Of a stretch of 64,000 bases of DNA, positions 1 through 64,000 are shown piece after piece. Each line of letters starts with the position of its first letter. Positions within the stretch are counted from its first letter, which is position 1. The notes under the pieces are model-generated. The model was not told the origin of the DNA. It worked only from the letters and a program-made list of their open reading frames with translations, and searched no databases. The DNA is from Capnocytophaga sputigena (lineage in GTDB: Bacteria > Bacteroidota > Bacteroidia > Flavobacteriales > Flavobacteriaceae). Location: NCBI RefSeq assembly GCF_900446695.1, contig NZ_UAVP01000008.1:248001-312000 (forward strand), read 5' to 3'. A program made the translations under genes and the position numbers.

Positions 1-722
1 CCTACAGAAGAATTGAGATTCACGATGGTTTGTCCTTTTTTGGCTTTTTTGGTGGTAATGATAATCACCCCATTAGCCCCGCGAACCCCAAAGATAGCAA
101 GCGAAGAGGGGTCTTTGAGGATTTCCATAGACTCGATATCCTGCGGGTTGAGGTAGTTGATATTATCGGTAAAGAGCCCATCGACTACATAGAGAGGAGT
201 ATAGCCATTGATAGAGTTTGTACCGCGGATACGAATTTCGGGGTCTTGTCCTGCACGCCCTGTATTGACGATTTGTACCCCAGCGACCTTTCCTTGAATA
301 GAAGCCAAGGGGTTAGCTGAAGGTCTATCGGCAAAGGCATCGGTTTTGAGGCTAGCGATAGAGCCCGTGAGGTCTCGTTTTTGAGCTGCCCCATAGCCTA
401 TAACAACCACTTCCTTGAGTTGTTGTGTATCATCTTTGAGAGCAATCTCTAAGTAGTGGCGTCCAGCTACTACTTTCACATTTTGGGTTTCCATACCTAT
501 GTAGCTAATTTCTAACACATCACCCGGTGAAACTTTATCGAGTGTAAAGTTTCCATCGAGGTCGGTTGAAACGCCGCGGGTCGTACCCTTCACAATTACA
601 TTAGCTCCTGGAATAGGGTTTTTAGTCCCTGCTTCAAATACTTTCCCTCTCACTATATTAGGTTGTGCATAAGCAGCAAGAGAGAGAAAGGTTATCAGGA
701 AGAAAAACAACAGTTTTTTCAT
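1..722 (-). CDS. SusC/RagA-type TonB-dependent receptor, N-terminal part
   Basis: The start codon is at 722-720 and the reading frame is still open at the window edge, so only the first 240 or so residues are visible. An export signal (MKKLLFFFLITF, ending AYAQ) is followed by a carboxypeptidase-regulatory-like domain (KGTTRGVSTDLDGNFTL) and then the plug domain, with the SusC-type stretches NPQDIESMEILKDPSS and GVRGANGVIIITTK. Such receptors sit in the outer membrane, pair with a SusD lipoprotein and import oligosaccharides or peptides using TonB energy. The partner would lie left of the window. The large sensor-regulator gene at 936-3767 is just upstream on the same strand and probably controls it. 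The substrate cannot be told from the visible part. Confidence 0.93.
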   Translation of the reverse strand, partial: MKKLLFFFLITFLSLAAYAQPNIVRGKVFEAGTKNPIPGANVIVKGTTRGVSTDLDGNFTLDKVSPGDVLEISYIGMETQNVKVVAGRHYLEIALKDDTQQLKEVVVIGYGAAQKRDLTGSIASLKTDAFADRPSANPLASIQGKVAGVQIVNTGRAGQDPEIRIRGTNSINGYTPLYVVDGLFTDNINYLNPQDIESMEILKDPSSLAIFGVRGANGVIIITTKKAKKGQTIVNLNSSV

Positions 723-752
723 TTCCGTACGTTTATTAAAGAATTTATGTCG

Positions 753-783
753 CAAAGTTCCTTATTCTTTCTTTTATATGCAA
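753..783 (-). promoter_or_regulatory. weak promoter candidate for the susC-like gene
   Basis: Reading leftwards, TTG (783-781) is followed after 20 bases by GAACTTTG (760-753), one mismatch in the conserved TA of the Bacteroidota -7 box TAnnTTTG. It lies 31 bases upstream of the start codon. The mismatch makes it a candidate only. The rest of 784-935 holds a short GTAAGAGATAAGA-type repeat and no gene. Confidence 0.35.
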
Positions 784-901
784 AAAAACAGGTTCGCTTT
801 CACTACTACAATGTTAAAATAATTTGTTAAAGGACTACGTCATTACTACTACAACGTTTTGTAACTAATTTATAATCTTTTGGTTAAGGAGGGGATTTTT
901 A

Positions 902-930
902 GGGTAAGAGATAAGAAGTAAGAGATAAGA
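902..930. repeat. GTAAGAGATAAGA-type intergenic repeat
   Basis: This is a short imperfect tandem of units such as GTAAGAGATAAGA, directly downstream of the regulator stop. Related copies lie at about 36911-36938, 42289-42309, 42951-42969, 47761-47781 and 52365-52388, all reading the same way on the + strand whatever the direction of the adjacent gene. Confidence 0.6.
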
Positions 931-935
931 AAATG

Positions 936-3767
936 TTAATTGAATTGAGCGAAGAAATCGTAAAGATTATCTTCTTCGGCTAATTGGAGTTTTTTGCGCA
1001 ATCGGTAGCGGGCAGTTTCTACCCCTCTAAGAGATACATTTTGCATAGTTGCAATTTCTTTGGATGTATAGTTAAGCCTGATAAGCACTGCCAAACGCAA
1101 ATCGGTGGGGGTGAGTTGCGGATAGAGTTCTTTGAGTTTTTTGAAGAAATCTTTGTGTATAAGATCAAAGTTTTCTTGGAATACTTGCCATTGGTCTTCT
1201 TGAGAGATGTTCTCGCGTATGTGTTGCAAAATTAACCTACTTTTGGCTTTGCTCACTTTTTGGTTATCCATCAATTCTTCGAGTTCTGTAATGAGATTGG
1301 TAAGGAACTCGTTGCGGGTGATGTTCATCATAGTAGCTTCGGCTAACGATTTGCTCTTGTAGTCTAACTGAGCCATTAGCATTTGGTTTTGCAATTTAGT
1401 TACTTCCTGTTCTCGTGCTTCTAACAAGCGCTGACGGCGCAGGCGTTCACGCAAATACGAACGCTCTTTTTTCTTCATTTTATAGCGCAAATAGAGAGCT
1501 GTAACCAATGCTCCTGCACCTATAAATCCCGCCAAATACAATATATAAGCCCATACACTTCTGTACCAAGGAGTGGTTACCGAAAAAGGAAAAGTATAAT
1601 GAGATAATGTTTCACCTAACTCGTTGAGCATCTTCACTTTTAGTTGGTAATGCCCTGAAGGAAGGTTTTGGTAATTCACTTTAAAATCATTAGTAACTTC
1701 TCGCCAGTGCTTGTCGTACCCCTCTAACTGATACCATAAATGACAATACTCTTTACTAAAATTAGGATATTGAAAATCAAATAATAAATTATTTCTACTA
1801 TAAGGAATAGAAGCGTGAGGAGTGATACTTTCCAGTGTATATTGGTCGGTTGAGCGATTGTAGGTGCGGAAAGTTTTCAAGCTAAGGTTATTAGGAAATT
1901 TCACTTGAGGAGTTTTGGGTGTATAACGCGCAATACTGCCATCTAAACAGAAATAAGTATCCCCATCGGGGGTAACAAAAGCGGCAGCACGCTCCTCACT
2001 TGCAGGATGTTGCAACTGGCTAAAGGCTATTTTTTCCTCTATTTTATACTGACCATTAGCAAAGGATACTAAGTGATAATCGGTAGGGGTGATGAACCAA
2101 AATCGGTTGTCGTTCACGGGTACTATATGGCGAGTGGTTGCGAGTTGTGGCAATTGCTCATTGAGGAGTGTGTAAGGCAGAATGGTTTGCTTGTCGTCGT
2201 TGTAGTCATACCACTGTTGCCCATCGGCAAAGATTATTTTACCGCGTAATTTCAGTAATTTGAGGGATTCTTTGGTTTTGAGTTGGTCGTACGTTACTTT
2301 GTGTTGTACGCTTTTAAGGTCTTCGGAGAGAGAGAGTTTGCTCACGCCTCTATAGGTGTGGTTCGTCCATATATTACCAAAAGCATCTATTTCCACACGA
2401 TAGGTAAGATCAAAATAACCATTTACGATATGAGAGGGCACCCAACGACCCGCAGCATCTTTTTTATAAATGGTAAGCACCGAGTAGGACGAGCCTACTA
2501 GCACTTCCTGACCGTGGATAACTCCTTTTTTCAAATCCATTCCTCCTACTCCTACATTATCAAGAGGTTGTAACTGATTGTCTTTAAGTTCTGAAACACC
2601 TTTGTTATGCCCTACAAACAGCTGGTGGTCATACTGCTTCACAAACCACACTTGATTAGAGAAATTAGGGATTTTGGAGAGATTCCCCTCTTTAAAAGTG
2701 TAGACACCTTTGTTAGATGCTAAATAATACACATTGTTTTTCAGTGCCATATCGCTTATGAGCTCTACATCGCCATTGAGGTTTAGATAGCGCAACTTAC
2801 TTGGGATTTCTATCATTGCCAAGCCATTATCTAAGGCTGCCCATAGGTTGTGCTGGGCATCTTCATAGAGCCCCAAAACAGTGTTGTTATTCAGTCCGTT
2901 TTTCTTATGGATATGTCCAAGAATCTTTCCACTATGAGGGTCTATGGCGTATAATCCTTCGGTGAGTGTTCCTAAAATGAGCAGATTGTTAGCAGTGAGC
3001 AATGCTCGGTTGATACGAAGTGAGGGGAAGAGGGCATCCATTTCGGTAGGGAATTTGCGCAGTTCGGCGGTAGAGGGGTTATAGTGAAAAAATCCGTTTT
3101 TATTGGTTACCAAAAGCAATTCATTTTGGAAAGGAATGATTTCTATCACTATCCCGTTGAGCTGTTCTGCCGAGAGTTCCATACGAAGTTTTTGCTGAGC
3201 ATCAATGAGATAAAAGCCAGCATTCATACCCTGCATATAGAGTTTGTTGCCGTAGGGAAACATTGCAAAGGGGGCAGGTTGAGAAGTGAATGCTTGTACC
3301 TGAGAGCCATCGTACACGAAATAAGAAGAGAAGGTTTGGAAATATATTTTTCCTTGGTATTTGAAGATTTGCCATACTTCGTCGTTGTGAAACGAATAAC
3401 CTTTGAGCTGGTCTTTCAGCGAAGTATATACCAATCGGTTTTGAGCATTGCGCTGAAAATACCCAAATTCTTCAAAGGAGCCGACATATACGCGCGAGTT
3501 AGGGTTGCTACTATCGGCGAATACCGAACGCGCAATTTTCTTTTGTGGCAAGTAGTGCAGTTGCCATACTTGTCCGTCGAAAGTAAGTAGCCCTTGGTTG
3601 TTAGCTACATAAAGTACACCATCCTCACACTGAGTTACTTGCCAGTTTTGCATCCCTGCCTTATATTGAGTTTGAGAGTAGTTGTAGATAGGAGGCAGGA
3701 GCGAAAGGTTCTGACTTTGGGCAATAGTGCTAAAGAATGTAAGTAATGAGATAATGAAGAGTTTCAT
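936..3767 (-). CDS. beta-propeller sensor with Y_Y_Y domain and LuxR-type HTH
   Basis: This 943-residue protein has a signal peptide, about 650 residues of two-component-type propeller repeats, a triple-tyrosine (Y_Y_Y) domain (WYQLEGYDKHWREV, about 690-740), one membrane segment (VWAYILYLAGFIGAGALV), a cytoplasmic coiled coil, and a C-terminal LuxR/GerE-like helix-turn-helix (YTSKEIATMQNVSLRGVET). There is no histidine kinase or receiver domain, so the periplasmic signal is presumably passed directly to the DNA-binding end. Proteins of this layout are common next to SusC/SusD loci in flavobacteria. This one precedes the susC-like gene at 1-722, which is the likely target. The inducer is unknown. 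Confidence 0.88.
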   Translation of the reverse strand: MKLFIISLLTFFSTIAQSQNLSLLPPIYNYSQTQYKAGMQNWQVTQCEDGVLYVANNQGLLTFDGQVWQLHYLPQKKIARSVFADSSNPNSRVYVGSFEEFGYFQRNAQNRLVYTSLKDQLKGYSFHNDEVWQIFKYQGKIYFQTFSSYFVYDGSQVQAFTSQPAPFAMFPYGNKLYMQGMNAGFYLIDAQQKLRMELSAEQLNGIVIEIIPFQNELLLVTNKNGFFHYNPSTAELRKFPTEMDALFPSLRINRALLTANNLLILGTLTEGLYAIDPHSGKILGHIHKKNGLNNNTVLGLYEDAQHNLWAALDNGLAMIEIPSKLRYLNLNGDVELISDMALKNNVYYLASNKGVYTFKEGNLSKIPNFSNQVWFVKQYDHQLFVGHNKGVSELKDNQLQPLDNVGVGGMDLKKGVIHGQEVLVGSSYSVLTIYKKDAAGRWVPSHIVNGYFDLTYRVEIDAFGNIWTNHTYRGVSKLSLSEDLKSVQHKVTYDQLKTKESLKLLKLRGKIIFADGQQWYDYNDDKQTILPYTLLNEQLPQLATTRHIVPVNDNRFWFITPTDYHLVSFANGQYKIEEKIAFSQLQHPASEERAAAFVTPDGDTYFCLDGSIARYTPKTPQVKFPNNLSLKTFRTYNRSTDQYTLESITPHASIPYSRNNLLFDFQYPNFSKEYCHLWYQLEGYDKHWREVTNDFKVNYQNLPSGHYQLKVKMLNELGETLSHYTFPFSVTTPWYRSVWAYILYLAGFIGAGALVTALYLRYKMKKKERSYLRERLRRQRLLEAREQEVTKLQNQMLMAQLDYKSKSLAEATMMNITRNEFLTNLITELEELMDNQKVSKAKSRLILQHIRENISQEDQWQVFQENFDLIHKDFFKKLKELYPQLTPTDLRLAVLIRLNYTSKEIATMQNVSLRGVETARYRLRKKLQLAEEDNLYDFFAQFN

Positions 3768-3790
3768 ATCTATTGCATATTAGTGAGCGA

Positions 3791-3821
3791 CAAAGGTAGT
3801 AATAATTTTTTAATTTAGCAA
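3791..3821 (-). promoter_or_regulatory. promoter of the sensor-regulator gene
   Basis: On the minus strand TTG (3821-3819) is followed after 20 bases by TACCTTTG (3798-3791), a full match to TAnnTTTG. It lies 24 bases from the start codon of the 936-3767 gene. Confidence 0.6.
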
Positions 3822-3869
3822 TTTTAGGGGATAGGTATTAGGGGTTAGGTGTCAGGGGGGATATAAAAA

Positions 3870-3917
3870 AACTTTGCCAAAGGTGCGAGCTGTACAGCGG
3901 GGAACTTTGGCAAAGTT
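3870..3917 (-). terminator. CTTTGGCAAAGTT stem-loop downstream of lipoprotein gene 1
   Basis: The arms AACTTTGCCAAAG (3870-3882) and CTTTGGCAAAGTT (3905-3917) are perfectly complementary over 13 bases around a 22-base loop. It follows the stop of the gene ending at 3946. A run of A on the + strand just left of it gives a U-tract in the minus transcript. The same arms recur at 6997-7044 and 22086-22116. Confidence 0.7.
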
Positions 3918-3945
3918 TGTAAGGGTTTTAATTGTTAGTCTGTTT

Positions 3946-4794
3946 TTAGTAAGTAAGGGTAAAGGTTTGCGTACGATTATCAATAGATTTAAGTACTATT
4001 TGAGTAGGTTTTTGCTCGTTGTTGTACTGATATTCACGTACTAAAGGACTTGTTTTAGGAAAATTCTTTTGTGTAGTATATGCAAAGAATTTCTCATAAT
4101 AGTAATTCACTTGGCGTGCTCCTACTGAAATAGGTTCTTCGGCTACCCATCTGAAAGCGGGGTGTGCATTGTAGTTTTTACCAGTAGTGTAAGTAGCTGT
4201 TTGGGTATAACCATAAGCAACAGTTTTCACTACATTTCCATTGGTATCAAGGGTATAAGTATTAGAAAATGAACCTCCGTGTGCAAAAGATGTGTTTTCT
4301 TTTACTACATTGCCTTCGTACTGATAAGTAGTACTTCTCACTGTACCTTGACCATCTTTTACGATAGTAGCTATTTTACCATCGTTGTTATAGGTAAAGG
4401 TTTGAGTAACTACATCTGCTAATTGGGTATCGATGATACGTTCTACTTGTTTTTTATCGTTATAAAAAAGCTCAAAGGTATGAGCGCCAAGATTGTTTAG
4501 CACTGTTACTTTACTAAGATAAAGAGCATTATCGTAATCGAAGTTTACGGTTTCGGAAGTAGTGCCGTTTACCCAAGTTACTTTAGTAAGGAGTTTGCGA
4601 GCATCAACAGTATGGGTAACAGTTTCGGTATTACCAGCACCACGATCAATTACTATAGTTTTAGGATAATCGATATTTACAACGTAAGGGCTTGCTGCTG
4701 CGGGTGGTGCAGGAGGAGGCGTTGGGTCGTCGCTGTCTTTTTTGCAGGCTACAACAGTGAGTGCAGCAGCTGCTAATAGTAATAATTTCTTCAT
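3946..4794 (-). CDS. YD-repeat-like surface lipoprotein, paralogue 1 of 3
   Basis: This is a 282-residue lipoprotein of unknown function. The signal peptide MKKLLLLAAAALTVVAC ends in a lipobox Cys at residue 17, followed by KKDSDD. Acidic residues after a lysine near +2/+3 resemble the lipoprotein export signal described for Capnocytophaga, so surface exposure is likely. The body is rich in Y/N/D/T beta-hairpin repeats such as FTYNNDGKIATIVKDGQG, like RHS/YD repeats. It is the most divergent of three tandem paralogues (with 5016-5924 and 6014-6889), yet its leader and 5' untranslated DNA match paralogue 2 almost base for base. Stem-loops separate it from its neighbours, so it is probably its own transcript. 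Confidence 0.75.
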   Translation of the reverse strand: MKKLLLLAAAALTVVACKKDSDDPTPPPAPPAAASPYVVNIDYPKTIVIDRGAGNTETVTHTVDARKLLTKVTWVNGTTSETVNFDYDNALYLSKVTVLNNLGAHTFELFYNDKKQVERIIDTQLADVVTQTFTYNNDGKIATIVKDGQGTVRSTTYQYEGNVVKENTSFAHGGSFSNTYTLDTNGNVVKTVAYGYTQTATYTTGKNYNAHPAFRWVAEEPISVGARQVNYYYEKFFAYTTQKNFPKTSPLVREYQYNNEQKPTQIVLKSIDNRTQTFTLTY

Positions 4795-4848
4795 TTGTGA
4801 AATGTGTTTAAGTTAAAAAAGTAAGAGGCTGTCCTAAAAGTTTTTCTT

Positions 4849-4906
4849 GTAGGGGCGTTTACAAAACGCCCGTACATAGCATACTTTAAAAGTGATTGAT
4901 TATCAA
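4849..4906. repeat. dispersed GGGCGTTT palindrome element, copy A
   Basis: A palindrome, GGGGCGTTT-ACA-AAACGCCC, is followed by CATACTTTAAAAGTGATTGATTAT. Related copies lie at 16111-16213 and 47953-48013. Confidence 0.6.
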
Positions 4907-4914
4907 GTTTATAG

Positions 4915-4964
4915 ACTTTGACAAAGGTTGTAGCACGACGAGCAATTAAAACTTTGGCGAAGTT
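4915..4964 (-). terminator. degenerate CTTTG stem-loop downstream of lipoprotein gene 2
   Basis: The arms ACTTTGACAAAG (4915-4926) and CTTTGGCGAAGT (4952-4963) pair imperfectly. The position, downstream of the gene ending at 5016, matches the other members of this stem-loop family. Confidence 0.45.
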
Positions 4965-5015
4965 TATGATGCAAAAGCGATTTTGAGACTTTTCGGACAG
5001 CCTCTGTGGGATGTT

Positions 5016-5924
5016 TTAGTAAGTGTATTTGATAGTAGCATAAACAGCACTATCTCCTCCACGTTTTTTAATTACTGTTTTAGGTTTATTACTTCCTTGT
5101 TTTTCAGTCACTTCATAAGTGAAAGAACCATCAGAAGTCAGTATATTTTTAGATGATTTTACAAATACATCCTGACTTCCATTTCCTAAGGTAAGATTGC
5201 TATGTCTTGTAAAGAGTTCTACCACTGTTGCCAAGCGGAAATATTCAAAATTGAAGTCATTTAATACAGTAGTGTCGTAAGAGTAAACGAAGTTACTTCC
5301 AAATGGTTCTGAGAGAGCTGTTGGGTTACCATTTTGATAAGTATAAGTATAGGTAGCATTATTTTGGTCTTTTACTACCAAAGAGTTATCTGTATAGGCA
5401 AAGGTAGCTGTCCATACCATACCTTCCCAACCTCCTACATCTCCTCTTGAGGTTTTAGAGGTAATGCGACCTTTATCGTCAACTACTACATCATAGTTAT
5501 CGGACATACGATCGCGAGTACGTTTAAAGCTCACAAGTTTGTTGTTTTGATAGGTAAATTCAAACTCTACTTTATACAAATCAGTACGACCATTTTCTTT
5601 AGACTCATAAGTGTACTTCTTGAGGTTCTTACCATTATATTCTAATGTATAAGTTTGTGTAGCATTAGGAGAGACCACAGTCCAACCTTTTAGTACATTA
5701 TTTTCTACATTAAAAGTAGTGGTACTTGTTTCTTGACCTGTAACTTCAATTTTCTTTACAAAACCTGCAGGTACTGGAGTAGGTACTTCGGTTTGGGCTC
5801 CGTTATTGCCGTTGCCATTACCATTTCCGTTGCCACCACCATTTGGAGGCGTTGGGTCGTCGCTGTCTTTTTTGCAGGCTACAACAGTGAGTGCAGCGGC
5901 TGCTAATAGTAATAATTTTTTCAT
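5016..5924 (-). CDS. YD-repeat-like surface lipoprotein, paralogue 2 of 3
   Basis: This is a 302-residue lipoprotein. Its leader is identical in protein to that of paralogue 1 (lipobox Cys17, then KKDSDD), followed by a Gly/Asn-rich linker (about residues 28-42) that would hold the domain away from the membrane. The mature part shares many blocks with paralogue 3: VPAGFVK, NVENNVLK, RITSK, FEYFR, LF.RHS and TLG near the C-terminus. Function is unknown. Paralogues 2 and 3 appear to be a more recent pair than 1. The gap to the gene at 6014 is 89 bases. Confidence 0.75.
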   Translation of the reverse strand: MKKLLLLAAAALTVVACKKDSDDPTPPNGGGNGNGNGNGNNGAQTEVPTPVPAGFVKKIEVTGQETSTTTFNVENNVLKGWTVVSPNATQTYTLEYNGKNLKKYTYESKENGRTDLYKVEFEFTYQNNKLVSFKRTRDRMSDNYDVVVDDKGRITSKTSRGDVGGWEGMVWTATFAYTDNSLVVKDQNNATYTYTYQNGNPTALSEPFGSNFVYSYDTTVLNDFNFEYFRLATVVELFTRHSNLTLGNGSQDVFVKSSKNILTSDGSFTYEVTEKQGSNKPKTVIKKRGGDSAVYATIKYTY

Positions 5925-6013
5925 TTGTGAAATGTGTTTAAGGGTTTAAAAAAATAGAAATTGTTCAAAAAAAGAGTTATTGAATAGCTTTTTTTTAGTT
6001 TCTTAGAGTTTAG

Positions 6014-6889
6014 TTAGTAAGTATAGAAAATTGTTGCATCAGGGTTAGTACCGTATTTTCTATTTACTTTTTTAGGTTTGTTACCTTGTTTTTCTACAAC
6101 TTCATAATGCATTACGCCATTACTTGTTAAAAAGTTTTTAGAGGTTCTAACAAAGATGTCATCACTACCTAAAGTAATATCACTATGACGTACAAAAAGT
6201 TGTGCTATATATATCCAACGGAAATACTCAAAATTAAGATCGTTAACAAGGGTTTTATCATAAGTAAGAACTCTGTTATTTCTATATGAATCTTGCAATC
6301 TTACTACATTACCATCTTCATAAGTGTAAGTATAAGTACTTCCATCTGTAGGATCTTTAACAACTAAAGTATTGGCTGAGTAAGTGAAAGTAGCTGTCCA
6401 AGTGTTACCAGCGTCCCAACCATCAGTAGGATTCAATACAAGATGTTTAGAAGTAATGCGGTTTTGATCGTCTACTGTAATATTGAAAACATCTTTTTTG
6501 CCATCACGAACTTTTTCAATTTTCGTAAGTTTGTTGTTTTCATACAAGAAGTTGAATTTAGTAACGATATTTCCTCTACTAGCACTATTCTCAGCTGAGG
6601 TATAAGTACTTAATTGAGCACCTTTGTACTCTAAAGTATGGGTGTAAATATCTCCATTAGAGATTACTTCAGTCCACTCTTTTAATACATTGTTCTCTAC
6701 ATTGTAAGTAGTAGTTTTAGTACGAGTTCCATCAGTAGATACTTCCTGAATACTTTTTACAAAACCTGCGGGCACTTCTACTGGTTTTTGATTTCCCCCA
6801 CCATCAGGGGTTGGCGTTGGTTCGTCGCTGTCTTTTTTACAGGCTACAACAGTGAGTGCAGCGGCTGCTAATAGTAATAATTTCTTCAT
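6014..6889 (-). CDS. YD-repeat-like surface lipoprotein, paralogue 3 of 3
   Basis: This is a 291-residue lipoprotein with the leader MKKLLLLAAAALTVVAC followed by KKDSDEPTPTP. It has the same body plan as paralogue 2, with a short Pro/Gly linker and then beta-rich repeats (NVENNVLKEW, TYTYTYEDGNV, NDLNFEYFRW). It is first of the three in the direction of transcription. Its 5' untranslated sequence differs from that shared by paralogues 1 and 2. No enzymatic motif is visible. A surface binding or adhesion role is possible but not shown. Confidence 0.75.
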   Translation of the reverse strand: MKKLLLLAAAALTVVACKKDSDEPTPTPDGGGNQKPVEVPAGFVKSIQEVSTDGTRTKTTTYNVENNVLKEWTEVISNGDIYTHTLEYKGAQLSTYTSAENSASRGNIVTKFNFLYENNKLTKIEKVRDGKKDVFNITVDDQNRITSKHLVLNPTDGWDAGNTWTATFTYSANTLVVKDPTDGSTYTYTYEDGNVVRLQDSYRNNRVLTYDKTLVNDLNFEYFRWIYIAQLFVRHSDITLGSDDIFVRTSKNFLTSNGVMHYEVVEKQGNKPKKVNRKYGTNPDATIFYTY

Positions 6890-6996
6890 ACGTGTGTAAG
6901 TTTTATAATTAAACGAGGCAAAAGTAACGTTTATTTTTTATACCGCGTGTTAAATAAAAGTTAAATCTATCGTTTTTTTATATTGAGCGATAAAAA

Positions 6997-7044
6997 AACT
7001 TTGCCAAAGTTACGGGCTGTGTAGGCTCGAAACTTTGGCAAAGT
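6997..7044 (-). terminator. CTTTGGCAAAGTT stem-loop downstream of the barrel gene
   Basis: AACTTTGCCAAAGTT (6997-7011) and AACTTTGGCAAAGT (7031-7044) form a 13-14 base-pair stem. A run of A on the + strand at 6992-6998 gives a U-tract for the minus transcript, right after the gene ending at 7063. Confidence 0.7.
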
Positions 7045-7062
7045 ATGTGATTTTGTTACTTG

Positions 7063-8808
7063 TTATTCTCCTAATTTAAAGATGTATTTGATTCCTGCAA
7101 AGGCTTGGATGCTTTGCGATGGGTAATACACCCAATTTTCGTGACGCTGACCAGTGAGGTTGTTGGCTTTTAGGAATACTTGCCAATTCTTATTAAAGGT
7201 ATAATCGATATGGAAGTTCAAATCTAAGTAACCACTAAGGTTGATTTTCTCGGGCAAGGCACTTCCTATTTGATAATCGAGGTCTTCACGTGCACCGGTA
7301 TAGAACAAATCTATCCCTGTGAAGAGATTGGGCAGGATTTTGAAATCGGTGTAGAGGGATACGCGTACGTTAGGGAGATTCCAAGCGGTTTTGTCGCGCT
7401 GGGTACGGGCTTTGTAGTTGTTGTACTGACCGGTAAAATTGAAAGTAACAATATCCTTCAAATTACCACCTATTCCTGCTAAGAACTCGAAATCGCTCAC
7501 CTCATCGTACAACAAGTTGAAAGAGTTGTAGTACTGATAAGGGAGAGCTTCAACTCCCAACAAAGGTCGCTCGCTATTGGTGGTGAAGAGAGGCATTTCT
7601 TTATACTGGCGGTAACTACCTTTTAAGCGGTATTGCAAATCACTACCTACCTTACCATTTACCCCTACAAAGCCATCTACTTGTACATTGGTAGGTTTAA
7701 TTTCTTGCATAGGTGCAAGATACGGATTGGCTTTGGTGAGTTTCTCAACAGTGTTTTGCTGCATACCTCCGCGTACTCCTGCGTGCAATATAGCGCTATC
7801 GGTAAGGTTGTAAGAAGCTTCTACATCGGGGTAGGCTTTGAACTTACTATCTACTGATTTATTAGCATCTACATACATTAACGACACTCCTAATTTTACA
7901 TTGAGGTTATCTACTACCAACTGGTAAGAAGGATTTACCCCAAAGAGCATCCAGCGGTTATCCATATCATTGATAAGATTGTACTTACGTGTAAAACTAC
8001 CATCGTAGTAATCTACGAGTACATTGGCATTGACTTTTTGTTCATCGGTAAGGGGCACTTCAAACGAAGGTTGTGCTTTCACGTTGATTTCCTTGCTTTG
8101 GAAATGATCGGAAAGTCCGCGAATAGCGAAATCTAAGCCTTTGAAATAAGGATTTGACCATTGCAAATAAGCAGCTAATCCGTAATCAAAATAGATTTGG
8201 TTTACCTCATCTACCTTGCCACGCAATTCGGCATTAGTGAAAGTGTTTTTGCGGATTCCATACCAGTTGTGCAAACGTCTGCCTACATCGGCATTTATGC
8301 CCCATAACACATCTTGACTTTGGTAGTCGTAACGCAACTCAGCTGAAGAGTTTGAATAGTTCATCTCAGGAATTACCTCATCGGCATCATCAGAAGATGA
8401 GAGGTGGTTGAGCAAGAAAGAAACACGCCCATTGTCGTTCACTTGGTAATTGAGATTCGCATCGGCATAGAAAGTGTTGAGCATTCCTAAACCACCTGCA
8501 ATATACGAGTTTTGATAATCTTCGCGCACTATTTTCTGCTTGATAGCTGCTGCACGTCCTTTATCAGGTACAAAAGTAGAGGCTACTGGCACAGAATAGA
8601 TAGTATAGTTTATCTTTTTCTTTTTTATTGTAAGCGAATCTTTAATTTTGGCATCTTCGCGTTTTTTATCGGCATCGGCGATGGTAGGAGCATACGACTT
8701 TACCACATCTACCACCTTGGTAGTGAGGCTGTCTTTACGGCTTTGAGCTACTACTGAAGAAGAAGCTAAAGCTAAAAGCATAAGTGCTATATATGTAATT
8801 TTGTTCAT
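7063..8808 (-). CDS. plugless TonB-receptor-like outer-membrane barrel
   Basis: This 581-residue protein has a signal peptide ending VVAQ, a lysine-rich N-terminal segment (about 20-75), and then amphipathic, aromatic-rich beta strands to the C-terminus (IQAFAGIKYIFKLGE). The last part resembles the barrel of TonB-dependent receptors (LPNLFTGIDLFYTGAREDLDY, KNWQVFLKANNLTGQRHENW), but no plug or TonB box is recognisable. It follows the TPR protein at 8874-11879 by 65 bases in the same direction, so the pair are probably co-expressed and may work together in the envelope. Function is not established. Confidence 0.7.
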   Translation of the reverse strand: MNKITYIALMLLALASSSVVAQSRKDSLTTKVVDVVKSYAPTIADADKKREDAKIKDSLTIKKKKINYTIYSVPVASTFVPDKGRAAAIKQKIVREDYQNSYIAGGLGMLNTFYADANLNYQVNDNGRVSFLLNHLSSSDDADEVIPEMNYSNSSAELRYDYQSQDVLWGINADVGRRLHNWYGIRKNTFTNAELRGKVDEVNQIYFDYGLAAYLQWSNPYFKGLDFAIRGLSDHFQSKEINVKAQPSFEVPLTDEQKVNANVLVDYYDGSFTRKYNLINDMDNRWMLFGVNPSYQLVVDNLNVKLGVSLMYVDANKSVDSKFKAYPDVEASYNLTDSAILHAGVRGGMQQNTVEKLTKANPYLAPMQEIKPTNVQVDGFVGVNGKVGSDLQYRLKGSYRQYKEMPLFTTNSERPLLGVEALPYQYYNSFNLLYDEVSDFEFLAGIGGNLKDIVTFNFTGQYNNYKARTQRDKTAWNLPNVRVSLYTDFKILPNLFTGIDLFYTGAREDLDYQIGSALPEKINLSGYLDLNFHIDYTFNKNWQVFLKANNLTGQRHENWVYYPSQSIQAFAGIKYIFKLGE

Positions 8809-8850
8809 TTTTTGTTTGTTTTATATTGTTGTTGCTATCGGACGAGTCGG

Positions 8851-8877
8851 ACGGGGCAGATTGCTATTCGTCCCTAC
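8851..8877. repeat. degenerate copy of the GGGGCGAAT/ATTCGCCCC palindrome
   Basis: GGGGCAGATTGCTATTCGTCCC is a decayed version of the perfect palindrome at 52391-52416. It overlaps the stop codon (8876-8874) of the TPR gene, so the repeat supplies the end of that reading frame. Confidence 0.5.
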
Positions 8878-11800
8878 TTTACTGATGAGTTGCTTTTTGC
8901 AGCTTCGGCTTTTACAGCGGCGAGTTCTTTTTTAGCTTCGGCTACTACTTCAGGGAACTCTTTGAAGTTTTTCAGTACGCTTTCCAAGATGTAAGAGGCT
9001 TGGTAAGCATCGTTAAGTCCGCGGAAGTTCTTAGCCATTACGATGAGGCTCTTAGCAGCAAATTCTTTATGTCCGCCGTAATCTTTAGCGATTTTTTGTA
9101 CGACCTCATTAGAGGCTTTATAATTACCTTCTTTATTTTTGAAATAAGCATCGTAGTACAAGGCTTCGGCAGCGAGACTACCGGTAGCTGTTTTCTGTAC
9201 TTCTTGGTAATACTTACGCGCCTGATCGTCGTTACCCGCTTGCGTATAAGCACGGGCGAGCACTATGTAAGCATCGTTTTTGATGCGGGTATCGATAGAT
9301 TTTTCTTCTAATACTTTATTGGCATATTCTATTGCTTTGTCGTACAATTTCTCGTTGTAGCACACGCGCATTAGGTTGCTTTGAGCATAAGTTCTATTCT
9401 GTGCAATGGTAGCCGTTTTCTCAAGTTCTTCGAGGTAAGGTTTGGCTTTGAGGTAGCTACCTGCGTCGAGCAATATTTGGCACACGCGAGTAAGGGCTTG
9501 TTCGCCATATTCGTTAGAACCGCTTTTAGATACATTTTCATAGTGGGTAAGCGCTTTGGCTTTTTGTCCGCTATTGAAATAGAGTTGCCCCAAGTAGAAC
9601 TCGGCATTAGTGCGGCGTAGTCCATTAGGGAAATCTTTGAGGTATTTCTCGAAAGCAGCAATAGCTTCTTTGCTGTTGTTTTGCAAATATTGGCGTTCAG
9701 CAGCTTCATAAGATGCACCTTCCAACTCAAGGTCGGTTACCTCAACATAACCTAAACTCTTCGCCCAAGCAGCATATTCGCTCACTTTGCCCATATCTAC
9801 ATAGATAAGTTTAGCTGAAGCCACCGCTTGTGAAGCCTCGTTCGTATTAGGATAGTCCTTAGCAATGGTTTTGAAAAGGGTAAGCGCTTTTTGGTCTTCC
9901 CCTTTATTGTAATACACTAAACCTTCGCGCAACATTGCACGAGGCACAAGCACATTGCCTTTGTATTCCTTGATAAGTTGCTGATAGTACTGCACTCCTT
10001 TTTCGGTAGATCCTTTTGTTACATAGGCATTTGCCAACTCAAACAAGGCATTAGGGCGCAAGTTAGAACCTTTGTAGTTCTTAACAAAACGCTCTAAATC
10101 TTCAATTTTGCTAGGCAATCGGTCTACAAAACCGTAACTAATTGCTTTTTGGTAAGCTGCATAATCTTGGTCGGCTGATTTTTCTTCTATCAGCTTGTTG
10201 TAGCCCTCCATTGCAGGCCAGTATTTTCCGGTTACGAAATACGAATCGGCTAAGCGAAGCATCGCATCGTGTTTCCAAACATTATCTTTAGGGTTCTGTT
10301 TGAGATATTTCTCAAAATTGACGATAGCCGTAGCGTAGTTGTGCTGATTGAATTGTGAGTATGCTAATCCGTAGTAGCCTTTGCTGTATTCTTCGGTTTT
10401 GGCAGCTGCTGGATTGTTCACAAACTGAGTGAAGTAAGTTTCAGCTCCTTTGTAATCTTTTAGCTGATAAGCCGATTCTCCTGCCCAATAAGAAGCACGC
10501 GCTGAAAGGCTTCCGCTGCCAGCAATAGCTTTGGTGAGATACTGCAAAGCATCGGTGTATTGAAGTTCGTTGAAGAGTTCCAAACCACGATAGAAAGCTA
10601 CTTTTTTGTAGGTTTCTTTATCTTTAGGGTCATTGGATTTTTCTAACAGACTGATAGCTGCTTGGTAGTTACCTGAGGAAATGTACGAATCTACCAAAAG
10701 CGACTGAATTTCTTCTTTGTTGTCGTTAGGATAGGCTTGTGCGTAGGCTTGCAACACGCTAGGCACACTTTCGTAAGGGTTCCCTATTTCATAACTAAGG
10801 CGGGCGTAGTTCAAATGTGCATCTTTTTTGATCTGCTTATCGAAATCCATTTGAGAGGCATTGCGGAAAGCGTTGAGTGCCTGCTGCTTTTGGTCGGTTT
10901 TGAGGTAACATTCGGCTAAGTGATAATAAGCATTTTGCGCTACATTGTCGTTTCCACCTACAATTTTGTTAAATTGTTCGATAGCAGCCTTGTAGTCGTT
11001 ATTTTTATAGAAAGCATAGCCTAAATAGTAATAATCGGTATTAGAGAATTTACCTTTTTTACCTTTGTATTTTTGCAAATAAGGGATTGCTTCTTTATAT
11101 TTTTTCTGATTGAAGTAACTTTCGCCTATAATCTTGTTGAGTTCTGATATTTCTTGAGCGCTCTTGGTTTTGGCGAGTTGTTTTTGTCCTTCTTCTATAG
11201 CCTCGTCGTAAAGGGCTTGTTTGAAGTACATATTAGCTTGGAAGTAGGATACATTTTTGCTGAGAGTCGCATCGTCTTGGACTTCGCGGAAGTAACTTTC
11301 GGCTTTTGCGTAATCATCGGAGTCATAGGCTATATACCCTAAATAATACTTGGCATTATCGGCATATAGAGGGTTGTTCTGCACCGACTCGAAATAGGGT
11401 TTCGACTCGGCTTGTTTGCCCGTATGGAAGAGACAGTAACCTTTTTGGAAGTTGAAACGCGCTTTCTCCTCACTGGATACTCCTAACTCATCAATAGCGT
11501 TGTACCACTCCAAAGCCTCGGCATAATTTCCTTGCTGGAAATAGAGGTTAGCCATTTGCAGGTAAGCCTCGCTGCTCATAGGTGACTCGGGGTGATTGAC
11601 GATAAAGTTGTTCACTAAAGCATCAGCGCCATCTTGGTTGAGCAGTGCCGCAATAGTGGCTACGTAGTACTCACTTTGGGTACGGATAGCCTTATCGGGA
11701 TTGGCAGTTTGCTCTTTGCGGAAGAGGTTTTGCGCCGGCTCATACAATTTGCGGTTGTAGAGTTCTACCGCTTTTTGGTATTGCGATTGAGGGTTGGTAA

Positions 11801-11879
11801 TGATTTCGGTTTCTTGTGCCCATAAACACTGACCGAAAGTCATCATCAGTGAGAGCACCGAAAAAAGTGTTTTTTTCAT
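8874..11879 (-). CDS. large periplasmic tetratricopeptide-repeat protein
   Basis: This 1001-residue protein has a signal peptide (MKKTLFSVLSLMMTFGQCLWAQ) and then almost uninterrupted TPR units across the whole length. Examples are YEPAQNLFRKEQ, YAEALEWYNAIDELG, YKEAIPYLQKYKGKKG, YKAAIEQFNKIVG and YDKAIEYANKVLEEK. TPR arrays of this size act as scaffolds. The signal peptide places it in the periplasm, and no lipobox or membrane segment is seen. The barrel gene follows 65 bases downstream. A conserved pair of giant TPR protein and plugless barrel suggests an envelope complex, but I know of no demonstrated function. Confidence 0.8.
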   Translation of the reverse strand: MKKTLFSVLSLMMTFGQCLWAQETEIITNPQSQYQKAVELYNRKLYEPAQNLFRKEQTANPDKAIRTQSEYYVATIAALLNQDGADALVNNFIVNHPESPMSSEAYLQMANLYFQQGNYAEALEWYNAIDELGVSSEEKARFNFQKGYCLFHTGKQAESKPYFESVQNNPLYADNAKYYLGYIAYDSDDYAKAESYFREVQDDATLSKNVSYFQANMYFKQALYDEAIEEGQKQLAKTKSAQEISELNKIIGESYFNQKKYKEAIPYLQKYKGKKGKFSNTDYYYLGYAFYKNNDYKAAIEQFNKIVGGNDNVAQNAYYHLAECYLKTDQKQQALNAFRNASQMDFDKQIKKDAHLNYARLSYEIGNPYESVPSVLQAYAQAYPNDNKEEIQSLLVDSYISSGNYQAAISLLEKSNDPKDKETYKKVAFYRGLELFNELQYTDALQYLTKAIAGSGSLSARASYWAGESAYQLKDYKGAETYFTQFVNNPAAAKTEEYSKGYYGLAYSQFNQHNYATAIVNFEKYLKQNPKDNVWKHDAMLRLADSYFVTGKYWPAMEGYNKLIEEKSADQDYAAYQKAISYGFVDRLPSKIEDLERFVKNYKGSNLRPNALFELANAYVTKGSTEKGVQYYQQLIKEYKGNVLVPRAMLREGLVYYNKGEDQKALTLFKTIAKDYPNTNEASQAVASAKLIYVDMGKVSEYAAWAKSLGYVEVTDLELEGASYEAAERQYLQNNSKEAIAAFEKYLKDFPNGLRRTNAEFYLGQLYFNSGQKAKALTHYENVSKSGSNEYGEQALTRVCQILLDAGSYLKAKPYLEELEKTATIAQNRTYAQSNLMRVCYNEKLYDKAIEYANKVLEEKSIDTRIKNDAYIVLARAYTQAGNDDQARKYYQEVQKTATGSLAAEALYYDAYFKNKEGNYKASNEVVQKIAKDYGGHKEFAAKSLIVMAKNFRGLNDAYQASYILESVLKNFKEFPEVVAEAKKELAAVKAEAAKSNSSVK

Positions 11880-11923
11880 AATGTTTTACTGTTTAAATAT
11901 TAGGAAAAAGGAAATAGATGCGG

Positions 11924-11954
11924 CAAAGATAGTAATAATTTGGGAATTAGGCAA
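11924..11954 (-). promoter_or_regulatory. promoter of the TPR gene
   Basis: TTG (11954-11952), 20 bases, then TATCTTTG (11931-11924) on the minus strand matches the Bacteroidota consensus, about 45 bases before the start codon. Confidence 0.65.
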
Positions 11955-11960
11955 ATTAGG

Positions 11961-12000
11961 GGGCAGGTGTTAGGTGTTAGGTTTCAGGGGTTAGGGGTTA
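11961..12000. repeat. GGTGTTAGG-type intergenic repeat
   Basis: Short tandem units of the form GGTGTTAGG and GGGGTTAG lie between the GH2 stop and the TPR promoter. Similar tracts occur at about 3828-3857, 51120-51148 and 57685-57706. Confidence 0.5.
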
Positions 12001-12018
12001 GCTGAACTATTGCTGAAT

Positions 12019-15000
12019 TTACTTGTCAATTAAAATCTGTAGTTCTGCGCCACTTACATAGTCTTGTCCGTATTGTTCGCTTAGGGCGGTGAATCGCAGG
12101 TAGCGAGCTTTTACGGGTTTGGCGAAAATGGCTTTTTGCGGACTACCGTCTTTTAACGGAAAAGTACCTTTGTGGACTTCTTCCCAATGTTGTCCATCGT
12201 TACTTACCGACACACTAAAATCCTTTACATCACCGGTTTTGTACTCATCACTACGCGGCAAGTAACTGATGCCCGTTACAAGGATTTCTTTCATCAGGTC
12301 AAAATCGACCCAATGAGGGTATTTTGCCACTGTAATGCTATAAGCACTGTGCCATATTGTGCTAGGATCATTGTCAATCAGGTGAGTAGCTTCGCCTAAA
12401 TCTACCTCTTCACTACTAGCAAAAATTACTTTCATCGGTATGCCTTTGGTTTTCTCTAAGCCTGTAGGGAAAGTTGGTGCGGGAGTACTAGGGGTTACTT
12501 GTGCTTGTGCAGCTATTTTTTCATTTTCATCAGTTGCTGAAGTGCTGAATTCTATAGGGCGTATGATAAAACCGAAATGCGTAGGACTTGCCATTACTCT
12601 ATCGCGAACGAGCGGAGTGGGACCACAGCTGTTGCCGCCTACGCCCGTAGCACCAGTGCTGATTTGCAAATAAGTAGCATCGGACTCAGGTAATTGGTAA
12701 GGATGCCCTGCCAAAGTGAGTTGCTGAGGTGAGTGAGCTAAAGCTGAAAAATCCATTGTAGGATTGGCTACCAATAGCACTCCTGTTTTGTTATCATCGT
12801 TTTTAAGGGCTACCCAACGCGTATCTTGATGATGCCCCATATCCTGCGGCTTAGGAAAAGAAGAACCACCTTCTGGAAGCGGAAAAGTTACCTCATCATT
12901 GTATATTCCTACAAAAGCCCCCGTTTTTCTATCGGAATAGTTGTCTTGAGGTCCTCGACCATAGTAAGTGGTATGTTTGAATTGTTTGGGCAACTTGAGC
13001 TGATAGCCTATTTGTGGCAATACAGCTGTAGGTTCGTTCGATGCAATAGCCGCTTGCAGTTCAATAGAGCCATCGGGGTAGACGGTGAACACTTGGTTGG
13101 TAACGAAGCGGAAATTGTCGTTATCAAAAGGTCTATCTGTAAACTCCTTGATTTGATGATCGGCAGCACTGGGTTTACCTACGAGTTGCGCCCCATTAGG
13201 CGCTTGTGATTGTACGGTGAAAGCAAAGCTATAACTGCCATTGGCGTTTTTGGTTACTTTGTGCGATAAGGCTTTGTGTTTCAAGTTGTGCAATCCTTTG
13301 TTAAACCATTGTTGGTACGCCCATACATCGTTGTTTACAAAAGCGCGAAAAGCATTGAGTTGAAAATTGCTATTTTCTACAATAGTCTGTTTGCCGTATT
13401 GCAATTTGGCAATGGTGCCTTTTTCTAAATCGAATTGCACGGAGAAGTCTTTACCAACAATTGTATTTTTGCGTTTGCTATATTGTAATTTATCACCTTG
13501 AGCTACTGAAGCAATGCTTGGGTAATTACTTGCTGCTTGCAATAAAAATTGCTCTTGGGCTATAGGTTCTTCTTTTTCTGCCGACCAAGGTTGTTGATTT
13601 TGATAAAAACTAAAGTTGATATAATACTCAGCCCCAGATTCTAACGGAGAGTGTTCTATAACATAGACGTTCTCCTCTCTGATGATTCTTTCCCAAATAA
13701 GAGATTTAGCCAATTGTTGCAAACTGAGGTCATAGAAATGTCCTTCAGGTTCAATGTTTTGTATGCTAAAGTTGCCTTGTTGCACTTCTTTACCATTTTT
13801 GAACAATTGCCATTTTCCTTTTCCTTGTTCTATATAGGTGAAATAGTTTTTGTTGCGCAACTGAAAAGCCGTTTTTTGCAAGTTACTTTGGTTTTTATAA
13901 TCTACAGGAGGGCAATACTGAGGTTTGTAAGCCTCTTTCAATCGTTCTATAGGGAAGCGTTTTACAGCTACATTCTGATACACTTTTTTCACTTCGGCGA
14001 GTTGGGGTTTCGGTTTGCGATCGGCGAAAATAATTCCGTTCATCACAAACTGACCGTCGTTAGGGTAATCGCCGAAATCACCTCCATAGCCTTCATAACG
14101 CTTGCCATCTTTTGTATAATGATAGATTGATTGGTCTACCCAATCCCAAATAGCACCTCCACAGATGTATTTGCTACTATCAATCGCTTCCCAATAATCG
14201 GCGAGATTGCCGAGAGCATTACCCATAGAGTGAGCATATTCCGAGATATGGAAAGGGTATTTGATATTCAGCTCACCAGTAGCAGCTTTCTCTACCCACG
14301 CCACTGATGGATATTGATTAGAGCCCATATCCACAATGTCGTTATTGCGTTCGTACTGCACAGGGCGGCTTTTATCAATGGTTTTCAAGTGGTCGTAAGC
14401 TACTTTGAAGTTGTTGCCAGGTCCTGCTTCATTACCGAGAGACCATATTACGATAGAAGGCGCGTTGTAAGTCGCTTCAACCATTTCGGTTACACGGGCA
14501 ACGTGTGCATTTTCCCATTCTTTGGGGTGAGAGAGCGACTCCTTGCCGTAGTAGTACTCGTGAGACTCGATATTGGCTTCATTTTCTAAATAGATACCGT
14601 ACTTGTCGCAGAGGTAGAACCAGTAAGGATCAGGGGGATAGTGAGAGTTACGCACGTGGTTGATGTTGTTGCGTTTCATCAAGAAGATTTCGTCTTTCAT
14701 CTGCTCGTGAGTGAGTGTGTGCCCTTGTGCGGGGTGTGTTTCGTGACGATTTACGCCTTTGAGTTTGATTACCTGACCATTGAGATAATAGGCTTTATTT
14801 TGGATATCCACCTTTCTAAAACCAAAGTACGATGAAACTGTTTCAACCACTTTGCCTTTTTTATCTAATAATTGAGCAACTAACACATAGCGATAAGGCG
14901 CTTCGGCTGACCACATACGCACGTTTTTCCAATCTTTTTGCAAGGAAGTTGTGGTAGCAAAACCTTTGGCATTTGCTTTAGGCAGTTTGGTTATCCACTG

Positions 15001-15987
15001 TTGTTCAGGAGAATCGCTCACTTCATCTTTGTACAAGTGTTTAGCAGGATAGACTGCATAGTGCAGTGAATAGCCTTCCACAGGTTGATTTGTGAGATTG
15101 CGCACTTCGGCTTTTACTTGTAAGTCCCACGTTTTGTAATCAGTATCAGTAAGGATATTCAAATTGAAGATTTGCACTTTAGGGGTTGCACGCAGGGCTA
15201 CGGTTCTAAAAATCCCCGGTAAGCGGAACATATCTTGAGATTCGAGGAAAGAGCCATCGGAATTGCGGTACACTTCTACCGCTACTTTATTTTTACCTTT
15301 TTGAAGGTAGGGGGTAATATCAAAAGAGGCAACATTGCGAGAGTTTTTAGAGAAACCCACGTATTTGCCATTGATCCACAGATAGAAGAAAGAGTCTACC
15401 CCATCAAAATCAATAAAGATTTCGCGTCCATCCCAATTGTTAGGCACTTCAAACTCGCGCACATAGGAACCTACCTCATTGCGATATTCATAGGTTGTCC
15501 AATCAGTTGGAGGTGTGCGCATTACCCCTTTGCGCCAATCGTCGACCTTGCGTTCGTGGTAGAAAATCACGGGTTGGTTCACATAGATAGGCAAGCCGTA
15601 TTTGAGAGAGCCATCTTTTTGGATACCATAGACATTCCAATTGGATGGTACGGGAATAGCGTCCCATTTTGAGGTATCGTAATCCGTTTTATAGAAATCT
15701 TTAGGGCGCTGGTCGGGGGTTTTGCACCAATGGAATCGCCATTGCCCATTGAGGGATTGCCAATAGGGAGAATACTCGGGCAATACTTGTGTAGCTTGTT
15801 TCTCGTTGTTGAACGAAAAGAAGTAGGCTCGCGGATATTCTTTATTAAGGGATAGGTTTTCGGGCGATTGCCACTCATCACCTGTAGGGGCAGCAGGGTT
15901 GCCATAAGCGAAGCCTGCTAAGGTTTTGTGTTGGGCAGTAGCTGAAATGGTAGCAGCTAATGTAAAGGCTAAAAAGTAGTTTTTCAT
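12019..15987 (-). CDS. GH2 beta-galactosidase with C-terminal F5/8 (discoidin) domain
   Basis: This 1322-residue exported enzyme has the LacZ-type GH2 layout: sugar-binding and immunoglobulin-like domains, a TIM barrel, a beta-galactosidase small-chain domain, then a discoidin-type carbohydrate-binding domain over the last 140 residues (DNDPSTIWHSAYS ... ARYLRFTALS). The acid/base is Glu520 in SLGNEAGPG and the nucleophile is Glu583 in HISEYAHSMGN. The ATG at 15987-15985 is chosen because it begins a signal peptide (MKNYFLAFTLAATISATAQ). The open frame continues 56 codons upstream without a plausible start. The gene follows the SusCDE genes but is separated by about 500 bases and a terminator, so it may be transcribed separately. 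Terminal beta-galactose release from host glycans is likely. Confidence 0.9.
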   Translation of the reverse strand: MKNYFLAFTLAATISATAQHKTLAGFAYGNPAAPTGDEWQSPENLSLNKEYPRAYFFSFNNEKQATQVLPEYSPYWQSLNGQWRFHWCKTPDQRPKDFYKTDYDTSKWDAIPVPSNWNVYGIQKDGSLKYGLPIYVNQPVIFYHERKVDDWRKGVMRTPPTDWTTYEYRNEVGSYVREFEVPNNWDGREIFIDFDGVDSFFYLWINGKYVGFSKNSRNVASFDITPYLQKGKNKVAVEVYRNSDGSFLESQDMFRLPGIFRTVALRATPKVQIFNLNILTDTDYKTWDLQVKAEVRNLTNQPVEGYSLHYAVYPAKHLYKDEVSDSPEQQWITKLPKANAKGFATTTSLQKDWKNVRMWSAEAPYRYVLVAQLLDKKGKVVETVSSYFGFRKVDIQNKAYYLNGQVIKLKGVNRHETHPAQGHTLTHEQMKDEIFLMKRNNINHVRNSHYPPDPYWFYLCDKYGIYLENEANIESHEYYYGKESLSHPKEWENAHVARVTEMVEATYNAPSIVIWSLGNEAGPGNNFKVAYDHLKTIDKSRPVQYERNNDIVDMGSNQYPSVAWVEKAATGELNIKYPFHISEYAHSMGNALGNLADYWEAIDSSKYICGGAIWDWVDQSIYHYTKDGKRYEGYGGDFGDYPNDGQFVMNGIIFADRKPKPQLAEVKKVYQNVAVKRFPIERLKEAYKPQYCPPVDYKNQSNLQKTAFQLRNKNYFTYIEQGKGKWQLFKNGKEVQQGNFSIQNIEPEGHFYDLSLQQLAKSLIWERIIREENVYVIEHSPLESGAEYYINFSFYQNQQPWSAEKEEPIAQEQFLLQAASNYPSIASVAQGDKLQYSKRKNTIVGKDFSVQFDLEKGTIAKLQYGKQTIVENSNFQLNAFRAFVNNDVWAYQQWFNKGLHNLKHKALSHKVTKNANGSYSFAFTVQSQAPNGAQLVGKPSAADHQIKEFTDRPFDNDNFRFVTNQVFTVYPDGSIELQAAIASNEPTAVLPQIGYQLKLPKQFKHTTYYGRGPQDNYSDRKTGAFVGIYNDEVTFPLPEGGSSFPKPQDMGHHQDTRWVALKNDDNKTGVLLVANPTMDFSALAHSPQQLTLAGHPYQLPESDATYLQISTGATGVGGNSCGPTPLVRDRVMASPTHFGFIIRPIEFSTSATDENEKIAAQAQVTPSTPAPTFPTGLEKTKGIPMKVIFASSEEVDLGEATHLIDNDPSTIWHSAYSITVAKYPHWVDFDLMKEILVTGISYLPRSDEYKTGDVKDFSVSVSNDGQHWEEVHKGTFPLKDGSPQKAIFAKPVKARYLRFTALSEQYGQDYVSGAELQILIDK

Positions 15988-16019
15988 TTGTTGTAAATTT
16001 TGGGAAAATCTATTGTTTT

Positions 16020-16046
16020 TTGGGAGGTTGAAAGCCCCCGACCCCC
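16020..16046. repeat. small CCCCCGA palindrome
   Basis: GCCCCCGACCCCCGAAGGGGGAC can form a GC-rich hairpin in otherwise AT-rich leader DNA upstream of the GH2 gene. I saw no second copy in the window. Confidence 0.35.
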
Positions 16047-16110
16047 GAAGGGGGACTATCCACAAAGGTGAGTGTATATCAGTTGTGGGGGAGTATCCAA
16101 AATGTTTTTT

Positions 16111-16213
16111 GCGTGGGCGTTTGCAAAATGTTTTATATATGAGCGTTTGCAGCACATACCCAGCTATCGCTGGCTTTCCTACATAACATACTTTAAAAGT
16201 AATTGATTATCAA
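16111..16213. repeat. dispersed GGGCGTTT element, copy B
   Basis: GTGGGCGTTTGCAAAATG with a second GAGCGTTTGCA is followed by CATACTTTAAAAGTAATTGATTAT, matching copy A at 4849-4906 in both halves. Apart from this, the preceding hairpin and the susE terminator, the non-coding stretch 15988-16482 holds AT-rich DNA and no gene that I can support. Confidence 0.55.
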
Positions 16214-16413
16214 AGCAATCCATTTTGATAAAGTATGATAATTTGCTTTTTTAAACTCCCACGAATTACACGAATTTTCACGAAATTGGGAGTCCATAAA
16301 AGTCTTTATTTTTTATTATCTCACTAATTTTCACCTGACGGTGAATTATCTTGTGATTATATTACGATATAACGCTATAAATCAACATTCTGTTACATCG
16401 GTAGTAGTGAATA

Positions 16414-16450
16414 AAACAGCGAACTACTTGTGAGGAGTAGCTCGCTGTTT
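16414..16450 (-). terminator. terminator downstream of susE-like gene
   Basis: AAACAGCGAACTACT and AGTAGCTCGCTGTTT form a 15-base-pair stem with a single mismatch and a 7-base loop, 33 bases after the stop codon at 16483. The minus transcript ends in GCTGTTTTATT. Confidence 0.8.
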
Positions 16451-16482
16451 GTTAAAGTTCAGAAATTAAGTGAAAACTAAAT

Positions 16483-17478
16483 TTATTTTTTAATGAGTTC
16501 GTAAGTACCTGTACCCGCTTCTTCGTCAAAAGAGAAATTGATATCGTAAGTACCAGCAGTAACAGGAATATTAGCACCACCACTCTTTAGGTTGCCATCG
16601 GAAACATATCCGTAGTTAGTACCCCAAGAGTTATTCAAACGGAATTTAATCTCACCGTTGCTAAGCACTACGTTTTTAGCTTCCCATTGGTCAAGCTGAC
16701 CGTTATAGCTCATCACCACATCATCAGTATCTCCCCAACCTTTGGCACCATTACCTATGATACCCCAAGAGTATGCTTCCATTTTGTAAGTAAGAGCGGA
16801 AAGATTGATAGTAATACGAGTAGCACCAATAACAGAGGCTTCAATATCACTTCCACCAGTTACTAATTTACCTCCTGTGCCACCATAATTGGTACCCCAG
16901 TTATTATTAGTACGGAATTTAATTTTACCTGCTTTAAGAGTAGTATAGGCTACCAAATTGCCTCCTTGATTCCACATAGATACATCGGGACCATTCCAAC
17001 CATTAGGTGTAGCATCACCTACAACTCCCCAAATAGAAGGAGAGAGAAGGGTTTGGTAAGAATTGATACTAATAGTATTTTCAGAGACACCTTTAGTTAC
17101 TTGTTGTTCACCTACTAATACAGTAGAGGTAATTTTCACATCGGCGGCTTGCCCTACAGGGAGTTTCAAAGTACGAGCGATTCTATTGAGTTCGGCTACG
17201 GTATAGGTTACTTTATTAGAAGTAATTTTTTTAGTATCCGATTTAGAACCATACGAAAAAACCGTTTGATACTTCACTGGAGTATTCACACTTAGATTAG
17301 CATTATAGGTAATAGTAAGTGCTTCTTGGCTCGCGTTAGCTTCTTGTAAAACAAGGGTATTGCTTGATACTTGTGTAGTAAGTGTTACAGCACTTGTATC
17401 GAGAGTTGTTTTATCTTCTTTTTCACAGCCTGCTAATAATACTAACGATAGCAAGGCTAATTTAGTTATTTTTTTCAT
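16483..17478 (-). CDS. SusE/SusF-like starch-binding surface lipoprotein
   Basis: This 331-residue lipoprotein has a lipobox (LLAGC) followed by EKEDK. The C-x-K-acidic-acidic pattern matches the surface export signal known from Capnocytophaga lipoproteins. An N-terminal SusE Ig-like domain (about 25-130) is followed by two tandem carbohydrate-binding modules, each opening WGVVGDATPNGW or WGIIGNGAKGW and each holding a near-identical IKFR.NN.WGTNYG block. This is the SusE/SusF arrangement used to hold alpha-glucans at the cell surface. It sits 14 bases after susD in the same operon. A strong terminator follows. Confidence 0.9.
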   Translation of the reverse strand: MKKITKLALLSLVLLAGCEKEDKTTLDTSAVTLTTQVSSNTLVLQEANASQEALTITYNANLSVNTPVKYQTVFSYGSKSDTKKITSNKVTYTVAELNRIARTLKLPVGQAADVKITSTVLVGEQQVTKGVSENTISINSYQTLLSPSIWGVVGDATPNGWNGPDVSMWNQGGNLVAYTTLKAGKIKFRTNNNWGTNYGGTGGKLVTGGSDIEASVIGATRITINLSALTYKMEAYSWGIIGNGAKGWGDTDDVVMSYNGQLDQWEAKNVVLSNGEIKFRLNNSWGTNYGYVSDGNLKSGGANIPVTAGTYDINFSFDEEAGTGTYELIKK

Positions 17479-17492
17479 TGCTTATTCGGTTT

Positions 17493-19061
17493 TTAGTATC
17501 CAGTATTTTGTTTGATTACACCTCCTGATGACAATACTACGTTAGCAGGTATAGGATAGAGTTTGCGGAAGTTATCAACAGCTGCACCAGCTGCTACACC
17601 ACCTTTGAAAGGCCATAAATACGTACCTTCTACAAATTGGTTATAACGAATCAAATCGGTACGGCGGAATCCTTCCCAATAAAGTTCACGAGCACGTTCA
17701 TTAAGTATTTCATCGGTAGTAACAGCACCAAGTGTAGTTACTCCTGCACGAGAGCGCAATAGGTTTACATAAGTAAGTGCATTAGCTGTATTATTACCAC
17801 TGCGCATAGCAGCTTCAGCATAGTTCAAGTATATTTCGGCTAAGCGTATAAGAGCTACATCGGTATCTACAAAGTCACCTGCAGGGTCTTTACCTTTTGC
17901 ACCTGCTGAAGTGATGTTTTTGTACTTAGTAATAGCATAACCATGTTTGAAATTAGAGATAGAACTAATTTCGTATTCTTGACCATTGGTGAAGAACATT
18001 GCACGTGCATCTGTCCAAGCAGTAGGAGGGTTGTTTGTTCCGTTGAATTTTTGCACTAAAGATTTAGTAGTGCGAATACCAGCCCAACCGCTACCTACAC
18101 CATAGTTTTGAGCTGACATAGCGCCTCCTATAGATGCATGTACTAAGAAAGTACTACCTGCCCAAGTTTTTGAGCTCAAACCATCGAAATTAGCGGTAAA
18201 GATATTTTCGTTTTGAGCGCCATTGGTATCGTTATCGGCTAAGAAAAGGTTTTTGTAATTAGGAGCTAAGCTATAACCAGAGTTGATTACCTTTGTAGCG
18301 TATTCCATACAATCAGCCCAACGAGGGGTACCTGTATACACTTCGGCATTGAGATATAGGCGAGATAACAAAGCCCAAGCAGCCGCTTTATCCACACGAC
18401 CATATTCATTAGTTTTAGGAGCCTTGAGGTCGTTTTCGATAGCTTTGAGTTCACTTTCTATAAAAGCAAACACCTCTGCACGACTTTTGCGATCGGAAGT
18501 AGTAAGGTTATCTTTTACTTCGGTTATAATAGGTGTTGCCCCAAATAAATCCATTAAGTAATAATAGGCATAAGCACGAATAAAACGGGCTTCGGCAACT
18601 CCGTAGGTTTTCATTTCCTCAAACTGGCTATTTTGGTTAATTGAGATAAATGAATTAGCAAATGAAACGGTTTGTGCCAATCGGTAGTACATACCTTCAA
18701 TGATACCATTGCTGGCAGTCCAGTTCATATTGTGAAAATCGGGCACACCTGGGTCGCTCCACGCTACTACGGCTTCATCTGTAGGGAGTTCTTGCATATA
18801 GAACAAGAGACGAGTGAACTGACTTGTTCCTTCATCTATCCCTTGTATATCAGGAGATCCCGAAGGTCCTTGTTGCCCTGTAAGAGCTAAAGAAGCGTAT
18901 ACTTTTGCTAAGGCTTGTTCTGCTTCATCTAAGTTTGATTTTACTGAATTTTCAGTTTTGCTATCGGGGTCGATAGAAGGGTCTTGGTCTAAGTCTTTCA
19001 AACAACTGCTAAGTGATAAAGCTGCTGCCAATCCCCATATTTTGATATAATTACTTTTCAT
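17493..19061 (-). CDS. SusD/RagB-family glycan-binding lipoprotein
   Basis: This 522-residue protein has a lipobox (LSLSSC) followed by LKDLDQDPSIDPDS, a typical SusD opening. The family's helical TPR-like scaffold is visible: EAEQALAKVYASLA, VAEARFIRAYAYYYLMDLFG, and near the C-terminus ALIRLAEIYLNYAEAA and ARELYWEGFRRTDLIRY. SusD forms a lid on its SusC partner and captures the sugar at the surface. The gene begins 4 bases after the susC stop, so the two are translated together. The adjacent GH97 and SusE-like genes point to an alpha-glucan such as starch or glycogen as ligand. Confidence 0.95.
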   Translation of the reverse strand: MKSNYIKIWGLAAALSLSSCLKDLDQDPSIDPDSKTENSVKSNLDEAEQALAKVYASLALTGQQGPSGSPDIQGIDEGTSQFTRLLFYMQELPTDEAVVAWSDPGVPDFHNMNWTASNGIIEGMYYRLAQTVSFANSFISINQNSQFEEMKTYGVAEARFIRAYAYYYLMDLFGATPIITEVKDNLTTSDRKSRAEVFAFIESELKAIENDLKAPKTNEYGRVDKAAAWALLSRLYLNAEVYTGTPRWADCMEYATKVINSGYSLAPNYKNLFLADNDTNGAQNENIFTANFDGLSSKTWAGSTFLVHASIGGAMSAQNYGVGSGWAGIRTTKSLVQKFNGTNNPPTAWTDARAMFFTNGQEYEISSISNFKHGYAITKYKNITSAGAKGKDPAGDFVDTDVALIRLAEIYLNYAEAAMRSGNNTANALTYVNLLRSRAGVTTLGAVTTDEILNERARELYWEGFRRTDLIRYNQFVEGTYLWPFKGGVAAGAAVDNFRKLYPIPANVVLSSGGVIKQNTGY

Positions 19062-19065
19062 ACGC

Positions 19066-22020
19066 TTAGAAATTTAAGTTAATACCAAATAGGTAAGTTT
19101 TAGGACGTGGGTATACGTTGTTATCGATACCTGAAGTTGCTCTGTTATTAGCATCCACAGATAATACTTCTGGATCTAATCCTTTGTATTTAGTAAGGGT
19201 AAGTACATTTTGCATAGTAGCATAGAGACGTACTTTTAGTTTGTTAGCTTCAGGGAAATTGTAACCTAAGGTGATATTGTCAATCTTGAAGAAAGACGCA
19301 TCGTGTAAATACATATCGCTAAGCATTGTTTGCGTTTTACGCTGACTTAACAAAGTGTCGTAGTAAGAGCTTGGTGTATTGCGCAAAATGTTATCGGAAT
19401 ACACGCGGTCAAGCGATGCATTGGCAGATGATACGTTGTCGTACACATAGTTACCAAGGCTTGCACGGGTAGCGATATTCAAATCCCACTGTTTGTAAGT
19501 GAGGTTGGTAGTAAGTCCCATAGTGATATCGGCATAAGGAGATTTGCCCATATAACGGTCGTTTTCATCTATTTTGCCATCATTGTTTCTATCTACATAA
19601 GCTCCTTCAATAGGCATACCATCAGCTCCGTACACTTGCTCATAGAGGTAGAAAGTGTAAGGGGCATAGCCTTCTTGGTGGCGTTGTACCGTATTACCAG
19701 TACCTCCACTAATACCTCCTACGTTTTGAAGGTTGGTAAGTTTGGTAATTTCGTTCTTATTGTAGGCGATGTTGTAAGTGAGAGTCCAATTGATATTTTT
19801 TTCATCATTGCGCACAGGCACTACGCTCACAATTGCTTCAATCCCTTTGTTTTCCATATCTCCAATATTGCTAGCAATACGGCTACCATAGTTAGTAAAT
19901 GGAGCTACGTTAGCTTCGGCGATAAGGTCTTTGGTAAGCTTGCGATATACATCCACACTACCGAAGAGGCGATTGCCAAAGAAACCATAGTCGATACCCG
20001 CATTGAGAGTATTACCAATTTCCCATTTGAGATGTTTGTTCACACTTTCAGGACGTGCTGTTGCAATATAGCGGTTGCCTATTTGATAATAAGCACCATC
20101 GTTGATACTACCTACATAACGAGTAAGGAATAGATAATCGCCGAGACCATTTACGTTCCCTACTTCACCATAACCGAGGCGAAGTTTAAGTTCGTTTACT
20201 TTTTCTTTATCTTTTAAGAAAGATTCGTTTTTCACATTCCAAGCGAAAGCTACAGAAGGGAAGTAGCCCCAACGGTCGTCTGGGTTCAATTTAGAAGAAG
20301 CATCGGCACGGAGGGTGGCTGTAAGCATATAGCGGTCGTTGAAACTATAGTTAGCACGACCAAAGAAAGAGATAAGTACATTTCGGCTCTTGTCGTTCAC
20401 TGGAGTTTCAACATTATTTTGCCCTGTGAAGTATTCAGTTTTATTTGATTCTTTACTGAAATAAAAACGTTGGTAAGAGTGTCCCACCATAAATGAAAGG
20501 TTATGTTTACCAATTTCTTTCATATAGTTTGCATAGGCATCAAACAGGGCATTAGAGGCAATGTGTGTATAATGATCGTGTACCCCATTGAAAGTACTTG
20601 ATGAAGAAGGCATACGAGGATCGGTAATATCATCACCATTACTCTTAGTATAATCGATACCTGTGTTGATAGTAGCCGTAATATCTTTGAAGAAAGGCAA
20701 AGTATAATCTACTTTCACGTTAGAAATCAAACGATTTACAGTAGAGGTATTATCACGCAAATAAAGCAATGCTAATGGGTTAGAAGGAGCATTATTGTTT
20801 TTGTTGCCATTTTCTAACCAAGTGTGATAACCTGCATATTTATCAGGACCTCCATAAATTGATTGGGTAGGATCATACTCAATAGCAGCACCTATAGCAC
20901 CTTTATCGGCAAAGCGGTTTTTGATAAAAGAGCCTGATACGTTGAACTCAGTACGCAATGATTTATCAAAGAACTGAGGTGTTAAAGACAATTTAGCGGT
21001 TGCACGTTGGAATTTATCAGTTTTGAGAATACCATCGGCATAAGTATGTCCTACAGAAAGGCGGTAAGGAACCACAGATTTGATAGAACCAGAAACTCCT
21101 ACAGTGGTATTGGTAGTAGGTGCTATTTGGTAGATTTCTTTTTGCCAATTAGTATTTGCATTACCTAATAGTGCTTTTTGATCAGCAGTACCAGTTTGGT
21201 TTACTAAGGCACGAAACTCATCGGTAGATAGGAGGTTTACATAATCGGACACTTGGCTGAAAGAGATACTAGAATTTACCGCTACTTGTGTATCTTGGTT
21301 CATCTTTCCTTTTTTGGTGGTAATCATAATTACCCCATTGGCAGCACGTGAACCATAGATAGCTGTAGATGAAGCGTCTTTTAGCACGGTCATACTCTCA
21401 ATATCTTCGGGGTTGATAGAGTTCAAAATACTACGTGACCCCCCAACAGCTCCATCGTTCATTGGTATACCATCTACTACTACAAGTGGATTAGAGTTCA
21501 AAGTAAGAGATCCTGTACCGCGCACGCGGATGTTTTGCCCATCACCAGGAGCACCACCAGCGGAGGTAATTTGCACCCCTGCTACTTTACCTTGTAACAA
21601 TTGGTCGGCAGAGAGGTTTTGCCCTTTGTTGAAGTCTTTGGTAGTTACCAAGTTTACAGAACCTGTAACATCTTGTTTTCTAGCTACTCCATACCCGATA
21701 ACTACTACGTCGCCGAGTTGTTGTACATCTTCTTGAAGAACGATGTTCATAGTTCCTGCTTTAGCAGCTACTTCTTGAGATTTGAAACCTACAGATGAGA
21801 ATACGAGAGTAGCCCCTTTCTCTACTTTTAGTTCAAAATTACCGTCGAAATCGGCGGCAGTACCGTGAGAGGTACCTTTTACGAGCACACTAGCACCCAT
21901 TAAGGGTTCGCCAGCGCCATCTTTCACTGTTCCTTTTACAGTGATTTGTTGTGCATAACCGAAAGCTACACACAAGAAAAACACTACTGCATAAAGTAGT
22001 TTGTTCATTTTTACTTTCAT
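19066..22020 (-). CDS. SusC-type TonB-dependent glycan importer
   Basis: This is a 984-residue outer-membrane receptor. A signal peptide ends GYAQ, a carboxypeptidase-regulatory-like domain follows (TVKDGAGEPLMGASVLVKG, about 25-100), then the plug (VVIGYGVARKQDVTGSV, NPEDIESMTVLKDASSTAIYG) and the large barrel ending KTYLFGINLNF. It imports oligosaccharides with its SusD partner encoded 4 bases downstream. ATG codons at 22020 and 22008 are both possible starts. A CTTTG stem-loop lies between this gene and the upstream GH97 gene, so expression relative to GH97 may be set by partial termination or a separate promoter that I could not place. Confidence 0.95.
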   Translation of the reverse strand: MKVKMNKLLYAVVFFLCVAFGYAQQITVKGTVKDGAGEPLMGASVLVKGTSHGTAADFDGNFELKVEKGATLVFSSVGFKSQEVAAKAGTMNIVLQEDVQQLGDVVVIGYGVARKQDVTGSVNLVTTKDFNKGQNLSADQLLQGKVAGVQITSAGGAPGDGQNIRVRGTGSLTLNSNPLVVVDGIPMNDGAVGGSRSILNSINPEDIESMTVLKDASSTAIYGSRAANGVIMITTKKGKMNQDTQVAVNSSISFSQVSDYVNLLSTDEFRALVNQTGTADQKALLGNANTNWQKEIYQIAPTTNTTVGVSGSIKSVVPYRLSVGHTYADGILKTDKFQRATAKLSLTPQFFDKSLRTEFNVSGSFIKNRFADKGAIGAAIEYDPTQSIYGGPDKYAGYHTWLENGNKNNNAPSNPLALLYLRDNTSTVNRLISNVKVDYTLPFFKDITATINTGIDYTKSNGDDITDPRMPSSSSTFNGVHDHYTHIASNALFDAYANYMKEIGKHNLSFMVGHSYQRFYFSKESNKTEYFTGQNNVETPVNDKSRNVLISFFGRANYSFNDRYMLTATLRADASSKLNPDDRWGYFPSVAFAWNVKNESFLKDKEKVNELKLRLGYGEVGNVNGLGDYLFLTRYVGSINDGAYYQIGNRYIATARPESVNKHLKWEIGNTLNAGIDYGFFGNRLFGSVDVYRKLTKDLIAEANVAPFTNYGSRIASNIGDMENKGIEAIVSVVPVRNDEKNINWTLTYNIAYNKNEITKLTNLQNVGGISGGTGNTVQRHQEGYAPYTFYLYEQVYGADGMPIEGAYVDRNNDGKIDENDRYMGKSPYADITMGLTTNLTYKQWDLNIATRASLGNYVYDNVSSANASLDRVYSDNILRNTPSSYYDTLLSQRKTQTMLSDMYLHDASFFKIDNITLGYNFPEANKLKVRLYATMQNVLTLTKYKGLDPEVLSVDANNRATSGIDNNVYPRPKTYLFGINLNF

Positions 22021-22085
22021 ACGCTTTTCTAATTTGAAAATTTGTCGATTTGTCGATGCTAATCAAGAATTAATTTGACTTATCA

Positions 22086-22116
22086 ACTTTGCCAAAGTTT
22101 CACACTTTGGCAAAGT
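22086..22116 (-). terminator. CTTTGGCAAAGT stem-loop between GH97 and susC
   Basis: ACTTTGCCAAAGT (22086-22098) and ACTTTGGCAAAGT (22104-22116) are perfectly complementary over 13 bases with a 5-base loop, 44 bases after the GH97 stop. The U-tract is weak, so it may act as an attenuator or an mRNA 3'-end barrier rather than a full stop. Confidence 0.65.
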
Positions 22117-22159
22117 GTGGTGATATATTTGTTGATTTGCAAATCGACTTACTGACTCA

Positions 22160-24277
<2,118 letters not shown>

Positions 24278-24298
24278 TTATAGTGTTAAAATCGGGCT

Positions 24299-24328
24299 CA
24301 AAGTTACGAATATTTTCTTAATAAGCAA
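24299..24328 (-). promoter_or_regulatory. promoter of the GH97/PUL operon
   Basis: TTG (24328-24326), 19 bases, then TAACTTTG (24306-24299) on the minus strand matches the TAnnTTTG consensus, 33 bases upstream of the GH97 start. Confidence 0.65.
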
Positions 24329-24394
24329 ATTTTCTTCACTTTTTTTTAACATAAAAAAATAATATTCAGATGTTAGTAATTATATATTAGGGGG

Positions 24395-25498
24395 TTATAG
24401 TTGTTTGATCACAAGTGCGGTGTTGCTACCACCAAAGCCTGAGGCTGTTTTGAGGATGTAATTCACTTTTTTATGCTGGGTTTCTCTCAACACATTAATA
24501 GGATGAGAAACACCGAGAGTTTCAAAATTAAGACTTTTTAGAAGGGTTTTGTAATGAGCTAATTCAATGGTAAGTAGGGTTTCGAGCAGACCTGAAGTAC
24601 CTAAGGTGTGACCAAAGTAACCTTTGTAGCTGTTGAGAGGCGCTGAAAGGAGATTGGCTCGCATAAAGGCGATGCTTTCCATCTCGTCGTTATAGAGGGT
24701 ACCAGTGCCGTGAGCATTGATGAGGTCTATTTGCTTGGGGTCTATTTTTGCCTCATCGAGAGCGTTTTGGATACTCAAATACAATCCTTCGCCAGTGCGT
24801 GAAGGCCCTGAAATATGATTGGCATCGTTGATAGAACTGCTCCCCAAGAGCTGAGCTTTAGCAGCTTGCGCTTCCTTGCTCACATACACCGCAGCGGTTG
24901 CCTCACCCAAGGTAATGCCATCGCGAGTAGCATCGTAAGGCTTGCAAGGTTTAGCACTCATTGCTTGAAAGGACTGAAAACCCGAAAGCACAAACTCACT
25001 TATCTCGTCGCCAGCCAATACCACAGCACTGTCGTAACTATCTGTTTTTAGCAGACTATCGGCTACTGAGAGCGCCATTGCTCCTGATACACAAGCATTA
25101 GAGACAACAATAGGCGTTGTAGAGATCCCTATTGCATTGGCTATTTTTTGAGCTGTAGCCGAAAGTAAAGGGGTAGGATTTCCTTTGGCAAGTGCTGAAA
25201 TATTACCTTTAGTAGTGGAAAGAATTAGAGCAGTGCGAGGGGTAATTTTGATATAACGAAGTATAGGAGCAACTGCCAAAAGGAGCATTTTTTCCAATCG
25301 CGAAAAACCTTCAAGCCCCACGAGTTGCTGGTATTTGCTCTCCAAAGCTCCATCGCCTATTTTAGAAAGACAAACATTGGTGAGTTGCCCATAGATAGGA
25401 TAACGAGCGATACCCGATTGTTCTCTCAGCACCAAATGAGCGGTGGTAGGGAGGTCGAGTCCTAAAGGTGTTACGATATTATAGTGATGGAAATACAT
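24395..25498 (-). CDS. beta-ketoacyl-ACP synthase family protein
   Basis: This thiolase-fold condensing enzyme of 367 residues is short for FabF. The active-site Cys136 lies in SNACVSGAMA, His263 in NAHGTGT and the second His in GYFGHTLGTSG, so the Cys-His-His triad is complete. The ATG at 25498 is preferred because the family usually begins just before (I/V)VTPLG. A GTG at 25522 would add eight residues and nearly touch the previous stop. It is transcribed with the ABC ATPase upstream. No acyl carrier or reductase gene is beside it, so whether it serves fatty acid, polyene or another acyl product is open. Confidence 0.85.
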   Translation of the reverse strand: MYFHHYNIVTPLGLDLPTTAHLVLREQSGIARYPIYGQLTNVCLSKIGDGALESKYQQLVGLEGFSRLEKMLLLAVAPILRYIKITPRTALILSTTKGNISALAKGNPTPLLSATAQKIANAIGISTTPIVVSNACVSGAMALSVADSLLKTDSYDSAVVLAGDEISEFVLSGFQSFQAMSAKPCKPYDATRDGITLGEATAAVYVSKEAQAAKAQLLGSSSINDANHISGPSRTGEGLYLSIQNALDEAKIDPKQIDLINAHGTGTLYNDEMESIAFMRANLLSAPLNSYKGYFGHTLGTSGLLETLLTIELAHYKTLLKSLNFETLGVSHPINVLRETQHKKVNYILKTASGFGGSNTALVIKQL

Positions 25499-25525
25499 TT
25501 GGCGATTTAGTGCGATCCGCACGAG

Positions 25526-26440
25526 CTATTTGATTTGTAAATGAACTATAGCGTTTTTAGCAAGCGGGATGAGGTGATAGAAATAGATTTTTGTCTCGGG
25601 AGTCGTAGCTTCTATAAGGTAATGTGCTCCCTGAAAGTAGTTATGTTGCACAGTAGCTCGCCAATCGGTGGGATGAGGGGCAAGCACAATTTGATGAGGT
25701 CTAAAGAGTTTGCCTTGATAGGTAGTTACTTCTCCAAAGAGAGAAGCAGTATAAGCATCGGTATCTTGAGCGTAGATATTGAGGGTATCGCCAAAGTGCA
25801 ACAATTCACCTTTGCGCATTATTGCTGTTTTATCAGAATAAGAAAGGGCATCTTTACCGTCGTGAGTTGCTACTATACAGCTGATATTCTGCTCTTTTAG
25901 ATAAGCAAAAAGGGTGCGCTGCAAGTCGTTTTTCCTAAAATTATCTACCTGACTAAAGGGTTCATCGAGTAACAACAATTGGGGTTCTTGTGCTAATGCC
26001 ATTGCCAATGCTACACGCTGTTTTTCGCCACCACTGAGGTTTAGGGCTTTTAGGGGAGCAAAGCGTTCCATACCTACTAAGGTGAGGAGTTCCATTACAC
26101 GTTCTTTTTTATAATCCAAATCGAGATTGGAAATAAACTTACCAACATTCTCAGCAACAGTGTGGTAAGGTCCTAAGCCAAAATCTTGAGCGAGGTATTT
26201 CATCGTTTTGAAACCTGGCACTAACTGACGTGAGGGTCCCCAGACGCGTTCGTTGTGAAAGAGCACAGAGCCTTCTTGTACGTCTACAAGTCCGTAGATA
26301 ACTTTGAGGAGGGTACTCTTGCCACATCCGCTTTCGCCCATCAAGGAAAGGTGTTCACCTTGTGAGAGTTCAAAAGAGATATTTTTCAGTAATTCGGGTT
26401 GCCCATTGTAGGCAAAAGAAACGTTTTTAAGGAAAAGCAT
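25526..26440 (-). CDS. ABC transporter ATP-binding protein
   Basis: This 304-residue ATPase has a Walker A (GESGCGKST, about 37-45), a signature (LSGGEKQRVALA), a Walker B (LLLLDEPFSQVD) and the switch His (IVATHDGKDAL). About 80 residues follow the nucleotide-binding domain and resemble the regulatory tail of import ATPases of the spermidine/iron/molybdate type (RPHQIVLAPHPTDW). No permease or binding protein is adjacent, so the substrate is unknown. The ketoacyl synthase gene follows closely. Confidence 0.85.
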   Translation of the reverse strand: MLFLKNVSFAYNGQPELLKNISFELSQGEHLSLMGESGCGKSTLLKVIYGLVDVQEGSVLFHNERVWGPSRQLVPGFKTMKYLAQDFGLGPYHTVAENVGKFISNLDLDYKKERVMELLTLVGMERFAPLKALNLSGGEKQRVALAMALAQEPQLLLLDEPFSQVDNFRKNDLQRTLFAYLKEQNISCIVATHDGKDALSYSDKTAIMRKGELLHFGDTLNIYAQDTDAYTASLFGEVTTYQGKLFRPHQIVLAPHPTDWRATVQHNYFQGAHYLIEATTPETKIYFYHLIPLAKNAIVHLQIK

Positions 26441-26445
26441 TTTTT

Positions 26446-26478
26446 AAGGTAACAAGTAACAAGTAACAGGTAACAAGT
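26446..26478. repeat. GTAACAAGTAACA tandem repeat
   Basis: Four imperfect 8-10-base units (GGTAACAAGTAACAAGTAAC...) lie between the pheS stop and the ABC start. It is related in style to the GTAAGAGATAAGA tracts. Confidence 0.5.
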
Positions 26479-26510
26479 GTTGTGACACGTTTGTTAGTCT
26501 GTTAATTTAA

Positions 26511-27533
26511 TTAAAGAGCGCTTTTGAATTGTTCTAAGAATCGAGCGTCGTTCTCGTAGAACATACGGATATCCCCTATTTGGTAAAGCAACATTGCGAT
26601 GCGTTCTACCCCCATACCAAAAGCAAAACCACTGTACTGTTCGCTATCGATACCGCAGTTTTTAAGCACATTAGGGTCGGTCATACCACAACCCATAATT
26701 TCGAGCCAACCAGTTCCTTTGGTAATGCGGTAATCTACCTCGTTGTTAAGCCCCCAGTAGATATCTACTTCGGCACTAGGCTCGGTGAAAGGGAAGTAGG
26801 ACGGGCGTAAGCGGATACGAGATTTGCCAAACATTTCTTTAGTGAAGTACAAAAGTGTTTGTTTGAGGTCGGCAAAAGATACGTTTTTATCGATATACAA
26901 GCCTTCTACTTGGTGGAACAAGCAGTGAGAGCGAGCAGAAATAGCCTCGTTGCGGAACACGCGCCCTGGGGAGATTGTACGGATAGGCGGCTGGTGGTTT
27001 TCCATATAGCGTATCTGTACAGAACTGGTGTGAGTGCGCAAAAGGATATCGGGGTTAGTTTGTATAAAGAAAGTGTCCTGCATATCACGTGCAGGGTGAT
27101 ATTCGGGGAGATTGAGGGCAGTGAAGTTGTGCCAATCGTCTTCCATTTCAGGTCCATCGGAAACATCGAAACCTATATTCGCAAATATTTTTACAATTTC
27201 ATTCTTCACCAATGAAATAGGATGGCGAGCGCCAATGGGAGCAGGAGCAGCAGGGCGGCTCAAATCACCATAAATACCATTGCTCTCGTTGCGTTCTTCG
27301 AGACGGTCACGCCATTCTTGTACTTTAGCTTCAGCTTTTTGTTTGAGTTCATTCACTACCTGCCCAAAGGTCTTTTTTTCTTCATTAGGCACTTCTTTAA
27401 AAGCTGCAAAAAAATCGTTTAACAAGCCTTTTTTACCGAGGTATTGAATGCGAAATTGTTCGAGTTCTTCTTTAGTTTTCGCTGTAAAATCTTCAATTTT
27501 AGCGATATGTTCTTTTATTTTATCAATCATCAT
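26511..27533 (-). CDS. pheS: phenylalanyl-tRNA synthetase alpha subunit
   Basis: This is a 340-residue class II synthetase subunit that charges tRNA-Phe as part of an alpha2-beta2 enzyme. It has an N-terminal coiled coil (about 1-85), the linker GARHPISLVKNEI, motif 2 around RTHTSSVQIRYM and PGRVFRNEAISARSHCLFHQ, and motif 3 at GFAFGMGVERIAML. The length is normal. pheT is not next to it. Start codons at 27533 and 27530 are equally possible. It has its own promoter at 27571-27600. Confidence 0.97.
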   Translation of the reverse strand: MMIDKIKEHIAKIEDFTAKTKEELEQFRIQYLGKKGLLNDFFAAFKEVPNEEKKTFGQVVNELKQKAEAKVQEWRDRLEERNESNGIYGDLSRPAAPAPIGARHPISLVKNEIVKIFANIGFDVSDGPEMEDDWHNFTALNLPEYHPARDMQDTFFIQTNPDILLRTHTSSVQIRYMENHQPPIRTISPGRVFRNEAISARSHCLFHQVEGLYIDKNVSFADLKQTLLYFTKEMFGKSRIRLRPSYFPFTEPSAEVDIYWGLNNEVDYRITKGTGWLEIMGCGMTDPNVLKNCGIDSEQYSGFAFGMGVERIAMLLYQIGDIRMFYENDARFLEQFKSAL

Positions 27534-27570
27534 AAAAGCGGAGTGGGTTCATTTAGTTTTTCTCAAGAGG

Positions 27571-27600
27571 CAAAAGTACAAATAATTTATAAATTAGCAA
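27571..27600 (-). promoter_or_regulatory. promoter of pheS
   Basis: TTG (27600-27598), 19 bases, then TACTTTTG (27578-27571) on the minus strand, 37 bases before the start. I saw no T-box or leader peptide. Confidence 0.6.
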
Positions 27601-27621
27601 ATTTGTAAATTCCCAAATTTA

Positions 27622-29280
27622 TCAATTAAAAATCTGTTCTAATATTTTAAAGGTGATGAGATAGGTAGGTTTTACGCCCGTAGTACCCAATCCGCCAGAA
27701 GCGAGAGTGCTACCAGTTTCGAGAGGGTTATCGGAAGCATAGTAAGCATAACGCACTTTCACATCTTCGCGTATGCTTTTCCGTATTTTAGAAGCTGATT
27801 GTATAGCTTTTTGGTAATGAACACCTTCCATTTCCAAGCCTACGGCATTCCACGTAGAGTGCAAGAAGAATTTCAGGATATCCTTATTTTGGAGAGACGT
27901 TCCTAACACTGTAACCATCGTGCCTTCAAACACTTTAAGACCATTCCCTTCAAAATCGGCTTTAGAGAACTCGTTGTGGAAAGGATAGTTATCGGCAGTA
28001 CCTTCAAAAATATGAGAAGTAGGAATCATCAAATCGCCTTTTTCGCCTTCCAAAATACCTGCTTTTCCCATAATAGAAATAGAAATCACATCGAGAAAAT
28101 GCGTCTTACCACCTTTGTGATAAGGTTTTAGCAACTCGTCGATGGTTTCGTAAGCCTGTTCGCCAAAAGCGTAGTCCATCACAAAGATTACAGGTTTTTG
28201 GTTTTCCTCAAGGTGATGCACTTTGTAAGGCGTATCGGCAAAATCTATTTTGGCAGTATCAAAGAGTTGGACATCGATATTGGTACCTGAAGTATCGTCT
28301 ACCGAAATCATTCCGTGTTTGTGAGCATAGTCTTTCACCTTTTTGCGCAGAGGTTCACTCTCGGGCAAGCTAAGCAGCTCAAAAAGTTCGATACGTGATT
28401 TTACTTTCACTTCGCCTGCAAGAGCTTCTTCGGCAAACAAGCTATTCATCACGCTGTGCATATTAGCACTGATGATGTGCAAGGGGCGGTTTAAGAGTCC
28501 GTTTTTAAGGAGGATATGTTTGATATTTTCCGCCCATATTTCGCCGTGGAGGTGGTGACCGATGCGTTCGCGCAATACGGTACTGAAAGTAATCACGCGT
28601 TTATCGTCGTTCACACGCTCATTGAACGCCAATTTACCCAACCAGTAGATGATGTGAATAAATCGATCGGGGAAAGCGGGGGTAGCCAATGCTTTGTAAG
28701 CAGTGAGTACCTCTTCAAAGGTGCGCCCCAACAAGTTACCGATGTGTATGAAAGTAGCCTCACGCTCGGCAAGGGTGAGTTTATTTTTTTGAATATTAGA
28801 TTCGAGTTTTGCCCAATCGTGAGAAATTTTATTATCGTCTAAGAAAATACGATCGGCGATTTTGTGAGATTCTATAAAGAGGAAAGTGAGGTGCGTAAGC
28901 ACATCGTAGATATCGGAACGACCGCGAGTAATTTCGATATTCATTTGCTCGGGATCAATGCGATAGCAATTGCGGCGGCGTTTAGGGGGGATAATAGGTT
29001 TGAAATGCGACTGGCGATACCCTTCATCGGCGATGAGATTGATGTACTTACATTGCTCAATACCCTCGGGAAGACGGTCGAGTACATAGATAAGTCCGCT
29101 GAGTTCAGATTTACTTTCAGCGATAGTGCCATAGATTTCGGGGCGTAGAACGAGTAAAGACTCGCGGAGTGCCTCGCCTGAGATACCCATAGGTTTATAG
29201 AAACCTCTTGAGAAGAGGTGTCTCATTGTTACATACATACGCTCAATGGCGTTTGTGGATTCTTGTGCTCTACTTTTCAT
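27622..29280 (-). CDS. conserved flavobacterial protein with nucleosidase-like C-terminus (DUF6909-like)
   Basis: This is a 552-residue cytoplasmic protein of a family widespread in flavobacteria. The last 200 residues resemble nucleoside phosphorylases and AMP/MTA nucleosidases: VIFVMDYAFGEQAYE, LMIPTSHIFEGT, and AVGLEMEGVHYQKAIQSA, which matches the EMEG substrate-binding signature. The closing YYASDNPLETGST fits the family's catalytic Asp region. The N-terminal half is helical with no recognised domain. The ATG at 29280 starts one base after the recX stop; an upstream ATG at 29301 would overlap recX. The reaction is not known. Confidence 0.7.
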   Translation of the reverse strand: MKSRAQESTNAIERMYVTMRHLFSRGFYKPMGISGEALRESLLVLRPEIYGTIAESKSELSGLIYVLDRLPEGIEQCKYINLIADEGYRQSHFKPIIPPKRRRNCYRIDPEQMNIEITRGRSDIYDVLTHLTFLFIESHKIADRIFLDDNKISHDWAKLESNIQKNKLTLAEREATFIHIGNLLGRTFEEVLTAYKALATPAFPDRFIHIIYWLGKLAFNERVNDDKRVITFSTVLRERIGHHLHGEIWAENIKHILLKNGLLNRPLHIISANMHSVMNSLFAEEALAGEVKVKSRIELFELLSLPESEPLRKKVKDYAHKHGMISVDDTSGTNIDVQLFDTAKIDFADTPYKVHHLEENQKPVIFVMDYAFGEQAYETIDELLKPYHKGGKTHFLDVISISIMGKAGILEGEKGDLMIPTSHIFEGTADNYPFHNEFSKADFEGNGLKVFEGTMVTVLGTSLQNKDILKFFLHSTWNAVGLEMEGVHYQKAIQSASKIRKSIREDVKVRYAYYASDNPLETGSTLASGGLGTTGVKPTYLITFKILEQIFN

Positions 29281-29281
29281 A

Positions 29282-29752
29282 TTATTCGTCGTATAATTCA
29301 TCTACTATTTCGTAGACGAGTTCGGGTTCAAAGCCGCGGTATAGGAGAAAGTTGGCTAATTTAGCTTTGGCTTTATAAGGATTTTTTTCTTTGATAGTTG
29401 CTTGTTTTTTTTCGGCTAATAGATTGAGGGTATCATAGTAGTCTTCGTCAGTAATTTCACTCAATCCAGCTTCGATATTATAATCGGTGAGCCCTCGAGC
29501 TTTGAGTTCTCGCTGTATGCGGAGTTTTCCCCACTTTTTGTTATAGAATTTACCTCGGGTAAAACTTCGGGCGTAGCGTTCTTCATTGAGGAATCCATAA
29601 TGAATAAGGTGAACAACGATATCGTCTATAGCTAAAGGAATCATACCCATAGCACGGAGTTTGGCAACTACCTCGCGGTGGCAACGCTCCTGATAGGCAC
29701 AATAGGCTTCGAGACGAGCTTTAGCTTCTTGGACGGTGTAAGTCTTTTCCAA
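29282..29752 (-). CDS. recX: regulatory protein RecX
   Basis: This 156-residue helical protein has the RecX three-helix repeats: CHREVVAKLRAMG, IDDIVVHLIHYGFLNEERYARSFTRGK with its trailing KKWGKLRIQRELKARG, and NIEAGL. RecX binds and restrains RecA filaments. It is immediately upstream of the nucleosidase-like gene (one base apart), so the two are one operon. recA is not in the window. Confidence 0.92.
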   Translation of the reverse strand: MEKTYTVQEAKARLEAYCAYQERCHREVVAKLRAMGMIPLAIDDIVVHLIHYGFLNEERYARSFTRGKFYNKKWGKLRIQRELKARGLTDYNIEAGLSEITDEDYYDTLNLLAEKKQATIKEKNPYKAKAKLANFLLYRGFEPELVYEIVDELYDE

Positions 29753-29771
29753 TTAACAATTAATAATTTGC

Positions 29772-29801
29772 AAAAAAACCATCCTTTTGGGATGGCTTTT
29801 T
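29772..29801 (-). terminator. terminator of the Roadblock-protein gene
   Basis: CCATCC and GGATGG form a short GC stem with A and T runs on both sides (minus transcript: AAGCCATCCCAAAAGGATGGTTTTTTT). Confidence 0.8.
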
Positions 29802-29843
29802 AATTATTAAACTAAATTTGTTTATTATGACAACAGCTCCTTA

Positions 29844-30224
29844 TTAGAAGATAGCTGCTAGGTCTTTTTTGTATTTAGCGAGCAAAGCACGAGTAAGACC
29901 GAGGTTTGCTTTTGAAGAATCTACTGCTAAGTAGATGAAGTAGCCACCACTTGCAGCGATATCGATAATGTGGATTTGATTAGTAAGAGTAATAAGGATA
30001 TCCTCAATTTTTTCTTTAGAAGCCAAACCAAGTATTTGGAGGGCGTTTTGTTTTGCCTTTACAACTTCGAGGTTATAAGCAGAAGCTAAGTTAGGGTCAA
30101 AACTAGGATCTACTGATTCTGCTCCATAAGAAACACCTGAACGCACTTCAGTAACTGAAACAGCGATAAATCCAGGAACATTGGTTTTCATATCCTGAAT
30201 GAATTTGTCTAAAACATTTATCAT
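29844..30224 (-). CDS. Roadblock/LC7-domain protein
   Basis: This 126-residue single-domain protein has the alpha-beta fold of the Roadblock/LC7 family (IQDMKTNVPGFIAVSVTEVRSG, then helix, then ILITLTNQIHIIDIAASGGYFIYLAV). In bacteria such proteins often partner small Ras-like GTPases of the MglA type, regulating polarity or motility, but no such GTPase is visible here. The gene lies just downstream of tRNA-Cys and ends at a clear terminator. Confidence 0.7.
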   Translation of the reverse strand: MINVLDKFIQDMKTNVPGFIAVSVTEVRSGVSYGAESVDPSFDPNLASAYNLEVVKAKQNALQILGLASKEKIEDILITLTNQIHIIDIAASGGYFIYLAVDSSKANLGLTRALLAKYKKDLAAIF

Positions 30225-30272
30225 TGTCTTGTAAGTTTTTTTTATTAATTATTAAATGAAATATTGTAAGTG

Positions 30273-30343
30273 AGGCATCGAGCGGATTTGAACCGCTGTA
30301 TAAGGTTTTGCAGACCTCCGCCTAACCCCTCGGCCACGATGCC
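30273..30343 (-). tRNA. tRNA-Cys (anticodon GCA)
   Basis: This is a 71-base cloverleaf on the minus strand. The acceptor stem is GGCATCG/CGATGCC with discriminator U, the anticodon loop is CTGCAAA, and the T arm is GCGGTTCAAATCCGC. The CCA end is not encoded. The D arm is short, as is usual for tRNA-Cys. Confidence 0.95.
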
Positions 30344-30360
30344 TTTTATTGTTCAGGGCG

Positions 30361-30392
30361 CAAAGATAGAATTATTTTTTTTTAACTACCAA
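30361..30392 (-). promoter_or_regulatory. promoter candidate for tRNA-Cys
   Basis: TATCTTTG (30368-30361) is preceded by TTG (30392-30390) 21 bases upstream on the minus strand. The -33 element lies inside the last codons of folB. Confidence 0.45.
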
Positions 30393-30747
30393 ATCTTTTG
30401 CGCTTTATTTTTACAATTACTTGAGCTACATCCCCTCCTATAGGAGGATTAACCTTGGCGATTTTTAGTTTTAGTTTCTGAACCTGTGGAAGTTCTGAGA
30501 AAATTCTATCGGAGATGCGACCTGCTACATTTTCTAACAATTTCGCACGGATAGCCATTTCTTCTTTTACTATTTTGTTCAGATGTACATAATCTACGGT
30601 ATCAATGAGCTCATCGGTTTGGATTGCTTTTTTTAAATCGGCGTATACTTTTAAATCAACGCGATAGTCGCTACCAATAACACCTTCTTCGGCAAGGCAG
30701 CCGTGACAAGCATAGACGCGTATGTTTTTAAGAATAATTTCTTCCAT
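30382..30747 (-). CDS. folB: dihydroneopterin aldolase
   Basis: This 121-residue FolB converts dihydroneopterin to hydroxymethyl-dihydropterin plus glycolaldehyde in folate synthesis. Family marks are the N-terminal IRVYACHGCLAEEGVIGSDYRVDL, the substrate Glu in LLENVAGRI, and the Lys-containing LKIAKVNPPIGGDV (catalytic Lys in the KxxPP loop). The length is normal. It starts 4 bases after the PorP/SprF-like gene and is probably co-transcribed. Confidence 0.93.
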   Translation of the reverse strand: MEEIILKNIRVYACHGCLAEEGVIGSDYRVDLKVYADLKKAIQTDELIDTVDYVHLNKIVKEEMAIRAKLLENVAGRISDRIFSELPQVQKLKLKIAKVNPPIGGDVAQVIVKIKRKRFGS

Positions 30748-30750
30748 TTA

Positions 30751-31710
30751 TTATCGTTGTGCACACTTACAGTTACTAACCCCTTGGAACAAGTCGAGAC
30801 CTAAAGTCAACATATGTGTACCAGAGTTATAGCCTATGAGTTCGTTGAGGGTAACTTGATAAGAATAAGCAGCATAGAACATTCCGAATTTAGCACCTGC
30901 CATAGGGCCTATGTTGAGAGGGCGGAAAAGCTGGTCGTTGAGAGAACGATAGTTCAATCCTACCCAATAGTAATCTTCTATATCAAGCCAACGGAATTTG
31001 ATATTAAAATCGGTTGTAGAACGCCCATCACTTTCGTAGTGTTGGAAGAGGACAGAAGGTTCGATTTCAAATCGGCTATTTTTGTCACGTTTGTAGCGGT
31101 AACCAGTATACACCATATAGTTACGGAGTGCTTTAGGTTCTTCTTTGTAGAAACGCTCGATATCTTTGTTGAGAATGTTGAGAGCTGTAAGGTTGATCCA
31201 CCATTTTTTATAGCGATAAAGGACAGCCACATCGAAGTTATGGTTTACAGTGAAGCGGTCGTTTGTAAGCGCTTGGTCGTTACCAGATATAGTTCTATCA
31301 AACTTATCGATTTCAATTTTAAAAGTATTCAAAGCATAAGAAATACCGAAAGAGATGAAGTGGTTGTCGTAACGGTCGAGAGTAAGGTGGTGAGCGAAGG
31401 TAGCTTTACCCCCCATTTGCTTAGTAAAACCATTGCGGTCGTTATAGAGCATCACCCCTGCCCCACTGCGTTCACCGAGACGCATATCACCTCCAAGTGA
31501 TTGATAGTCGGGAGCGCCTTTTACACCTACCCACTGAGTAACCGCAGAGAGACGGATGCGCACGAAGTCACCAATACCAGCGTAGGTAGGAGCGATTAGG
31601 AACTCGCTATCTGCCAAATACTGATTTTGTTGTGGTAAATTTAGCTCTTGAGAGAAGGCTTTTGGAGCAAAAGCACATACTGCTAAAACAAACAAAACTA
31701 TTTTTTTCAT
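30751..31710 (-). CDS. PorP/SprF family outer-membrane protein
   Basis: This 319-residue barrel has a signal peptide ending AFSQ and the PorP/SprF family pattern: LPQQNQYLADSEFLIAPTYAGI, then YNDRNGFTKQMGGKATFAHHL and GAKFGMFYAAYSYQVTLNELIGYNSGTHML. Some members assist the type IX secretion or gliding system with a particular substrate; SprF, for example, serves SprB. No large type IX substrate is adjacent here, so its client is unknown. The C-terminus NCKCAQR is cysteine-containing. It is followed by folB. Confidence 0.88.
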   Translation of the reverse strand: MKKIVLFVLAVCAFAPKAFSQELNLPQQNQYLADSEFLIAPTYAGIGDFVRIRLSAVTQWVGVKGAPDYQSLGGDMRLGERSGAGVMLYNDRNGFTKQMGGKATFAHHLTLDRYDNHFISFGISYALNTFKIEIDKFDRTISGNDQALTNDRFTVNHNFDVAVLYRYKKWWINLTALNILNKDIERFYKEEPKALRNYMVYTGYRYKRDKNSRFEIEPSVLFQHYESDGRSTTDFNIKFRWLDIEDYYWVGLNYRSLNDQLFRPLNIGPMAGAKFGMFYAAYSYQVTLNELIGYNSGTHMLTLGLDLFQGVSNCKCAQR

Positions 31711-32110
31711 TGTTGATAAAATTAAACTATTAGATTGCTATAATACTCAATTTCTGATTTTATGAGACACCTATTTAGTATATAAGTACAACTCACAAAA
31801 TTTTCAGCAAAGATATTTATTTTTTTTGTGTTACGCTACTATTTGAGTAAAAAAAAACGAATATTTAACGTATTTAGATTTTTTTTAACATTTTTAAAGT
31901 ATGTTTTTTATTGCATATTTTTTAATAAAAATCCTATTTTATTGGATATAATCTAATGTTTTCGTGTTTTTTGTTACTGTTTATTCAATTTTTTGTGGAT
32001 TTTATTGATTTTTTAACCAATTGAGAAAAGAATACCCTTTTACGTGAGTTGTGACGAATATTTTAACACTGAAACAAGAGGTAAGAAGCAAAAAAATAAA
32101 AGAACTAAAA
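31711..32110. other. AT-rich divergent intergenic region
   Basis: This stretch of about 400 bases between the divergent PorP/SprF and DUF3829 genes is extremely AT-rich with many T and A runs. A TATCTTTG box for the minus direction is at 31815-31808, but no good -33 partner was found. I see no gene or RNA structure. Confidence 0.5.
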
Positions 32111-32142
32111 TTTGCTATTTTGCTAATTTTCGCATACTTTTG
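32111..32142 (+). promoter_or_regulatory. promoter of the DUF3829 lipoprotein gene
   Basis: TTTG (32111-32114), 20 bases, then TACTTTTG (32135-32142), 33 bases upstream of the chosen ATG. Its position inside the longer open frame supports the start at 32176. Confidence 0.65.
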
Positions 32143-32175
32143 CCAAAAATTATTCATTTAAATAAAAAAAGCAAT

Positions 32176-33108
32176 ATGAAAAGATTTACTTTTGTATGGG
32201 CGCTCATAGCGCTATTTTTTATAGGCTGTAAAAACAACAACAGCAATAATCCTTTTAGTGGTTCGGCAAGTGGACAACAAGAGGCTAATGAGGTGATTGA
32301 ATATTACAACAACGCCTTAGAACTCTATAAAACATATAACAACTCGTACATCAACCAAGGGGTGAATTATATAGAGAAAGCTCAAGAGTTTGTAGAAAAA
32401 AAAGCAACAGGTGCTTTGGCTATTAAGCCTATCAAACCTATTTTTATGATGATCAGCCCTATGAAAGAAAACAAGGAAGCACCGAAGGGTTTTGGCGACA
32501 AGCAAGAAACCATTAAAAAAGCAATGGAAGAGATGAAACGCAGCGCTCAAGCAATGCGCAATTTAATAGATGCTACTACATCGTACTTAGATGCAGAAGA
32601 TTACAAAGATGACAATGGCAAAAAACTGAAAGACCACCAAAAAGAAGCTGAAGCTCAAGCCTTGGCTTTTAGAGAAAATGCTAAAACACTTCTCAACACA
32701 ATGAGCCCCATCGTAAATCAAGCTGAAGAGAGCAGTTTAGAAGACCACCCTCTAAAAGAACACATCATTTCGTCTAAAAAATTAGTAGCTCAAACAGAAG
32801 AATTTATAGATGAAGTAGAAACTCAAGCTGAAAGCGAGCGCTTAGACGATGCTAAATTGCAAAACTTGTACACTGCTATTGAAGAACAAGTTGCCAAAAA
32901 TGAAAAGTTAGAAATCAGCAACAAAGAATATGCAAGCAGAAAAAGCAGTTTTGATTTTTTCAACAAAAGTGTGAGAGAGTATTTAGGTGCAGCACGCAAA
33001 TTGATACGTAATGCGAAAGAAGCAAAGGAATTTTCGGAAAGAGATTACCAAGAGCTCAACTCTAATTACAACCAATTGATTAACGCTTATAACAATTTTG
33101 TGGATTGA
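32176..33108 (+). CDS. DUF3829 (YiiG-like) lipoprotein
   Basis: This 310-residue lipoprotein has a lipobox (FFIGC) with no acidic export motif after it (KNNNSNN), so it probably faces the periplasm. The body is almost all helix and Lys/Glu-rich, with family features VIEYYNNALELYKTYNN, KDHQKEAEAQALAF and NSNYNQLINAYNNFV. The open frame extends 44 codons upstream, but those residues are not a signal peptide and include the promoter, so the ATG at 32176 is used. Function is unknown. Confidence 0.75.
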   Translation: MKRFTFVWALIALFFIGCKNNNSNNPFSGSASGQQEANEVIEYYNNALELYKTYNNSYINQGVNYIEKAQEFVEKKATGALAIKPIKPIFMMISPMKENKEAPKGFGDKQETIKKAMEEMKRSAQAMRNLIDATTSYLDAEDYKDDNGKKLKDHQKEAEAQALAFRENAKTLLNTMSPIVNQAEESSLEDHPLKEHIISSKKLVAQTEEFIDEVETQAESERLDDAKLQNLYTAIEEQVAKNEKLEISNKEYASRKSSFDFFNKSVREYLGAARKLIRNAKEAKEFSERDYQELNSNYNQLINAYNNFVD

Positions 33109-33136
33109 TATCCAGAATTCTAAAATAATTTCAGAA

Positions 33137-33982
33137 ATGACAGCAACGGATTTAAAAAACAATTATCGCAATATTCGCATTGTAGTTCTATGCTTTGCAA
33201 TCTATATTCTATTGAAATGGTTTTCTCCTTTTTTGATAGTACTCGATTATGATTTTATACAAATACTCATCCCTTTTATCATTTCGGGTATTGTAATATT
33301 TCCTATTGTGGTGATAGGATACAAATTATTAGGCGACAAAGGAAATTACCTTCAGGTATTGGGTATAAAAGGTAATATTAAAGAAGGCTTGGTTGCTGGA
33401 GGTGTGTTGTTTTTGGCAGCTTGGGTCTTTTCTCTTTTTCCTTTAAGCTTTTTACAAAATTTGATGTATGTAAAAAGTCTTTTTTACATTTTTATAAACA
33501 TTTTTGTTGTTGAACTATGCACACGAGCATTCTTCTTTAGGAAAATTAGCTCTTATACAAAATGGGGGTTCTTTCGCATAATTTTATTTTATATAGCTAT
33601 CTATTTGGCTGTAGCTATTGTAACGATTTCTGTAATTTTGCTTTTTAACAAGGACATCCTATCGGGAATAAGCAGTTATTTCAAATTAATGCAAATATTC
33701 TCTATAGACGTACTATTACAAGAAATTTTGTCGGTTATAGGGATTTTTTTGATGTTACTTTTAACGGAAATTTTCCTTTTTTGGCTTTATATGGAATGGA
33801 ATTTCAACTTTTGGGTAGTTGTATTTGCACATTTAGTATTGACTTTGGCTAACGATTTAACTTTTGAGTTTTTAAGTATTGAAATTCCCATTTCAATACT
33901 ATTAATTGCCACTGGTGTGATAGGGACTGTTCTATATAAACAAAGAAAAGGTTTACCTTTAGAAGTAAAACGATTTTGGTAG
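33137..33982 (+). CDS. CPBP-like (Rce1-type) integral membrane protein
   Basis: This 281-residue membrane protein has about seven hydrophobic segments. VVELCTRAFFFRK is placed like the EExxxR motif of CPBP/Rce1 metalloproteases, though one Glu is missing. The late FWVVVFAHLVLTLANDL resembles the family's HxxxN motif. The active site therefore looks partly degenerate, and activity is doubtful. The ATG at 33137 is preferred; the frame opens at 33098 within the preceding gene. It follows the lipoprotein by 28 bases and is probably co-transcribed. Confidence 0.6.
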   Translation: MTATDLKNNYRNIRIVVLCFAIYILLKWFSPFLIVLDYDFIQILIPFIISGIVIFPIVVIGYKLLGDKGNYLQVLGIKGNIKEGLVAGGVLFLAAWVFSLFPLSFLQNLMYVKSLFYIFINIFVVELCTRAFFFRKISSYTKWGFFRIILFYIAIYLAVAIVTISVILLFNKDILSGISSYFKLMQIFSIDVLLQEILSVIGIFLMLLLTEIFLFWLYMEWNFNFWVVVFAHLVLTLANDLTFEFLSIEIPISILLIATGVIGTVLYKQRKGLPLEVKRFW

Positions 33983-34025
33983 TAGCACGACAAGCAATTG
34001 TAACACAATAGGTAATTGCAGCTCT

Positions 34026-34538
34026 TTATCTTTTCTTTCCCATAAAAAAGAGTCCATAACAACGTTCATTTCCTTCTAATTGTAGAAAATCTTTCAGTTG
34101 AAACATAAAACCAGGGGTACCCCAATAACAGCCTACCGCGTGGGCAGTGCAGGTGAGATACATATTCTGTACTGTCATCGCTGTAGCAGCAATTTCTTCC
34201 CATTCGGCTACTTTACCACTAAAATGAACACTGATAGTAACTACGGCATAAGATTTAGCTACTTTTTTCGCTATTTCATTCATTTTTATCTCAGAAAAGC
34301 TCTCTGCCGGTACATTTTCTTTGTATAAACGCACTAATTCTTCTCCCAAACGCACTTTCTCATCACCTTTATACACTTTTAATCGCCAAGGTTTAGTGCG
34401 TTTGTGGTTAGGAGCTTCATCTGCAGAACTAATAATCTCTTGTAAGACTTCTTCGGGTATAGGGCTATCACTATATTCGGGTGGATAGACGCTTTTGCGA
34501 GAGGTAATGATATGCTTGAGTGTTTGGGCTTCTGTCAT
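34026..34538 (-). CDS. nitroreductase-family flavoprotein
   Basis: This 170-residue FMN-binding oxidoreductase has an N-terminal TSRKSVYPPEYSDSPIPEEVL, the SADEAPNHKRTKPWRLKVY motif that binds FMN phosphate, and a C-terminal GCYWGTPGFMFQLKDFLQL. These are typical of the YdjA-like small nitroreductases. The ATG at 34538 is chosen over 34562 because it aligns with family starts. Substrates of such proteins are rarely known. The gene stands alone, convergent with the CPBP-like gene. Confidence 0.85.
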   Translation of the reverse strand: MTEAQTLKHIITSRKSVYPPEYSDSPIPEEVLQEIISSADEAPNHKRTKPWRLKVYKGDEKVRLGEELVRLYKENVPAESFSEIKMNEIAKKVAKSYAVVTISVHFSGKVAEWEEIAATAMTVQNMYLTCTAHAVGCYWGTPGFMFQLKDFLQLEGNERCYGLFFMGKKR

Positions 34539-34618
34539 AATATTAAAAAAATAATGTTTCACGGGGCAAAGATAGTAAATAAAGACGAATTACGAATTAC
34601 TAAAAAAGGAGGTAACAA

Positions 34619-34650
34619 GGTTGTAACTTCAAAAAATAATCGTACATTTG
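34619..34650 (+). promoter_or_regulatory. promoter of the GH92 gene
   Basis: GGTTG (34619-34623), 19 bases, then TACATTTG (34643-34650), 32 bases before the GH92 start codon. Confidence 0.65.
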
Positions 34651-34682
34651 TAGCCTGATTAACCATTTAGAGTTCTAAACGA

Positions 34683-36920
34683 ATGAAGAAACTACTTTCT
34701 TTTGCCACTTTGTGGGTGGCTTTATCACTACACGCACAACAACCTGTGGATTATATCAATCCACTGATTGGTACTTCTAACTTTGGTGCTACGCACCCTG
34801 GCGCAATTGCTCCCCGCGGTATGCTTAGCATTTCACCTTTCAACGTGGCTTTCGATACTACGGGAGTGAAAGCTCCGCTTGAAAAAGATAGTCGATGGCT
34901 TTCAAATCCTTATGTAAATGAAAATAAATTCTTCACGGGGCTTACTCACGTGAACCTCAGCGGGGTGGGCTGTCCTGAATTAGGGGTGATTATCGCGATG
35001 CCTACCACTGGTAAATTGGAGGTAAATCATCTAAAATACGGCTCTACTTACCAAAAAGAAATCTCCAAAGCTGGTTATTACAGCAATTTCCTTACTAAAT
35101 ACAACATCAAAACCGAAGCTACTGCTACCACCCGCGCAGGCATTACTCGCTATCACTTCCCTAAAGGAGAAGCTAATTTGCTCATCAATCTCGGACTCGG
35201 ACTCACCAACGAAAAGGGCGCGATGCTGAAATTCGTATCGCCTACCGAGGTGGAAGGAATGCGTATGGTAGGGACTTTCTGCTATAACAGTCCAGAGCTG
35301 GCTTATCCGGTGTATTTTGTAGCTAAAGTGAACAAAGTAGCCCCTTCTTATGGCGTTTGGCATACGCCTGAAAAACACCAAGGGGTAGAAGCCCAATGGA
35401 TGTGGTACAACGGCGACACCCGCCTCAAAGAACAATTCGCTCGCGAGGTAGTAGGTGATAGTATAGGGGCGTATTTCCGTTATAAATTTGATAAAGAGGA
35501 AGTCGTGGAACTCAAGATGGGTATCTCATACGTGAGCATAGCCAATGCCCGTGAAAACCTTGAAAAAGAAATAGGCAACCGCACTTTCGACGAGGTGTAT
35601 GCCACCACACGCCAAACGTGGAACGATGCCCTCCGCGCTACCGTAGAAGGCGGTACCGACGACCAAAAAACCATATTCTACACGGCTCTGTATCACGCGC
35701 TTATTCACCCCAATCTCCTCAACGATGTGAATGGTGATTACCCTGAGAGCAAGACTAACAAAATAGGCAAAAATCACCAGCGTTATACGGTGTTCTCGCT
35801 TTGGGATACCTATCGCAATTACCACCAATTGCTCACCCTGCTCTACCCCGAACAGCAACTGCAAATGGTGCACACGATGCTCGACATCTATAAAGAAAGC
35901 GGTTGGCTACCCAAATGGGAACTCAATTCTACCGAAACCTTTACGATGGTAGGTGACCCTGCGAGCATAGTATTAGCAGATACTTACCTGCGCGGTCTCA
36001 CCGATTTTGATATACAAACAGCTTACGAGGCGATGCTAAAAGGGGCAAATACGCTTGAAAACAACCCTATACGCCCAGGAGTGAAAGAGTATTGGAAATT
36101 GGGCTACCTGAGTGTAGATGGAGGGGTAAGAGGACCTGTATCTACTACCCAAGAGTATAATGCTGCTGACTTTGCTATTGCGCAAATCGCTAAAAAATTA
36201 GGCAAAAAAGCCGATTACGAGAAGTTTAATAAACAAGCCTATTCGTATAGGAAATTATTCGACAAAGAAACCCATTTATTGCGTCCGCGTCACGCCAATG
36301 GCAAGTGGTATGCGCCTTTCAACCCCGAAAGTGGAGCTAACTTTGAAGAAAATGTAGGCTATATAGAGGGCAATGCGTGGCAATACGTATATATGGTAAC
36401 CCACGATGTAAAAGGAATGATCAAGCTAATGGGCGGTGAAAAACCTTTTGAAAAGCAACTCGACCATATTTTCGACAGTAAACAGTACGATATGGCAAAC
36501 GAACCCGATATTGCCTATCCGTATCTCTACAACTTCCTTAAAGGCAAAGAGTGGAAAACCCAACAGAAGATAGACCAACTCATCAATGAGTATTTTCAAA
36601 ACAAACCTGCGGGACTCCCAGGTAATGAAGATACAGGGGTAATGTCGGCTTGGCTCATTTATGGAATGGCAGGTTTCTATCCTATTACTCCTGCTGAGCC
36701 TAACTATACTTTCACCTCGCCTAAGTTTACTAAAATCACCCTCAAACGCAATCCGCAGTACTATCCTGCTGGTGATTTGGTAATAGAAAGTAATGCTTCG
36801 CCTGAGAACATTTACATTAAGAACATTTACATCGACGACAAACCTTACAAATCCTATTTTATCAGTCACGAGACACTGAAAAATGCTAAGAAAATACGGT
36901 TTGAGTTAGGTAAGAGATAA
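34683..36920 (+). CDS. GH92 exo-alpha-mannosidase
   Basis: This 745-residue exported enzyme of family GH92 comprises calcium-dependent inverting alpha-mannosidases acting on N-glycans and mannans. After the signal peptide (ending LHAQ) it begins PVDYINPLIGTSNFG, the standard family opening. The catalytic (alpha/alpha)6 domain shows SLWDTYRNYHQLLTLLYPE, YIEGNAWQYVYMVTHD and GNEDTGVMSAWLIYGMAGFYP, which holds the conserved E-D catalytic region. The C-terminal residues LGKR and the stop fall in a GTAAGAGATAAGA repeat. In an oral or host-associated bacterium the likely use is trimming host glycoproteins. Confidence 0.95.
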   Translation: MKKLLSFATLWVALSLHAQQPVDYINPLIGTSNFGATHPGAIAPRGMLSISPFNVAFDTTGVKAPLEKDSRWLSNPYVNENKFFTGLTHVNLSGVGCPELGVIIAMPTTGKLEVNHLKYGSTYQKEISKAGYYSNFLTKYNIKTEATATTRAGITRYHFPKGEANLLINLGLGLTNEKGAMLKFVSPTEVEGMRMVGTFCYNSPELAYPVYFVAKVNKVAPSYGVWHTPEKHQGVEAQWMWYNGDTRLKEQFAREVVGDSIGAYFRYKFDKEEVVELKMGISYVSIANARENLEKEIGNRTFDEVYATTRQTWNDALRATVEGGTDDQKTIFYTALYHALIHPNLLNDVNGDYPESKTNKIGKNHQRYTVFSLWDTYRNYHQLLTLLYPEQQLQMVHTMLDIYKESGWLPKWELNSTETFTMVGDPASIVLADTYLRGLTDFDIQTAYEAMLKGANTLENNPIRPGVKEYWKLGYLSVDGGVRGPVSTTQEYNAADFAIAQIAKKLGKKADYEKFNKQAYSYRKLFDKETHLLRPRHANGKWYAPFNPESGANFEENVGYIEGNAWQYVYMVTHDVKGMIKLMGGEKPFEKQLDHIFDSKQYDMANEPDIAYPYLYNFLKGKEWKTQQKIDQLINEYFQNKPAGLPGNEDTGVMSAWLIYGMAGFYPITPAEPNYTFTSPKFTKITLKRNPQYYPAGDLVIESNASPENIYIKNIYIDDKPYKSYFISHETLKNAKKIRFELGKR

Positions 36921-36938
36921 GAGATAAGAGGTAAGAAA
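36911..36938. repeat. GTAAGAGATAAGA repeat supplying the GH92 stop codon
   Basis: The tract GGTAAGAGATAAGAGATAAGAGGTAAGA overlaps the last GH92 codons (LGKR-stop) and runs into the intergenic space. Confidence 0.55.
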
Positions 36939-36942
36939 AACC

Positions 36943-36982
36943 ACCGCTGGCGCGAGCTTGTAGCTCGTGCCAATAAATTAGT
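36943..36982. repeat. 40-bp GGCGCGAGCT hairpin repeat, copy 1
   Basis: CACCGCTGGCGCGAGCTTGT is followed by AGCTCGTGCC and an AT-rich tail ending AAATTA. The arms GGCGCGAGCT/AGCTCGTGCC form a hairpin, and it lies downstream of GH92. Copies 2 and 3 are at 37917-37956 and 38801-38840. Confidence 0.7.
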
Positions 36983-37001
36983 AAATTGACAAATCAATAA
37001 A

Positions 37002-37938
37002 ATGAGTATAATTACAGATTTTAGTAACAGACGAATGTATTTTTGGCGTGGATACTACTTTGGAAAAGAGGGTATTTGGTGTCAGGATTTTGATAAAGAA
37101 AAAGCATTTTGTGTGTTAAAAGACTCTTTGTACAAGGATTATATGGTTAGAGCAATAGCTGATAACGGAAAAACGATAGCTGTTTCTCGTAATATTGGCA
37201 CTAATGAACCATTACTTATGGTTGATGTTGATAAAAAAACTATAAAAAATACCATTTCTAATCATACTTTTATCTATCCTTGTCTTGATAGAGAAGGCAG
37301 CAAAGTGTTTTCAGTAACTAAAAGCGATATTTATAAGAATATTTATGGAAACCCTTTTTGTGTAGATGCCGAAACGGGTAAAGTAATAGCTACTCTCGAC
37401 GAAAAAACACAATGGGGTAACACTGCTTATCATCCTGAGAGCAATTCGGTGTATTTTAGTGCTTTCAAACAGCCTAATCTGTACAAATTCAACTTTGATA
37501 CACTTGCGTTCTCAGCCGTACCTACTGATAAAAAAATACGTATATTTGATTGTAAAGTAGCTTGCGACAACAAAGGTTACTACTATTTAGGCAGTAATAT
37601 CTTGCAGTAATATCTTAGTGTATATGAACAATGAGGACGAGGAAGTTTGGCGCATCAATTTTAAAGAAAAAGAAAAACTTAGTGGCAAAACACTCTTTTC
37701 AATATGTCTTTCTGATAATCCTGATTACATAGCGGTCTATTTGTTAGATGGCAATTGGTTGTTCATCGTCAATCGCAATGATTTTTCATATAAGAAATAT
37801 AAATTAGGAAGAGTAGGGTTTAGTGAGTTTTTCAACAATTCATTGCTATTTATATATAAAAATGACAACTTTAGCACACTCAATTTAGAAACATTAGAAG
37901 AGAAGCCTTTTTTACCCACCGTTGGCGCGAGCATATAA
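37002..37938 (+). pseudogene. beta-propeller-like gene split by a 13-bp tandem duplication
   Basis: Two open frames, 37002-37610 (202 residues) and 37618-37938 (106 residues from a GTG), are parts of one gene. GCAGTAATATCTT occurs twice back to back at 37591-37603 and 37604-37616. Removing one copy joins the frames cleanly (GSNILVYMNNED), giving one protein of about 308 residues with repeated beta-propeller-like strands. No signal peptide is seen. The last codons (TVGASI) come from a copy of the 40-bp repeat, so the original 3' end may also be lost. It is lower in GC than its neighbours. It is either a decaying gene or one that can be restored by slippage. The product is unknown. Confidence 0.8.
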
Positions 37939-37956
37939 CTTGTACCAAACAAATTA
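37917..37956. repeat. 40-bp GGCGCGAGC hairpin repeat, copy 2
   Basis: CACCGTTGGCGCGAGCATAT, then ACTTGTACC and a tail ending AAATTA, is a more diverged copy. It overlaps the end of the disrupted propeller-like gene. Confidence 0.65.
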
Positions 37957-38018
37957 ATCACCATTGCATCACTCCAAGTTCCTCAAAAAAGTTTAAACAC
38001 GTTTTGATAACAATAATA

Positions 38019-38798
38019 ATGATCATACAAAAATTCCTTTATAGATATGTTATATACCTAGTTTCAGTATTTTTTATATCTTGCAATAGCCAAAATAAGA
38101 ATACTCACACAAATAATCAAAATAATTCTTTACAAAAGCTGAAAGATACTATCATATTAGATGGCTCAACAGAAGGAGAACAAATCTATTTATATATCAA
38201 TAAAATCACTCTTGATTCTATTATAGAGAGTGAAATTTTAGGTGAAACAGGAAAGGAGAGGTATTCATTTACCTTCAACAATCAACTAAAAAAAGCTAAT
38301 CATATTCTTTATTCTTATGAAAAACCTATATATCTTTCAAAGAATATAAAACTTAAGGTGAGTAAAGAAGAAGATTTATATTCTTCTAAAGAAGTAAAAC
38401 AAAATTTAAATAAAAAATTTATGTTATATCATAATATCCTTTTCCGAAAAAAGATAGATTGTAAATGGTTTGGAAAATACACTTTAACACTCAATCAAAA
38501 TAATGATGATTGGAGAGAAATTTATGATATTAAGATTGATATCTCAAAAGATTCTATAGTTTATGAAGCAAAAGGATACCAATTATATCAGAGATTTCTA
38601 TTATCTGGAATCTCGAAAAAAGATACTTTATTTTTGTATATTAGCAATATAGAGGACAATATAGGAGGTGTTAATTTTGACGAAGAATCCAAAATTATAA
38701 TGAAAGGAGAACAATTCTTTATAAAAAATGCGTATATTAATTCCTTATCAAAAAAAACTAATTCATCTTATAAATTAGAAAAAGAGAGACATAAGTAA
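38019..38798 (+). CDS. orphan low-GC lipoprotein
   Basis: This is a 259-residue predicted lipoprotein (lipobox VFFISC followed by NSQNK) that I do not recognise. The mature protein is Lys/Asn/Ile-rich, with beta-like stretches such as CKWFGKYTLTLNQNNDDW that suggest a compact beta-sandwich. The ATG at 38019 is used; the frame could open at a TTG at 38004. Base composition is visibly more AT-rich than neighbouring genes. The gene lies between copies 2 and 3 of the 40-bp hairpin repeat, which suggests it was acquired or moved as a cassette. Confidence 0.6.
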   Translation: MIIQKFLYRYVIYLVSVFFISCNSQNKNTHTNNQNNSLQKLKDTIILDGSTEGEQIYLYINKITLDSIIESEILGETGKERYSFTFNNQLKKANHILYSYEKPIYLSKNIKLKVSKEEDLYSSKEVKQNLNKKFMLYHNILFRKKIDCKWFGKYTLTLNQNNDDWREIYDIKIDISKDSIVYEAKGYQLYQRFLLSGISKKDTLFLYISNIEDNIGGVNFDEESKIIMKGEQFFIKNAYINSLSKKTNSSYKLEKERHK

Positions 38799-38800
38799 TT

Positions 38801-38840
38801 CACTGCTGACGCGAACTTGTAGCTCGTGCCTAACAAATTA
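38801..38840. repeat. 40-bp GCGAACTTGTAGCTCG repeat, copy 3
   Basis: CACTGCTGACGCGAACTTGT, then AGCTCGTGCC and TAACAAATTA, directly follows the orphan lipoprotein stop. Confidence 0.65.
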
Positions 38841-38865
38841 ATAAATCAGTAAATTAAAAAACACA

Positions 38866-40119
38866 ATGAAAAAAATCCATTTTTTATTAAAATTAACCTT
38901 GCTGTTGTGTGGCTTTACGGGGTTGGCACAACCTAAATACTTTATCTTTGAAGAAAAGGGTAAGTTAGGATTGGTAGATTTGCAGGGAAAAACAGTGTTA
39001 GCCCCTACTTTTAATTCTATAGAAGAAAAACAACCATACTTCTTTGCTTGTAGTAAAACAAAAGGCTGTTCGGTGTATAACGAAAATTTACAACTCGTTC
39101 TTAAAGGGGGTTATAACTCTATAGAACTTGGCTGTGAAGGTCAATTTATTGTTAAGAAGAATGGAAAGTATGGGGTGGTTTCTGAAAAAGGTGCCGTAAT
39201 CTTGCCCTTAAAATACAACAAAATAAACTCTAATAAAAATGGCTATACCGTAAAACTTAATGAAAAAGCAGGTCTTTTTAACTCTGAAGGAAAAGAAATT
39301 ATCCCTATAAGCTATCACTGGGTTTACACCAGTAAGATAGATGACAATATTCCTATTGTAGCAGAATTGAACGACAACAACGCAGGATATATCAATACTA
39401 AAAATGAATGGGTGATACCTCCTACTTATCAATATGCATTTGATTTTCAACAAGGTGTAGCTAGAGTAAAAAAAGGTAGAAATTATATGTATATCAACCT
39501 TAAAGGAGAACCTGTTATTCAAGATTTTGATAATTATGTGATTCAAAATTATGTGATTGAACCTTCTGACAACACTTACATAGTAGGTGTGCGTAAGGAA
39601 TGTAAGTATATGGTCTATGATTTGAATGGTAATTTATTAGACACCTATGATGGTTTTATAAACAATTGGAGTGGTAATGCTATTTTTGGGGTTAAAAAAG
39701 GGGGTAAATGGGGCTATATAGATGGCTATGGCAAGGTAATAGTTCCCTTTGAATATGAAGAAGTTAATAATTTTAGCGAAGGTTTGGCTTCGGTACGCAA
39801 AGATGGTAAATGGGGGTATATCAATCCAAAAAATGAGGTAGTGATTCCGATTGAGTTTACTAATAAGGAGGTCGGCTCCTTTAAAAATGGGGGGGCTGAA
39901 TACTATACTGATAGAGGTGTAGGACTTATCAATCTGAAAGGAGAAATAATAGCTGAACCTAAATATGATAGTATAGAATACGTAAATGGAAATATTGCTA
40001 TAGTATCTTTTAATGGTTATAACTATCTATATGATTTTGTAAAAGAAAAGAAACTCAAACGCCTTAGAAAGGTGAAAATACATAAAGGCTTTATAGCTGT
40101 TGAACCAATATGTAACTAA
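38866..40119 (+). CDS. WG-repeat protein, exported
   Basis: This 417-residue protein has a signal peptide ending GLAQ and then a chain of WG/KWG repeats of roughly 30-50 residues: GKLGLVDLQGKTVLAPTFNS, GKYGVVSEKGAVILPLKYNK, GKWGYIDGYGKVIVPFEYEE, GKWGYINPKNEVVIPIEF. Such repeats are thought to mediate binding; no enzyme domain is present. It ends 7 bases before the PepSY gene on the same strand. Role unknown; a periplasmic or surface interaction protein is plausible. Confidence 0.8.
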   Translation: MKKIHFLLKLTLLLCGFTGLAQPKYFIFEEKGKLGLVDLQGKTVLAPTFNSIEEKQPYFFACSKTKGCSVYNENLQLVLKGGYNSIELGCEGQFIVKKNGKYGVVSEKGAVILPLKYNKINSNKNGYTVKLNEKAGLFNSEGKEIIPISYHWVYTSKIDDNIPIVAELNDNNAGYINTKNEWVIPPTYQYAFDFQQGVARVKKGRNYMYINLKGEPVIQDFDNYVIQNYVIEPSDNTYIVGVRKECKYMVYDLNGNLLDTYDGFINNWSGNAIFGVKKGGKWGYIDGYGKVIVPFEYEEVNNFSEGLASVRKDGKWGYINPKNEVVIPIEFTNKEVGSFKNGGAEYYTDRGVGLINLKGEIIAEPKYDSIEYVNGNIAIVSFNGYNYLYDFVKEKKLKRLRKVKIHKGFIAVEPICN

Positions 40120-40126
40120 TTGACAA

Positions 40127-42286
40127 ATGACAAGAAAACTTCACCTCATATTTTCCCTGATAGCAGGGGTATTCATATTGCTGGGGGCTCTCACGGGGGC
40201 TATCTTAGCAGGTGAATCGGTGTATAACCAAACGTTACCTTACAAAAGTGCAGCGTTTGAAAGCACTACCCTTGCCCAAACCATTGCTGTTTTAAAGGAA
40301 AAGAATATAGATGCGCTCAAACTCACTATCGACCGCAATCACTTTGTGCAGGTGGAGACGACTGAGGGCGAAAAACTCTTTATCCATCCGCAATCGGGGG
40401 AGGTAATCCAAGGGGATTATAAGCCCTAGAAGTTTATACAGTTCGTCAAAACGCTACACCGCTCGCTCTATATGGGCAAAACGGGACGGGTGATTATGGG
40501 AGTTACAGCTTTGTGTTTGTGTGTAGTAGCCTTGTCGGGTATATGGCTCATCGCTCGCAAACAGCAACGTTGGAGCAGGTTCTTCCACAAACTTCCGCAA
40601 GAAAAATTCTACAATCATTACCACAGTGCGCTGGGGCGCTGGGCGCTCGTGCCTATCTTTATCATTGCCCTCACGGGGGTGTATATGACGCTCGAAACAG
40701 TGGGAGTGTTTCCTAAGTTCAAAGCCGAACACAATTACGATGTTAGCACACTACAAGAAACACCCGCAAAACCCGCTAAAGACTTCCCCGTTTTCCAAGT
40801 GCCTCTCGCCGAAGTGCGCCAAGTGGAATTTCCTGCTTTTGAAGATGTAGAAGAGGTTTATAAAGTAGATTTCATCGATAAAAATATAGTAGTCAATCAG
40901 TTTACGGGCGAGGTAATTAGCACTTCCACCTCTCCTTACAAAGGTTTGGCGTATTTGGTGCGCACCCTGCACATCGGCAAAGGGCATTATCTCTGGGCGA
41001 CTGTCTTGTTGCTCTCGTGTGTAGCGCTGTTGTTCTTCCTCTACTCTGGCTTTGCGATGACCCTCAGAAAACGAAAGAAAGGCATCAATAATCCGTTTGA
41101 TAAAAGCGAATGTGAATATATCGTGTTAGTAGGCACTGAAGGAGGTACTACCCGCAAATTTGCCGTTCTTTTCCATAACGAACTCCTCCGTTTGGGCAAG
41201 CGTTCCTACCTCACCGATATGAATGCCTACACTCGTTTTGCTAAAGCAGAGCAACTCATTGTGTTTACTTGCACTTATGGCGATGGCGAGGCGCCTATCA
41301 ATGCGACTCACTTTGCGCATTTATGGGCAAAATATCCCCCCTCACAACCTTTGGCGTATAGCGTACTCGGCTTTGGCTCTGACACTTACCCCGATTTCTG
41401 CAAATATGCCAAAGAAGTAGACCAAATACTATCGGCTACTGCACAAGCTGAATGTGCGCTGCCTTTGCATACCGTAAACGACCAAGATTTCAGTCAGTTT
41501 AAAGCGTGGGCAACGGCTTGGGGTATGGCGCAAAAGCTCTCTTTGGCTTTGCCTGATGATTTCAGCGTACAACCTCAGCACAAACCGCTCACTTTCACCG
41601 TAACAGAGAAAACCCCCGTAATGGACGACGATATTTTCCTAATAGCGCTACGCCCTTCCAAAAAAAGTAGTTTTGTCTCCGGCGACCTCTTGGGCATTAC
41701 TCCTGAAGATGGGCGCGAACGACTCTATTCGGTTGCCAAATACCAAGGAGATGTGTGGTTGAGCGTAAAGCTACATTCACAAGGGGTGGTGTCTAACCTG
41801 CTGAACAATTTGCAAATAGGCGATACATTGCAAGCTGCTTTGGTAGCCAACAAACACTTCCATTTTCCTAAAAAAGCATCTCAAGTGGTGTGTATTGCCA
41901 ATGGTTCGGGGATGGCGCCCTTTATAGGAATGATAGCCGAAAACACTAAAAAGAAACCTATCACCCTGATATGGGGTTGCCGTCGTGAAGCCTCTTTGGA
42001 AATCTACCGCCCTTATATAGAACAATTTACTCGAGAAGGAAAGATAGCCAACTATTGGCAAGCCCTCTCGCGTGAAGGGGACAAATTCTATGTGCAGGAC
42101 ATCTTGCGAAGAGAAGCTCCTTTCTTTGCAGAACTCCTTAAAAACAAAGGAATTATAATGATATGCGGGTCGGTTGCAATGGAGAAAGCAGTTACTGAAG
42201 TTTTGGAAGCTATTAGTAGAGAACATTTAGAAAAACCGCTGAGTTACTACCAAAACAAAGGACAAATCAAAACGGATTGTTATTGA
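40127..42286 (+). pseudogene. PepSY-membrane flavodoxin reductase, split by an in-frame TAG
   Basis: The frame 40127-40429 (100 residues) ends at TAG (40427-40429) and continues in the same frame, reading KFIQFVKTLHRSLYMGK, into 40472-42286 (604 residues). Without the stop it would be a normal protein of about 719 residues. It would hold a PepSY-TM region with several membrane helices, a flavodoxin domain (LVGTEGGTTRKFA, TCTYGDGEAPI) and an FAD/NADPH reductase domain (RLYSVAKYQ, GVVSNLL, GSGMAPFIGMI). Relatives move electrons from NAD(P)H across the inner membrane, often near iron or heme uptake genes. The rest looks undamaged, so the stop is recent, suppressed or a sequencing error. Confidence 0.8.
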
Positions 42287-42288
42287 TT

Positions 42289-42309
42289 AGATAAGAGATA
42301 AGAGGTAAG
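42289..42309. repeat. GATAAGAGATAAGAGGTAAGA repeat
   Basis: This intergenic copy lies between the reductase stop and the CBS-protein start, ending 4 bases before the ATG, where a ribosome-binding site would be expected. Confidence 0.5.
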
Positions 42310-42312
42310 AAT

Positions 42313-42960
42313 ATGACAACACATTTTTTATATATAGACCCCAATACTTCGATAGAGGAAGTGAATTTGCTTTTTGAAGCCCACTCGCTTTCGGCTTTGC
42401 CCGTGTGCGAAAACAATTCTTTTATAGGGGTACTCCGCAAAGAAGCCGTGGAAGAAGCTGCTAAAGAGGCGTTAGTAAGTGATTATGAGTATGCGCTTGA
42501 ACACTATTTTATACCTTCAACGGCTACGTGGGATGCTGTGGTAGAGGCTTTTGCGCTCTATCAAACCGATATGTTACCGGTAATCAATGAGGGAGGAGAT
42601 TTTATAGGCTACTATCATTTAGATGAGTTTGTATTACAATTCATCGAAACTCCTTTTATACAAGAAGCTGGCTATGTGCTTATCTTGCAGAAAGATACTC
42701 TTAACTATTCACTTGCTGAAGTTAGCAAAATCGTAGAGGAAAATGGAGGAAAACTTTTAGGGCTTTATCTCTCTAATCGCACAGAAAACAACGTGCTTAT
42801 CACCCTAAAAATCACCACCAACCGACTCTCGGAAATACTACAACACTTCCGCCGTTATGGTTATGGTATCCTCACCGAAAAAGAAGATGACCACTACCGG
42901 AAAGAACTGAAAGACATCGCTGATTACTTTGAAAAATACTTAGACTTAGGTAACAGATAA
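42313..42960 (+). CDS. CBS-domain protein
   Basis: This 215-residue cytoplasmic protein has two CBS motifs in the first 115 residues (THFLYIDPNTSIEEVNLLF, LPVCENNSFIGVLRKE, then DMLPVINEGGDFIGYYHLDE) and an ACT-like C-terminal part (GYVLILQKDTLNYSLAEVSK ... NNVLITLKIT). CBS pairs bind adenosyl nucleotides and tune a partner's activity. The last residues (LDLGNR) and the stop overlap a repeat copy at 42951-42969. In flavobacteria this family often neighbours nadK/pdxJ-type housekeeping genes; that context is absent here. Confidence 0.8.
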   Translation: MTTHFLYIDPNTSIEEVNLLFEAHSLSALPVCENNSFIGVLRKEAVEEAAKEALVSDYEYALEHYFIPSTATWDAVVEAFALYQTDMLPVINEGGDFIGYYHLDEFVLQFIETPFIQEAGYVLILQKDTLNYSLAEVSKIVEENGGKLLGLYLSNRTENNVLITLKITTNRLSEILQHFRRYGYGILTEKEDDHYRKELKDIADYFEKYLDLGNR

Positions 42961-42969
42961 GAGATAAGA
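42951..42969. repeat. GTAACAGATAAGAGATAAGAA repeat at the CBS gene end
   Basis: This copy contains the stop codon of the CBS-domain gene and precedes the first of three paralogous barrel genes. Confidence 0.5.
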
Positions 42970-42993
42970 ATAATTTTTAACTAAATATATAGT

Positions 42994-43737
42994 ATGAAAC
43001 GTTTTTTAATTACCGTTGCTTTTTTGAGTGTTACTACATTCAGTTTTGCGCAAACCGCAATAGGGGTGAAAGTAAATACACCATTACATACTTTTAATTT
43101 TTTCAACGATCTCACCTCTAACGAAAGTTATGATATTGAGATTTATCCGCGAATTGCTGCTTTTAATTCAGGTGTATTTGCGCATTTCCAACTCGCCAAA
43201 CGTTGGGCATTACAAACAGAAGTGCTTTATCGCCGAGAAACATTGTCATTCCGTCCTAAAAATAGCACTTGGGATACCGAAGAACGCCCTTATTATGAGT
43301 TTGACTACTTAGAAATCCCTCTTATGATGCAGTTTGAGGGCAAAAAATCCGTTAGAGGATTTACACAGTTAGGTTTTTCACCCAAAATCAGTACAAGAGC
43401 TGCTTTTAGAGATAAAGGAAGTAAAGAAGAGGTGCAAGATATGAAATACTATTTTGGCACAGGACAACTACACATCAATTTCAATATAGGAGGAGGGTTG
43501 ATCGTAGAACGCCCCAGATGGTTGTTGTTCGCCGAAGCACGTTATTCAGTTAATCTCACCAAAATGGCAACGAATAGCAGTTCGCCTTATTTAAATTTCA
43601 TAGAAGCGAGAAATCATACCTTTACATTTTCGTTAGGCGCAGGCTATAAATTCTCTAAAAAGAAAAACGATACTCCTCCTACTGAAGAAATCGTAACTCC
43701 TACTGAAGAAGTAAACCAAGAACCCATAACCGAATAA
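42994..43737 (+). CDS. PorT-like outer-membrane beta-barrel, paralogue 1 of 3
   Basis: This 247-residue protein has a signal peptide (MKRFLITVAFLSVTTFSFAQ) followed by TAIGVKVN, an eight-to-ten-strand barrel (FDYLEIPLMMQFEGKKSVRGFTQLG, FTFSLGAGYKFSKKK) and a C-terminal Pro/Thr/Glu tail (PPTEEIVTPTEEV). It is of the OMP_b-brl_2/PorT type with no known specific role. It heads a tandem trio with gaps of only 18 bases containing the same ACTAAATATATTATG start context, so the three are one operon that arose by duplication. Confidence 0.82.
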   Translation: MKRFLITVAFLSVTTFSFAQTAIGVKVNTPLHTFNFFNDLTSNESYDIEIYPRIAAFNSGVFAHFQLAKRWALQTEVLYRRETLSFRPKNSTWDTEERPYYEFDYLEIPLMMQFEGKKSVRGFTQLGFSPKISTRAAFRDKGSKEEVQDMKYYFGTGQLHINFNIGGGLIVERPRWLLFAEARYSVNLTKMATNSSSPYLNFIEARNHTFTFSLGAGYKFSKKKNDTPPTEEIVTPTEEVNQEPITE

Positions 43738-43755
43738 TCTTTCACTAAATATATT

Positions 43756-44514
43756 ATGAAACGCTTTTTAACTACAATTTTATGGTTTTGCACTGCTTAC
43801 TTTGGCTTTGCGCAAACTGCGATAGGGGTAAAAGTAACTGACCCACTATCGGCTGTTAGCTTAGCAGCTCCTCTATATACAGCAACCAATGTTGATCTAA
43901 AAAACTACAATGCCTTTGTTAGCCTTGGAGGCTTTGTTCGTATTCCTCTAAAAGAACATTGGGTTTTACAAAGTGAATTGCTTTTTAAGCACGAAGCTGT
44001 GCGTTTTAGAATAGAGAATAGCAGCAAAGATTCTTATTATAGGTTTGAATATTTGGACGTGCCTTTCTTAGTACAATACGAAGGCAAGAAAGCTATTAGA
44101 GGCTTTGGTTTTGTAGGTTTTTCACCTAAAATTCTCATCACTTCTTCTTTTTATGATGACTCTAAGAGTGTTACTTACGGAGGGAGTTCGCAATTCAACA
44201 CAGTGATGATGATGGGACATATAGGAGGAGGTGTGCTATTTGAGCGCCCTAAATGGATTTACACAGTTGATGCTCGTTTTTCTACCAGCATAACAAACTT
44301 AGCTTCGGGAAGCCGTACAGAATATATCAATTTTGATAAAGCGAGAACATTTGTGTTTGGCATTTCGTTAGGTGCAGGCTATAAATTCTCTAAAAAGAAA
44401 AACAATACTCCTCCTACTGAAGAAATCGTAGCTCCTACTGAAGAGGTAGTAACTCCTACTGAAGAAGTAGTAACTCCTACTGAAGAAGTAAATAAGGAAC
44501 CTATAACCGAATAA
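43756..44514 (+). CDS. PorT-like outer-membrane beta-barrel, paralogue 2 of 3
   Basis: This 252-residue paralogue has signal peptide MKRFLTTILWFCTAYFGFAQ and the same TAIGVKV opening. The barrel core is FEYLDVPFLVQYEGKKAIRG, then GHIGGGVLFERPKWIYTVDA and ISLGAGYKFSKKK. The tail carries several in-frame copies of a 21-base unit encoding VVTPTEE at about 44427-44488, more than in paralogue 1, so its length may vary by slippage without loss of frame. The tail lies after the last strand and probably faces the periplasm. Confidence 0.82.
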   Translation: MKRFLTTILWFCTAYFGFAQTAIGVKVTDPLSAVSLAAPLYTATNVDLKNYNAFVSLGGFVRIPLKEHWVLQSELLFKHEAVRFRIENSSKDSYYRFEYLDVPFLVQYEGKKAIRGFGFVGFSPKILITSSFYDDSKSVTYGGSSQFNTVMMMGHIGGGVLFERPKWIYTVDARFSTSITNLASGSRTEYINFDKARTFVFGISLGAGYKFSKKKNNTPPTEEIVAPTEEVVTPTEEVVTPTEEVNKEPITE

Positions 44515-44532
44515 TCTCTAACTAAATATATT

Positions 44533-45330
44533 ATGAAACGCTTTTTAACTACAATTTTATGGCTTTGCGCTGCTTATTTGGGCTTTGCGCAAACCGCGAT
44601 AGGGGTGAAAATCAATAGCCCTGCAAGTACTTTTACGATTATTACTCCTATACAATCAATGGAGGGGTATAATGTGGAGTATTTTGGAAAGACAGGCGTA
44701 GTGAACTCTGGGTTATTTTTGCGAATGCCTATCAAAACTCACTTTGCTTCACAAATAGAATTGATGTACAAGCGCGAGGCAATTCCGTATCGCCCTGAAG
44801 GCTCTGATTTAAAATTGCAAGACCGCCGTCACATTCGTTTTGATTACCTAGAAATGCCTTTCTTATTGCAATTTGAGGGTAAGAAATGGTTTAGAGGATT
44901 TGGACAAATAGGATTAGCTCCTAAAGTTTTGCTTTTGGCATCGTATTCTGAAAAACAAAACAGTGAAAAGTTCAATATGACACAATATTTCAATAAAATA
45001 TTGTTTACTTTTCACGTAGGTGGAGGAGTGATGTGGGAGATACCTAAATGGATATTCACTGTTGATGCTCGTTTTTCTACGAACCTTACCCCTATCACCG
45101 ATCAAGAACACGTTCCTCATCTCTATTTTAAAGATGCTAAAAGTTACTACTTCGCTATTTCTATAGGCGCAGGCTTAAAACTTCCTAAAAACAAAAATGA
45201 AGAACCAGCTATTCAAGAGCCGGTATATCCTTCAAATGAAGAGCCCGTATACCAAGAAGTGAAAGAAGAGCCTATACCTCAAGAAGCGAAAGAAGAGGCT
45301 GCTCCTCAAGAAGTAAAAGAGGCTGAATAA
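44533..45330 (+). CDS. PorT-like outer-membrane beta-barrel, paralogue 3 of 3
   Basis: This 265-residue protein has a leader nearly identical to paralogue 2 (MKRFLTTILWLCAAYLGFAQ). The barrel diverges more (RPEGSDLKLQDRRHIRFDYL, FHVGGGVMWEIPKWIFTVDA). The tail differs in sequence but not in style: repeats of EEP.YQEVKEEPIPQEAKEE. It ends the trio; the next gene is convergent, 6 bases away, with no separate terminator visible. Confidence 0.82.
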   Translation: MKRFLTTILWLCAAYLGFAQTAIGVKINSPASTFTIITPIQSMEGYNVEYFGKTGVVNSGLFLRMPIKTHFASQIELMYKREAIPYRPEGSDLKLQDRRHIRFDYLEMPFLLQFEGKKWFRGFGQIGLAPKVLLLASYSEKQNSEKFNMTQYFNKILFTFHVGGGVMWEIPKWIFTVDARFSTNLTPITDQEHVPHLYFKDAKSYYFAISIGAGLKLPKNKNEEPAIQEPVYPSNEEPVYQEVKEEPIPQEAKEEAAPQEVKEAE

Positions 45331-45336
45331 CACTTA

Positions 45337-46056
45337 TTATCTTCCTAAAATCAGGATTTCATCATCATCTAAAAGGGTATCATTGCGGAATCGCAGAAGA
45401 ATTTGCGCAACCGTAATGGTATCTTTTTCGCAATAAGTAGCTATACGCTCAATATCACCTTCGTTGTAGAAGACATTGCGCACTTCGCTGCCATCAATAT
45501 CGTCTTTAGGGGAAGGAATGCCCAAAATATGAGCTAAGAGTTTCAGTGAAGTATAGTGTTTGTAATCGCCGAACTTCCACATTTCCATCGTATCGAGATG
45601 AGGGATTTCCCAAGGCTTTTTGCCAAAGAGTTGTAGTTTTTGCGGAATTTCTATCCCGTTGATAATCATACGGCGGGAGATATATGGAAAATCGAATTCC
45701 TTGCCGTTATGAGCGCAAAACAATTTATTAGGGCGTGAAAAATGTTCGTTTACTAATCTGCCGAAATCTTCTAACAGATTCTTTTCTTCTCCTGTGAACG
45801 AGGTAACCCTAAAGGTGCGTTGCTGATGCCGGAATGAAAAATACCCTACTGATATGCACACAATTTTTCCAAACTCAGCCCAAATACCTGCGCGGTCGTA
45901 GAACTCTTCGGCAGAGAACTCTTCCTTGCGTTGGTAACGCGTTTTTTCTTCCCAAAGCATTTGAGTTTCAGCCGACAATTCGCTGTACTGCTGGTGTAAC
46001 GGTACAGTTTCTATATCCAAAAAAAGTATGTCGTCTAAGTTGAGTTTGTGGAGCAT
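45337..46056 (-). CDS. PolB-like 3'-5' exonuclease (DnaQ fold)
   Basis: This is a 239-residue stand-alone proofreading-type exonuclease. ExoI is DILFLDIETVP (catalytic Asp/Glu), ExoII is FCAHNGKEFDFPYI, and ExoIII is ATYCEKDTITV (Tyr-x-x-x-Asp). All four acidic metal ligands are present. The family is annotated as predicted 3'-5' exonuclease related to the exonuclease domain of PolB. The start codon overlaps the trmB stop by one base (TAATG), giving translational coupling. Its biological substrate is not known. Confidence 0.88.
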   Translation of the reverse strand: MLHKLNLDDILFLDIETVPLHQQYSELSAETQMLWEEKTRYQRKEEFSAEEFYDRAGIWAEFGKIVCISVGYFSFRHQQRTFRVTSFTGEEKNLLEDFGRLVNEHFSRPNKLFCAHNGKEFDFPYISRRMIINGIEIPQKLQLFGKKPWEIPHLDTMEMWKFGDYKHYTSLKLLAHILGIPSPKDDIDGSEVRNVFYNEGDIERIATYCEKDTITVAQILLRFRNDTLLDDDEILILGR

Positions 46057-46736
46057 TACTGTTTTTTTATCTGAAAACGAATATAGGTAATGGGTTTACC
46101 TTGTTCTAAATAGAACTGTTCATAGAAGGTTTTAATTTCGGTTACTTCTGTAGGCACGCCATCGCTGTTGTAGATATTGTGATTCGCATAGAGCACTTTA
46201 TGTCCTGCTCCATGTAACAAGCCTAAGGTATAACCGTGCATAAACTCGCTATCGGTTTTGAGGTGCACATAGCCATCAGGGGCGAGGATATGCTCGTAAC
46301 GCGCGAGAAAATCGGCGTTTGTGAGGCGGTGTTTGGTGCGTTTGTATTTTATTTGCGGATCGGGGAAAGTAATCCATATCTCACTCACTTCACCAGTGGC
46401 AAAGCATTTTTCGATGAGTTCTATTTGAGTGCGGAGGAAAGCTACATTGGCAATATTTTCTTCTATAGCAGTTTTAGCTCCTCGCCAAAAGCGCGCTCCT
46501 TTGATGTCTATTCCTATGAAATTCTTCTCAGGATGGCGTTTGGCTAACCCTACTGAATACTCGCCTTTGCCACAGCCCAATTCTAAAACTATAGGGTGAT
46601 TGTTCTTGAAATAGAGTTCATTCCAACGTCCTTTATAAGGAAAAGCATCGGTGAGGACTTCCTCACGTGAGGGCTGAATTACATTGGCAAAGGTTTTATT
46701 TTCTTCGAATCGTTTGAGTTTATTTTTGCTTCCCAT
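46056..46736 (-). CDS. trmB: tRNA (guanine-N7-)-methyltransferase
   Basis: This 226-residue SAM-dependent methyltransferase forms m7G46 in tRNA variable loops. The SAM site is VLELGCGKGEYSVGLAKR, the following acidic region is NFIGIDIKGARFWRGAK, and the catalytic motif ISEIWITFPDPQIKYKRTKHRL contains the family's PDP. Length and order are normal. It is upstream of, and overlaps by one base, the exonuclease gene. Confidence 0.95.
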   Translation of the reverse strand: MGSKNKLKRFEENKTFANVIQPSREEVLTDAFPYKGRWNELYFKNNHPIVLELGCGKGEYSVGLAKRHPEKNFIGIDIKGARFWRGAKTAIEENIANVAFLRTQIELIEKCFATGEVSEIWITFPDPQIKYKRTKHRLTNADFLARYEHILAPDGYVHLKTDSEFMHGYTLGLLHGAGHKVLYANHNIYNSDGVPTEVTEIKTFYEQFYLEQGKPITYIRFQIKKQ

Positions 46737-46787
46737 AGGTAAGTGAAAAGTGAATAGTGTTAGGGCGGCAAAGATAGCAATATTTTT

Positions 46788-47747
46788 TTAATTACAGTTT
46801 TCTTCTTTGCAATGGCAATTTTCGGTATCTATTTCAAAGGTGCTGTGGGTAATACCTTCGTGAGAAAGGGTGTGTTTCAGTTCTGCTTTGATGGTCATAA
46901 ATTCTTTTAGCGTAATGCATTCTTTGAGTACCAAATGTGCTGTTAAAGCATTTTGCGCACTACTGAGCGCCCATATATGCAGGTGATGTACGCTCTCCAC
47001 CATAGGGTGTTGTTCTATCAATTGCTGAATGTGAGCTTGGTTTATATTCTGAGGAACACCGTCTAAAATGAGTTTTACACTTTCCTTTAAAAGTCCCCAA
47101 GTAGAGAAGAGAATGACAATTCCCACCATAAAACTACTGATAGGATCGGCGATATACCAACCTGTGAAGTACATAATTGCTCCTGAGACAATCACCCCTA
47201 CTGACACTAAAGCATCGAGTAGCAGGTGCAGAAAAGCCCCTTTAATATTGATATCGGTTTGCTGACCTTTATAGAAAAGAAAAGCCGATACCCCATTGAT
47301 AATCACCCCTATGAAAGCTGTAATCATAATAGCAGTTCCTGCCATTTCGGGTGGATTGGAGAGACGTTCAAAAGCTTCGATAAAGATTTTTATCACAATG
47401 TATATCAACAGTACTGCATTGATAAGTGAGGCGAGGATGGAAGCCTTTTTGTAACCATAAGTGTATAGCTGGGTAGCAGCACGGTGAGTGAGCTTCAGTC
47501 CAATGAGAGAAATCACCAAACTGGCGACATCGCTTAAATTATGACTGGCATCAGAAATAAGTGCCAGCGAATCAACTCTAAAACCTACTATAAATTCGAT
47601 AAGGGTATAGAGCAAATTCAAGCCTATACCTATATAGAAGGCGCGATTCAACGCACTTAAATCGGTTATTGTATGATGGTGGTGGTGATCGTGATGATGA
47701 TCGTGATCGTGGTGATGATCGTGATCGTGGTTGTGTGAATGTTCCAT
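46788..47747 (-). CDS. CDF-family metal cation exporter (CzcD/ZitB-like)
   Basis: This 319-residue inner-membrane cation/proton antiporter has a very His/Asp-rich N-terminal tail (residues 2-25, with about 17 His) that probably binds zinc. Six membrane helices follow, with metal-site motifs SLALISDASHNLSDV in helix II and HLLLDALVSVGV in helix V. The cytoplasmic C-terminal domain has HHLHIWALSS and ends CHCKEENCN, a possible extra metal site. Zinc efflux is most likely, with cadmium or cobalt possible. Confidence 0.92.
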   Translation of the reverse strand: MEHSHNHDHDHHHDHDHHHDHHHHHTITDLSALNRAFYIGIGLNLLYTLIEFIVGFRVDSLALISDASHNLSDVASLVISLIGLKLTHRAATQLYTYGYKKASILASLINAVLLIYIVIKIFIEAFERLSNPPEMAGTAIMITAFIGVIINGVSAFLFYKGQQTDINIKGAFLHLLLDALVSVGVIVSGAIMYFTGWYIADPISSFMVGIVILFSTWGLLKESVKLILDGVPQNINQAHIQQLIEQHPMVESVHHLHIWALSSAQNALTAHLVLKECITLKEFMTIKAELKHTLSHEGITHSTFEIDTENCHCKEENCN

Positions 47748-47760
47748 AATAGTAATTTTA

Positions 47761-47781
47761 GGTAAGAGATAAGAGGTAAGA
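47761..47781. repeat. GGTAAGAGATAAGAGGTAAGA repeat
   Basis: This copy lies between the CDF start codon and its probable promoter box (TAACTTTG, 47796-47789), so it is in the 5' untranslated region. Confidence 0.5.
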
Positions 47782-47870
47782 ATTGGGGCAAAGTTACAAA
47801 ATTATTTAGAAACAATCTCTGTTTAGAGGTGTTTTTTCATAGCCTAACCTCCGCTGGAGATGTTTTGGAG

Positions 47871-47949
47871 AATCTCAGAGAATCTTAGAGAATCTCAGAG
47901 AATCTTGGAAAATCTCGGAGGTGGGAAGGGTGGTGTAAATAGTTTTTTG
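47871..47949. repeat. five 10-bp AATCTCAGAG units plus GTGGGA tail, copy 1
   Basis: Units AATCTCAGAG, AATCTTAGAG, AATCTCAGAG, AATCTTGGAA and AATCTCGGAG run from 47871 to 47920 without gaps, then GTGGGAAGGGTGGTGTAAAT and a run of T. A shorter copy with the same tail is at 48045-48101. The whole 354-base gap 47748-48101 consists of these repeats and the palindrome between them, with no gene. Confidence 0.7.
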
Positions 47950-47952
47950 TGT

Positions 47953-48013
47953 GTAGGTATGGGCGTTTGCAAAACGCCCATACAATGTAACTAAAAATGA
48001 TTGATTATTTAGG
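47953..48013. repeat. dispersed GGGCGTTT palindrome element, copy C
   Basis: ATGGGCGTTTGCAAAACGCCCAT is a perfect palindrome followed by AAAAATGATTGATTAT, matching copies A (4849-4906) and B (16111-16213). It sits between the two copies of the 10-bp-unit repeat. Confidence 0.65.
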
Positions 48014-48044
48014 TAATCAACTGATGATTTAGGAGTTTTTGGAG

Positions 48045-48101
48045 AATCTCAGAGAATCTTGGATAATCTCGGAGGTGGGAGGGGGGTGTAAATAGTTTTT
48101 T
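48045..48101. repeat. three 10-bp AATCTCAGAG units plus GTGGGA tail, copy 2
   Basis: AATCTCAGAG, AATCTTGGAT and AATCTCGGAG are followed by GTGGGAGGGGGGTGTAAATA and a run of T that abuts the stop codon of the spanin-like gene. Confidence 0.7.
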
Positions 48102-48545
48102 CTATTTCTTTAGAATATATTTTTTGTATTGGTAATAGGCGATAGCTACTAAAATAAGTGCGATTAGCCAATAAGTTTTTGGGGTTAGCCCGAAATTGTG
48201 TTCTTTTTGTTTGAGTGATTGATGTTGGTGGAAATTCAGTACTTTTTGACGAGCTTGGTGCATTTCTTTCTGTTGCAGGCTGTCGGTGCGCTCACGCAAG
48301 TGTTTTACGTGGGTAGTGCTGTGGAGTTGCACTTGGGTATGCCCTGTGCTGTCCTTAAACGCCTCAAGTGTGAGATGTACTTCTTGTAGGCCACTGAGCC
48401 ATTCTACGGTGTGCAAGACTGCTGTTTGTTGGCGGTAGAGACTATCTATTTGCTCACGTATTTGGAGGGTTTCAGTTTGTTTTAGCTTATGTGTTTTGCA
48501 GGAGAATAGTAATAAAAAAGGCAATAAAAAGAGAATTTGTTTCAT
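48102..48545 (-). CDS. unimolecular-spanin-like lipoprotein
   Basis: This 147-residue protein has a lipobox ending in Cys16 (LLLFSC), then KTHKLKQ with no acidic surface-export motif. A long helical, Gln-rich coiled-coil-like middle (about 25-115) is followed by a single C-terminal membrane segment (YWLIALILVAIAYY, 125-138) and a Lys-rich end. Outer-membrane lipid at one end plus an inner-membrane helix at the other is the topology of phage u-spanins, which fuse the two membranes at the last step of lysis. The ATG at 48545 overlaps the endolysin stop (ATGA). The frame continues 66 codons upstream, but that is the endolysin gene in another frame. The assignment rests on topology and neighbours, not on sequence similarity. 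Confidence 0.6.
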   Translation of the reverse strand: MKQILFLLPFLLLFSCKTHKLKQTETLQIREQIDSLYRQQTAVLHTVEWLSGLQEVHLTLEAFKDSTGHTQVQLHSTTHVKHLRERTDSLQQKEMHQARQKVLNFHQHQSLKQKEHNFGLTPKTYWLIALILVAIAYYQYKKYILKK

Positions 48546-49075
48546 TTTGAGAGTTGTTTTATGATTTTTTTGAGTTGGGTTGCATAATCGGGGGCAGTGG
48601 CGTAGCCTGCACGAGCAATGGCTTCGGCGAATAAGTATGGGTCGGTTTTGACTTTTAGAGCCTCGGCATAGCGTTTGTTGTTCAAGAACAAAAGAGCGTG
48701 ATCGGTAAAGCAGGCTTCGGGAGTGGAGTATTTTTTGAACCAATCCTTTACCTTATATGTATATTTGCCATCAGTGCGCTTGGTAACGCTTAGCACTTCG
48801 GGGAATTTTTGTAATGCAGGGGTGCGCTGATAAGTTTCCCAATCACAAGAGAGCACTTCAGTAGTTACCAATAATTGTCGGTCAGAAGCGGGGATATTGG
48901 GTTTAGCTTTTACGCCAAAGAACATATTACCAGGGGCGCGTGTTCCCCAAGCACTTTCCAAGGCTGCTTGTGCCAAAATAAAGAGGTGTGAGATACCTGT
49001 TTTGCGTTCAGTTTCGATTGCATAGGGCTTGTAGGTAGCTACAAAAAGTGCGATTTGTTGTTCGTTGTTTGTCAT
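48542..49075 (-). CDS. glucosaminidase-type endolysin
   Basis: This is a 177-residue peptidoglycan hydrolase of the glucosaminidase (FlgJ/GH73-like) fold. It has GISHLFILAQAALESAWG with the catalytic Glu40, GNMFFGVKA, a central beta region and YAEALKVKTDPYLFAEAIARAGYAT near the end. No signal peptide is present, as expected for a phage endolysin released through a holin. It overlaps both neighbours by 4 bases (ATGA at 49075-49072 and 48545-48542), so the three genes are translationally coupled. Similar enzymes occur in Bacteroidota prophages. Confidence 0.85.
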   Translation of the reverse strand: MTNNEQQIALFVATYKPYAIETERKTGISHLFILAQAALESAWGTRAPGNMFFGVKAKPNIPASDRQLLVTTEVLSCDWETYQRTPALQKFPEVLSVTKRTDGKYTYKVKDWFKKYSTPEACFTDHALLFLNNKRYAEALKVKTDPYLFAEAIARAGYATAPDYATQLKKIIKQLSK

Positions 49076-49341
49076 TTTCTAAGTTGTTTTAAAAGGTTTT
49101 CGATAGAAGTTTCGAGTTCTTTGATACGTAGGTTAGCCTCTTTAAGGTCGGCAATGGCTTTGGCGTATTTTTCGCCTAAGTCATCAATCATTTCGCGATA
49201 GATGTGTATCGCTTTATCTACATTGTCTAATTCGCTGGCTTGTAGTTCCACGCGTTGTTTAGGGCGACCGAAGAGCCAGCCTGCCCATCCTGAGAGCAAA
49301 AGCCCTACAAAAGTGATGAATTGTTCTTTGAGAAGTTCCAT
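49072..49341 (-). CDS. holin-like membrane/coiled-coil protein
   Basis: This 89-residue protein has one membrane segment (residues 8-25, FITFVGLLLSGWAGWLF), a basic turn (GRPKQR) and a coiled coil to the C-terminus (KELETSIENLLKQLRK). Its size, single helix and place directly before the endolysin with an ATGA overlap fit a small holin or a holin-like spacer protein. Sequence alone does not prove hole formation. It begins the lysis cassette. Upstream lies the terminator of the DUF502 gene. Confidence 0.55.
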   Translation of the reverse strand: MELLKEQFITFVGLLLSGWAGWLFGRPKQRVELQASELDNVDKAIHIYREMIDDLGEKYAKAIADLKEANLRIKELETSIENLLKQLRK

Positions 49342-49442
49342 TTTCTTTTTGATTTATGATGCAAAATTGAGGAGTTTTGAAGAAGTGCACAAATAGTTGT
49401 AACGAGTGGTTACAAGATTGTAACAAGGGAGAAGTAGGGAAT

Positions 49443-49470
49443 AAAAAAGCGCGAGCTATGAGCTCGCGCC
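49443..49470 (-). terminator. terminator of the DUF502 gene
   Basis: GCGCGAGCT (49449-49457) and AGCTCGCGC (49461-49469) form a perfect 9-base-pair GC stem with a 3-base loop, followed on the minus transcript by six U. It also resembles the core of the 40-bp GGCGCGAGCT repeat. Confidence 0.85.
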
Positions 49471-49497
49471 TTTAATCATTAGGTATTCTTTAATGAG

Positions 49498-50079
49498 TTA
49501 TCCTTTCTTAATCGTTGTAATTCCGCCACTTAGAGCAAATTCCATCGCTTTTTGGGCAGTAAAGCCTTCGGCGGGTTTTACATTCTCGGCAGAAGTAACA
49601 ATCACCCAACCCGAAATAGCATACGAATGGGGCAAATATACGCTCACCATTCCCTCGAGATTGACAAAATCCATTGATGGCTGGGTAAGAAAACCTATGC
49701 GCCATACTTCGGGGGTTTCGTTTACACGTACCCACACTGGATTGGAGAACTTGCGTTTATCGCCTACAAATGACGCTAAGACATCTTTGATAGATGAATA
49801 GATGATTTTTACCCCAGGGATATGTGCCACCAAATAATCTAACAAACCTACCAATAGTTTCCCTAAAATGAGTCGGCTACCTATAAATCCGATGATGGCT
49901 GTGCCTAATAGGACTAATGCGAACACTAACCCTGGGTAATCTTTAGAGAGGTCGGGGACGAGGTTATCAACACTTTTGAATATCGACCAAATAATCCAAA
50001 TAGTAGCACTGAGAGGTCCTATGATAAGTATCCCTTGAAAAAAGTATTTGATAAAAGTACTAAAATAGTGTTTTTTCAT
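49498..50079 (-). CDS. DUF502 family membrane protein
   Basis: This 193-residue protein has two membrane helices near the N-terminus (YFFQGILIIGPLSATIWIIW and LVFALVLLGTAIIGFIGSRL), then a soluble beta-rich domain with the family's IPGVKIIYSSIKDVL and GMVSVYLPHSYAISG. DUF502 proteins are widespread and of unknown function. The gene stands alone with its own terminator. Confidence 0.88.
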   Translation of the reverse strand: MKKHYFSTFIKYFFQGILIIGPLSATIWIIWSIFKSVDNLVPDLSKDYPGLVFALVLLGTAIIGFIGSRLILGKLLVGLLDYLVAHIPGVKIIYSSIKDVLASFVGDKRKFSNPVWVRVNETPEVWRIGFLTQPSMDFVNLEGMVSVYLPHSYAISGWVIVTSAENVKPAEGFTAQKAMEFALSGGITTIKKG

Positions 50080-50281
50080 TGTTGTAATTTGCTGATTTTG
50101 CTAATTTAATCATTGGCTGTAATGCAAAAATAGCACTATTTTCCTAAATAGGAAAATTTTTCTTGCAAGGGAGAGTTTTTGGAGTTCTCGGAGTTTTCAG
50201 AGGTCTCTGGAGCGATTGAAGTTTTTGTAGTTGCATAAAATTAGATTGTGGATAGAATAGATTAAATTGTTTTATACAAAA

Positions 50282-50312
50282 AAAGCTGCTAAGTGGGGTA
50301 CTTAACAGCTTT
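50282..50312 (-). terminator. terminator of the nrf-ccs operon
   Basis: AAAGCTGCTAAGT and ACTTAACAGCTTT form a 13-base-pair stem with one mismatch and a short loop, 7 bases after the ccsA stop, with A/T runs on both sides. Confidence 0.8.
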
Positions 50313-50318
50313 TATTAT

Positions 50319-51113
50319 TTATCCAGAATAGGTATGTACACTCATTTGTGCCGTTGGCAAGTAGTTTACACCAAACCAGCAAACAAGGAGTAGTATAAAG
50401 GCAATTCCTACGATAAGGAAACTCTGAAAAGGTTTCTTTTCTTTGTGATTGTACTTATGGTGGAGATATACCAAATAACCAAGCCAAGTGATAAATGCCC
50501 AAGTTTCTTTAGGGTCCCACGTCCAATAGTGCCCCCACGCTTCTTTTGCCCAAAGGGCTCCAAAGAGCAATCCAAAAGTGAGAAATACATAACCTATTTT
50601 TACAAGTTGGTCGATGACAGTAAAGATTGATTGTACTTCTTGTCCTTTTTTATAGCGATAAATGCCATAGAAAGCGGTGAGTGAAGCCATCCCTAACATT
50701 GCATAAGCAAAGATATACACGATTACGTGTGGAATGAACCACACGCTCTGCAAGGCAGGCATTAAGGCTTTGTTCATTGTATCGGGGTGGGTATAGGTAA
50801 GTACTATAAATACAATCCCCATTACAGCTGAATAGCTGAGCATCCACTTTTGGCGATAGAGCCAATAGATGGCACAGCCTATGAGTCCCATAAAGAATGC
50901 GTACCAAATACGTGTTTCGGCAAGGGTGCGCAAGGGCGGACGATCTAAGTTTTGCCACAAGGCAACAATAAAGACTCCAATGGTTAGGGTAGCTACTAAA
51001 TGAGCTGTAATACTGAGGTTTCTAAGAGCTTTACTTTTACTATAGATAAGCGTTCCGGAAAGTAACCATAGGGCTACTGAAATATATGTTATAAGATTGA
51101 AATAATGCCACAT
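50319..51113 (-). CDS. ccsA: cytochrome c biogenesis protein CcsA (ResC-like)
   Basis: This 264-residue membrane protein has about eight helices. The heme-handling WWD motif is WGHYWTWDPKETWAFITWLGY, and conserved His residues in the neighbouring helices (IPHVIVYIFAY, YLHHKYN) are the expected axial ligands. With ResB it forms the system II cytochrome c synthetase that carries heme out and attaches it to CxxCH sites. It follows resB by 24 bases and ends the operon. Confidence 0.92.
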   Translation of the reverse strand: MWHYFNLITYISVALWLLSGTLIYSKSKALRNLSITAHLVATLTIGVFIVALWQNLDRPPLRTLAETRIWYAFFMGLIGCAIYWLYRQKWMLSYSAVMGIVFIVLTYTHPDTMNKALMPALQSVWFIPHVIVYIFAYAMLGMASLTAFYGIYRYKKGQEVQSIFTVIDQLVKIGYVFLTFGLLFGALWAKEAWGHYWTWDPKETWAFITWLGYLVYLHHKYNHKEKKPFQSFLIVGIAFILLLVCWFGVNYLPTAQMSVHTYSG

Positions 51114-51137
51114 AGTTTAGAAAATAGGAATTAGGAG

Positions 51138-52361
51138 TTAGGAATTAGATGTTTGTTTTTTAGTTTTTACTTCAAAGAGGAGGGCAATACCTCCGGCAAG
51201 TAGTAAGAAAATTCCTACATAAACGACAGGTAACCAAGGGTCGGAGATGAGTTCGACGACACTGAGTTCTGACCAGCGCCCCATACGTTCATCGTAACTC
51301 AATTGGTAAATGCGCCAACCACCTACGCTGATAGGGTGGTTTACTTCTATTTTTTCTTCGAGTACTTCGTTTATATGATCTTTTTGATATATCAATACAT
51401 CGGATTGGAATTTGCGTGCTTCGGCAGGTGCCATTACCAAGGTATGTTCATCATCTAAATGAATGGCACGAGGTGAGAATTGGAAGTTACCGGCTGAAAT
51501 CCAATCGGTTTTCTTTTTGTGAGTACGAAGGTCTTCTACGGTTACTTTGGCTGCATTGGTCGCACCCCACATCGTGTGATTGACATAAGTACTATCGGTA
51601 TCGGGGATTGCCTTTTCGAGGTATTGGTGAAGAGTAATTTTCCAATTCAGCAGGGTCATACTCTCACCTTGTTTTTCGAGCATAAAGCCTATAGGTTTTT
51701 CGTGAGGCAGTGCCGAGCCTGTACTATCGATAACAAATAGTTTATTAGGATAAATATCTATACTAAACTCTTTGAGTTCCATAGCGATAGGCAGTTGTAC
51801 TACGCGATTATCATCGGTAGTTGCACGCCATTCGAGTTTATCCTTATAAAGGTTCATTTTCAAGCGAATGATGTCGCCTTGCCCTAATACCCCAGCAAAC
51901 ATTGTAAGCCATAAGCCAAAGTGATTGAGGAGGAAAGGAATGTTTTTGCGTTGATAAACCATTGAGCGTTTGAGGATAGAAAACCAGAGGTTCATCAGTG
52001 CTAATACGAAAACGATACCAAAGTACCAAGTTTTGGTAAGGTCGTCTAATCCTAATTTGCCTAGAAAGCTATTTGCTACTTCTTGAGGATTCACATTGAT
52101 ACTCCCCAAGCCGATGGTGAGTATTCCAAGAGTTGCAACTGTAACAATTGCAAAAGGCGCCGAAGAAAAGCGCACGATGAAGTTTGTTTTTCTAAAGATA
52201 AAATATACAGCTGTAGTGATTACTACGAAGGCAAAGCCTTCTATCACATTGTAAGGAAAACTAAACCAACTTTTGCTGATACTTCCTAAGGTAAGTTGCA
52301 GTATCAACCCTATGATAAGGGACACACACGCAACCAAAATAGCGAAAGGATATTGTTTCAT
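51138..52361 (-). CDS. resB: cytochrome c biogenesis protein ResB (Ccs1-like)
   Basis: This 407-residue protein has three N-terminal helices (LVACVSLIIGLILQLTLG, FAFVVITTAVYFIF, FAIVTVATLGILTIGL), another (FLLNHFGLWLTMFAGVLGQGD), a large periplasmic domain and a final helix (VVYVGIFLLLAGGIALLFEV). VGGWRIYQLSYDERMGRWS is the conserved ResB C-terminal motif. It works with CcsA. Placement after nrfHA means that heme attachment capacity is made together with the nine-heme nitrite reductase system. Confidence 0.9.
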   Translation of the reverse strand: MKQYPFAILVACVSLIIGLILQLTLGSISKSWFSFPYNVIEGFAFVVITTAVYFIFRKTNFIVRFSSAPFAIVTVATLGILTIGLGSINVNPQEVANSFLGKLGLDDLTKTWYFGIVFVLALMNLWFSILKRSMVYQRKNIPFLLNHFGLWLTMFAGVLGQGDIIRLKMNLYKDKLEWRATTDDNRVVQLPIAMELKEFSIDIYPNKLFVIDSTGSALPHEKPIGFMLEKQGESMTLLNWKITLHQYLEKAIPDTDSTYVNHTMWGATNAAKVTVEDLRTHKKKTDWISAGNFQFSPRAIHLDDEHTLVMAPAEARKFQSDVLIYQKDHINEVLEEKIEVNHPISVGGWRIYQLSYDERMGRWSELSVVELISDPWLPVVYVGIFLLLAGGIALLFEVKTKKQTSNS

Positions 52362-52364
52362 TAG

Positions 52365-52388
52365 TTAGGTAAGAGATAAGAGGTAAGA
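52365..52388. repeat. GTTAGGTAAGAGATAAGAGGTAAG repeat
   Basis: This copy of the GTAAGAGATAAGA family lies between the resB start codon and the palindrome at 52391-52416. Confidence 0.5.
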
Positions 52389-52390
52389 AA

Positions 52391-52416
52391 TAGGGGCGAA
52401 TTGCCATTCGCCCCTA
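52391..52416 (-). repeat. TAGGGGCGAAT/ATTCGCCCCTA palindrome
   Basis: This is a perfect 11-base-pair inverted repeat with a 4-base loop between nrfA and resB. It could lower readthrough from nrfA into resB. A decayed copy is at 8851-8877. Confidence 0.6.
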
Positions 52417-52445
52417 CATCGTTATTTATTATTGGTGATTTGTTA

Positions 52446-53912
52446 TTATTTTTGGGTTACTAAGCGTCCTTTTTCTTTGGCTTCTTTAATCCATTTAGGA
52501 ACGATAGTTTCTAAGAATTTTTTCTTAGCAGCTTCTTCTTTAGGGATATCTAGACCAATTTCTTTTTGAGCTTTAGCTTTAGTGCTGATATCAGGCATTA
52601 CGAAAGCTGTTTTGATGTTTAGTTTTTCTTTAAGCACATCTAAATTATTTTCAGCTTGATAAGCATAGATAAGACCATCGCTAAGGAGGCGTTCAGATTC
52701 GATAGGAGCGTGGAAAGCGGCACCGTGTGAAGAGTGTACCATATCCCAACGCCATTGTGATTTGCGGATAAGTGCCAAAGTAGGTTTCATTTGTTCTTCA
52801 GTAGCACCGTTATCCCACAAGAATTTAGCTTTGAAGTGTACTTTAGCCAATTGTTTTTCGAGTTTCATACGCATACCATATACAGCATCTTGGCGATCAT
52901 ATACGTTTTTCACCAATTCTTCTTCACTTTGGCGGTGACAAGTTTGGCAACTTGCAGACACGTTACGCAATGGACTGCTGATTTGGTGATCAGAGAATTT
53001 TACAGCACCATCAGTTTTGTAAGGCATGTGGCAATCGGCACAAGAAACGCCACGTTGTCCGTGGATACCGAGTTGAGAAAGTTCATAATCAGGGTGTTGT
53101 GCTTTGAGGATAGGAGTACGGCTAAGAGAGTGAACATAGTCAGTCCAACCTTCTTTATCGTAATATTCTTCCATTTTTTCAACAGTCATTCCTTCATCCC
53201 AAGGGAAAGTAAGATATTTTTTATCACCTTTGAAGTAGTACTCTACGTGGCATTGAGCACACACGAGAGAGCGCATTTCTTGGTGAGTAGCTTTATTGAT
53301 GTCACGACCTTGACGTTTGAAAGCTTCTTGTAAAGCCAATTGTTTTACTTGTAATTTCATAGTTTTGGTATCGTGGCAAGTAGCACAACCGATAGGGTTT
53401 ACGATTTGGCTACCCCATTGATCCCAAGGAGCACTATAGTAAGTTTCAGCACCTACTTCTTTCATAAGGCGAGGCACATCAGGGCTTTTACAAGTCCAGC
53501 AAGTACCTGGTTGAGGAGAGTGGGTAGAATCGGTAGGCGCACCAGTACGGAGAATTTTGGTAACATCCTCAATAGCGTGCATGTGTCCGCGAGGAGCGTT
53601 GTATTCCTTAGAGAAAGCATAACCAGCCCAAAGGATTACCATTTCGGGGCGCAAAGCGAGCAAATCATCATCTTGACTGCTCATATACCTAGAGCGGAAT
53701 GTAGTGTCGGCAGTTGCTGCCCACGAAGCGTATTCACGAGGATAGAACGGTTCAAAGAGCTCGTTTTTGCATTCCTGATCGGGGAGGTTATTACCGCCTC
53801 TTGCGATAAACTGAGCTTCTGTAGATCTATTCATTATTGAATTAGCCAATAGTCCTAATAAAAAGGTAACTACTGCTAATAAACCTGCAATTAACCAATG
53901 TTTCTTTTTCAT
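52446..53912 (-). CDS. nrfA: cytochrome c nitrite reductase catalytic subunit
   Basis: This 488-residue periplasmic pentaheme enzyme reduces nitrite to ammonium. All five heme sites are visible: the active-site CWTCK with lysine ligand, then CATCH, CAQCH, CADCH and CQTCH. RSLVCAQCHVEYYF carries the catalytic Tyr region, and the distal HSSHGAAFH is present. The ATG at 53912 begins a signal or anchor helix (MKKKHWLIAGLLAVVTFLLG); the open frame upstream overlaps nrfH and lacks an export signal. It is 25 bases after nrfH. Confidence 0.97.
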   Translation of the reverse strand: MKKKHWLIAGLLAVVTFLLGLLANSIMNRSTEAQFIARGGNNLPDQECKNELFEPFYPREYASWAATADTTFRSRYMSSQDDDLLALRPEMVILWAGYAFSKEYNAPRGHMHAIEDVTKILRTGAPTDSTHSPQPGTCWTCKSPDVPRLMKEVGAETYYSAPWDQWGSQIVNPIGCATCHDTKTMKLQVKQLALQEAFKRQGRDINKATHQEMRSLVCAQCHVEYYFKGDKKYLTFPWDEGMTVEKMEEYYDKEGWTDYVHSLSRTPILKAQHPDYELSQLGIHGQRGVSCADCHMPYKTDGAVKFSDHQISSPLRNVSASCQTCHRQSEEELVKNVYDRQDAVYGMRMKLEKQLAKVHFKAKFLWDNGATEEQMKPTLALIRKSQWRWDMVHSSHGAAFHAPIESERLLSDGLIYAYQAENNLDVLKEKLNIKTAFVMPDISTKAKAQKEIGLDIPKEEAAKKKFLETIVPKWIKEAKEKGRLVTQK

Positions 53913-53937
53913 CGCTGTATAAATTATATTTCGTTTT

Positions 53938-54555
53938 TTAATTTGTTGATTTTTCTTTATTTTTAACCATATTATCAAGCCATTCAGGGGTATTGTTTGG
54001 CATATTACTAATAATAGGTACGGGTGAATGAGGAGCTGCATTAAGTCCGCGTACACGGCTGTGAGGTACTTCGCGGTGGCAGTCCCAGCAGAGTCGCCCG
54101 TTATCGGCGTGAGCCATTTCGGCAGTTACCTTTCCTGCTTGTACTTCACTTACCAAAGTACTATGGCAGCGGATACAGTTTTCTTGTACTACCTTTTGCC
54201 CTGGAGAGTGCATTTTAATCACTTGAGGTTCCAAGCGGAAAGTGAACATCGTGGCGTGGCGTAGACCGTCGTTCGCTTTGAAATAGTATTTGCGAAAAAC
54301 GTTGTCGTGAGGCACGTGGCAATCGTTACACACGGTATTGCGACCGTGAGAGGAGTGCATCCACGTAGCGTACTCAGGCTCCATAATATGGCAGTTCACA
54401 CACGCCTTGGGGTCGTCAGACAGATAGGAGTGCGCTTTGGATATATAAAATATGTATCCGCCAAGCCCTATCAATATCCCTACTAACGACGGAATCAAGA
54501 ATCGAAACCATCGTCCTTTTTTAGTAGATTGGGTGTTGTTATTTGTTGTCGCCAT
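53938..54555 (-). CDS. nrfH: NrfH-type tetraheme quinol dehydrogenase
   Basis: This 205-residue membrane-anchored NapC/NirT-family cytochrome has a single N-terminal helix (FLIPSLVGILIGLGGYIFYI) and four heme sites: CVNCH, CNDCH, CIRCH and CWDCH. It oxidises menaquinol and hands electrons to NrfA. It is the first gene of nrfH-nrfA-resB-ccsA and has a clear promoter with a palindrome over its -33 element. Confidence 0.95.
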   Translation of the reverse strand: MATTNNNTQSTKKGRWFRFLIPSLVGILIGLGGYIFYISKAHSYLSDDPKACVNCHIMEPEYATWMHSSHGRNTVCNDCHVPHDNVFRKYYFKANDGLRHATMFTFRLEPQVIKMHSPGQKVVQENCIRCHSTLVSEVQAGKVTAEMAHADNGRLCWDCHREVPHSRVRGLNAAPHSPVPIISNMPNNTPEWLDNMVKNKEKSTN

Positions 54556-54589
54556 TATATAAAAAATAAATTTTCGTTGTTTTTCGTTG

Positions 54590-54623
54590 CAAATATAAAA
54601 TAGTTTCCTTACATTTGCAAATG
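54590..54623 (-). promoter_or_regulatory. nrfH promoter with CATTTGCAAATG palindrome
   Basis: On the minus strand TTTG (54621-54618), 20 bases, then TATATTTG (54597-54590) is a full Bacteroidota promoter. A perfect 12-base palindrome CATTTGCAAATG (54612-54623) covers the -33 element and could be an operator for a nitrogen-oxide or redox regulator. The divergent porin gene starts at 54738. Confidence 0.65.
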
Positions 54624-54737
54624 AAAACGAAAGAATCTATATACTTTATTGTAAGTCTAAATAAGGGAAGTTTGTTTTTTATTCATTTTCAATATATTAA
54701 CATCTTTTAAATGTAAATAATTCAAAAAAATATACCG

Positions 54738-56093
54738 ATGAAAAAACATTTATTATCAATTTTTGCTTTAGGTACAGCTTTCGTTTTGTACCCTACTTTG
54801 GCAACTGCTCAAGAAGAGTTACCACCACCTCCACCAATGGAAGAAATGGCTCCACCACCACCTCCAAACGAATTTACACTATCAGCACAATTGCGTCCGC
54901 GTTTTGAGTACCGCAACGGAGCTTACAAACCTATCCAAGATGGTGAAGCACCTGCCATCCTTACTAACAATCGCGTTCGCTTGAATTTTGACTACAAGCA
55001 CACCGACCGCCTACACCTATATATATCACTACAAAATGTGAATGTATGGGGACAAGCACCTCAAATACAATCATTCGATAGAACTGGTGGTATGTCGGTT
55101 TTCGAGGCTTATGCCGAATTCCCTCTTGTTAATACCCTCAGTGCAAAAGTAGGTAGACAAGTGATTGCGCTGGACGACGACCGTATTTTCGGGTCTCTTG
55201 ATTGGCACCCTGCAGGTCGTAGTCACGATGCTGTGAGCTTGAATTGGAACGCTTGTGACCAATGGACACTCCGCAGCTTCTTTGCTTACAACCAAGGAAT
55301 TGCTTCAGGAACAATGGATGTAAACACTCCTAATGGAGTACATTTCCAAGGAGGACAAGCCTACCAACACCTTGAAGCAGTTCACTCTCACCACAAATTT
55401 AGCGAAGACCAAAAATTATCTCTCTTGTTTGCTAACTTAGGTTACCGCGTTAATAATGGTACAAACTATAATATACAAACATTTGGAGCACACTACACTG
55501 GCAAAAGTGACGATTTGAACTATAGCGCTTCTGCTTATTTACAAACTGGTAAAAATGCAAAAGGACAAGACAAGAGCGCTTATATGTTTGCAGTGAATGC
55601 AGGCTACAAGTTCTCTCCTATTTTCAGTTTAGCAGCTGGAGTAGACTACCTCAGTGGCACAGCTACTCCTTCCTCTAACACAACGGATAAAACTTTTGAT
55701 CCATTCAGTGGTACCAACCATAAGTTCTATGACTTTATGGATTATTACTATGTAGGTTTTACTCCTTCTGCAGGTTTGCTTAATCCTTACCTTACTGCTA
55801 ATGTACGCACTGGTGAGAAGAGCAACCTCAGCGCTACTTTCCACTATTTTGCACCTGCTGCTAAGTTTGAAACTGACAAAAAACACAGCAGCTATGGCAG
55901 TGAAATCGATTTGGTGTATAACCTAAAAGTACAACCTTTTATCGGACTACAATTAGGTTACTCTACTTACTTTGCTAATGATGGCACTAAAGCCCTTAAA
56001 TTTGGTAATACTTCTACTAAAACACGTGGTTACCAAGATTGGTTTTGGTGCAGCTTGAACATCAATCCTAAATCATTCTCAGTGATGTTCTAA
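54738..56093 (+). CDS. alginate-export-like outer-membrane porin
   Basis: This 451-residue barrel has a signal peptide ending ATAQ and then a proline-rich linker (PPPPPMEEMAPPPPP) before the first strand (FTLSAQLRPRFEYRNGA). VGRQVIALDDDRIFG followed by DWHPAGRSHDAVSLNW matches the alginate-export (AlgE-like) family pattern. The last strand is NPKSFSVMF. It is divergent from nrfHA, sharing a 182-base control region, so it may admit nitrite, nitrate or another respiratory substrate; that link is inferred only from position. Confidence 0.8.
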   Translation: MKKHLLSIFALGTAFVLYPTLATAQEELPPPPPMEEMAPPPPPNEFTLSAQLRPRFEYRNGAYKPIQDGEAPAILTNNRVRLNFDYKHTDRLHLYISLQNVNVWGQAPQIQSFDRTGGMSVFEAYAEFPLVNTLSAKVGRQVIALDDDRIFGSLDWHPAGRSHDAVSLNWNACDQWTLRSFFAYNQGIASGTMDVNTPNGVHFQGGQAYQHLEAVHSHHKFSEDQKLSLLFANLGYRVNNGTNYNIQTFGAHYTGKSDDLNYSASAYLQTGKNAKGQDKSAYMFAVNAGYKFSPIFSLAAGVDYLSGTATPSSNTTDKTFDPFSGTNHKFYDFMDYYYVGFTPSAGLLNPYLTANVRTGEKSNLSATFHYFAPAAKFETDKKHSSYGSEIDLVYNLKVQPFIGLQLGYSTYFANDGTKALKFGNTSTKTRGYQDWFWCSLNINPKSFSVMF

Positions 56094-56112
56094 AAACAAC
56101 TAATATTTATAT

Positions 56113-56148
56113 AAAAAGGATAGCTTTCTGTGGAGAGCTATCCTTTTT
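56113..56148. terminator. bidirectional terminator
   Basis: AAAAAGGATAGCT (56113-56125) and AGCTATCCTTTTT (56136-56148) pair perfectly. It lies between convergent genes and can serve the porin gene on + and, with its A-run, the gene ending at 56203 on -. Confidence 0.85.
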
Positions 56149-56202
56149 ATTTTTCACTCTATCTATTATGATAAATATTGAATGAGCAAATAAATTTTGT
56201 AT

Positions 56203-56568
56203 TTACTTCTTATTTGCGATTGCTTGTTCAAAAGGGGTGATTGTAATGTTTTGTGCGAGCGACAAACAAGTACTGAACATCAAAGCACCCAAAAAACCAT
56301 AAACTTTGAACCCTCCTACAATCAGTGAGGCAATAAGTACCATTATAGTGTTGTTCAAAAACATTGTAAGCCCAAAAGTGAGTTCGGCGATAGGCATCAA
56401 CACATAGTCTAACAGCGGACGCAGATAGGCGTTCAAGCAGGAAAGCACAAAGGCTGCAAGTATGGCTGTGGAATACCCCTCGATGGTAGCACCTACATTC
56501 AAAATACACAATAGGAATATAAGCGTTGCCGAAATCATTAGGTATAGAAAATATTTTAGGAATTGCAT
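56203..56568 (-). CDS. phage-holin-family (PF04020-like) membrane protein
   Basis: This is a 121-residue protein with four membrane segments. The middle LSCLNAYLRPLLDYVLMPI and ELTFGLTMFLNNTIMVLIAS match the small bacterial membrane protein family annotated as phage holin family 4. Despite the name, members are ordinary chromosomal proteins of unknown function. It overlaps the hydrolase gene upstream by 13 bases, so the two are coupled. It is not related to the lysis cassette at 48-49 kb. Confidence 0.82.
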   Translation of the reverse strand: MQFLKYFLYLMISATLIFLLCILNVGATIEGYSTAILAAFVLSCLNAYLRPLLDYVLMPIAELTFGLTMFLNNTIMVLIASLIVGGFKVYGFLGALMFSTCLSLAQNITITPFEQAIANKK

Positions 56569-57326
56569 AAAAATTGTATCGTTTTATCGTAAAATTCAGT
56601 AGGATTTTGGGCGTGAAGCCAATGTCCTGCCTTGCTTACTACATCTATTGTAGCGTGAGGAAAATGAGTATAGATAAGCGGCTCATCTTCAGGCATTACA
56701 TATTCAGAATACTCACCTTTGAGAAAGAGTGTTTTACCATTGTACACATTGCTATCTGGCAATTCAGCTCCTATCTCACTCTCGTTGGCAATAAGCGCTG
56801 GAAGGTTCAGGCGTAAGCCTAAATGCCCAGGGGTTTCCCAATAGAGATTTTTGAGCAAGAACTGACGGGTGCCTATATCACTCACATAGGCAGCAAGTGC
56901 TTTATCAGCCTCTACACGCGAGGTTATTTTGTTAAAATCAAGAGATGCTAATCCTCGTAATATTTGTTCGTGATGAGGTGGAAAATATTTAGGTGCCATA
57001 TCGGCAACAATGAGTGAGAGTACTTTTTCGGGATATTCAGTAGCAAAGAGCATTGCTGTTTTGCCTCCCATAGAATGCCCCATTAAGTGAAAAGTATCTA
57101 ACTGATGCGCTTCGGCATATTGCAATAAATCTTGTACCATTAGCGGATAACTAAAATCATCGCTGTGGAAGCTGCGACCGTGATTGCGTTGGTCTAACAA
57201 ATGCAGTTGAAAACCTGCTTCGGCATATTTAAGTGCTAAGGAACGCCAATTGTCGGACATTCCTAAGAAGCCGTGCAAAATAACAAAGGGAATACCTTCA
57301 CCTATAATTTGAGAGTGTAATATCAT
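56556..57326 (-). CDS. alpha/beta-hydrolase (YbfF-like)
   Basis: This 256-residue esterase-type hydrolase has an oxyanion motif (VILHGFLGMSDNW), a nucleophile elbow (LMGHSMGGKTA), the acid DEP-region strand (PEDEPLIY) and a catalytic His in SKAGHWLHAQNP. It resembles the YbfF acyl-CoA/ester hydrolases. The ATG at 57326 is used in preference to a TTG five codons upstream. No signal peptide. Substrate unknown. Confidence 0.87.
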   Translation of the reverse strand: MILHSQIIGEGIPFVILHGFLGMSDNWRSLALKYAEAGFQLHLLDQRNHGRSFHSDDFSYPLMVQDLLQYAEAHQLDTFHLMGHSMGGKTAMLFATEYPEKVLSLIVADMAPKYFPPHHEQILRGLASLDFNKITSRVEADKALAAYVSDIGTRQFLLKNLYWETPGHLGLRLNLPALIANESEIGAELPDSNVYNGKTLFLKGEYSEYVMPEDEPLIYTHFPHATIDVVSKAGHWLHAQNPTEFYDKTIQFLCNS

Positions 57327-57358
57327 AAATTCAATTAACAATTAACAATTAATAACGG

Positions 57359-57682
57359 CTAATTTGTTAGTTTCAGTCCGATAATGGAGCTGATAAGGGT
57401 AAACAGAAAGACTACGCGCCAGAGAGTTACAGGTTCTTTGAAAAAGATCATTCCCATTACTACAGAGCCTGCTGCCCCTATACCTGTCCATACAGCATAA
57501 GCTGTACCTAACGGGAGTGATTTGGTAGCTTTCATCATCAGCCACATACTCAGTGAAAATGCAATCACAAAAAGTGCATACCACAAGAAACTCTGTCTGC
57601 CAATAGTCTCACGTGCTTTACCCATACTAAACACAAAAAGAACTTCAAAAAGTCCTGCTAACACAAGATATATCCAAGCCAT
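57359..57682 (-). CDS. SMR-family exporter, SugE/Gdx-like
   Basis: This 107-residue four-helix small multidrug resistance protein has the essential Glu13 in AGLFEVLFVFSMG, then SLPLGTAYAVWTGIGAAGSVVMG, the GTAYAVWTGIG signature of the SugE/Gdx branch, and IIGLKLTN at the end. Gdx proteins export guanidinium; EmrE-like members export quaternary ammonium compounds. The Gdx-type signature favours guanidinium. It works as a dimer; only one gene is present. No guanidine riboswitch was recognised upstream. Confidence 0.88.
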   Translation of the reverse strand: MAWIYLVLAGLFEVLFVFSMGKARETIGRQSFLWYALFVIAFSLSMWLMMKATKSLPLGTAYAVWTGIGAAGSVVMGMIFFKEPVTLWRVVFLFTLISSIIGLKLTN

Positions 57683-57691
57683 ATTAGGGGG

Positions 57692-58744
57692 TTAGGGATT
57701 AGAAGTTAGTTTATAGGAACGCCATTTTTCGATACACGCCTGCATATCATCGGGGAGTTCGCTATCAAAACTCATAAATTCGTGAGTTAGGGGGTGTTCA
57801 AAACCTAACGTTTTGGCGTGCAGGGCTTGCCGGGGTAATACAGCAAAACAATTCTCCACAAATTGTTTATATTTAGCAAAAGTAGTGCCTTTCAGTATTT
57901 TGTCGCCACCATAACGCTCGTCGTTGAAGAGCGTATGCCCTATGTGTTTTAAATGTACCCTGATTTGGTGAGTGCGCCCTGTTTCTAATCGGCAGGACAC
58001 AAGGGTTACATAGCCAAAACGCTCTAAGACTTTGTAATGTGTTACTGCCTCTTTGCCGTGAGAACCATCGGGAAAAACATCCATTTGCAAACGATCTTTC
58101 AAGTGTCGCCCTATATGCCCTCGCACAGTTCCCTCATCTTCTTCTATATTGCCCCACACTAGGGCGATGTACTCACGTTGGGTAGTTTTATAAAAAAACT
58201 GTTGGGTGAGATGCAACATAGCCTCTTCAGTTTTGGCGATTACCAATAGTCCGCTAGTATCTTTATCAATGCGATGCACCAGCCCTGGGCGATTGCTGCT
58301 GTTGTTAGGTAAATGCTCAAAGTGATATACGAGCGCATTGATGAGCGTTCCGCTATAGTTGCCGTGCCCTGGGTGTACTACCATACCCGCAGGTTTATTC
58401 ACTACGAGCAACGCATCATCTTCATATACAATATTTAAAGGGATATTCTCGGGCACTAACAAATCCTCGTGTGGAGGGTGAGAGAGGAGAACTTTTACCA
58501 CATCATTAGCTTTCACACGGTGATTGGCTTTCACTGGTTCGCCATTTACGAAGATATTCCCCTGTTTAGCTGCTTGTTGTACCTTGTTGCGAGTTGCATT
58601 CTCTACAAAATTCATCAAAAACTTATCCACACGCAAAGGTTCTTGCCCCTTGCCTGCTGTAAATGAATAATGTTCGTAGAGTTCGGGAGCTCCCTCGTCG
58701 TCTGGTTCTAAATCGTCTACTAAATCTTCTTCGTACAAAGTCAT
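57692..58744 (-). CDS. rluD: 23S rRNA pseudouridine synthase, RluD family
   Basis: This 350-residue protein has an acidic N-terminal stretch, an S4 RNA-binding domain (RVDKFLMNFVENATRNKVQQ), then the RluA-type catalytic domain with the Asp in HRIDKDTSGLLVIAKT, and GRTHQIRVHLKHIGH. RluD modifies helix 69 of 23S rRNA. It follows the PASTA gene by about 65 bases, an order commonly seen in flavobacteria. The rluD call among RluA paralogues is by length and S4 domain. Confidence 0.9.
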   Translation of the reverse strand: MTLYEEDLVDDLEPDDEGAPELYEHYSFTAGKGQEPLRVDKFLMNFVENATRNKVQQAAKQGNIFVNGEPVKANHRVKANDVVKVLLSHPPHEDLLVPENIPLNIVYEDDALLVVNKPAGMVVHPGHGNYSGTLINALVYHFEHLPNNSSNRPGLVHRIDKDTSGLLVIAKTEEAMLHLTQQFFYKTTQREYIALVWGNIEEDEGTVRGHIGRHLKDRLQMDVFPDGSHGKEAVTHYKVLERFGYVTLVSCRLETGRTHQIRVHLKHIGHTLFNDERYGGDKILKGTTFAKYKQFVENCFAVLPRQALHAKTLGFEHPLTHEFMSFDSELPDDMQACIEKWRSYKLTSNP

Positions 58745-58808
58745 AGAATTTTTAGAGATTGTTTTGGATTAATTTGTTGTAATTAAGGATTGAAACTTAG
58801 GTGAAATG

Positions 58809-59417
58809 CTAATCACCCATCAGTTCCTCTATTGGTATCTCGTTGGGAATTGTATCACGCGTTTCAAAACCATTACCGCAAATTAAGTCTATACGTGAAG
58901 TTTTTACTAACTTATCACCCGGTTGCACTGGCTTGCCATTGTATTGCATCTCAAGCACCATATCCTTACCGATATTATCCACATAAGTTACTTGCCCAAT
59001 GGTAAGTCCTACCGATTGTAAGGTAGCTTCAGCATTCCGGCGTGTTACTTGTATCACCTTGGGAACAGTTACTTTGTGGTAACCCTTAGGATTGAGCGTG
59101 AGATATATTTTGCGATTGTACTTCACTCGCTCATTAGGCTCAGGACTCTGACTGATAACCGATAACGGTGGAAATGAAGGATTGTACTCGGTAGAATCGA
59201 TTACCTCACAGCGTAAATCTTGTTCTTCGAGGAGGATTTGCACTTCGGTAAGGCTTTTATTAGTAAGATCGGGGACTACCACAAACTTACCGTGAGCCGT
59301 ATAGAGTTGCAAAAATTTGAGTGATATCCACACCAATAACACCACTGCTATTGTGGCAAAAAGCAGTTGCCAAGCGAGTTGTTTTCCTGATTTTTTAAAA
59401 AATTCTTTGAAGTTCAT
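58809..59417 (-). CDS. PASTA-domain membrane protein
   Basis: This 202-residue protein has one N-terminal membrane helix (WQLLFATIAVVLLVWISL) and two to three periplasmic PASTA domains: VVPDLTNKSLTEVQILLEEQ, then TVPKVIQVTRRNAEATLQSVG, and a final NGKPVQPGDKLVKTSRIDLI. PASTA domains bind peptidoglycan or muropeptides. There is no kinase domain. The ATG at 59417 is chosen since the preceding codons lie across the promoter. The acidic end IPIEELMGD is typical of the flavobacterial family. Confidence 0.87.
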   Translation of the reverse strand: MNFKEFFKKSGKQLAWQLLFATIAVVLLVWISLKFLQLYTAHGKFVVVPDLTNKSLTEVQILLEEQDLRCEVIDSTEYNPSFPPLSVISQSPEPNERVKYNRKIYLTLNPKGYHKVTVPKVIQVTRRNAEATLQSVGLTIGQVTYVDNIGKDMVLEMQYNGKPVQPGDKLVKTSRIDLICGNGFETRDTIPNEIPIEELMGD

Positions 59418-59444
59418 AACTTTGCAAAGTATTGTTACAGACGG

Positions 59445-59474
59445 CAAAGATATAAAATAATTGACAATTAACAA
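59445..59474 (-). promoter_or_regulatory. promoter of the PASTA/rluD operon
   Basis: TTG (59474-59472), 19 bases, then TATCTTTG (59452-59445) on the minus strand. It abuts the divergent promoter at 59475-59504. Confidence 0.65.
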
Positions 59475-59504
59475 TTGATAATTAACAAATTATTCTTACT
59501 TTTG
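59475..59504 (+). promoter_or_regulatory. promoter of the NPPHGQPGHRCDI lipoprotein gene
   Basis: TTG (59475-59477), 19 bases, then TACTTTTG (59497-59504), 24 bases before the ATG. Its TTG forms the second half of CAATTG (59472-59477), whose first half is the -33 element of the divergent promoter. Confidence 0.7.
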
Positions 59505-59527
59505 CAATCTAAAAACTTATCCATAAA

Positions 59528-60208
59528 ATGAATACATGCTTTATAACAATGTCTATCTTAGGGCTCGCTCTTACTGCTTGCCAAAATACTCCTCAAGAAA
59601 TACCCGTCGCCGAAGATGCTCTTGCTAATACTGAATTAGCTGAAGCACAACGCAATAAATCAAAAGAAGACAATCCTTTTGAGCAGATGAACAACAACAC
59701 TACGCAGGCTACTCTACCTTCTACCCCTACAGGAGTAACCCTTAATCCTCCTCACGGACAGCCAGGACACCGTTGTGACATTGCAGTAGGCGCTCCACTG
59801 CCCAACGACGGCAATGTAGTTGCTCAAGCACAATCTCAAGCTCACCCTGTATCGCAAGGAGACGCGATGCCCGTAGTTTCAGGCGGTATGCCTCAACAAG
59901 TGGTGCAAGTGCAACAACCTCAAGCCCAACAGAGTTATGTAGGACCTAAGGGCGAAAAACTCAATCCTCCTCACGGACAGCCAGGACACCGCTGTGATAT
60001 ACCTGTAGGAGCACCCCTCAATAGCAAACCTGCTGCCCAGCCAGCTGCCGCTCAACCACAAGTAACCCAACAGCAAATTGTAATCGACCCTCAACAAGCA
60101 CAACAACACACGGGCACTACCGAGCCTGGTTTTTCGGGCAAACCTAATCCACCACACGGACAACCAGGACACCGTTGCGATATTGCTGTAGGAGCGACTT
60201 TACCTTAA
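59528..60208 (+). CDS. lipoprotein with three NPPHGQPGHRCDI(A/P)VGA repeats
   Basis: This 226-residue lipoprotein (Cys18 in LGLALTAC, no surface-export motif after it) is mostly low-complexity Gln/Pro/Ala linker. Three nearly identical blocks NPPHGQPGHRCDI(A/P)VGA lie at about residues 73-89, 146-162 and 207-223. Each block has two His and one Cys in the same places, which suggests metal, heme or thiol chemistry, or a docking peptide. I recognise the motif as recurrent in Bacteroidota lipoproteins but know of no assigned function. It has its own promoter and terminator. Confidence 0.75.
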   Translation: MNTCFITMSILGLALTACQNTPQEIPVAEDALANTELAEAQRNKSKEDNPFEQMNNNTTQATLPSTPTGVTLNPPHGQPGHRCDIAVGAPLPNDGNVVAQAQSQAHPVSQGDAMPVVSGGMPQQVVQVQQPQAQQSYVGPKGEKLNPPHGQPGHRCDIPVGAPLNSKPAAQPAAAQPQVTQQQIVIDPQQAQQHTGTTEPGFSGKPNPPHGQPGHRCDIAVGATLP

Positions 60209-60292
60209 TTAAAAATTAACAATTATTAATTAACAAGCTGCAATGTAAAATTGAGAAGAGGTTACTTAAACTTTCATATCAATTTTACCCAT

Positions 60293-60346
60293 AAACTTTG
60301 TCGAAATCTATAACACAACTAGTGTTGAGATTTCGACAAAGTTTTT
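60293..60346 (+). terminator. terminator of the repeat lipoprotein gene
   Basis: AAACTTTGTCGAAATCT (60293-60309) and AGATTTCGACAAAGTTT (60328-60344) form a perfect 17-base-pair stem extended by AACAC/GTGTT, followed by a T run. The outer AAACTTTG...CAAAGTTT matches the stem-loop family at 3870, 6997 and 22086. Confidence 0.85.
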
Positions 60347-60369
60347 TATTTAGTTTATTTCAAAATAGC

Positions 60370-60400
60370 TTGCACACTTCAATTCTATTTAGTACTTTTG
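60370..60400 (+). promoter_or_regulatory. promoter of the third susC-like gene
   Basis: TTG (60370-60372), 20 bases, then TACTTTTG (60393-60400), 59 bases before the ATG. Confidence 0.65.
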
Positions 60401-60459
60401 CCGCCATTAAAAAAACAATCTCATTTTTTATACTACTACCCCACTAATAACTAATATTT

Positions 60460-63400
60460 ATGAAAAAATATCTAATCGCGTGCGCGCTCTTGCCTTGTGG
60501 TATGGCAATGGGGCAGGCGCCTGTCACTCCTAAGGACAGTATCATACAACTGTCATCGGTTGATGTAGTAGCTACTGGCTACCAAAATCTTCACAAAGAG
60601 CAAACTACTTCGGCTTATACCGAAATTAAGCCTTCACAAATCAATCGGCAAATCAATGCTACTCTCAAAGATGTGATAGAAGGGCAAGTTGCAGGTTTGC
60701 GTTTCACAAAAGACCCTTCTACGGGTAAAGAAGTTCCTATCTTGCGCGGTGTAGGCACTTTCTCGGGCAATGTAGGGTATACCCCTCTCGTTGTAATAGA
60801 CAATATCCCTACTGACATTCCGTTAGAGAACATCAACCCACAAGACATAGAATCAGTAACTGTACTAAAAGATGCTGCTGCTACCGCTATCTACGGGGTG
60901 CGCGCTGCCAATGGCGTAATTGTAATTGTTACCAAAAAAGGATTGCATAACGGGTTGCGTATCAACGTGAATACCGATCTTTCTTATACATTCAAACCCA
61001 ATGTAGACCGTATGCACTACGCTTCTACTTCGGACCTTATCGACCTTGAAACCGCTTTCTACCAAAGTAAATTAGCGGACAGCAATGGCAATGTGGATAA
61101 CGTTTTTGACTCTTATGGCGTTATTGGAGGCAGGCAATTCACACGATACTACTCACCTCTTCTTCAGCTCTACCGCGACCAAGCCAAGGGAAAGCTCAGC
61201 ACTCAACAGGTAAATAGCACCCTCAATGAGTGGCGCAAGCGCGATTATATACACGACTTCAAGCGCTATGTGTGGCAACCTATCATCAGCAAACGCTACA
61301 ATATAAACGTAGAAAGTGGCAACAACCGCAGTCAGAACTACGCTTCCTTGCAATATGAAGATACCGATGAGCGCATCGTTACCGAAAAGACTCGTGCCCT
61401 CAATCTCTATTTAAAAAACACCTACCAACTCACTTCTTGGCTAAAAAGCACTATAGGAGTAAACGGCAGATACACTGCTATTGATGCTGTAGCCGAACCA
61501 ATGCGCAGTAATTATACCAATCCGCTAGGGCAACCACGCTACACTTCGTTATTAGGCACTAATCCGTATGCAGGTTTTAATCTGGCAGCTCCTATCAATC
61601 CCTATATTTTAGAACAGATTGCTGGCAACGATGCTTTCCGCTCGTATAGCTTCAATTTATTGGAATCAATCGCGCAAGAACACCAAAAGCAACACACACT
61701 CAACTTGCGTCCGTTTGTAAATCTGCAAGTATCTATACTCAAAGGGTTGCAATACCAAAGTTATTTTCAGTACGAACTGAACACTTACGACAGCGAAACT
61801 TTCTTAGGCAAAGACACTTACTATATGCGTTTACGCCATAACCAATTGGTAAAACAAGACGCTACTACTCAAAAATTCTCTTCAGAACTGCCTGAAGGTG
61901 GTTATTACGAGCAACTAAAAAAACAAACACAGCATTATACCTTTCGTCAGCAGTTAGATTTCAACCGCACTTTTGCCCAAGCGCACAATGTAACAGCTTT
62001 GGTAGGTTTTGAAATGCGTCAACACTACACCCCGCGCAATATTGCTGAAGCTCATTACGGCTATGATGAGCAAACCCTCTCCTTCCCTACTCTCAATTGG
62101 AAAGACCTCTACAACCCTGGGGTAACTTCTTATCTCTATGGCAGGCAATCACTATCGCTAAATCGCAATCAGCAAAGTGAAACCAAACACCGCTTTATTT
62201 CTTTTTATAGCACATTAGGCTATTCGTACCGCCAAAAATACAACCTCACAGGGAGTTTGCGTGTAGATCAAGCTGATATGTTTGGCGCAGACCCTAAGTA
62301 TAAATACCGTCCGCTTTGGTCGGTAGGTGGTAGCTGGAATTTGCATCGCGAAGATTTCTTCAACATCAATGATATTAACTTGCTAAAATTGCGCCTTACC
62401 TATGGTATCAGCGGGAATGTAGATCAAACCACTACCCCTTTCTTGCGCGGGCGCTTACTTACTGATGTGCGTGGTGCTTACCCTTCTCTACAGTATTTGC
62501 ATTTCAACGATACCGATTTGCCTAACCCTAAATTGCGTTGGGAAAAGACTGAAACTGCTAATATAGGTATTGACTTTGGTATGTGGCATTGGCTCTCAGG
62601 AAGTATTGACCTCTACCATCGTTATAGTTCTGACTTATTGGTTCTTACCGAACTCGACCCTACCGTAGGGGCTCAACGACGCCTGATCAACAACGGAGCT
62701 TTGCTAAACAAAGGTATAGAAGTGAGTTTGAACGCTACACGCAAATTGACTGATGATTTGCAACTTAGCGTAGGAACTACCTTTGCCTACAACAAAAATA
62801 CGATTGAAAAAGTGAGCAGTAAGCCTACCAATGCTGTGGAATATGCTCGCAATCCTTTGCTATACTACCGCGAAGGTGATGATTTCAACTCGCTATACGC
62901 TTACCGATACAAGGAAACCACCAATGGCTACCCTGTTTATTTAGATGAAAATGGCAATCCTAACACTACTTTCGATGCCAATGGCGTACCTACTATCAAA
63001 GATATTAAAAATGAAGATGCCCTTGTACGATTAGGAACGATGAATCCCACTTTCAATGGGGCGCTCAACTTGCAACTGCGCTACAAAGTTTTTGAAGTCT
63101 CTACTATGTTTGTTTACGCTGGCGGACATAAACTTCGCAAAGATACCTATTCCATCAACCAAGAAAACGAAACCCACCGCGATATCAACCAGCGTTGGAC
63201 AGCAACTAACCCTACTGATATGCCGCGTATGTCGTTTGACTATCCAGCCGCTTTGAGACGCACCGCCAACACGGTGAATACGCTTTGGCAACTCGGCGAT
63301 AACCACGTGGTAAATGCCGATTACCTCAAATGGCGCAACATAGCTTTTGCTTGCTATATCCCTAAAGATATTTGTGAGAAATTAGGCTTGCAAAATGCTA

Positions 63401-63543
63401 AAGTTACCGCTCAGCTGAACAACCTACTCACTTGGAGTGCTGCTGGCAACGACATAGACCCCGAAGCTTATAATCTGAACACAGGAACACGCTCTTTGCC
63501 TATAGCAACCACTGCCCTCTTTGGCATCTCATTTAGCTTTTAG
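60460..63543 (+). CDS. SusC/RagA-type TonB-dependent receptor without N-terminal regulatory-like domain
   Basis: This is a 1027-residue receptor. The signal peptide ends AMGQ and is followed after a short linker directly by the plug ([52 protein letters not shown]), so the carboxypeptidase-like domain found in the other two SusC proteins here is missing. The barrel ends [12 protein letters not shown]. Receptors of this shape with a SusD partner carry glycans, peptides or siderophore-like ligands. No enzyme gene is visible yet downstream. Confidence 0.93.
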
Positions 63544-63595
63544 TCGTAGCAGCCGTAGCACGGCAGGCAGTTTTTTATATCTTAATAATTTTACA

Positions 63596-64000
63596 ATGAA
63601 AAGAATCATAATCACAATAATATTCAGCGCATTGTTTTTCAGTGCTTGCGAAAAATATACCGACCTTACCCCTAAAGGTGAAAAGATTATCAACACTGCT
63701 GAGGAATACTACGATTTGGTAGTATTTCCCACTAAAAACTACCCACCTTTCAACTTCCGCACTTTGGTAGACGACAATTGGGTGAAAGAGAGTAGCATCG
63801 TAGGGAAAAGTCCCGATCTAAACAGCATCAACTTCTATTATGAAGAAAATGCCCCACGTGCCGATTACATCGAGTCATCAGCCTTTTATAACAATGTATA
63901 TAGTTATATCAACAGATGGAATATGATTATCACTACCGTTGATTATGCCAAAGGCGATGCTTCACTAAAAGCACGTGCCAAAGCTGAAGCCCGCTTGCTA
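63596..64000 (+). CDS. SusD/RagB-family lipoprotein, N-terminal part
   Basis: The start at 63596 begins a lipoprotein signal (MKRIIITIIFSALFFSAC, Cys18) followed by EKYTDLTPKGEKIINTAEEY, a SusD-type opening. 135 residues are visible before the window ends, with the family's helical segment YINRWNMIITTVDYAKGDAS and ARAKAEARLL. It follows the susC-like gene by 52 bases and is its partner. Not in any complete frame because it runs off the right edge. Confidence 0.88.
   Translation, partial: MKRIIITIIFSALFFSACEKYTDLTPKGEKIINTAEEYYDLVVFPTKNYPPFNFRTLVDDNWVKESSIVGKSPDLNSINFYYEENAPRADYIESSAFYNNVYSYINRWNMIITTVDYAKGDASLKARAKAEARLL

Follow-up and report, generated by a model that had tools for sequence, protein, structure and literature searches.

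What is a set of genes with the look of a phage lysis module doing between ordinary genes of a bacterial chromosome? The question is raised by the window, by which we mean the whole stretch of 64,000 nucleotides that was analysed, from a Capnocytophaga genome close to C. periodontitidis. A cassette of three minus-strand genes (49341-48102) lies there between a cation-efflux gene and a DUF502 gene. We propose, with a probability of roughly 60%, that it is a phage lysis module kept by a Capnocytophaga lineage and controlled by the host, with release by lysis as its predicted outcome. The cassette is real, conserved, phage-derived and probably functional, and it may serve the bacteria as a means of lysing part of their own population.

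A probable lysis cassette among ordinary genes

The open reading frames of the window give proteins of 89, 177 and 147 residues for gene 1 (49072..49341), gene 2 (48542..49075) and gene 3 (48102..48545), all on the minus strand. Both joins are 4-base ATGA overlaps, and the coordinates thereby bear out a preliminary description that was made from the sequence alone. Such 4-base overlaps are also present in the nearest named record found, C. periodontitidis p1a2 (read as G011), whose endolysin is 88% identical. The downstream neighbour and syntenic anchor is a czcD-type cation efflux gene (46788..47747, minus strand; assigned by Pfam PF01545 and synteny), and the upstream neighbour, outside the cassette, is a DUF502 gene (49498..50079, minus strand; PF04367).

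Nine genes of the window were checked against Pfam, and the neighbours with matches (Methyltransf_4, Cation_efflux, DUF502, Cytochrom_C_asm, ResB and NapC/NirT) are ordinary ones. No capsid, tail or integrase genes were seen by eye among the open reading frames between 42000 and 56000. Pfam and this reading therefore agree with the earlier statement that housekeeping genes flank the cassette and that phage structural genes are absent, and neither revealed the structural, packaging and integration genes that mark an intact prophage. The further claim, that the trio is a complete phage lysis module, is supported by gene content, predicted topology and relatedness to phage lysis genes.

Conservation in the genus

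With the czcD-type neighbour as query, 17 matches were obtained among 20 Capnocytophaga genomes, that in G018 being only 39% identical. The cassette stands directly upstream of this gene in five of the 20, namely our own genome (G000), G011, G009, G014 and G001. The other 12 genomes with a czcD match host no cassette within 1.5 kb (about 0.6 kb for G016), and the three genomes that are not matched have no full-length endolysin relative. The carriers fall into one group with G010 and G008, as seen in trees of DUF502 (99/99, without G001) and czcD (93/88). Since G010 and G008 are members of the carrier group without the cassette at this place, it is dispensable. G010 has a lone gene of 187 codons upstream of czcD.

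The cassette frames are open in all five species, with the endolysin and spanin forming one frame in G014. Between our genome and G011, dN/dS for genes 1-3 is 0.074, 0.133 and 0.134 by the NG86 method and 0.064, 0.135 and 0.309 by YN00. Changes at the three codon positions number 3/4/25, 15/8/47 and 20/19/56 for genes 1-3, with most at third positions, a departure from evenness at p 5e-7, 9e-9 and 8e-7, respectively. These are signs of purifying selection on the cassette between the two closest species. Codon-position bias and conservation in other species argue that the frames are more than chance.

One alternative explanation is that the cassette is a plain prophage remnant that is intact by luck and has no present function. 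In its favour, all cassette parts resemble phage proteins, the genus has prophages with related lysis genes, and no cassette was found in 15 of the 20 genomes, two of them from the carrier group. It is hard to square with frames that are open in five species, with changes between two of these that are biased by codon position and give dN/dS values far below 1, and with a promoter and operator region, described below, that is kept in our genome and in G011. We regard it as improbable, and the cassette is not a fresh remnant. The preliminary description had named, among the findings that would count against it, homologues that always lie within intact prophages together with a remnant here that has inactivating changes. 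This was not encountered: the same cassette stands beside the czcD-type gene in five of the 20 genomes, and its frames are open, with dN/dS of 0.06-0.31 between the two closest species. Its suggestion of domestication gains support from the single place in five genomes, the open frames and the signs of purifying selection.

The endolysin and the spanin-like lipoprotein

Gene 2 matches the Pfam Glucosaminidase family (PF01832, E 1.5e-26) and a PHROG endolysin family (E 1.2e-41). Its Glu40 lies within an ALESAWG stretch that is, by eye, common to its relatives. In the hydropathy profile the N-terminus is not hydrophobic; the highest peak, a weak one of 0.85, lies inside the protein. The protein has the features of a GH73-type phage endolysin, namely a Glucosaminidase domain, a conserved Glu and no signal peptide; Pfam, hydropathy and the comparison by eye are at one with the initial call of a signal-less glucosaminidase with Glu40.

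Gene 3 begins with a hydrophobic stretch and a lipobox that ends at Cys16 (by eye and from hydropathy), and a C-terminal hydrophobic stretch peaks at residues 118-136 with a hydropathy of 1.66, as expected from the earlier claim of a lipobox at one end and a membrane helix at the other. The structure model is helical, with a helix at 122-146, at a mean pLDDT of 55.8, which is low confidence; the periplasmic domain of T1 gp11 is predicted to be beta-rich. Cys16 is the sole cysteine. In a survey from 2018, none of 58 u-spanins has a periplasmic cysteine (PMC6139136). Gene 3 therefore shares with T1 gp11-type u-spanins a lipoprotein signal, a C-terminal helix, the lack of a periplasmic cysteine and membership of a lysis cassette, given its ATGA overlap with the endolysin gene, and by its predicted topology we call it u-spanin-like. 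Its mature N-terminus, CKTHKLKQ, does not carry the K-(D/E)2 signal that a C. canimorsus study gives for surface export of lipoproteins (PMC5080379), in line with the earlier observation that a surface-export motif is lacking.

By dN/dS gene 3 is the least constrained of the three genes. As a query it finds matches in only four of the 20 genomes, and the copies in the G009 and G001 cassettes escape it, which argues that it evolves fast; family searches with gene 3 and with the 187-aa protein gave nothing above a cut-off. The lipobox and the C-terminal helix are nevertheless present in all five carriers, in G014 inside the frame fused to the endolysin, and the absence of lipidation that had been named as a ground for rejection is countered by a predicted lipobox kept in five species. 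The G014 frame (L134:9168-10154) is itself of note: it runs uninterrupted for 328 aa with the signal and lipobox internal, and there is no ATG, GTG or TTG just before the lipoprotein signal. It encodes either a fused endolysin-spanin or a spanin with a rare start codon.

How common is this arrangement elsewhere? Of the 59 Bacteroidota genome and viral loci that a simple script could score, 31 have a protein with a lipobox and a C-terminal helix no more than 400 bases downstream of the endolysin. The G011 cassette itself is one of the 31, a 67-aa frame that may be chance is counted twice, and several of the viral loci duplicate genome loci. The set comprised 66 loci, of which seven (L033, L037, L042, L043, L058, L080 and L090) have no scored endolysin frame; for L139, L140 and L142 the reading covered the lysis genes, as these stand in the shorter loci L022, L004 and L026. 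Published work reports that Bacteroidetes phages exclusively use u-spanins (PMC12596118) and that u-spanins are annotated in flavobacterial phages (PMC8776804). The 2018 survey states that physiological and biochemical data on u-spanins are lacking (PMC6139136).

The 89-residue holin candidate

Gene 1 has a single hydrophobic stretch at residues 7-25, followed by RPKQR; the stretch is weak, with a hydropathy peak of 1.35. An AlphaFold2 model is one helix over residues 2-88 (mean pLDDT 80.8, lower in the membrane part at 62-74), and it concurs with hydropathy that this is a one-helix protein, as first described. The positive residues after the hydrophobic stretch would place the coiled coil in the cytoplasm; this and the weakness of the stretch count against the proposed model. 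The predicted membrane helix is found in all five carrier species; a small protein without membrane insertion, another outcome that would have told against the first description, was not what we saw. A holin is expected to be a small membrane protein encoded beside an endolysin, and gene 1, with its 89 residues, one hydrophobic stretch and ATGA overlap, has this form.

Similarity searches give more distant clues. In Pfam there was no match above cut-off to a curated holin family, with XhlA at E 0.06 only. The best PHROG matches are weak (E 0.0024 and 0.0047) and are to Rz-like spanins, which have in common with gene 1 a membrane helix followed by a coiled coil. Across twelve diverged relatives the motif ELDNVDKA is invariant. 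Gene 1 also matches a crAss-like 'lysis regulatory protein/holin' in four phages, at 25-30% identity and E 2e-4 to 4e-3; eight of the nine records hit carry this annotation, which was given by the depositors, and the ninth is hypothetical. Two distant 89-aa relatives used as queries found no phage record.

The neighbourhoods of viral relatives are a further source of information. Relatives of gene 1 are encoded in 20 viral loci, which are not independent, as L209-L211 and L218-L220 are near-copies. The relative adjoins a wall enzyme in 12 of the 20 (L209-L211, L213-L221). By Pfam these enzymes are phage lysozymes (L209, L216), an M15 peptidase (L214) and an amidase (L221); by eye, those of L210, L211, L213, L215 and L217 are of the same kinds, and those of L218-L220 look like GH19, the one tested having no Pfam match. 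A lipobox and C-terminal-helix protein lies within about 1.5 kb in nine of the 20 (L213-L221), in L213 with another gene standing between. The other eight have the relative at a different place or on a truncated contig: L202-L206 carry it among tail genes, L207 and L208 by a capsid-like gene, and in L212 a CHAP enzyme is some 2.4 kb away.

Within the family, gene 1 matches were found in eight of the 397 genomes searched, our own and G010 included. Among the six others, L229 follows the order of the window, with gene 1, then an enzyme that is CHAP-like by eye, then a spanin-like gene; in most of the rest the neighbours are tail or capsid-like genes. Tail genes also surround the 89-aa relative in the closest prophages (L132, L135) and in the viral loci L203-L205, where some 4-6 kb separate it from the endolysin and a holin role is therefore not evident. 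From the viral neighbourhoods and the weak crAss-like similarity we take gene 1 to be a phage protein with frequent ties to lysis and a candidate for the holin, a role that we infer from gene neighbourhood and weak similarity. The 89-aa family would then be a holin candidate common to many Bacteroidota phages.

Probable origin from a prophage late operon

A good starting point for the history of the cassette is the operon of G009 and G001, where the order is the 187-aa gene, the 89-aa gene, the endolysin, the spanin and then czcD. Prophage L135 of G010, labelled Mu-like by eye, encodes relatives of the 187-aa, 89-aa and endolysin proteins at 52%, 67% and 64% identity. These and a spanin-like gene, which was matched on position and topology alone, share a strand and follow the order of that operon, and between them lie genes that by eye are sheath-, tube-, tape-measure-, baseplate- and fibre-like. 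With tail genes between the lysis genes of L135, the simplest reading of the cassette's origin is that a late operon of a phage has collapsed. In the order of events that the gene order suggests, deletion would have reduced a prophage late operon to four genes; in our genome, G011 and G014 a further reduction may have left the three lysis genes at the czcD place, two of them as one frame in G014. The cassette would thus have been kept from a contractile-tailed prophage after its structural genes were deleted, and then put under host control.

The endolysin phylogeny bears on whether this occurred once. The best trees do not group the five orphan endolysins, so a single origin is not proven, and one clade is not rejected (p-AU 0.387). 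Three of the five group with head-gene clusters (94/78 and 83/90 in two trees), which may be long-branch pull. One endolysin tree holds 53 of the 66 loci plus 16 Capnocytophaga rows; the seven unscored loci are absent from it, and L031, L032, L040, L050, L053 and L054 were left out by hand.

The 187-aa family (L157:9485-10048 and many other loci of the genus) is found in 14 of the 20 genomes, with up to eight matches per genome. It has no Pfam match over cut-off and also occurs inside a contractile-tailed prophage. A separate compact set of holin-like, endolysin and spanin genes is found in G008 (L145:8817-10282), where the surroundings are sparse and a gene of the 187-aa type is close by.

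Predicted promoter, operator and terminator

Bacteroidota promoters have a consensus -7 box, TAnnTTTG, and a -33 TTG. Upstream of gene 1 we find by eye, on the minus strand, a -7-like box CAATTTTG (49362..49369; similar in G011 and G014) and, 20 bases upstream of it, a -33-like TTG (49390..49392). The -33-like box is directly preceded by an operator-like repeat, GTTACAATCTTGTAACCACTCGTTACAAC (49396..49424, minus strand). A GC-rich inverted repeat with a run of T on the minus strand, seen by eye in the gap between the DUF502 gene and the cassette (49449..49469) and also in G011, is likely the DUF502 terminator, so the cassette would be its own transcription unit.

The 29-base repeat GTTACAANNNTGTAACNNNNNGTTACAAC stands just upstream of the predicted -33/-7 promoter in our genome and in G011, and with three changes in G014. 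Allowing up to three mismatches, operator-like repeats occur at three places in our own genome, and a reversed control gave none. A longer pattern has seven matches in three of the 20 genus genomes (three in ours, three in G011 and one in G014); its control gave none. The three sites correspond in our genome and G011: one lies ahead of the cassette, one ahead of a 187-aa gene and one ahead of SusC, which is followed by SusD (assigned in our genome by Pfam). The last of these, at G000:C10:218774-218802 (L158:8775), lies before a SusC/SusD operon in both genomes.

Looser repeats, with 3-6 changes, precede 187-aa genes of G009 (two), G001 and G014, though forms with at least four changes can fit the other strand at that place too and prove little alone. 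By eye, the L135 copy has the -7 region in common and the repeats are absent, and the G010 copy beside czcD has no clear repeat. The repeat units are spaced 10-11 bases apart, and the left pair also reads as a palindrome; a spacing of 10-11 bases is that of PhoB/OmpR-type sites. We read the shared sites as host-side rewiring by a putative regulator. Paralogy of the 187-aa promoters could explain part of the sharing, but not SusC.

A working model and its relatives

How might such a cassette work? A signal sensed by a putative regulator that binds the GTTAC repeats would cause the operon to be expressed in some cells. The 89-aa protein would permeabilise the inner membrane, the signal-less glucosaminidase could then reach the wall and cut it, and the lipoprotein with its membrane helix would join the inner and outer membranes as a unimolecular spanin. 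The cells would then lyse in a controlled way and release cytoplasmic contents, as lytic type 10 secretion systems do. Holin action, lysis, regulation and cargo release are all steps that we infer.

The name type 10 secretion system is used for holin, endolysin and spanin clusters that lie outside phages, and those of Yersinia and Serratia are reported to release cargo through lysis of specialised cells (PMC10847048). Other papers place the Yersinia cassette under a PhoB-like regulator (PMC10101115) and report spanin-less Salmonella versions as non-lytic (PMC13284979). Such systems are described in Serratia, Yersinia, Salmonella and Clostridioides (PMC10847048, PMC13284979). Among the matches listed there was no report of a Bacteroidota lysis cassette or type 10 system, and most subscription papers lay outside the literature covered.

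Like Serratia ChiWXYZ and Yersinia YenLC/ALC, the Capnocytophaga cassette has predicted holin, endolysin and spanin genes outside a phage. Unlike them it has a Bacteroidota host, a GH73 enzyme and one u-spanin-like gene in place of two spanins, and its gene 1 has no weighty match to a curated holin family. A non-phage location, a hydrolase and an operator-like site are in place and the holin is putative; neither a cargo nor a regulator was found, in contrast to the type 10 systems. The 187-aa protein and SusCD share an operator-like site with the cassette, and nothing marks either as cargo. On paper, by analogy, the cassette could work like the lytic type 10 systems.

A bolder version of the model, which we hold as a tentative and rather doubtful proposal, is that this is the first type-10-like system in Bacteroidota, in which a host operator that also controls SusCD lets a nutrient or surface signal burst part of the population so that contents are shared. 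If the type-10-like reading is true, one u-spanin does the work of two spanins. A conserved small cassette with its own control and a one-protein spanin would offer a simple setting in which to study how u-spanins act and to ask if lysis is deliberate in oral Capnocytophaga.

Phage relatives provide two further comparisons. Modules with u-spanins in Bacteroidota phages also have an endolysin followed by a lipobox and C-terminal-helix protein, whereas the Capnocytophaga cassette is isolated in the chromosome, at one place in five species. The crAss-like 'lysis regulatory protein/holin', matched by gene 1, has an annotated L,D-carboxypeptidase/transpeptidase next to it in one and one gene on in the other of the two phages examined; it differs in its phage genome, its different enzyme and a function given by the depositors' annotation.

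Lysis genes may also be retained without killing. A module domesticated for wall upkeep or for the tuning of vesicle release would resemble DLP12 of E. coli K-12, for which such non-killing roles are reported and where an operon of holin, endolysin and spanin genes is retained and proposed to be domesticated (PMC7918800). The gene content is similar, and the weak membrane helix of gene 1 fits a non-killing module. DLP12, however, has two spanins and is a defective prophage, while at the Capnocytophaga locus no other prophage gene was seen (42000-56000); nothing found points to a non-lytic role, and the spanin-like topology is kept. We consider this explanation as unlikely as that of a functionless remnant.

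Partner systems elsewhere in the genome

A host-controlled lysis cassette need not act alone: it might supply lysis to a release system whose parts are scattered, for instance a tailocin or gene transfer agent with its genes elsewhere in the genome. Other Capnocytophaga keep head-like gene clusters with an endolysin and a spanin (L143, L146 and L147), and the gp25 family, found in 11 of the 20 genomes, is matched in 5/5 carriers versus 6/15 others. Yet the capsid-like protein of the head-gene clusters is unmatched in the five carriers. The one gp25 match of our genome is on another contig, in a region that is type VI secretion-like by eye, and the copies L178 (G011) and L179 (G001) are beside no recognised tail genes; these three regions were read, and L180-L183 (G009, two in G014, a second copy in G011) were left out. 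We therefore think a scattered system very improbable.

With capsid unmatched in carriers and gp25 beside no recognised tail genes in the three regions read, a tailocin, another contractile system or a gene transfer agent was rejected as partner. The preliminary description had raised a link with a tailocin, a toxin or vesicles. Nothing was found in its support: no released cargo was found for the cassette, and the gp25 gene of our genome is in the type VI-like region. An intact or freshly decayed prophage at the locus is rejected on the ordinary neighbours between 42000 and 56000, open frames, dN/dS and synteny.

Some minor observations deserve mention. The head-like clusters (L143:5637-10792, L146:6108-14507 and L147:8705-13390, from G007, G012 and G013) have scaffold-, decoration-, capsid- and connector-like genes (names by eye) with an endolysin, a spanin and ordinary genes beside them; in L146 two other genes lie between endolysin and spanin. 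No portal, terminase or tail genes were recognised within roughly 4.5 kb either side of the endolysin. Close relatives of the capsid (73-100%) are found only in G007, G012 and G013 of the 20 genomes, and remote relatives in prophage-like places of G004, G008, G012 and G013. These clusters are possibly a second domesticated element. In our genome, L176 and L177 (G000:C1:8000-46000) are by eye a type VI secretion locus, in which a gene of 630-636 aa occurs three times, nearly identical over the residues shown.

Within the window, three tandem related secreted proteins are encoded at 42994-45330; they start with MKRFL and have QTAIGVK in common, and C. periodontitidis has four copies. A recurring intergenic repeat rich in GAGAATCT was found by eye and from matches at 47861-47930, 48040-48090 and 36906-36937, and thus stands near the 3′ end of the cassette as well as elsewhere.
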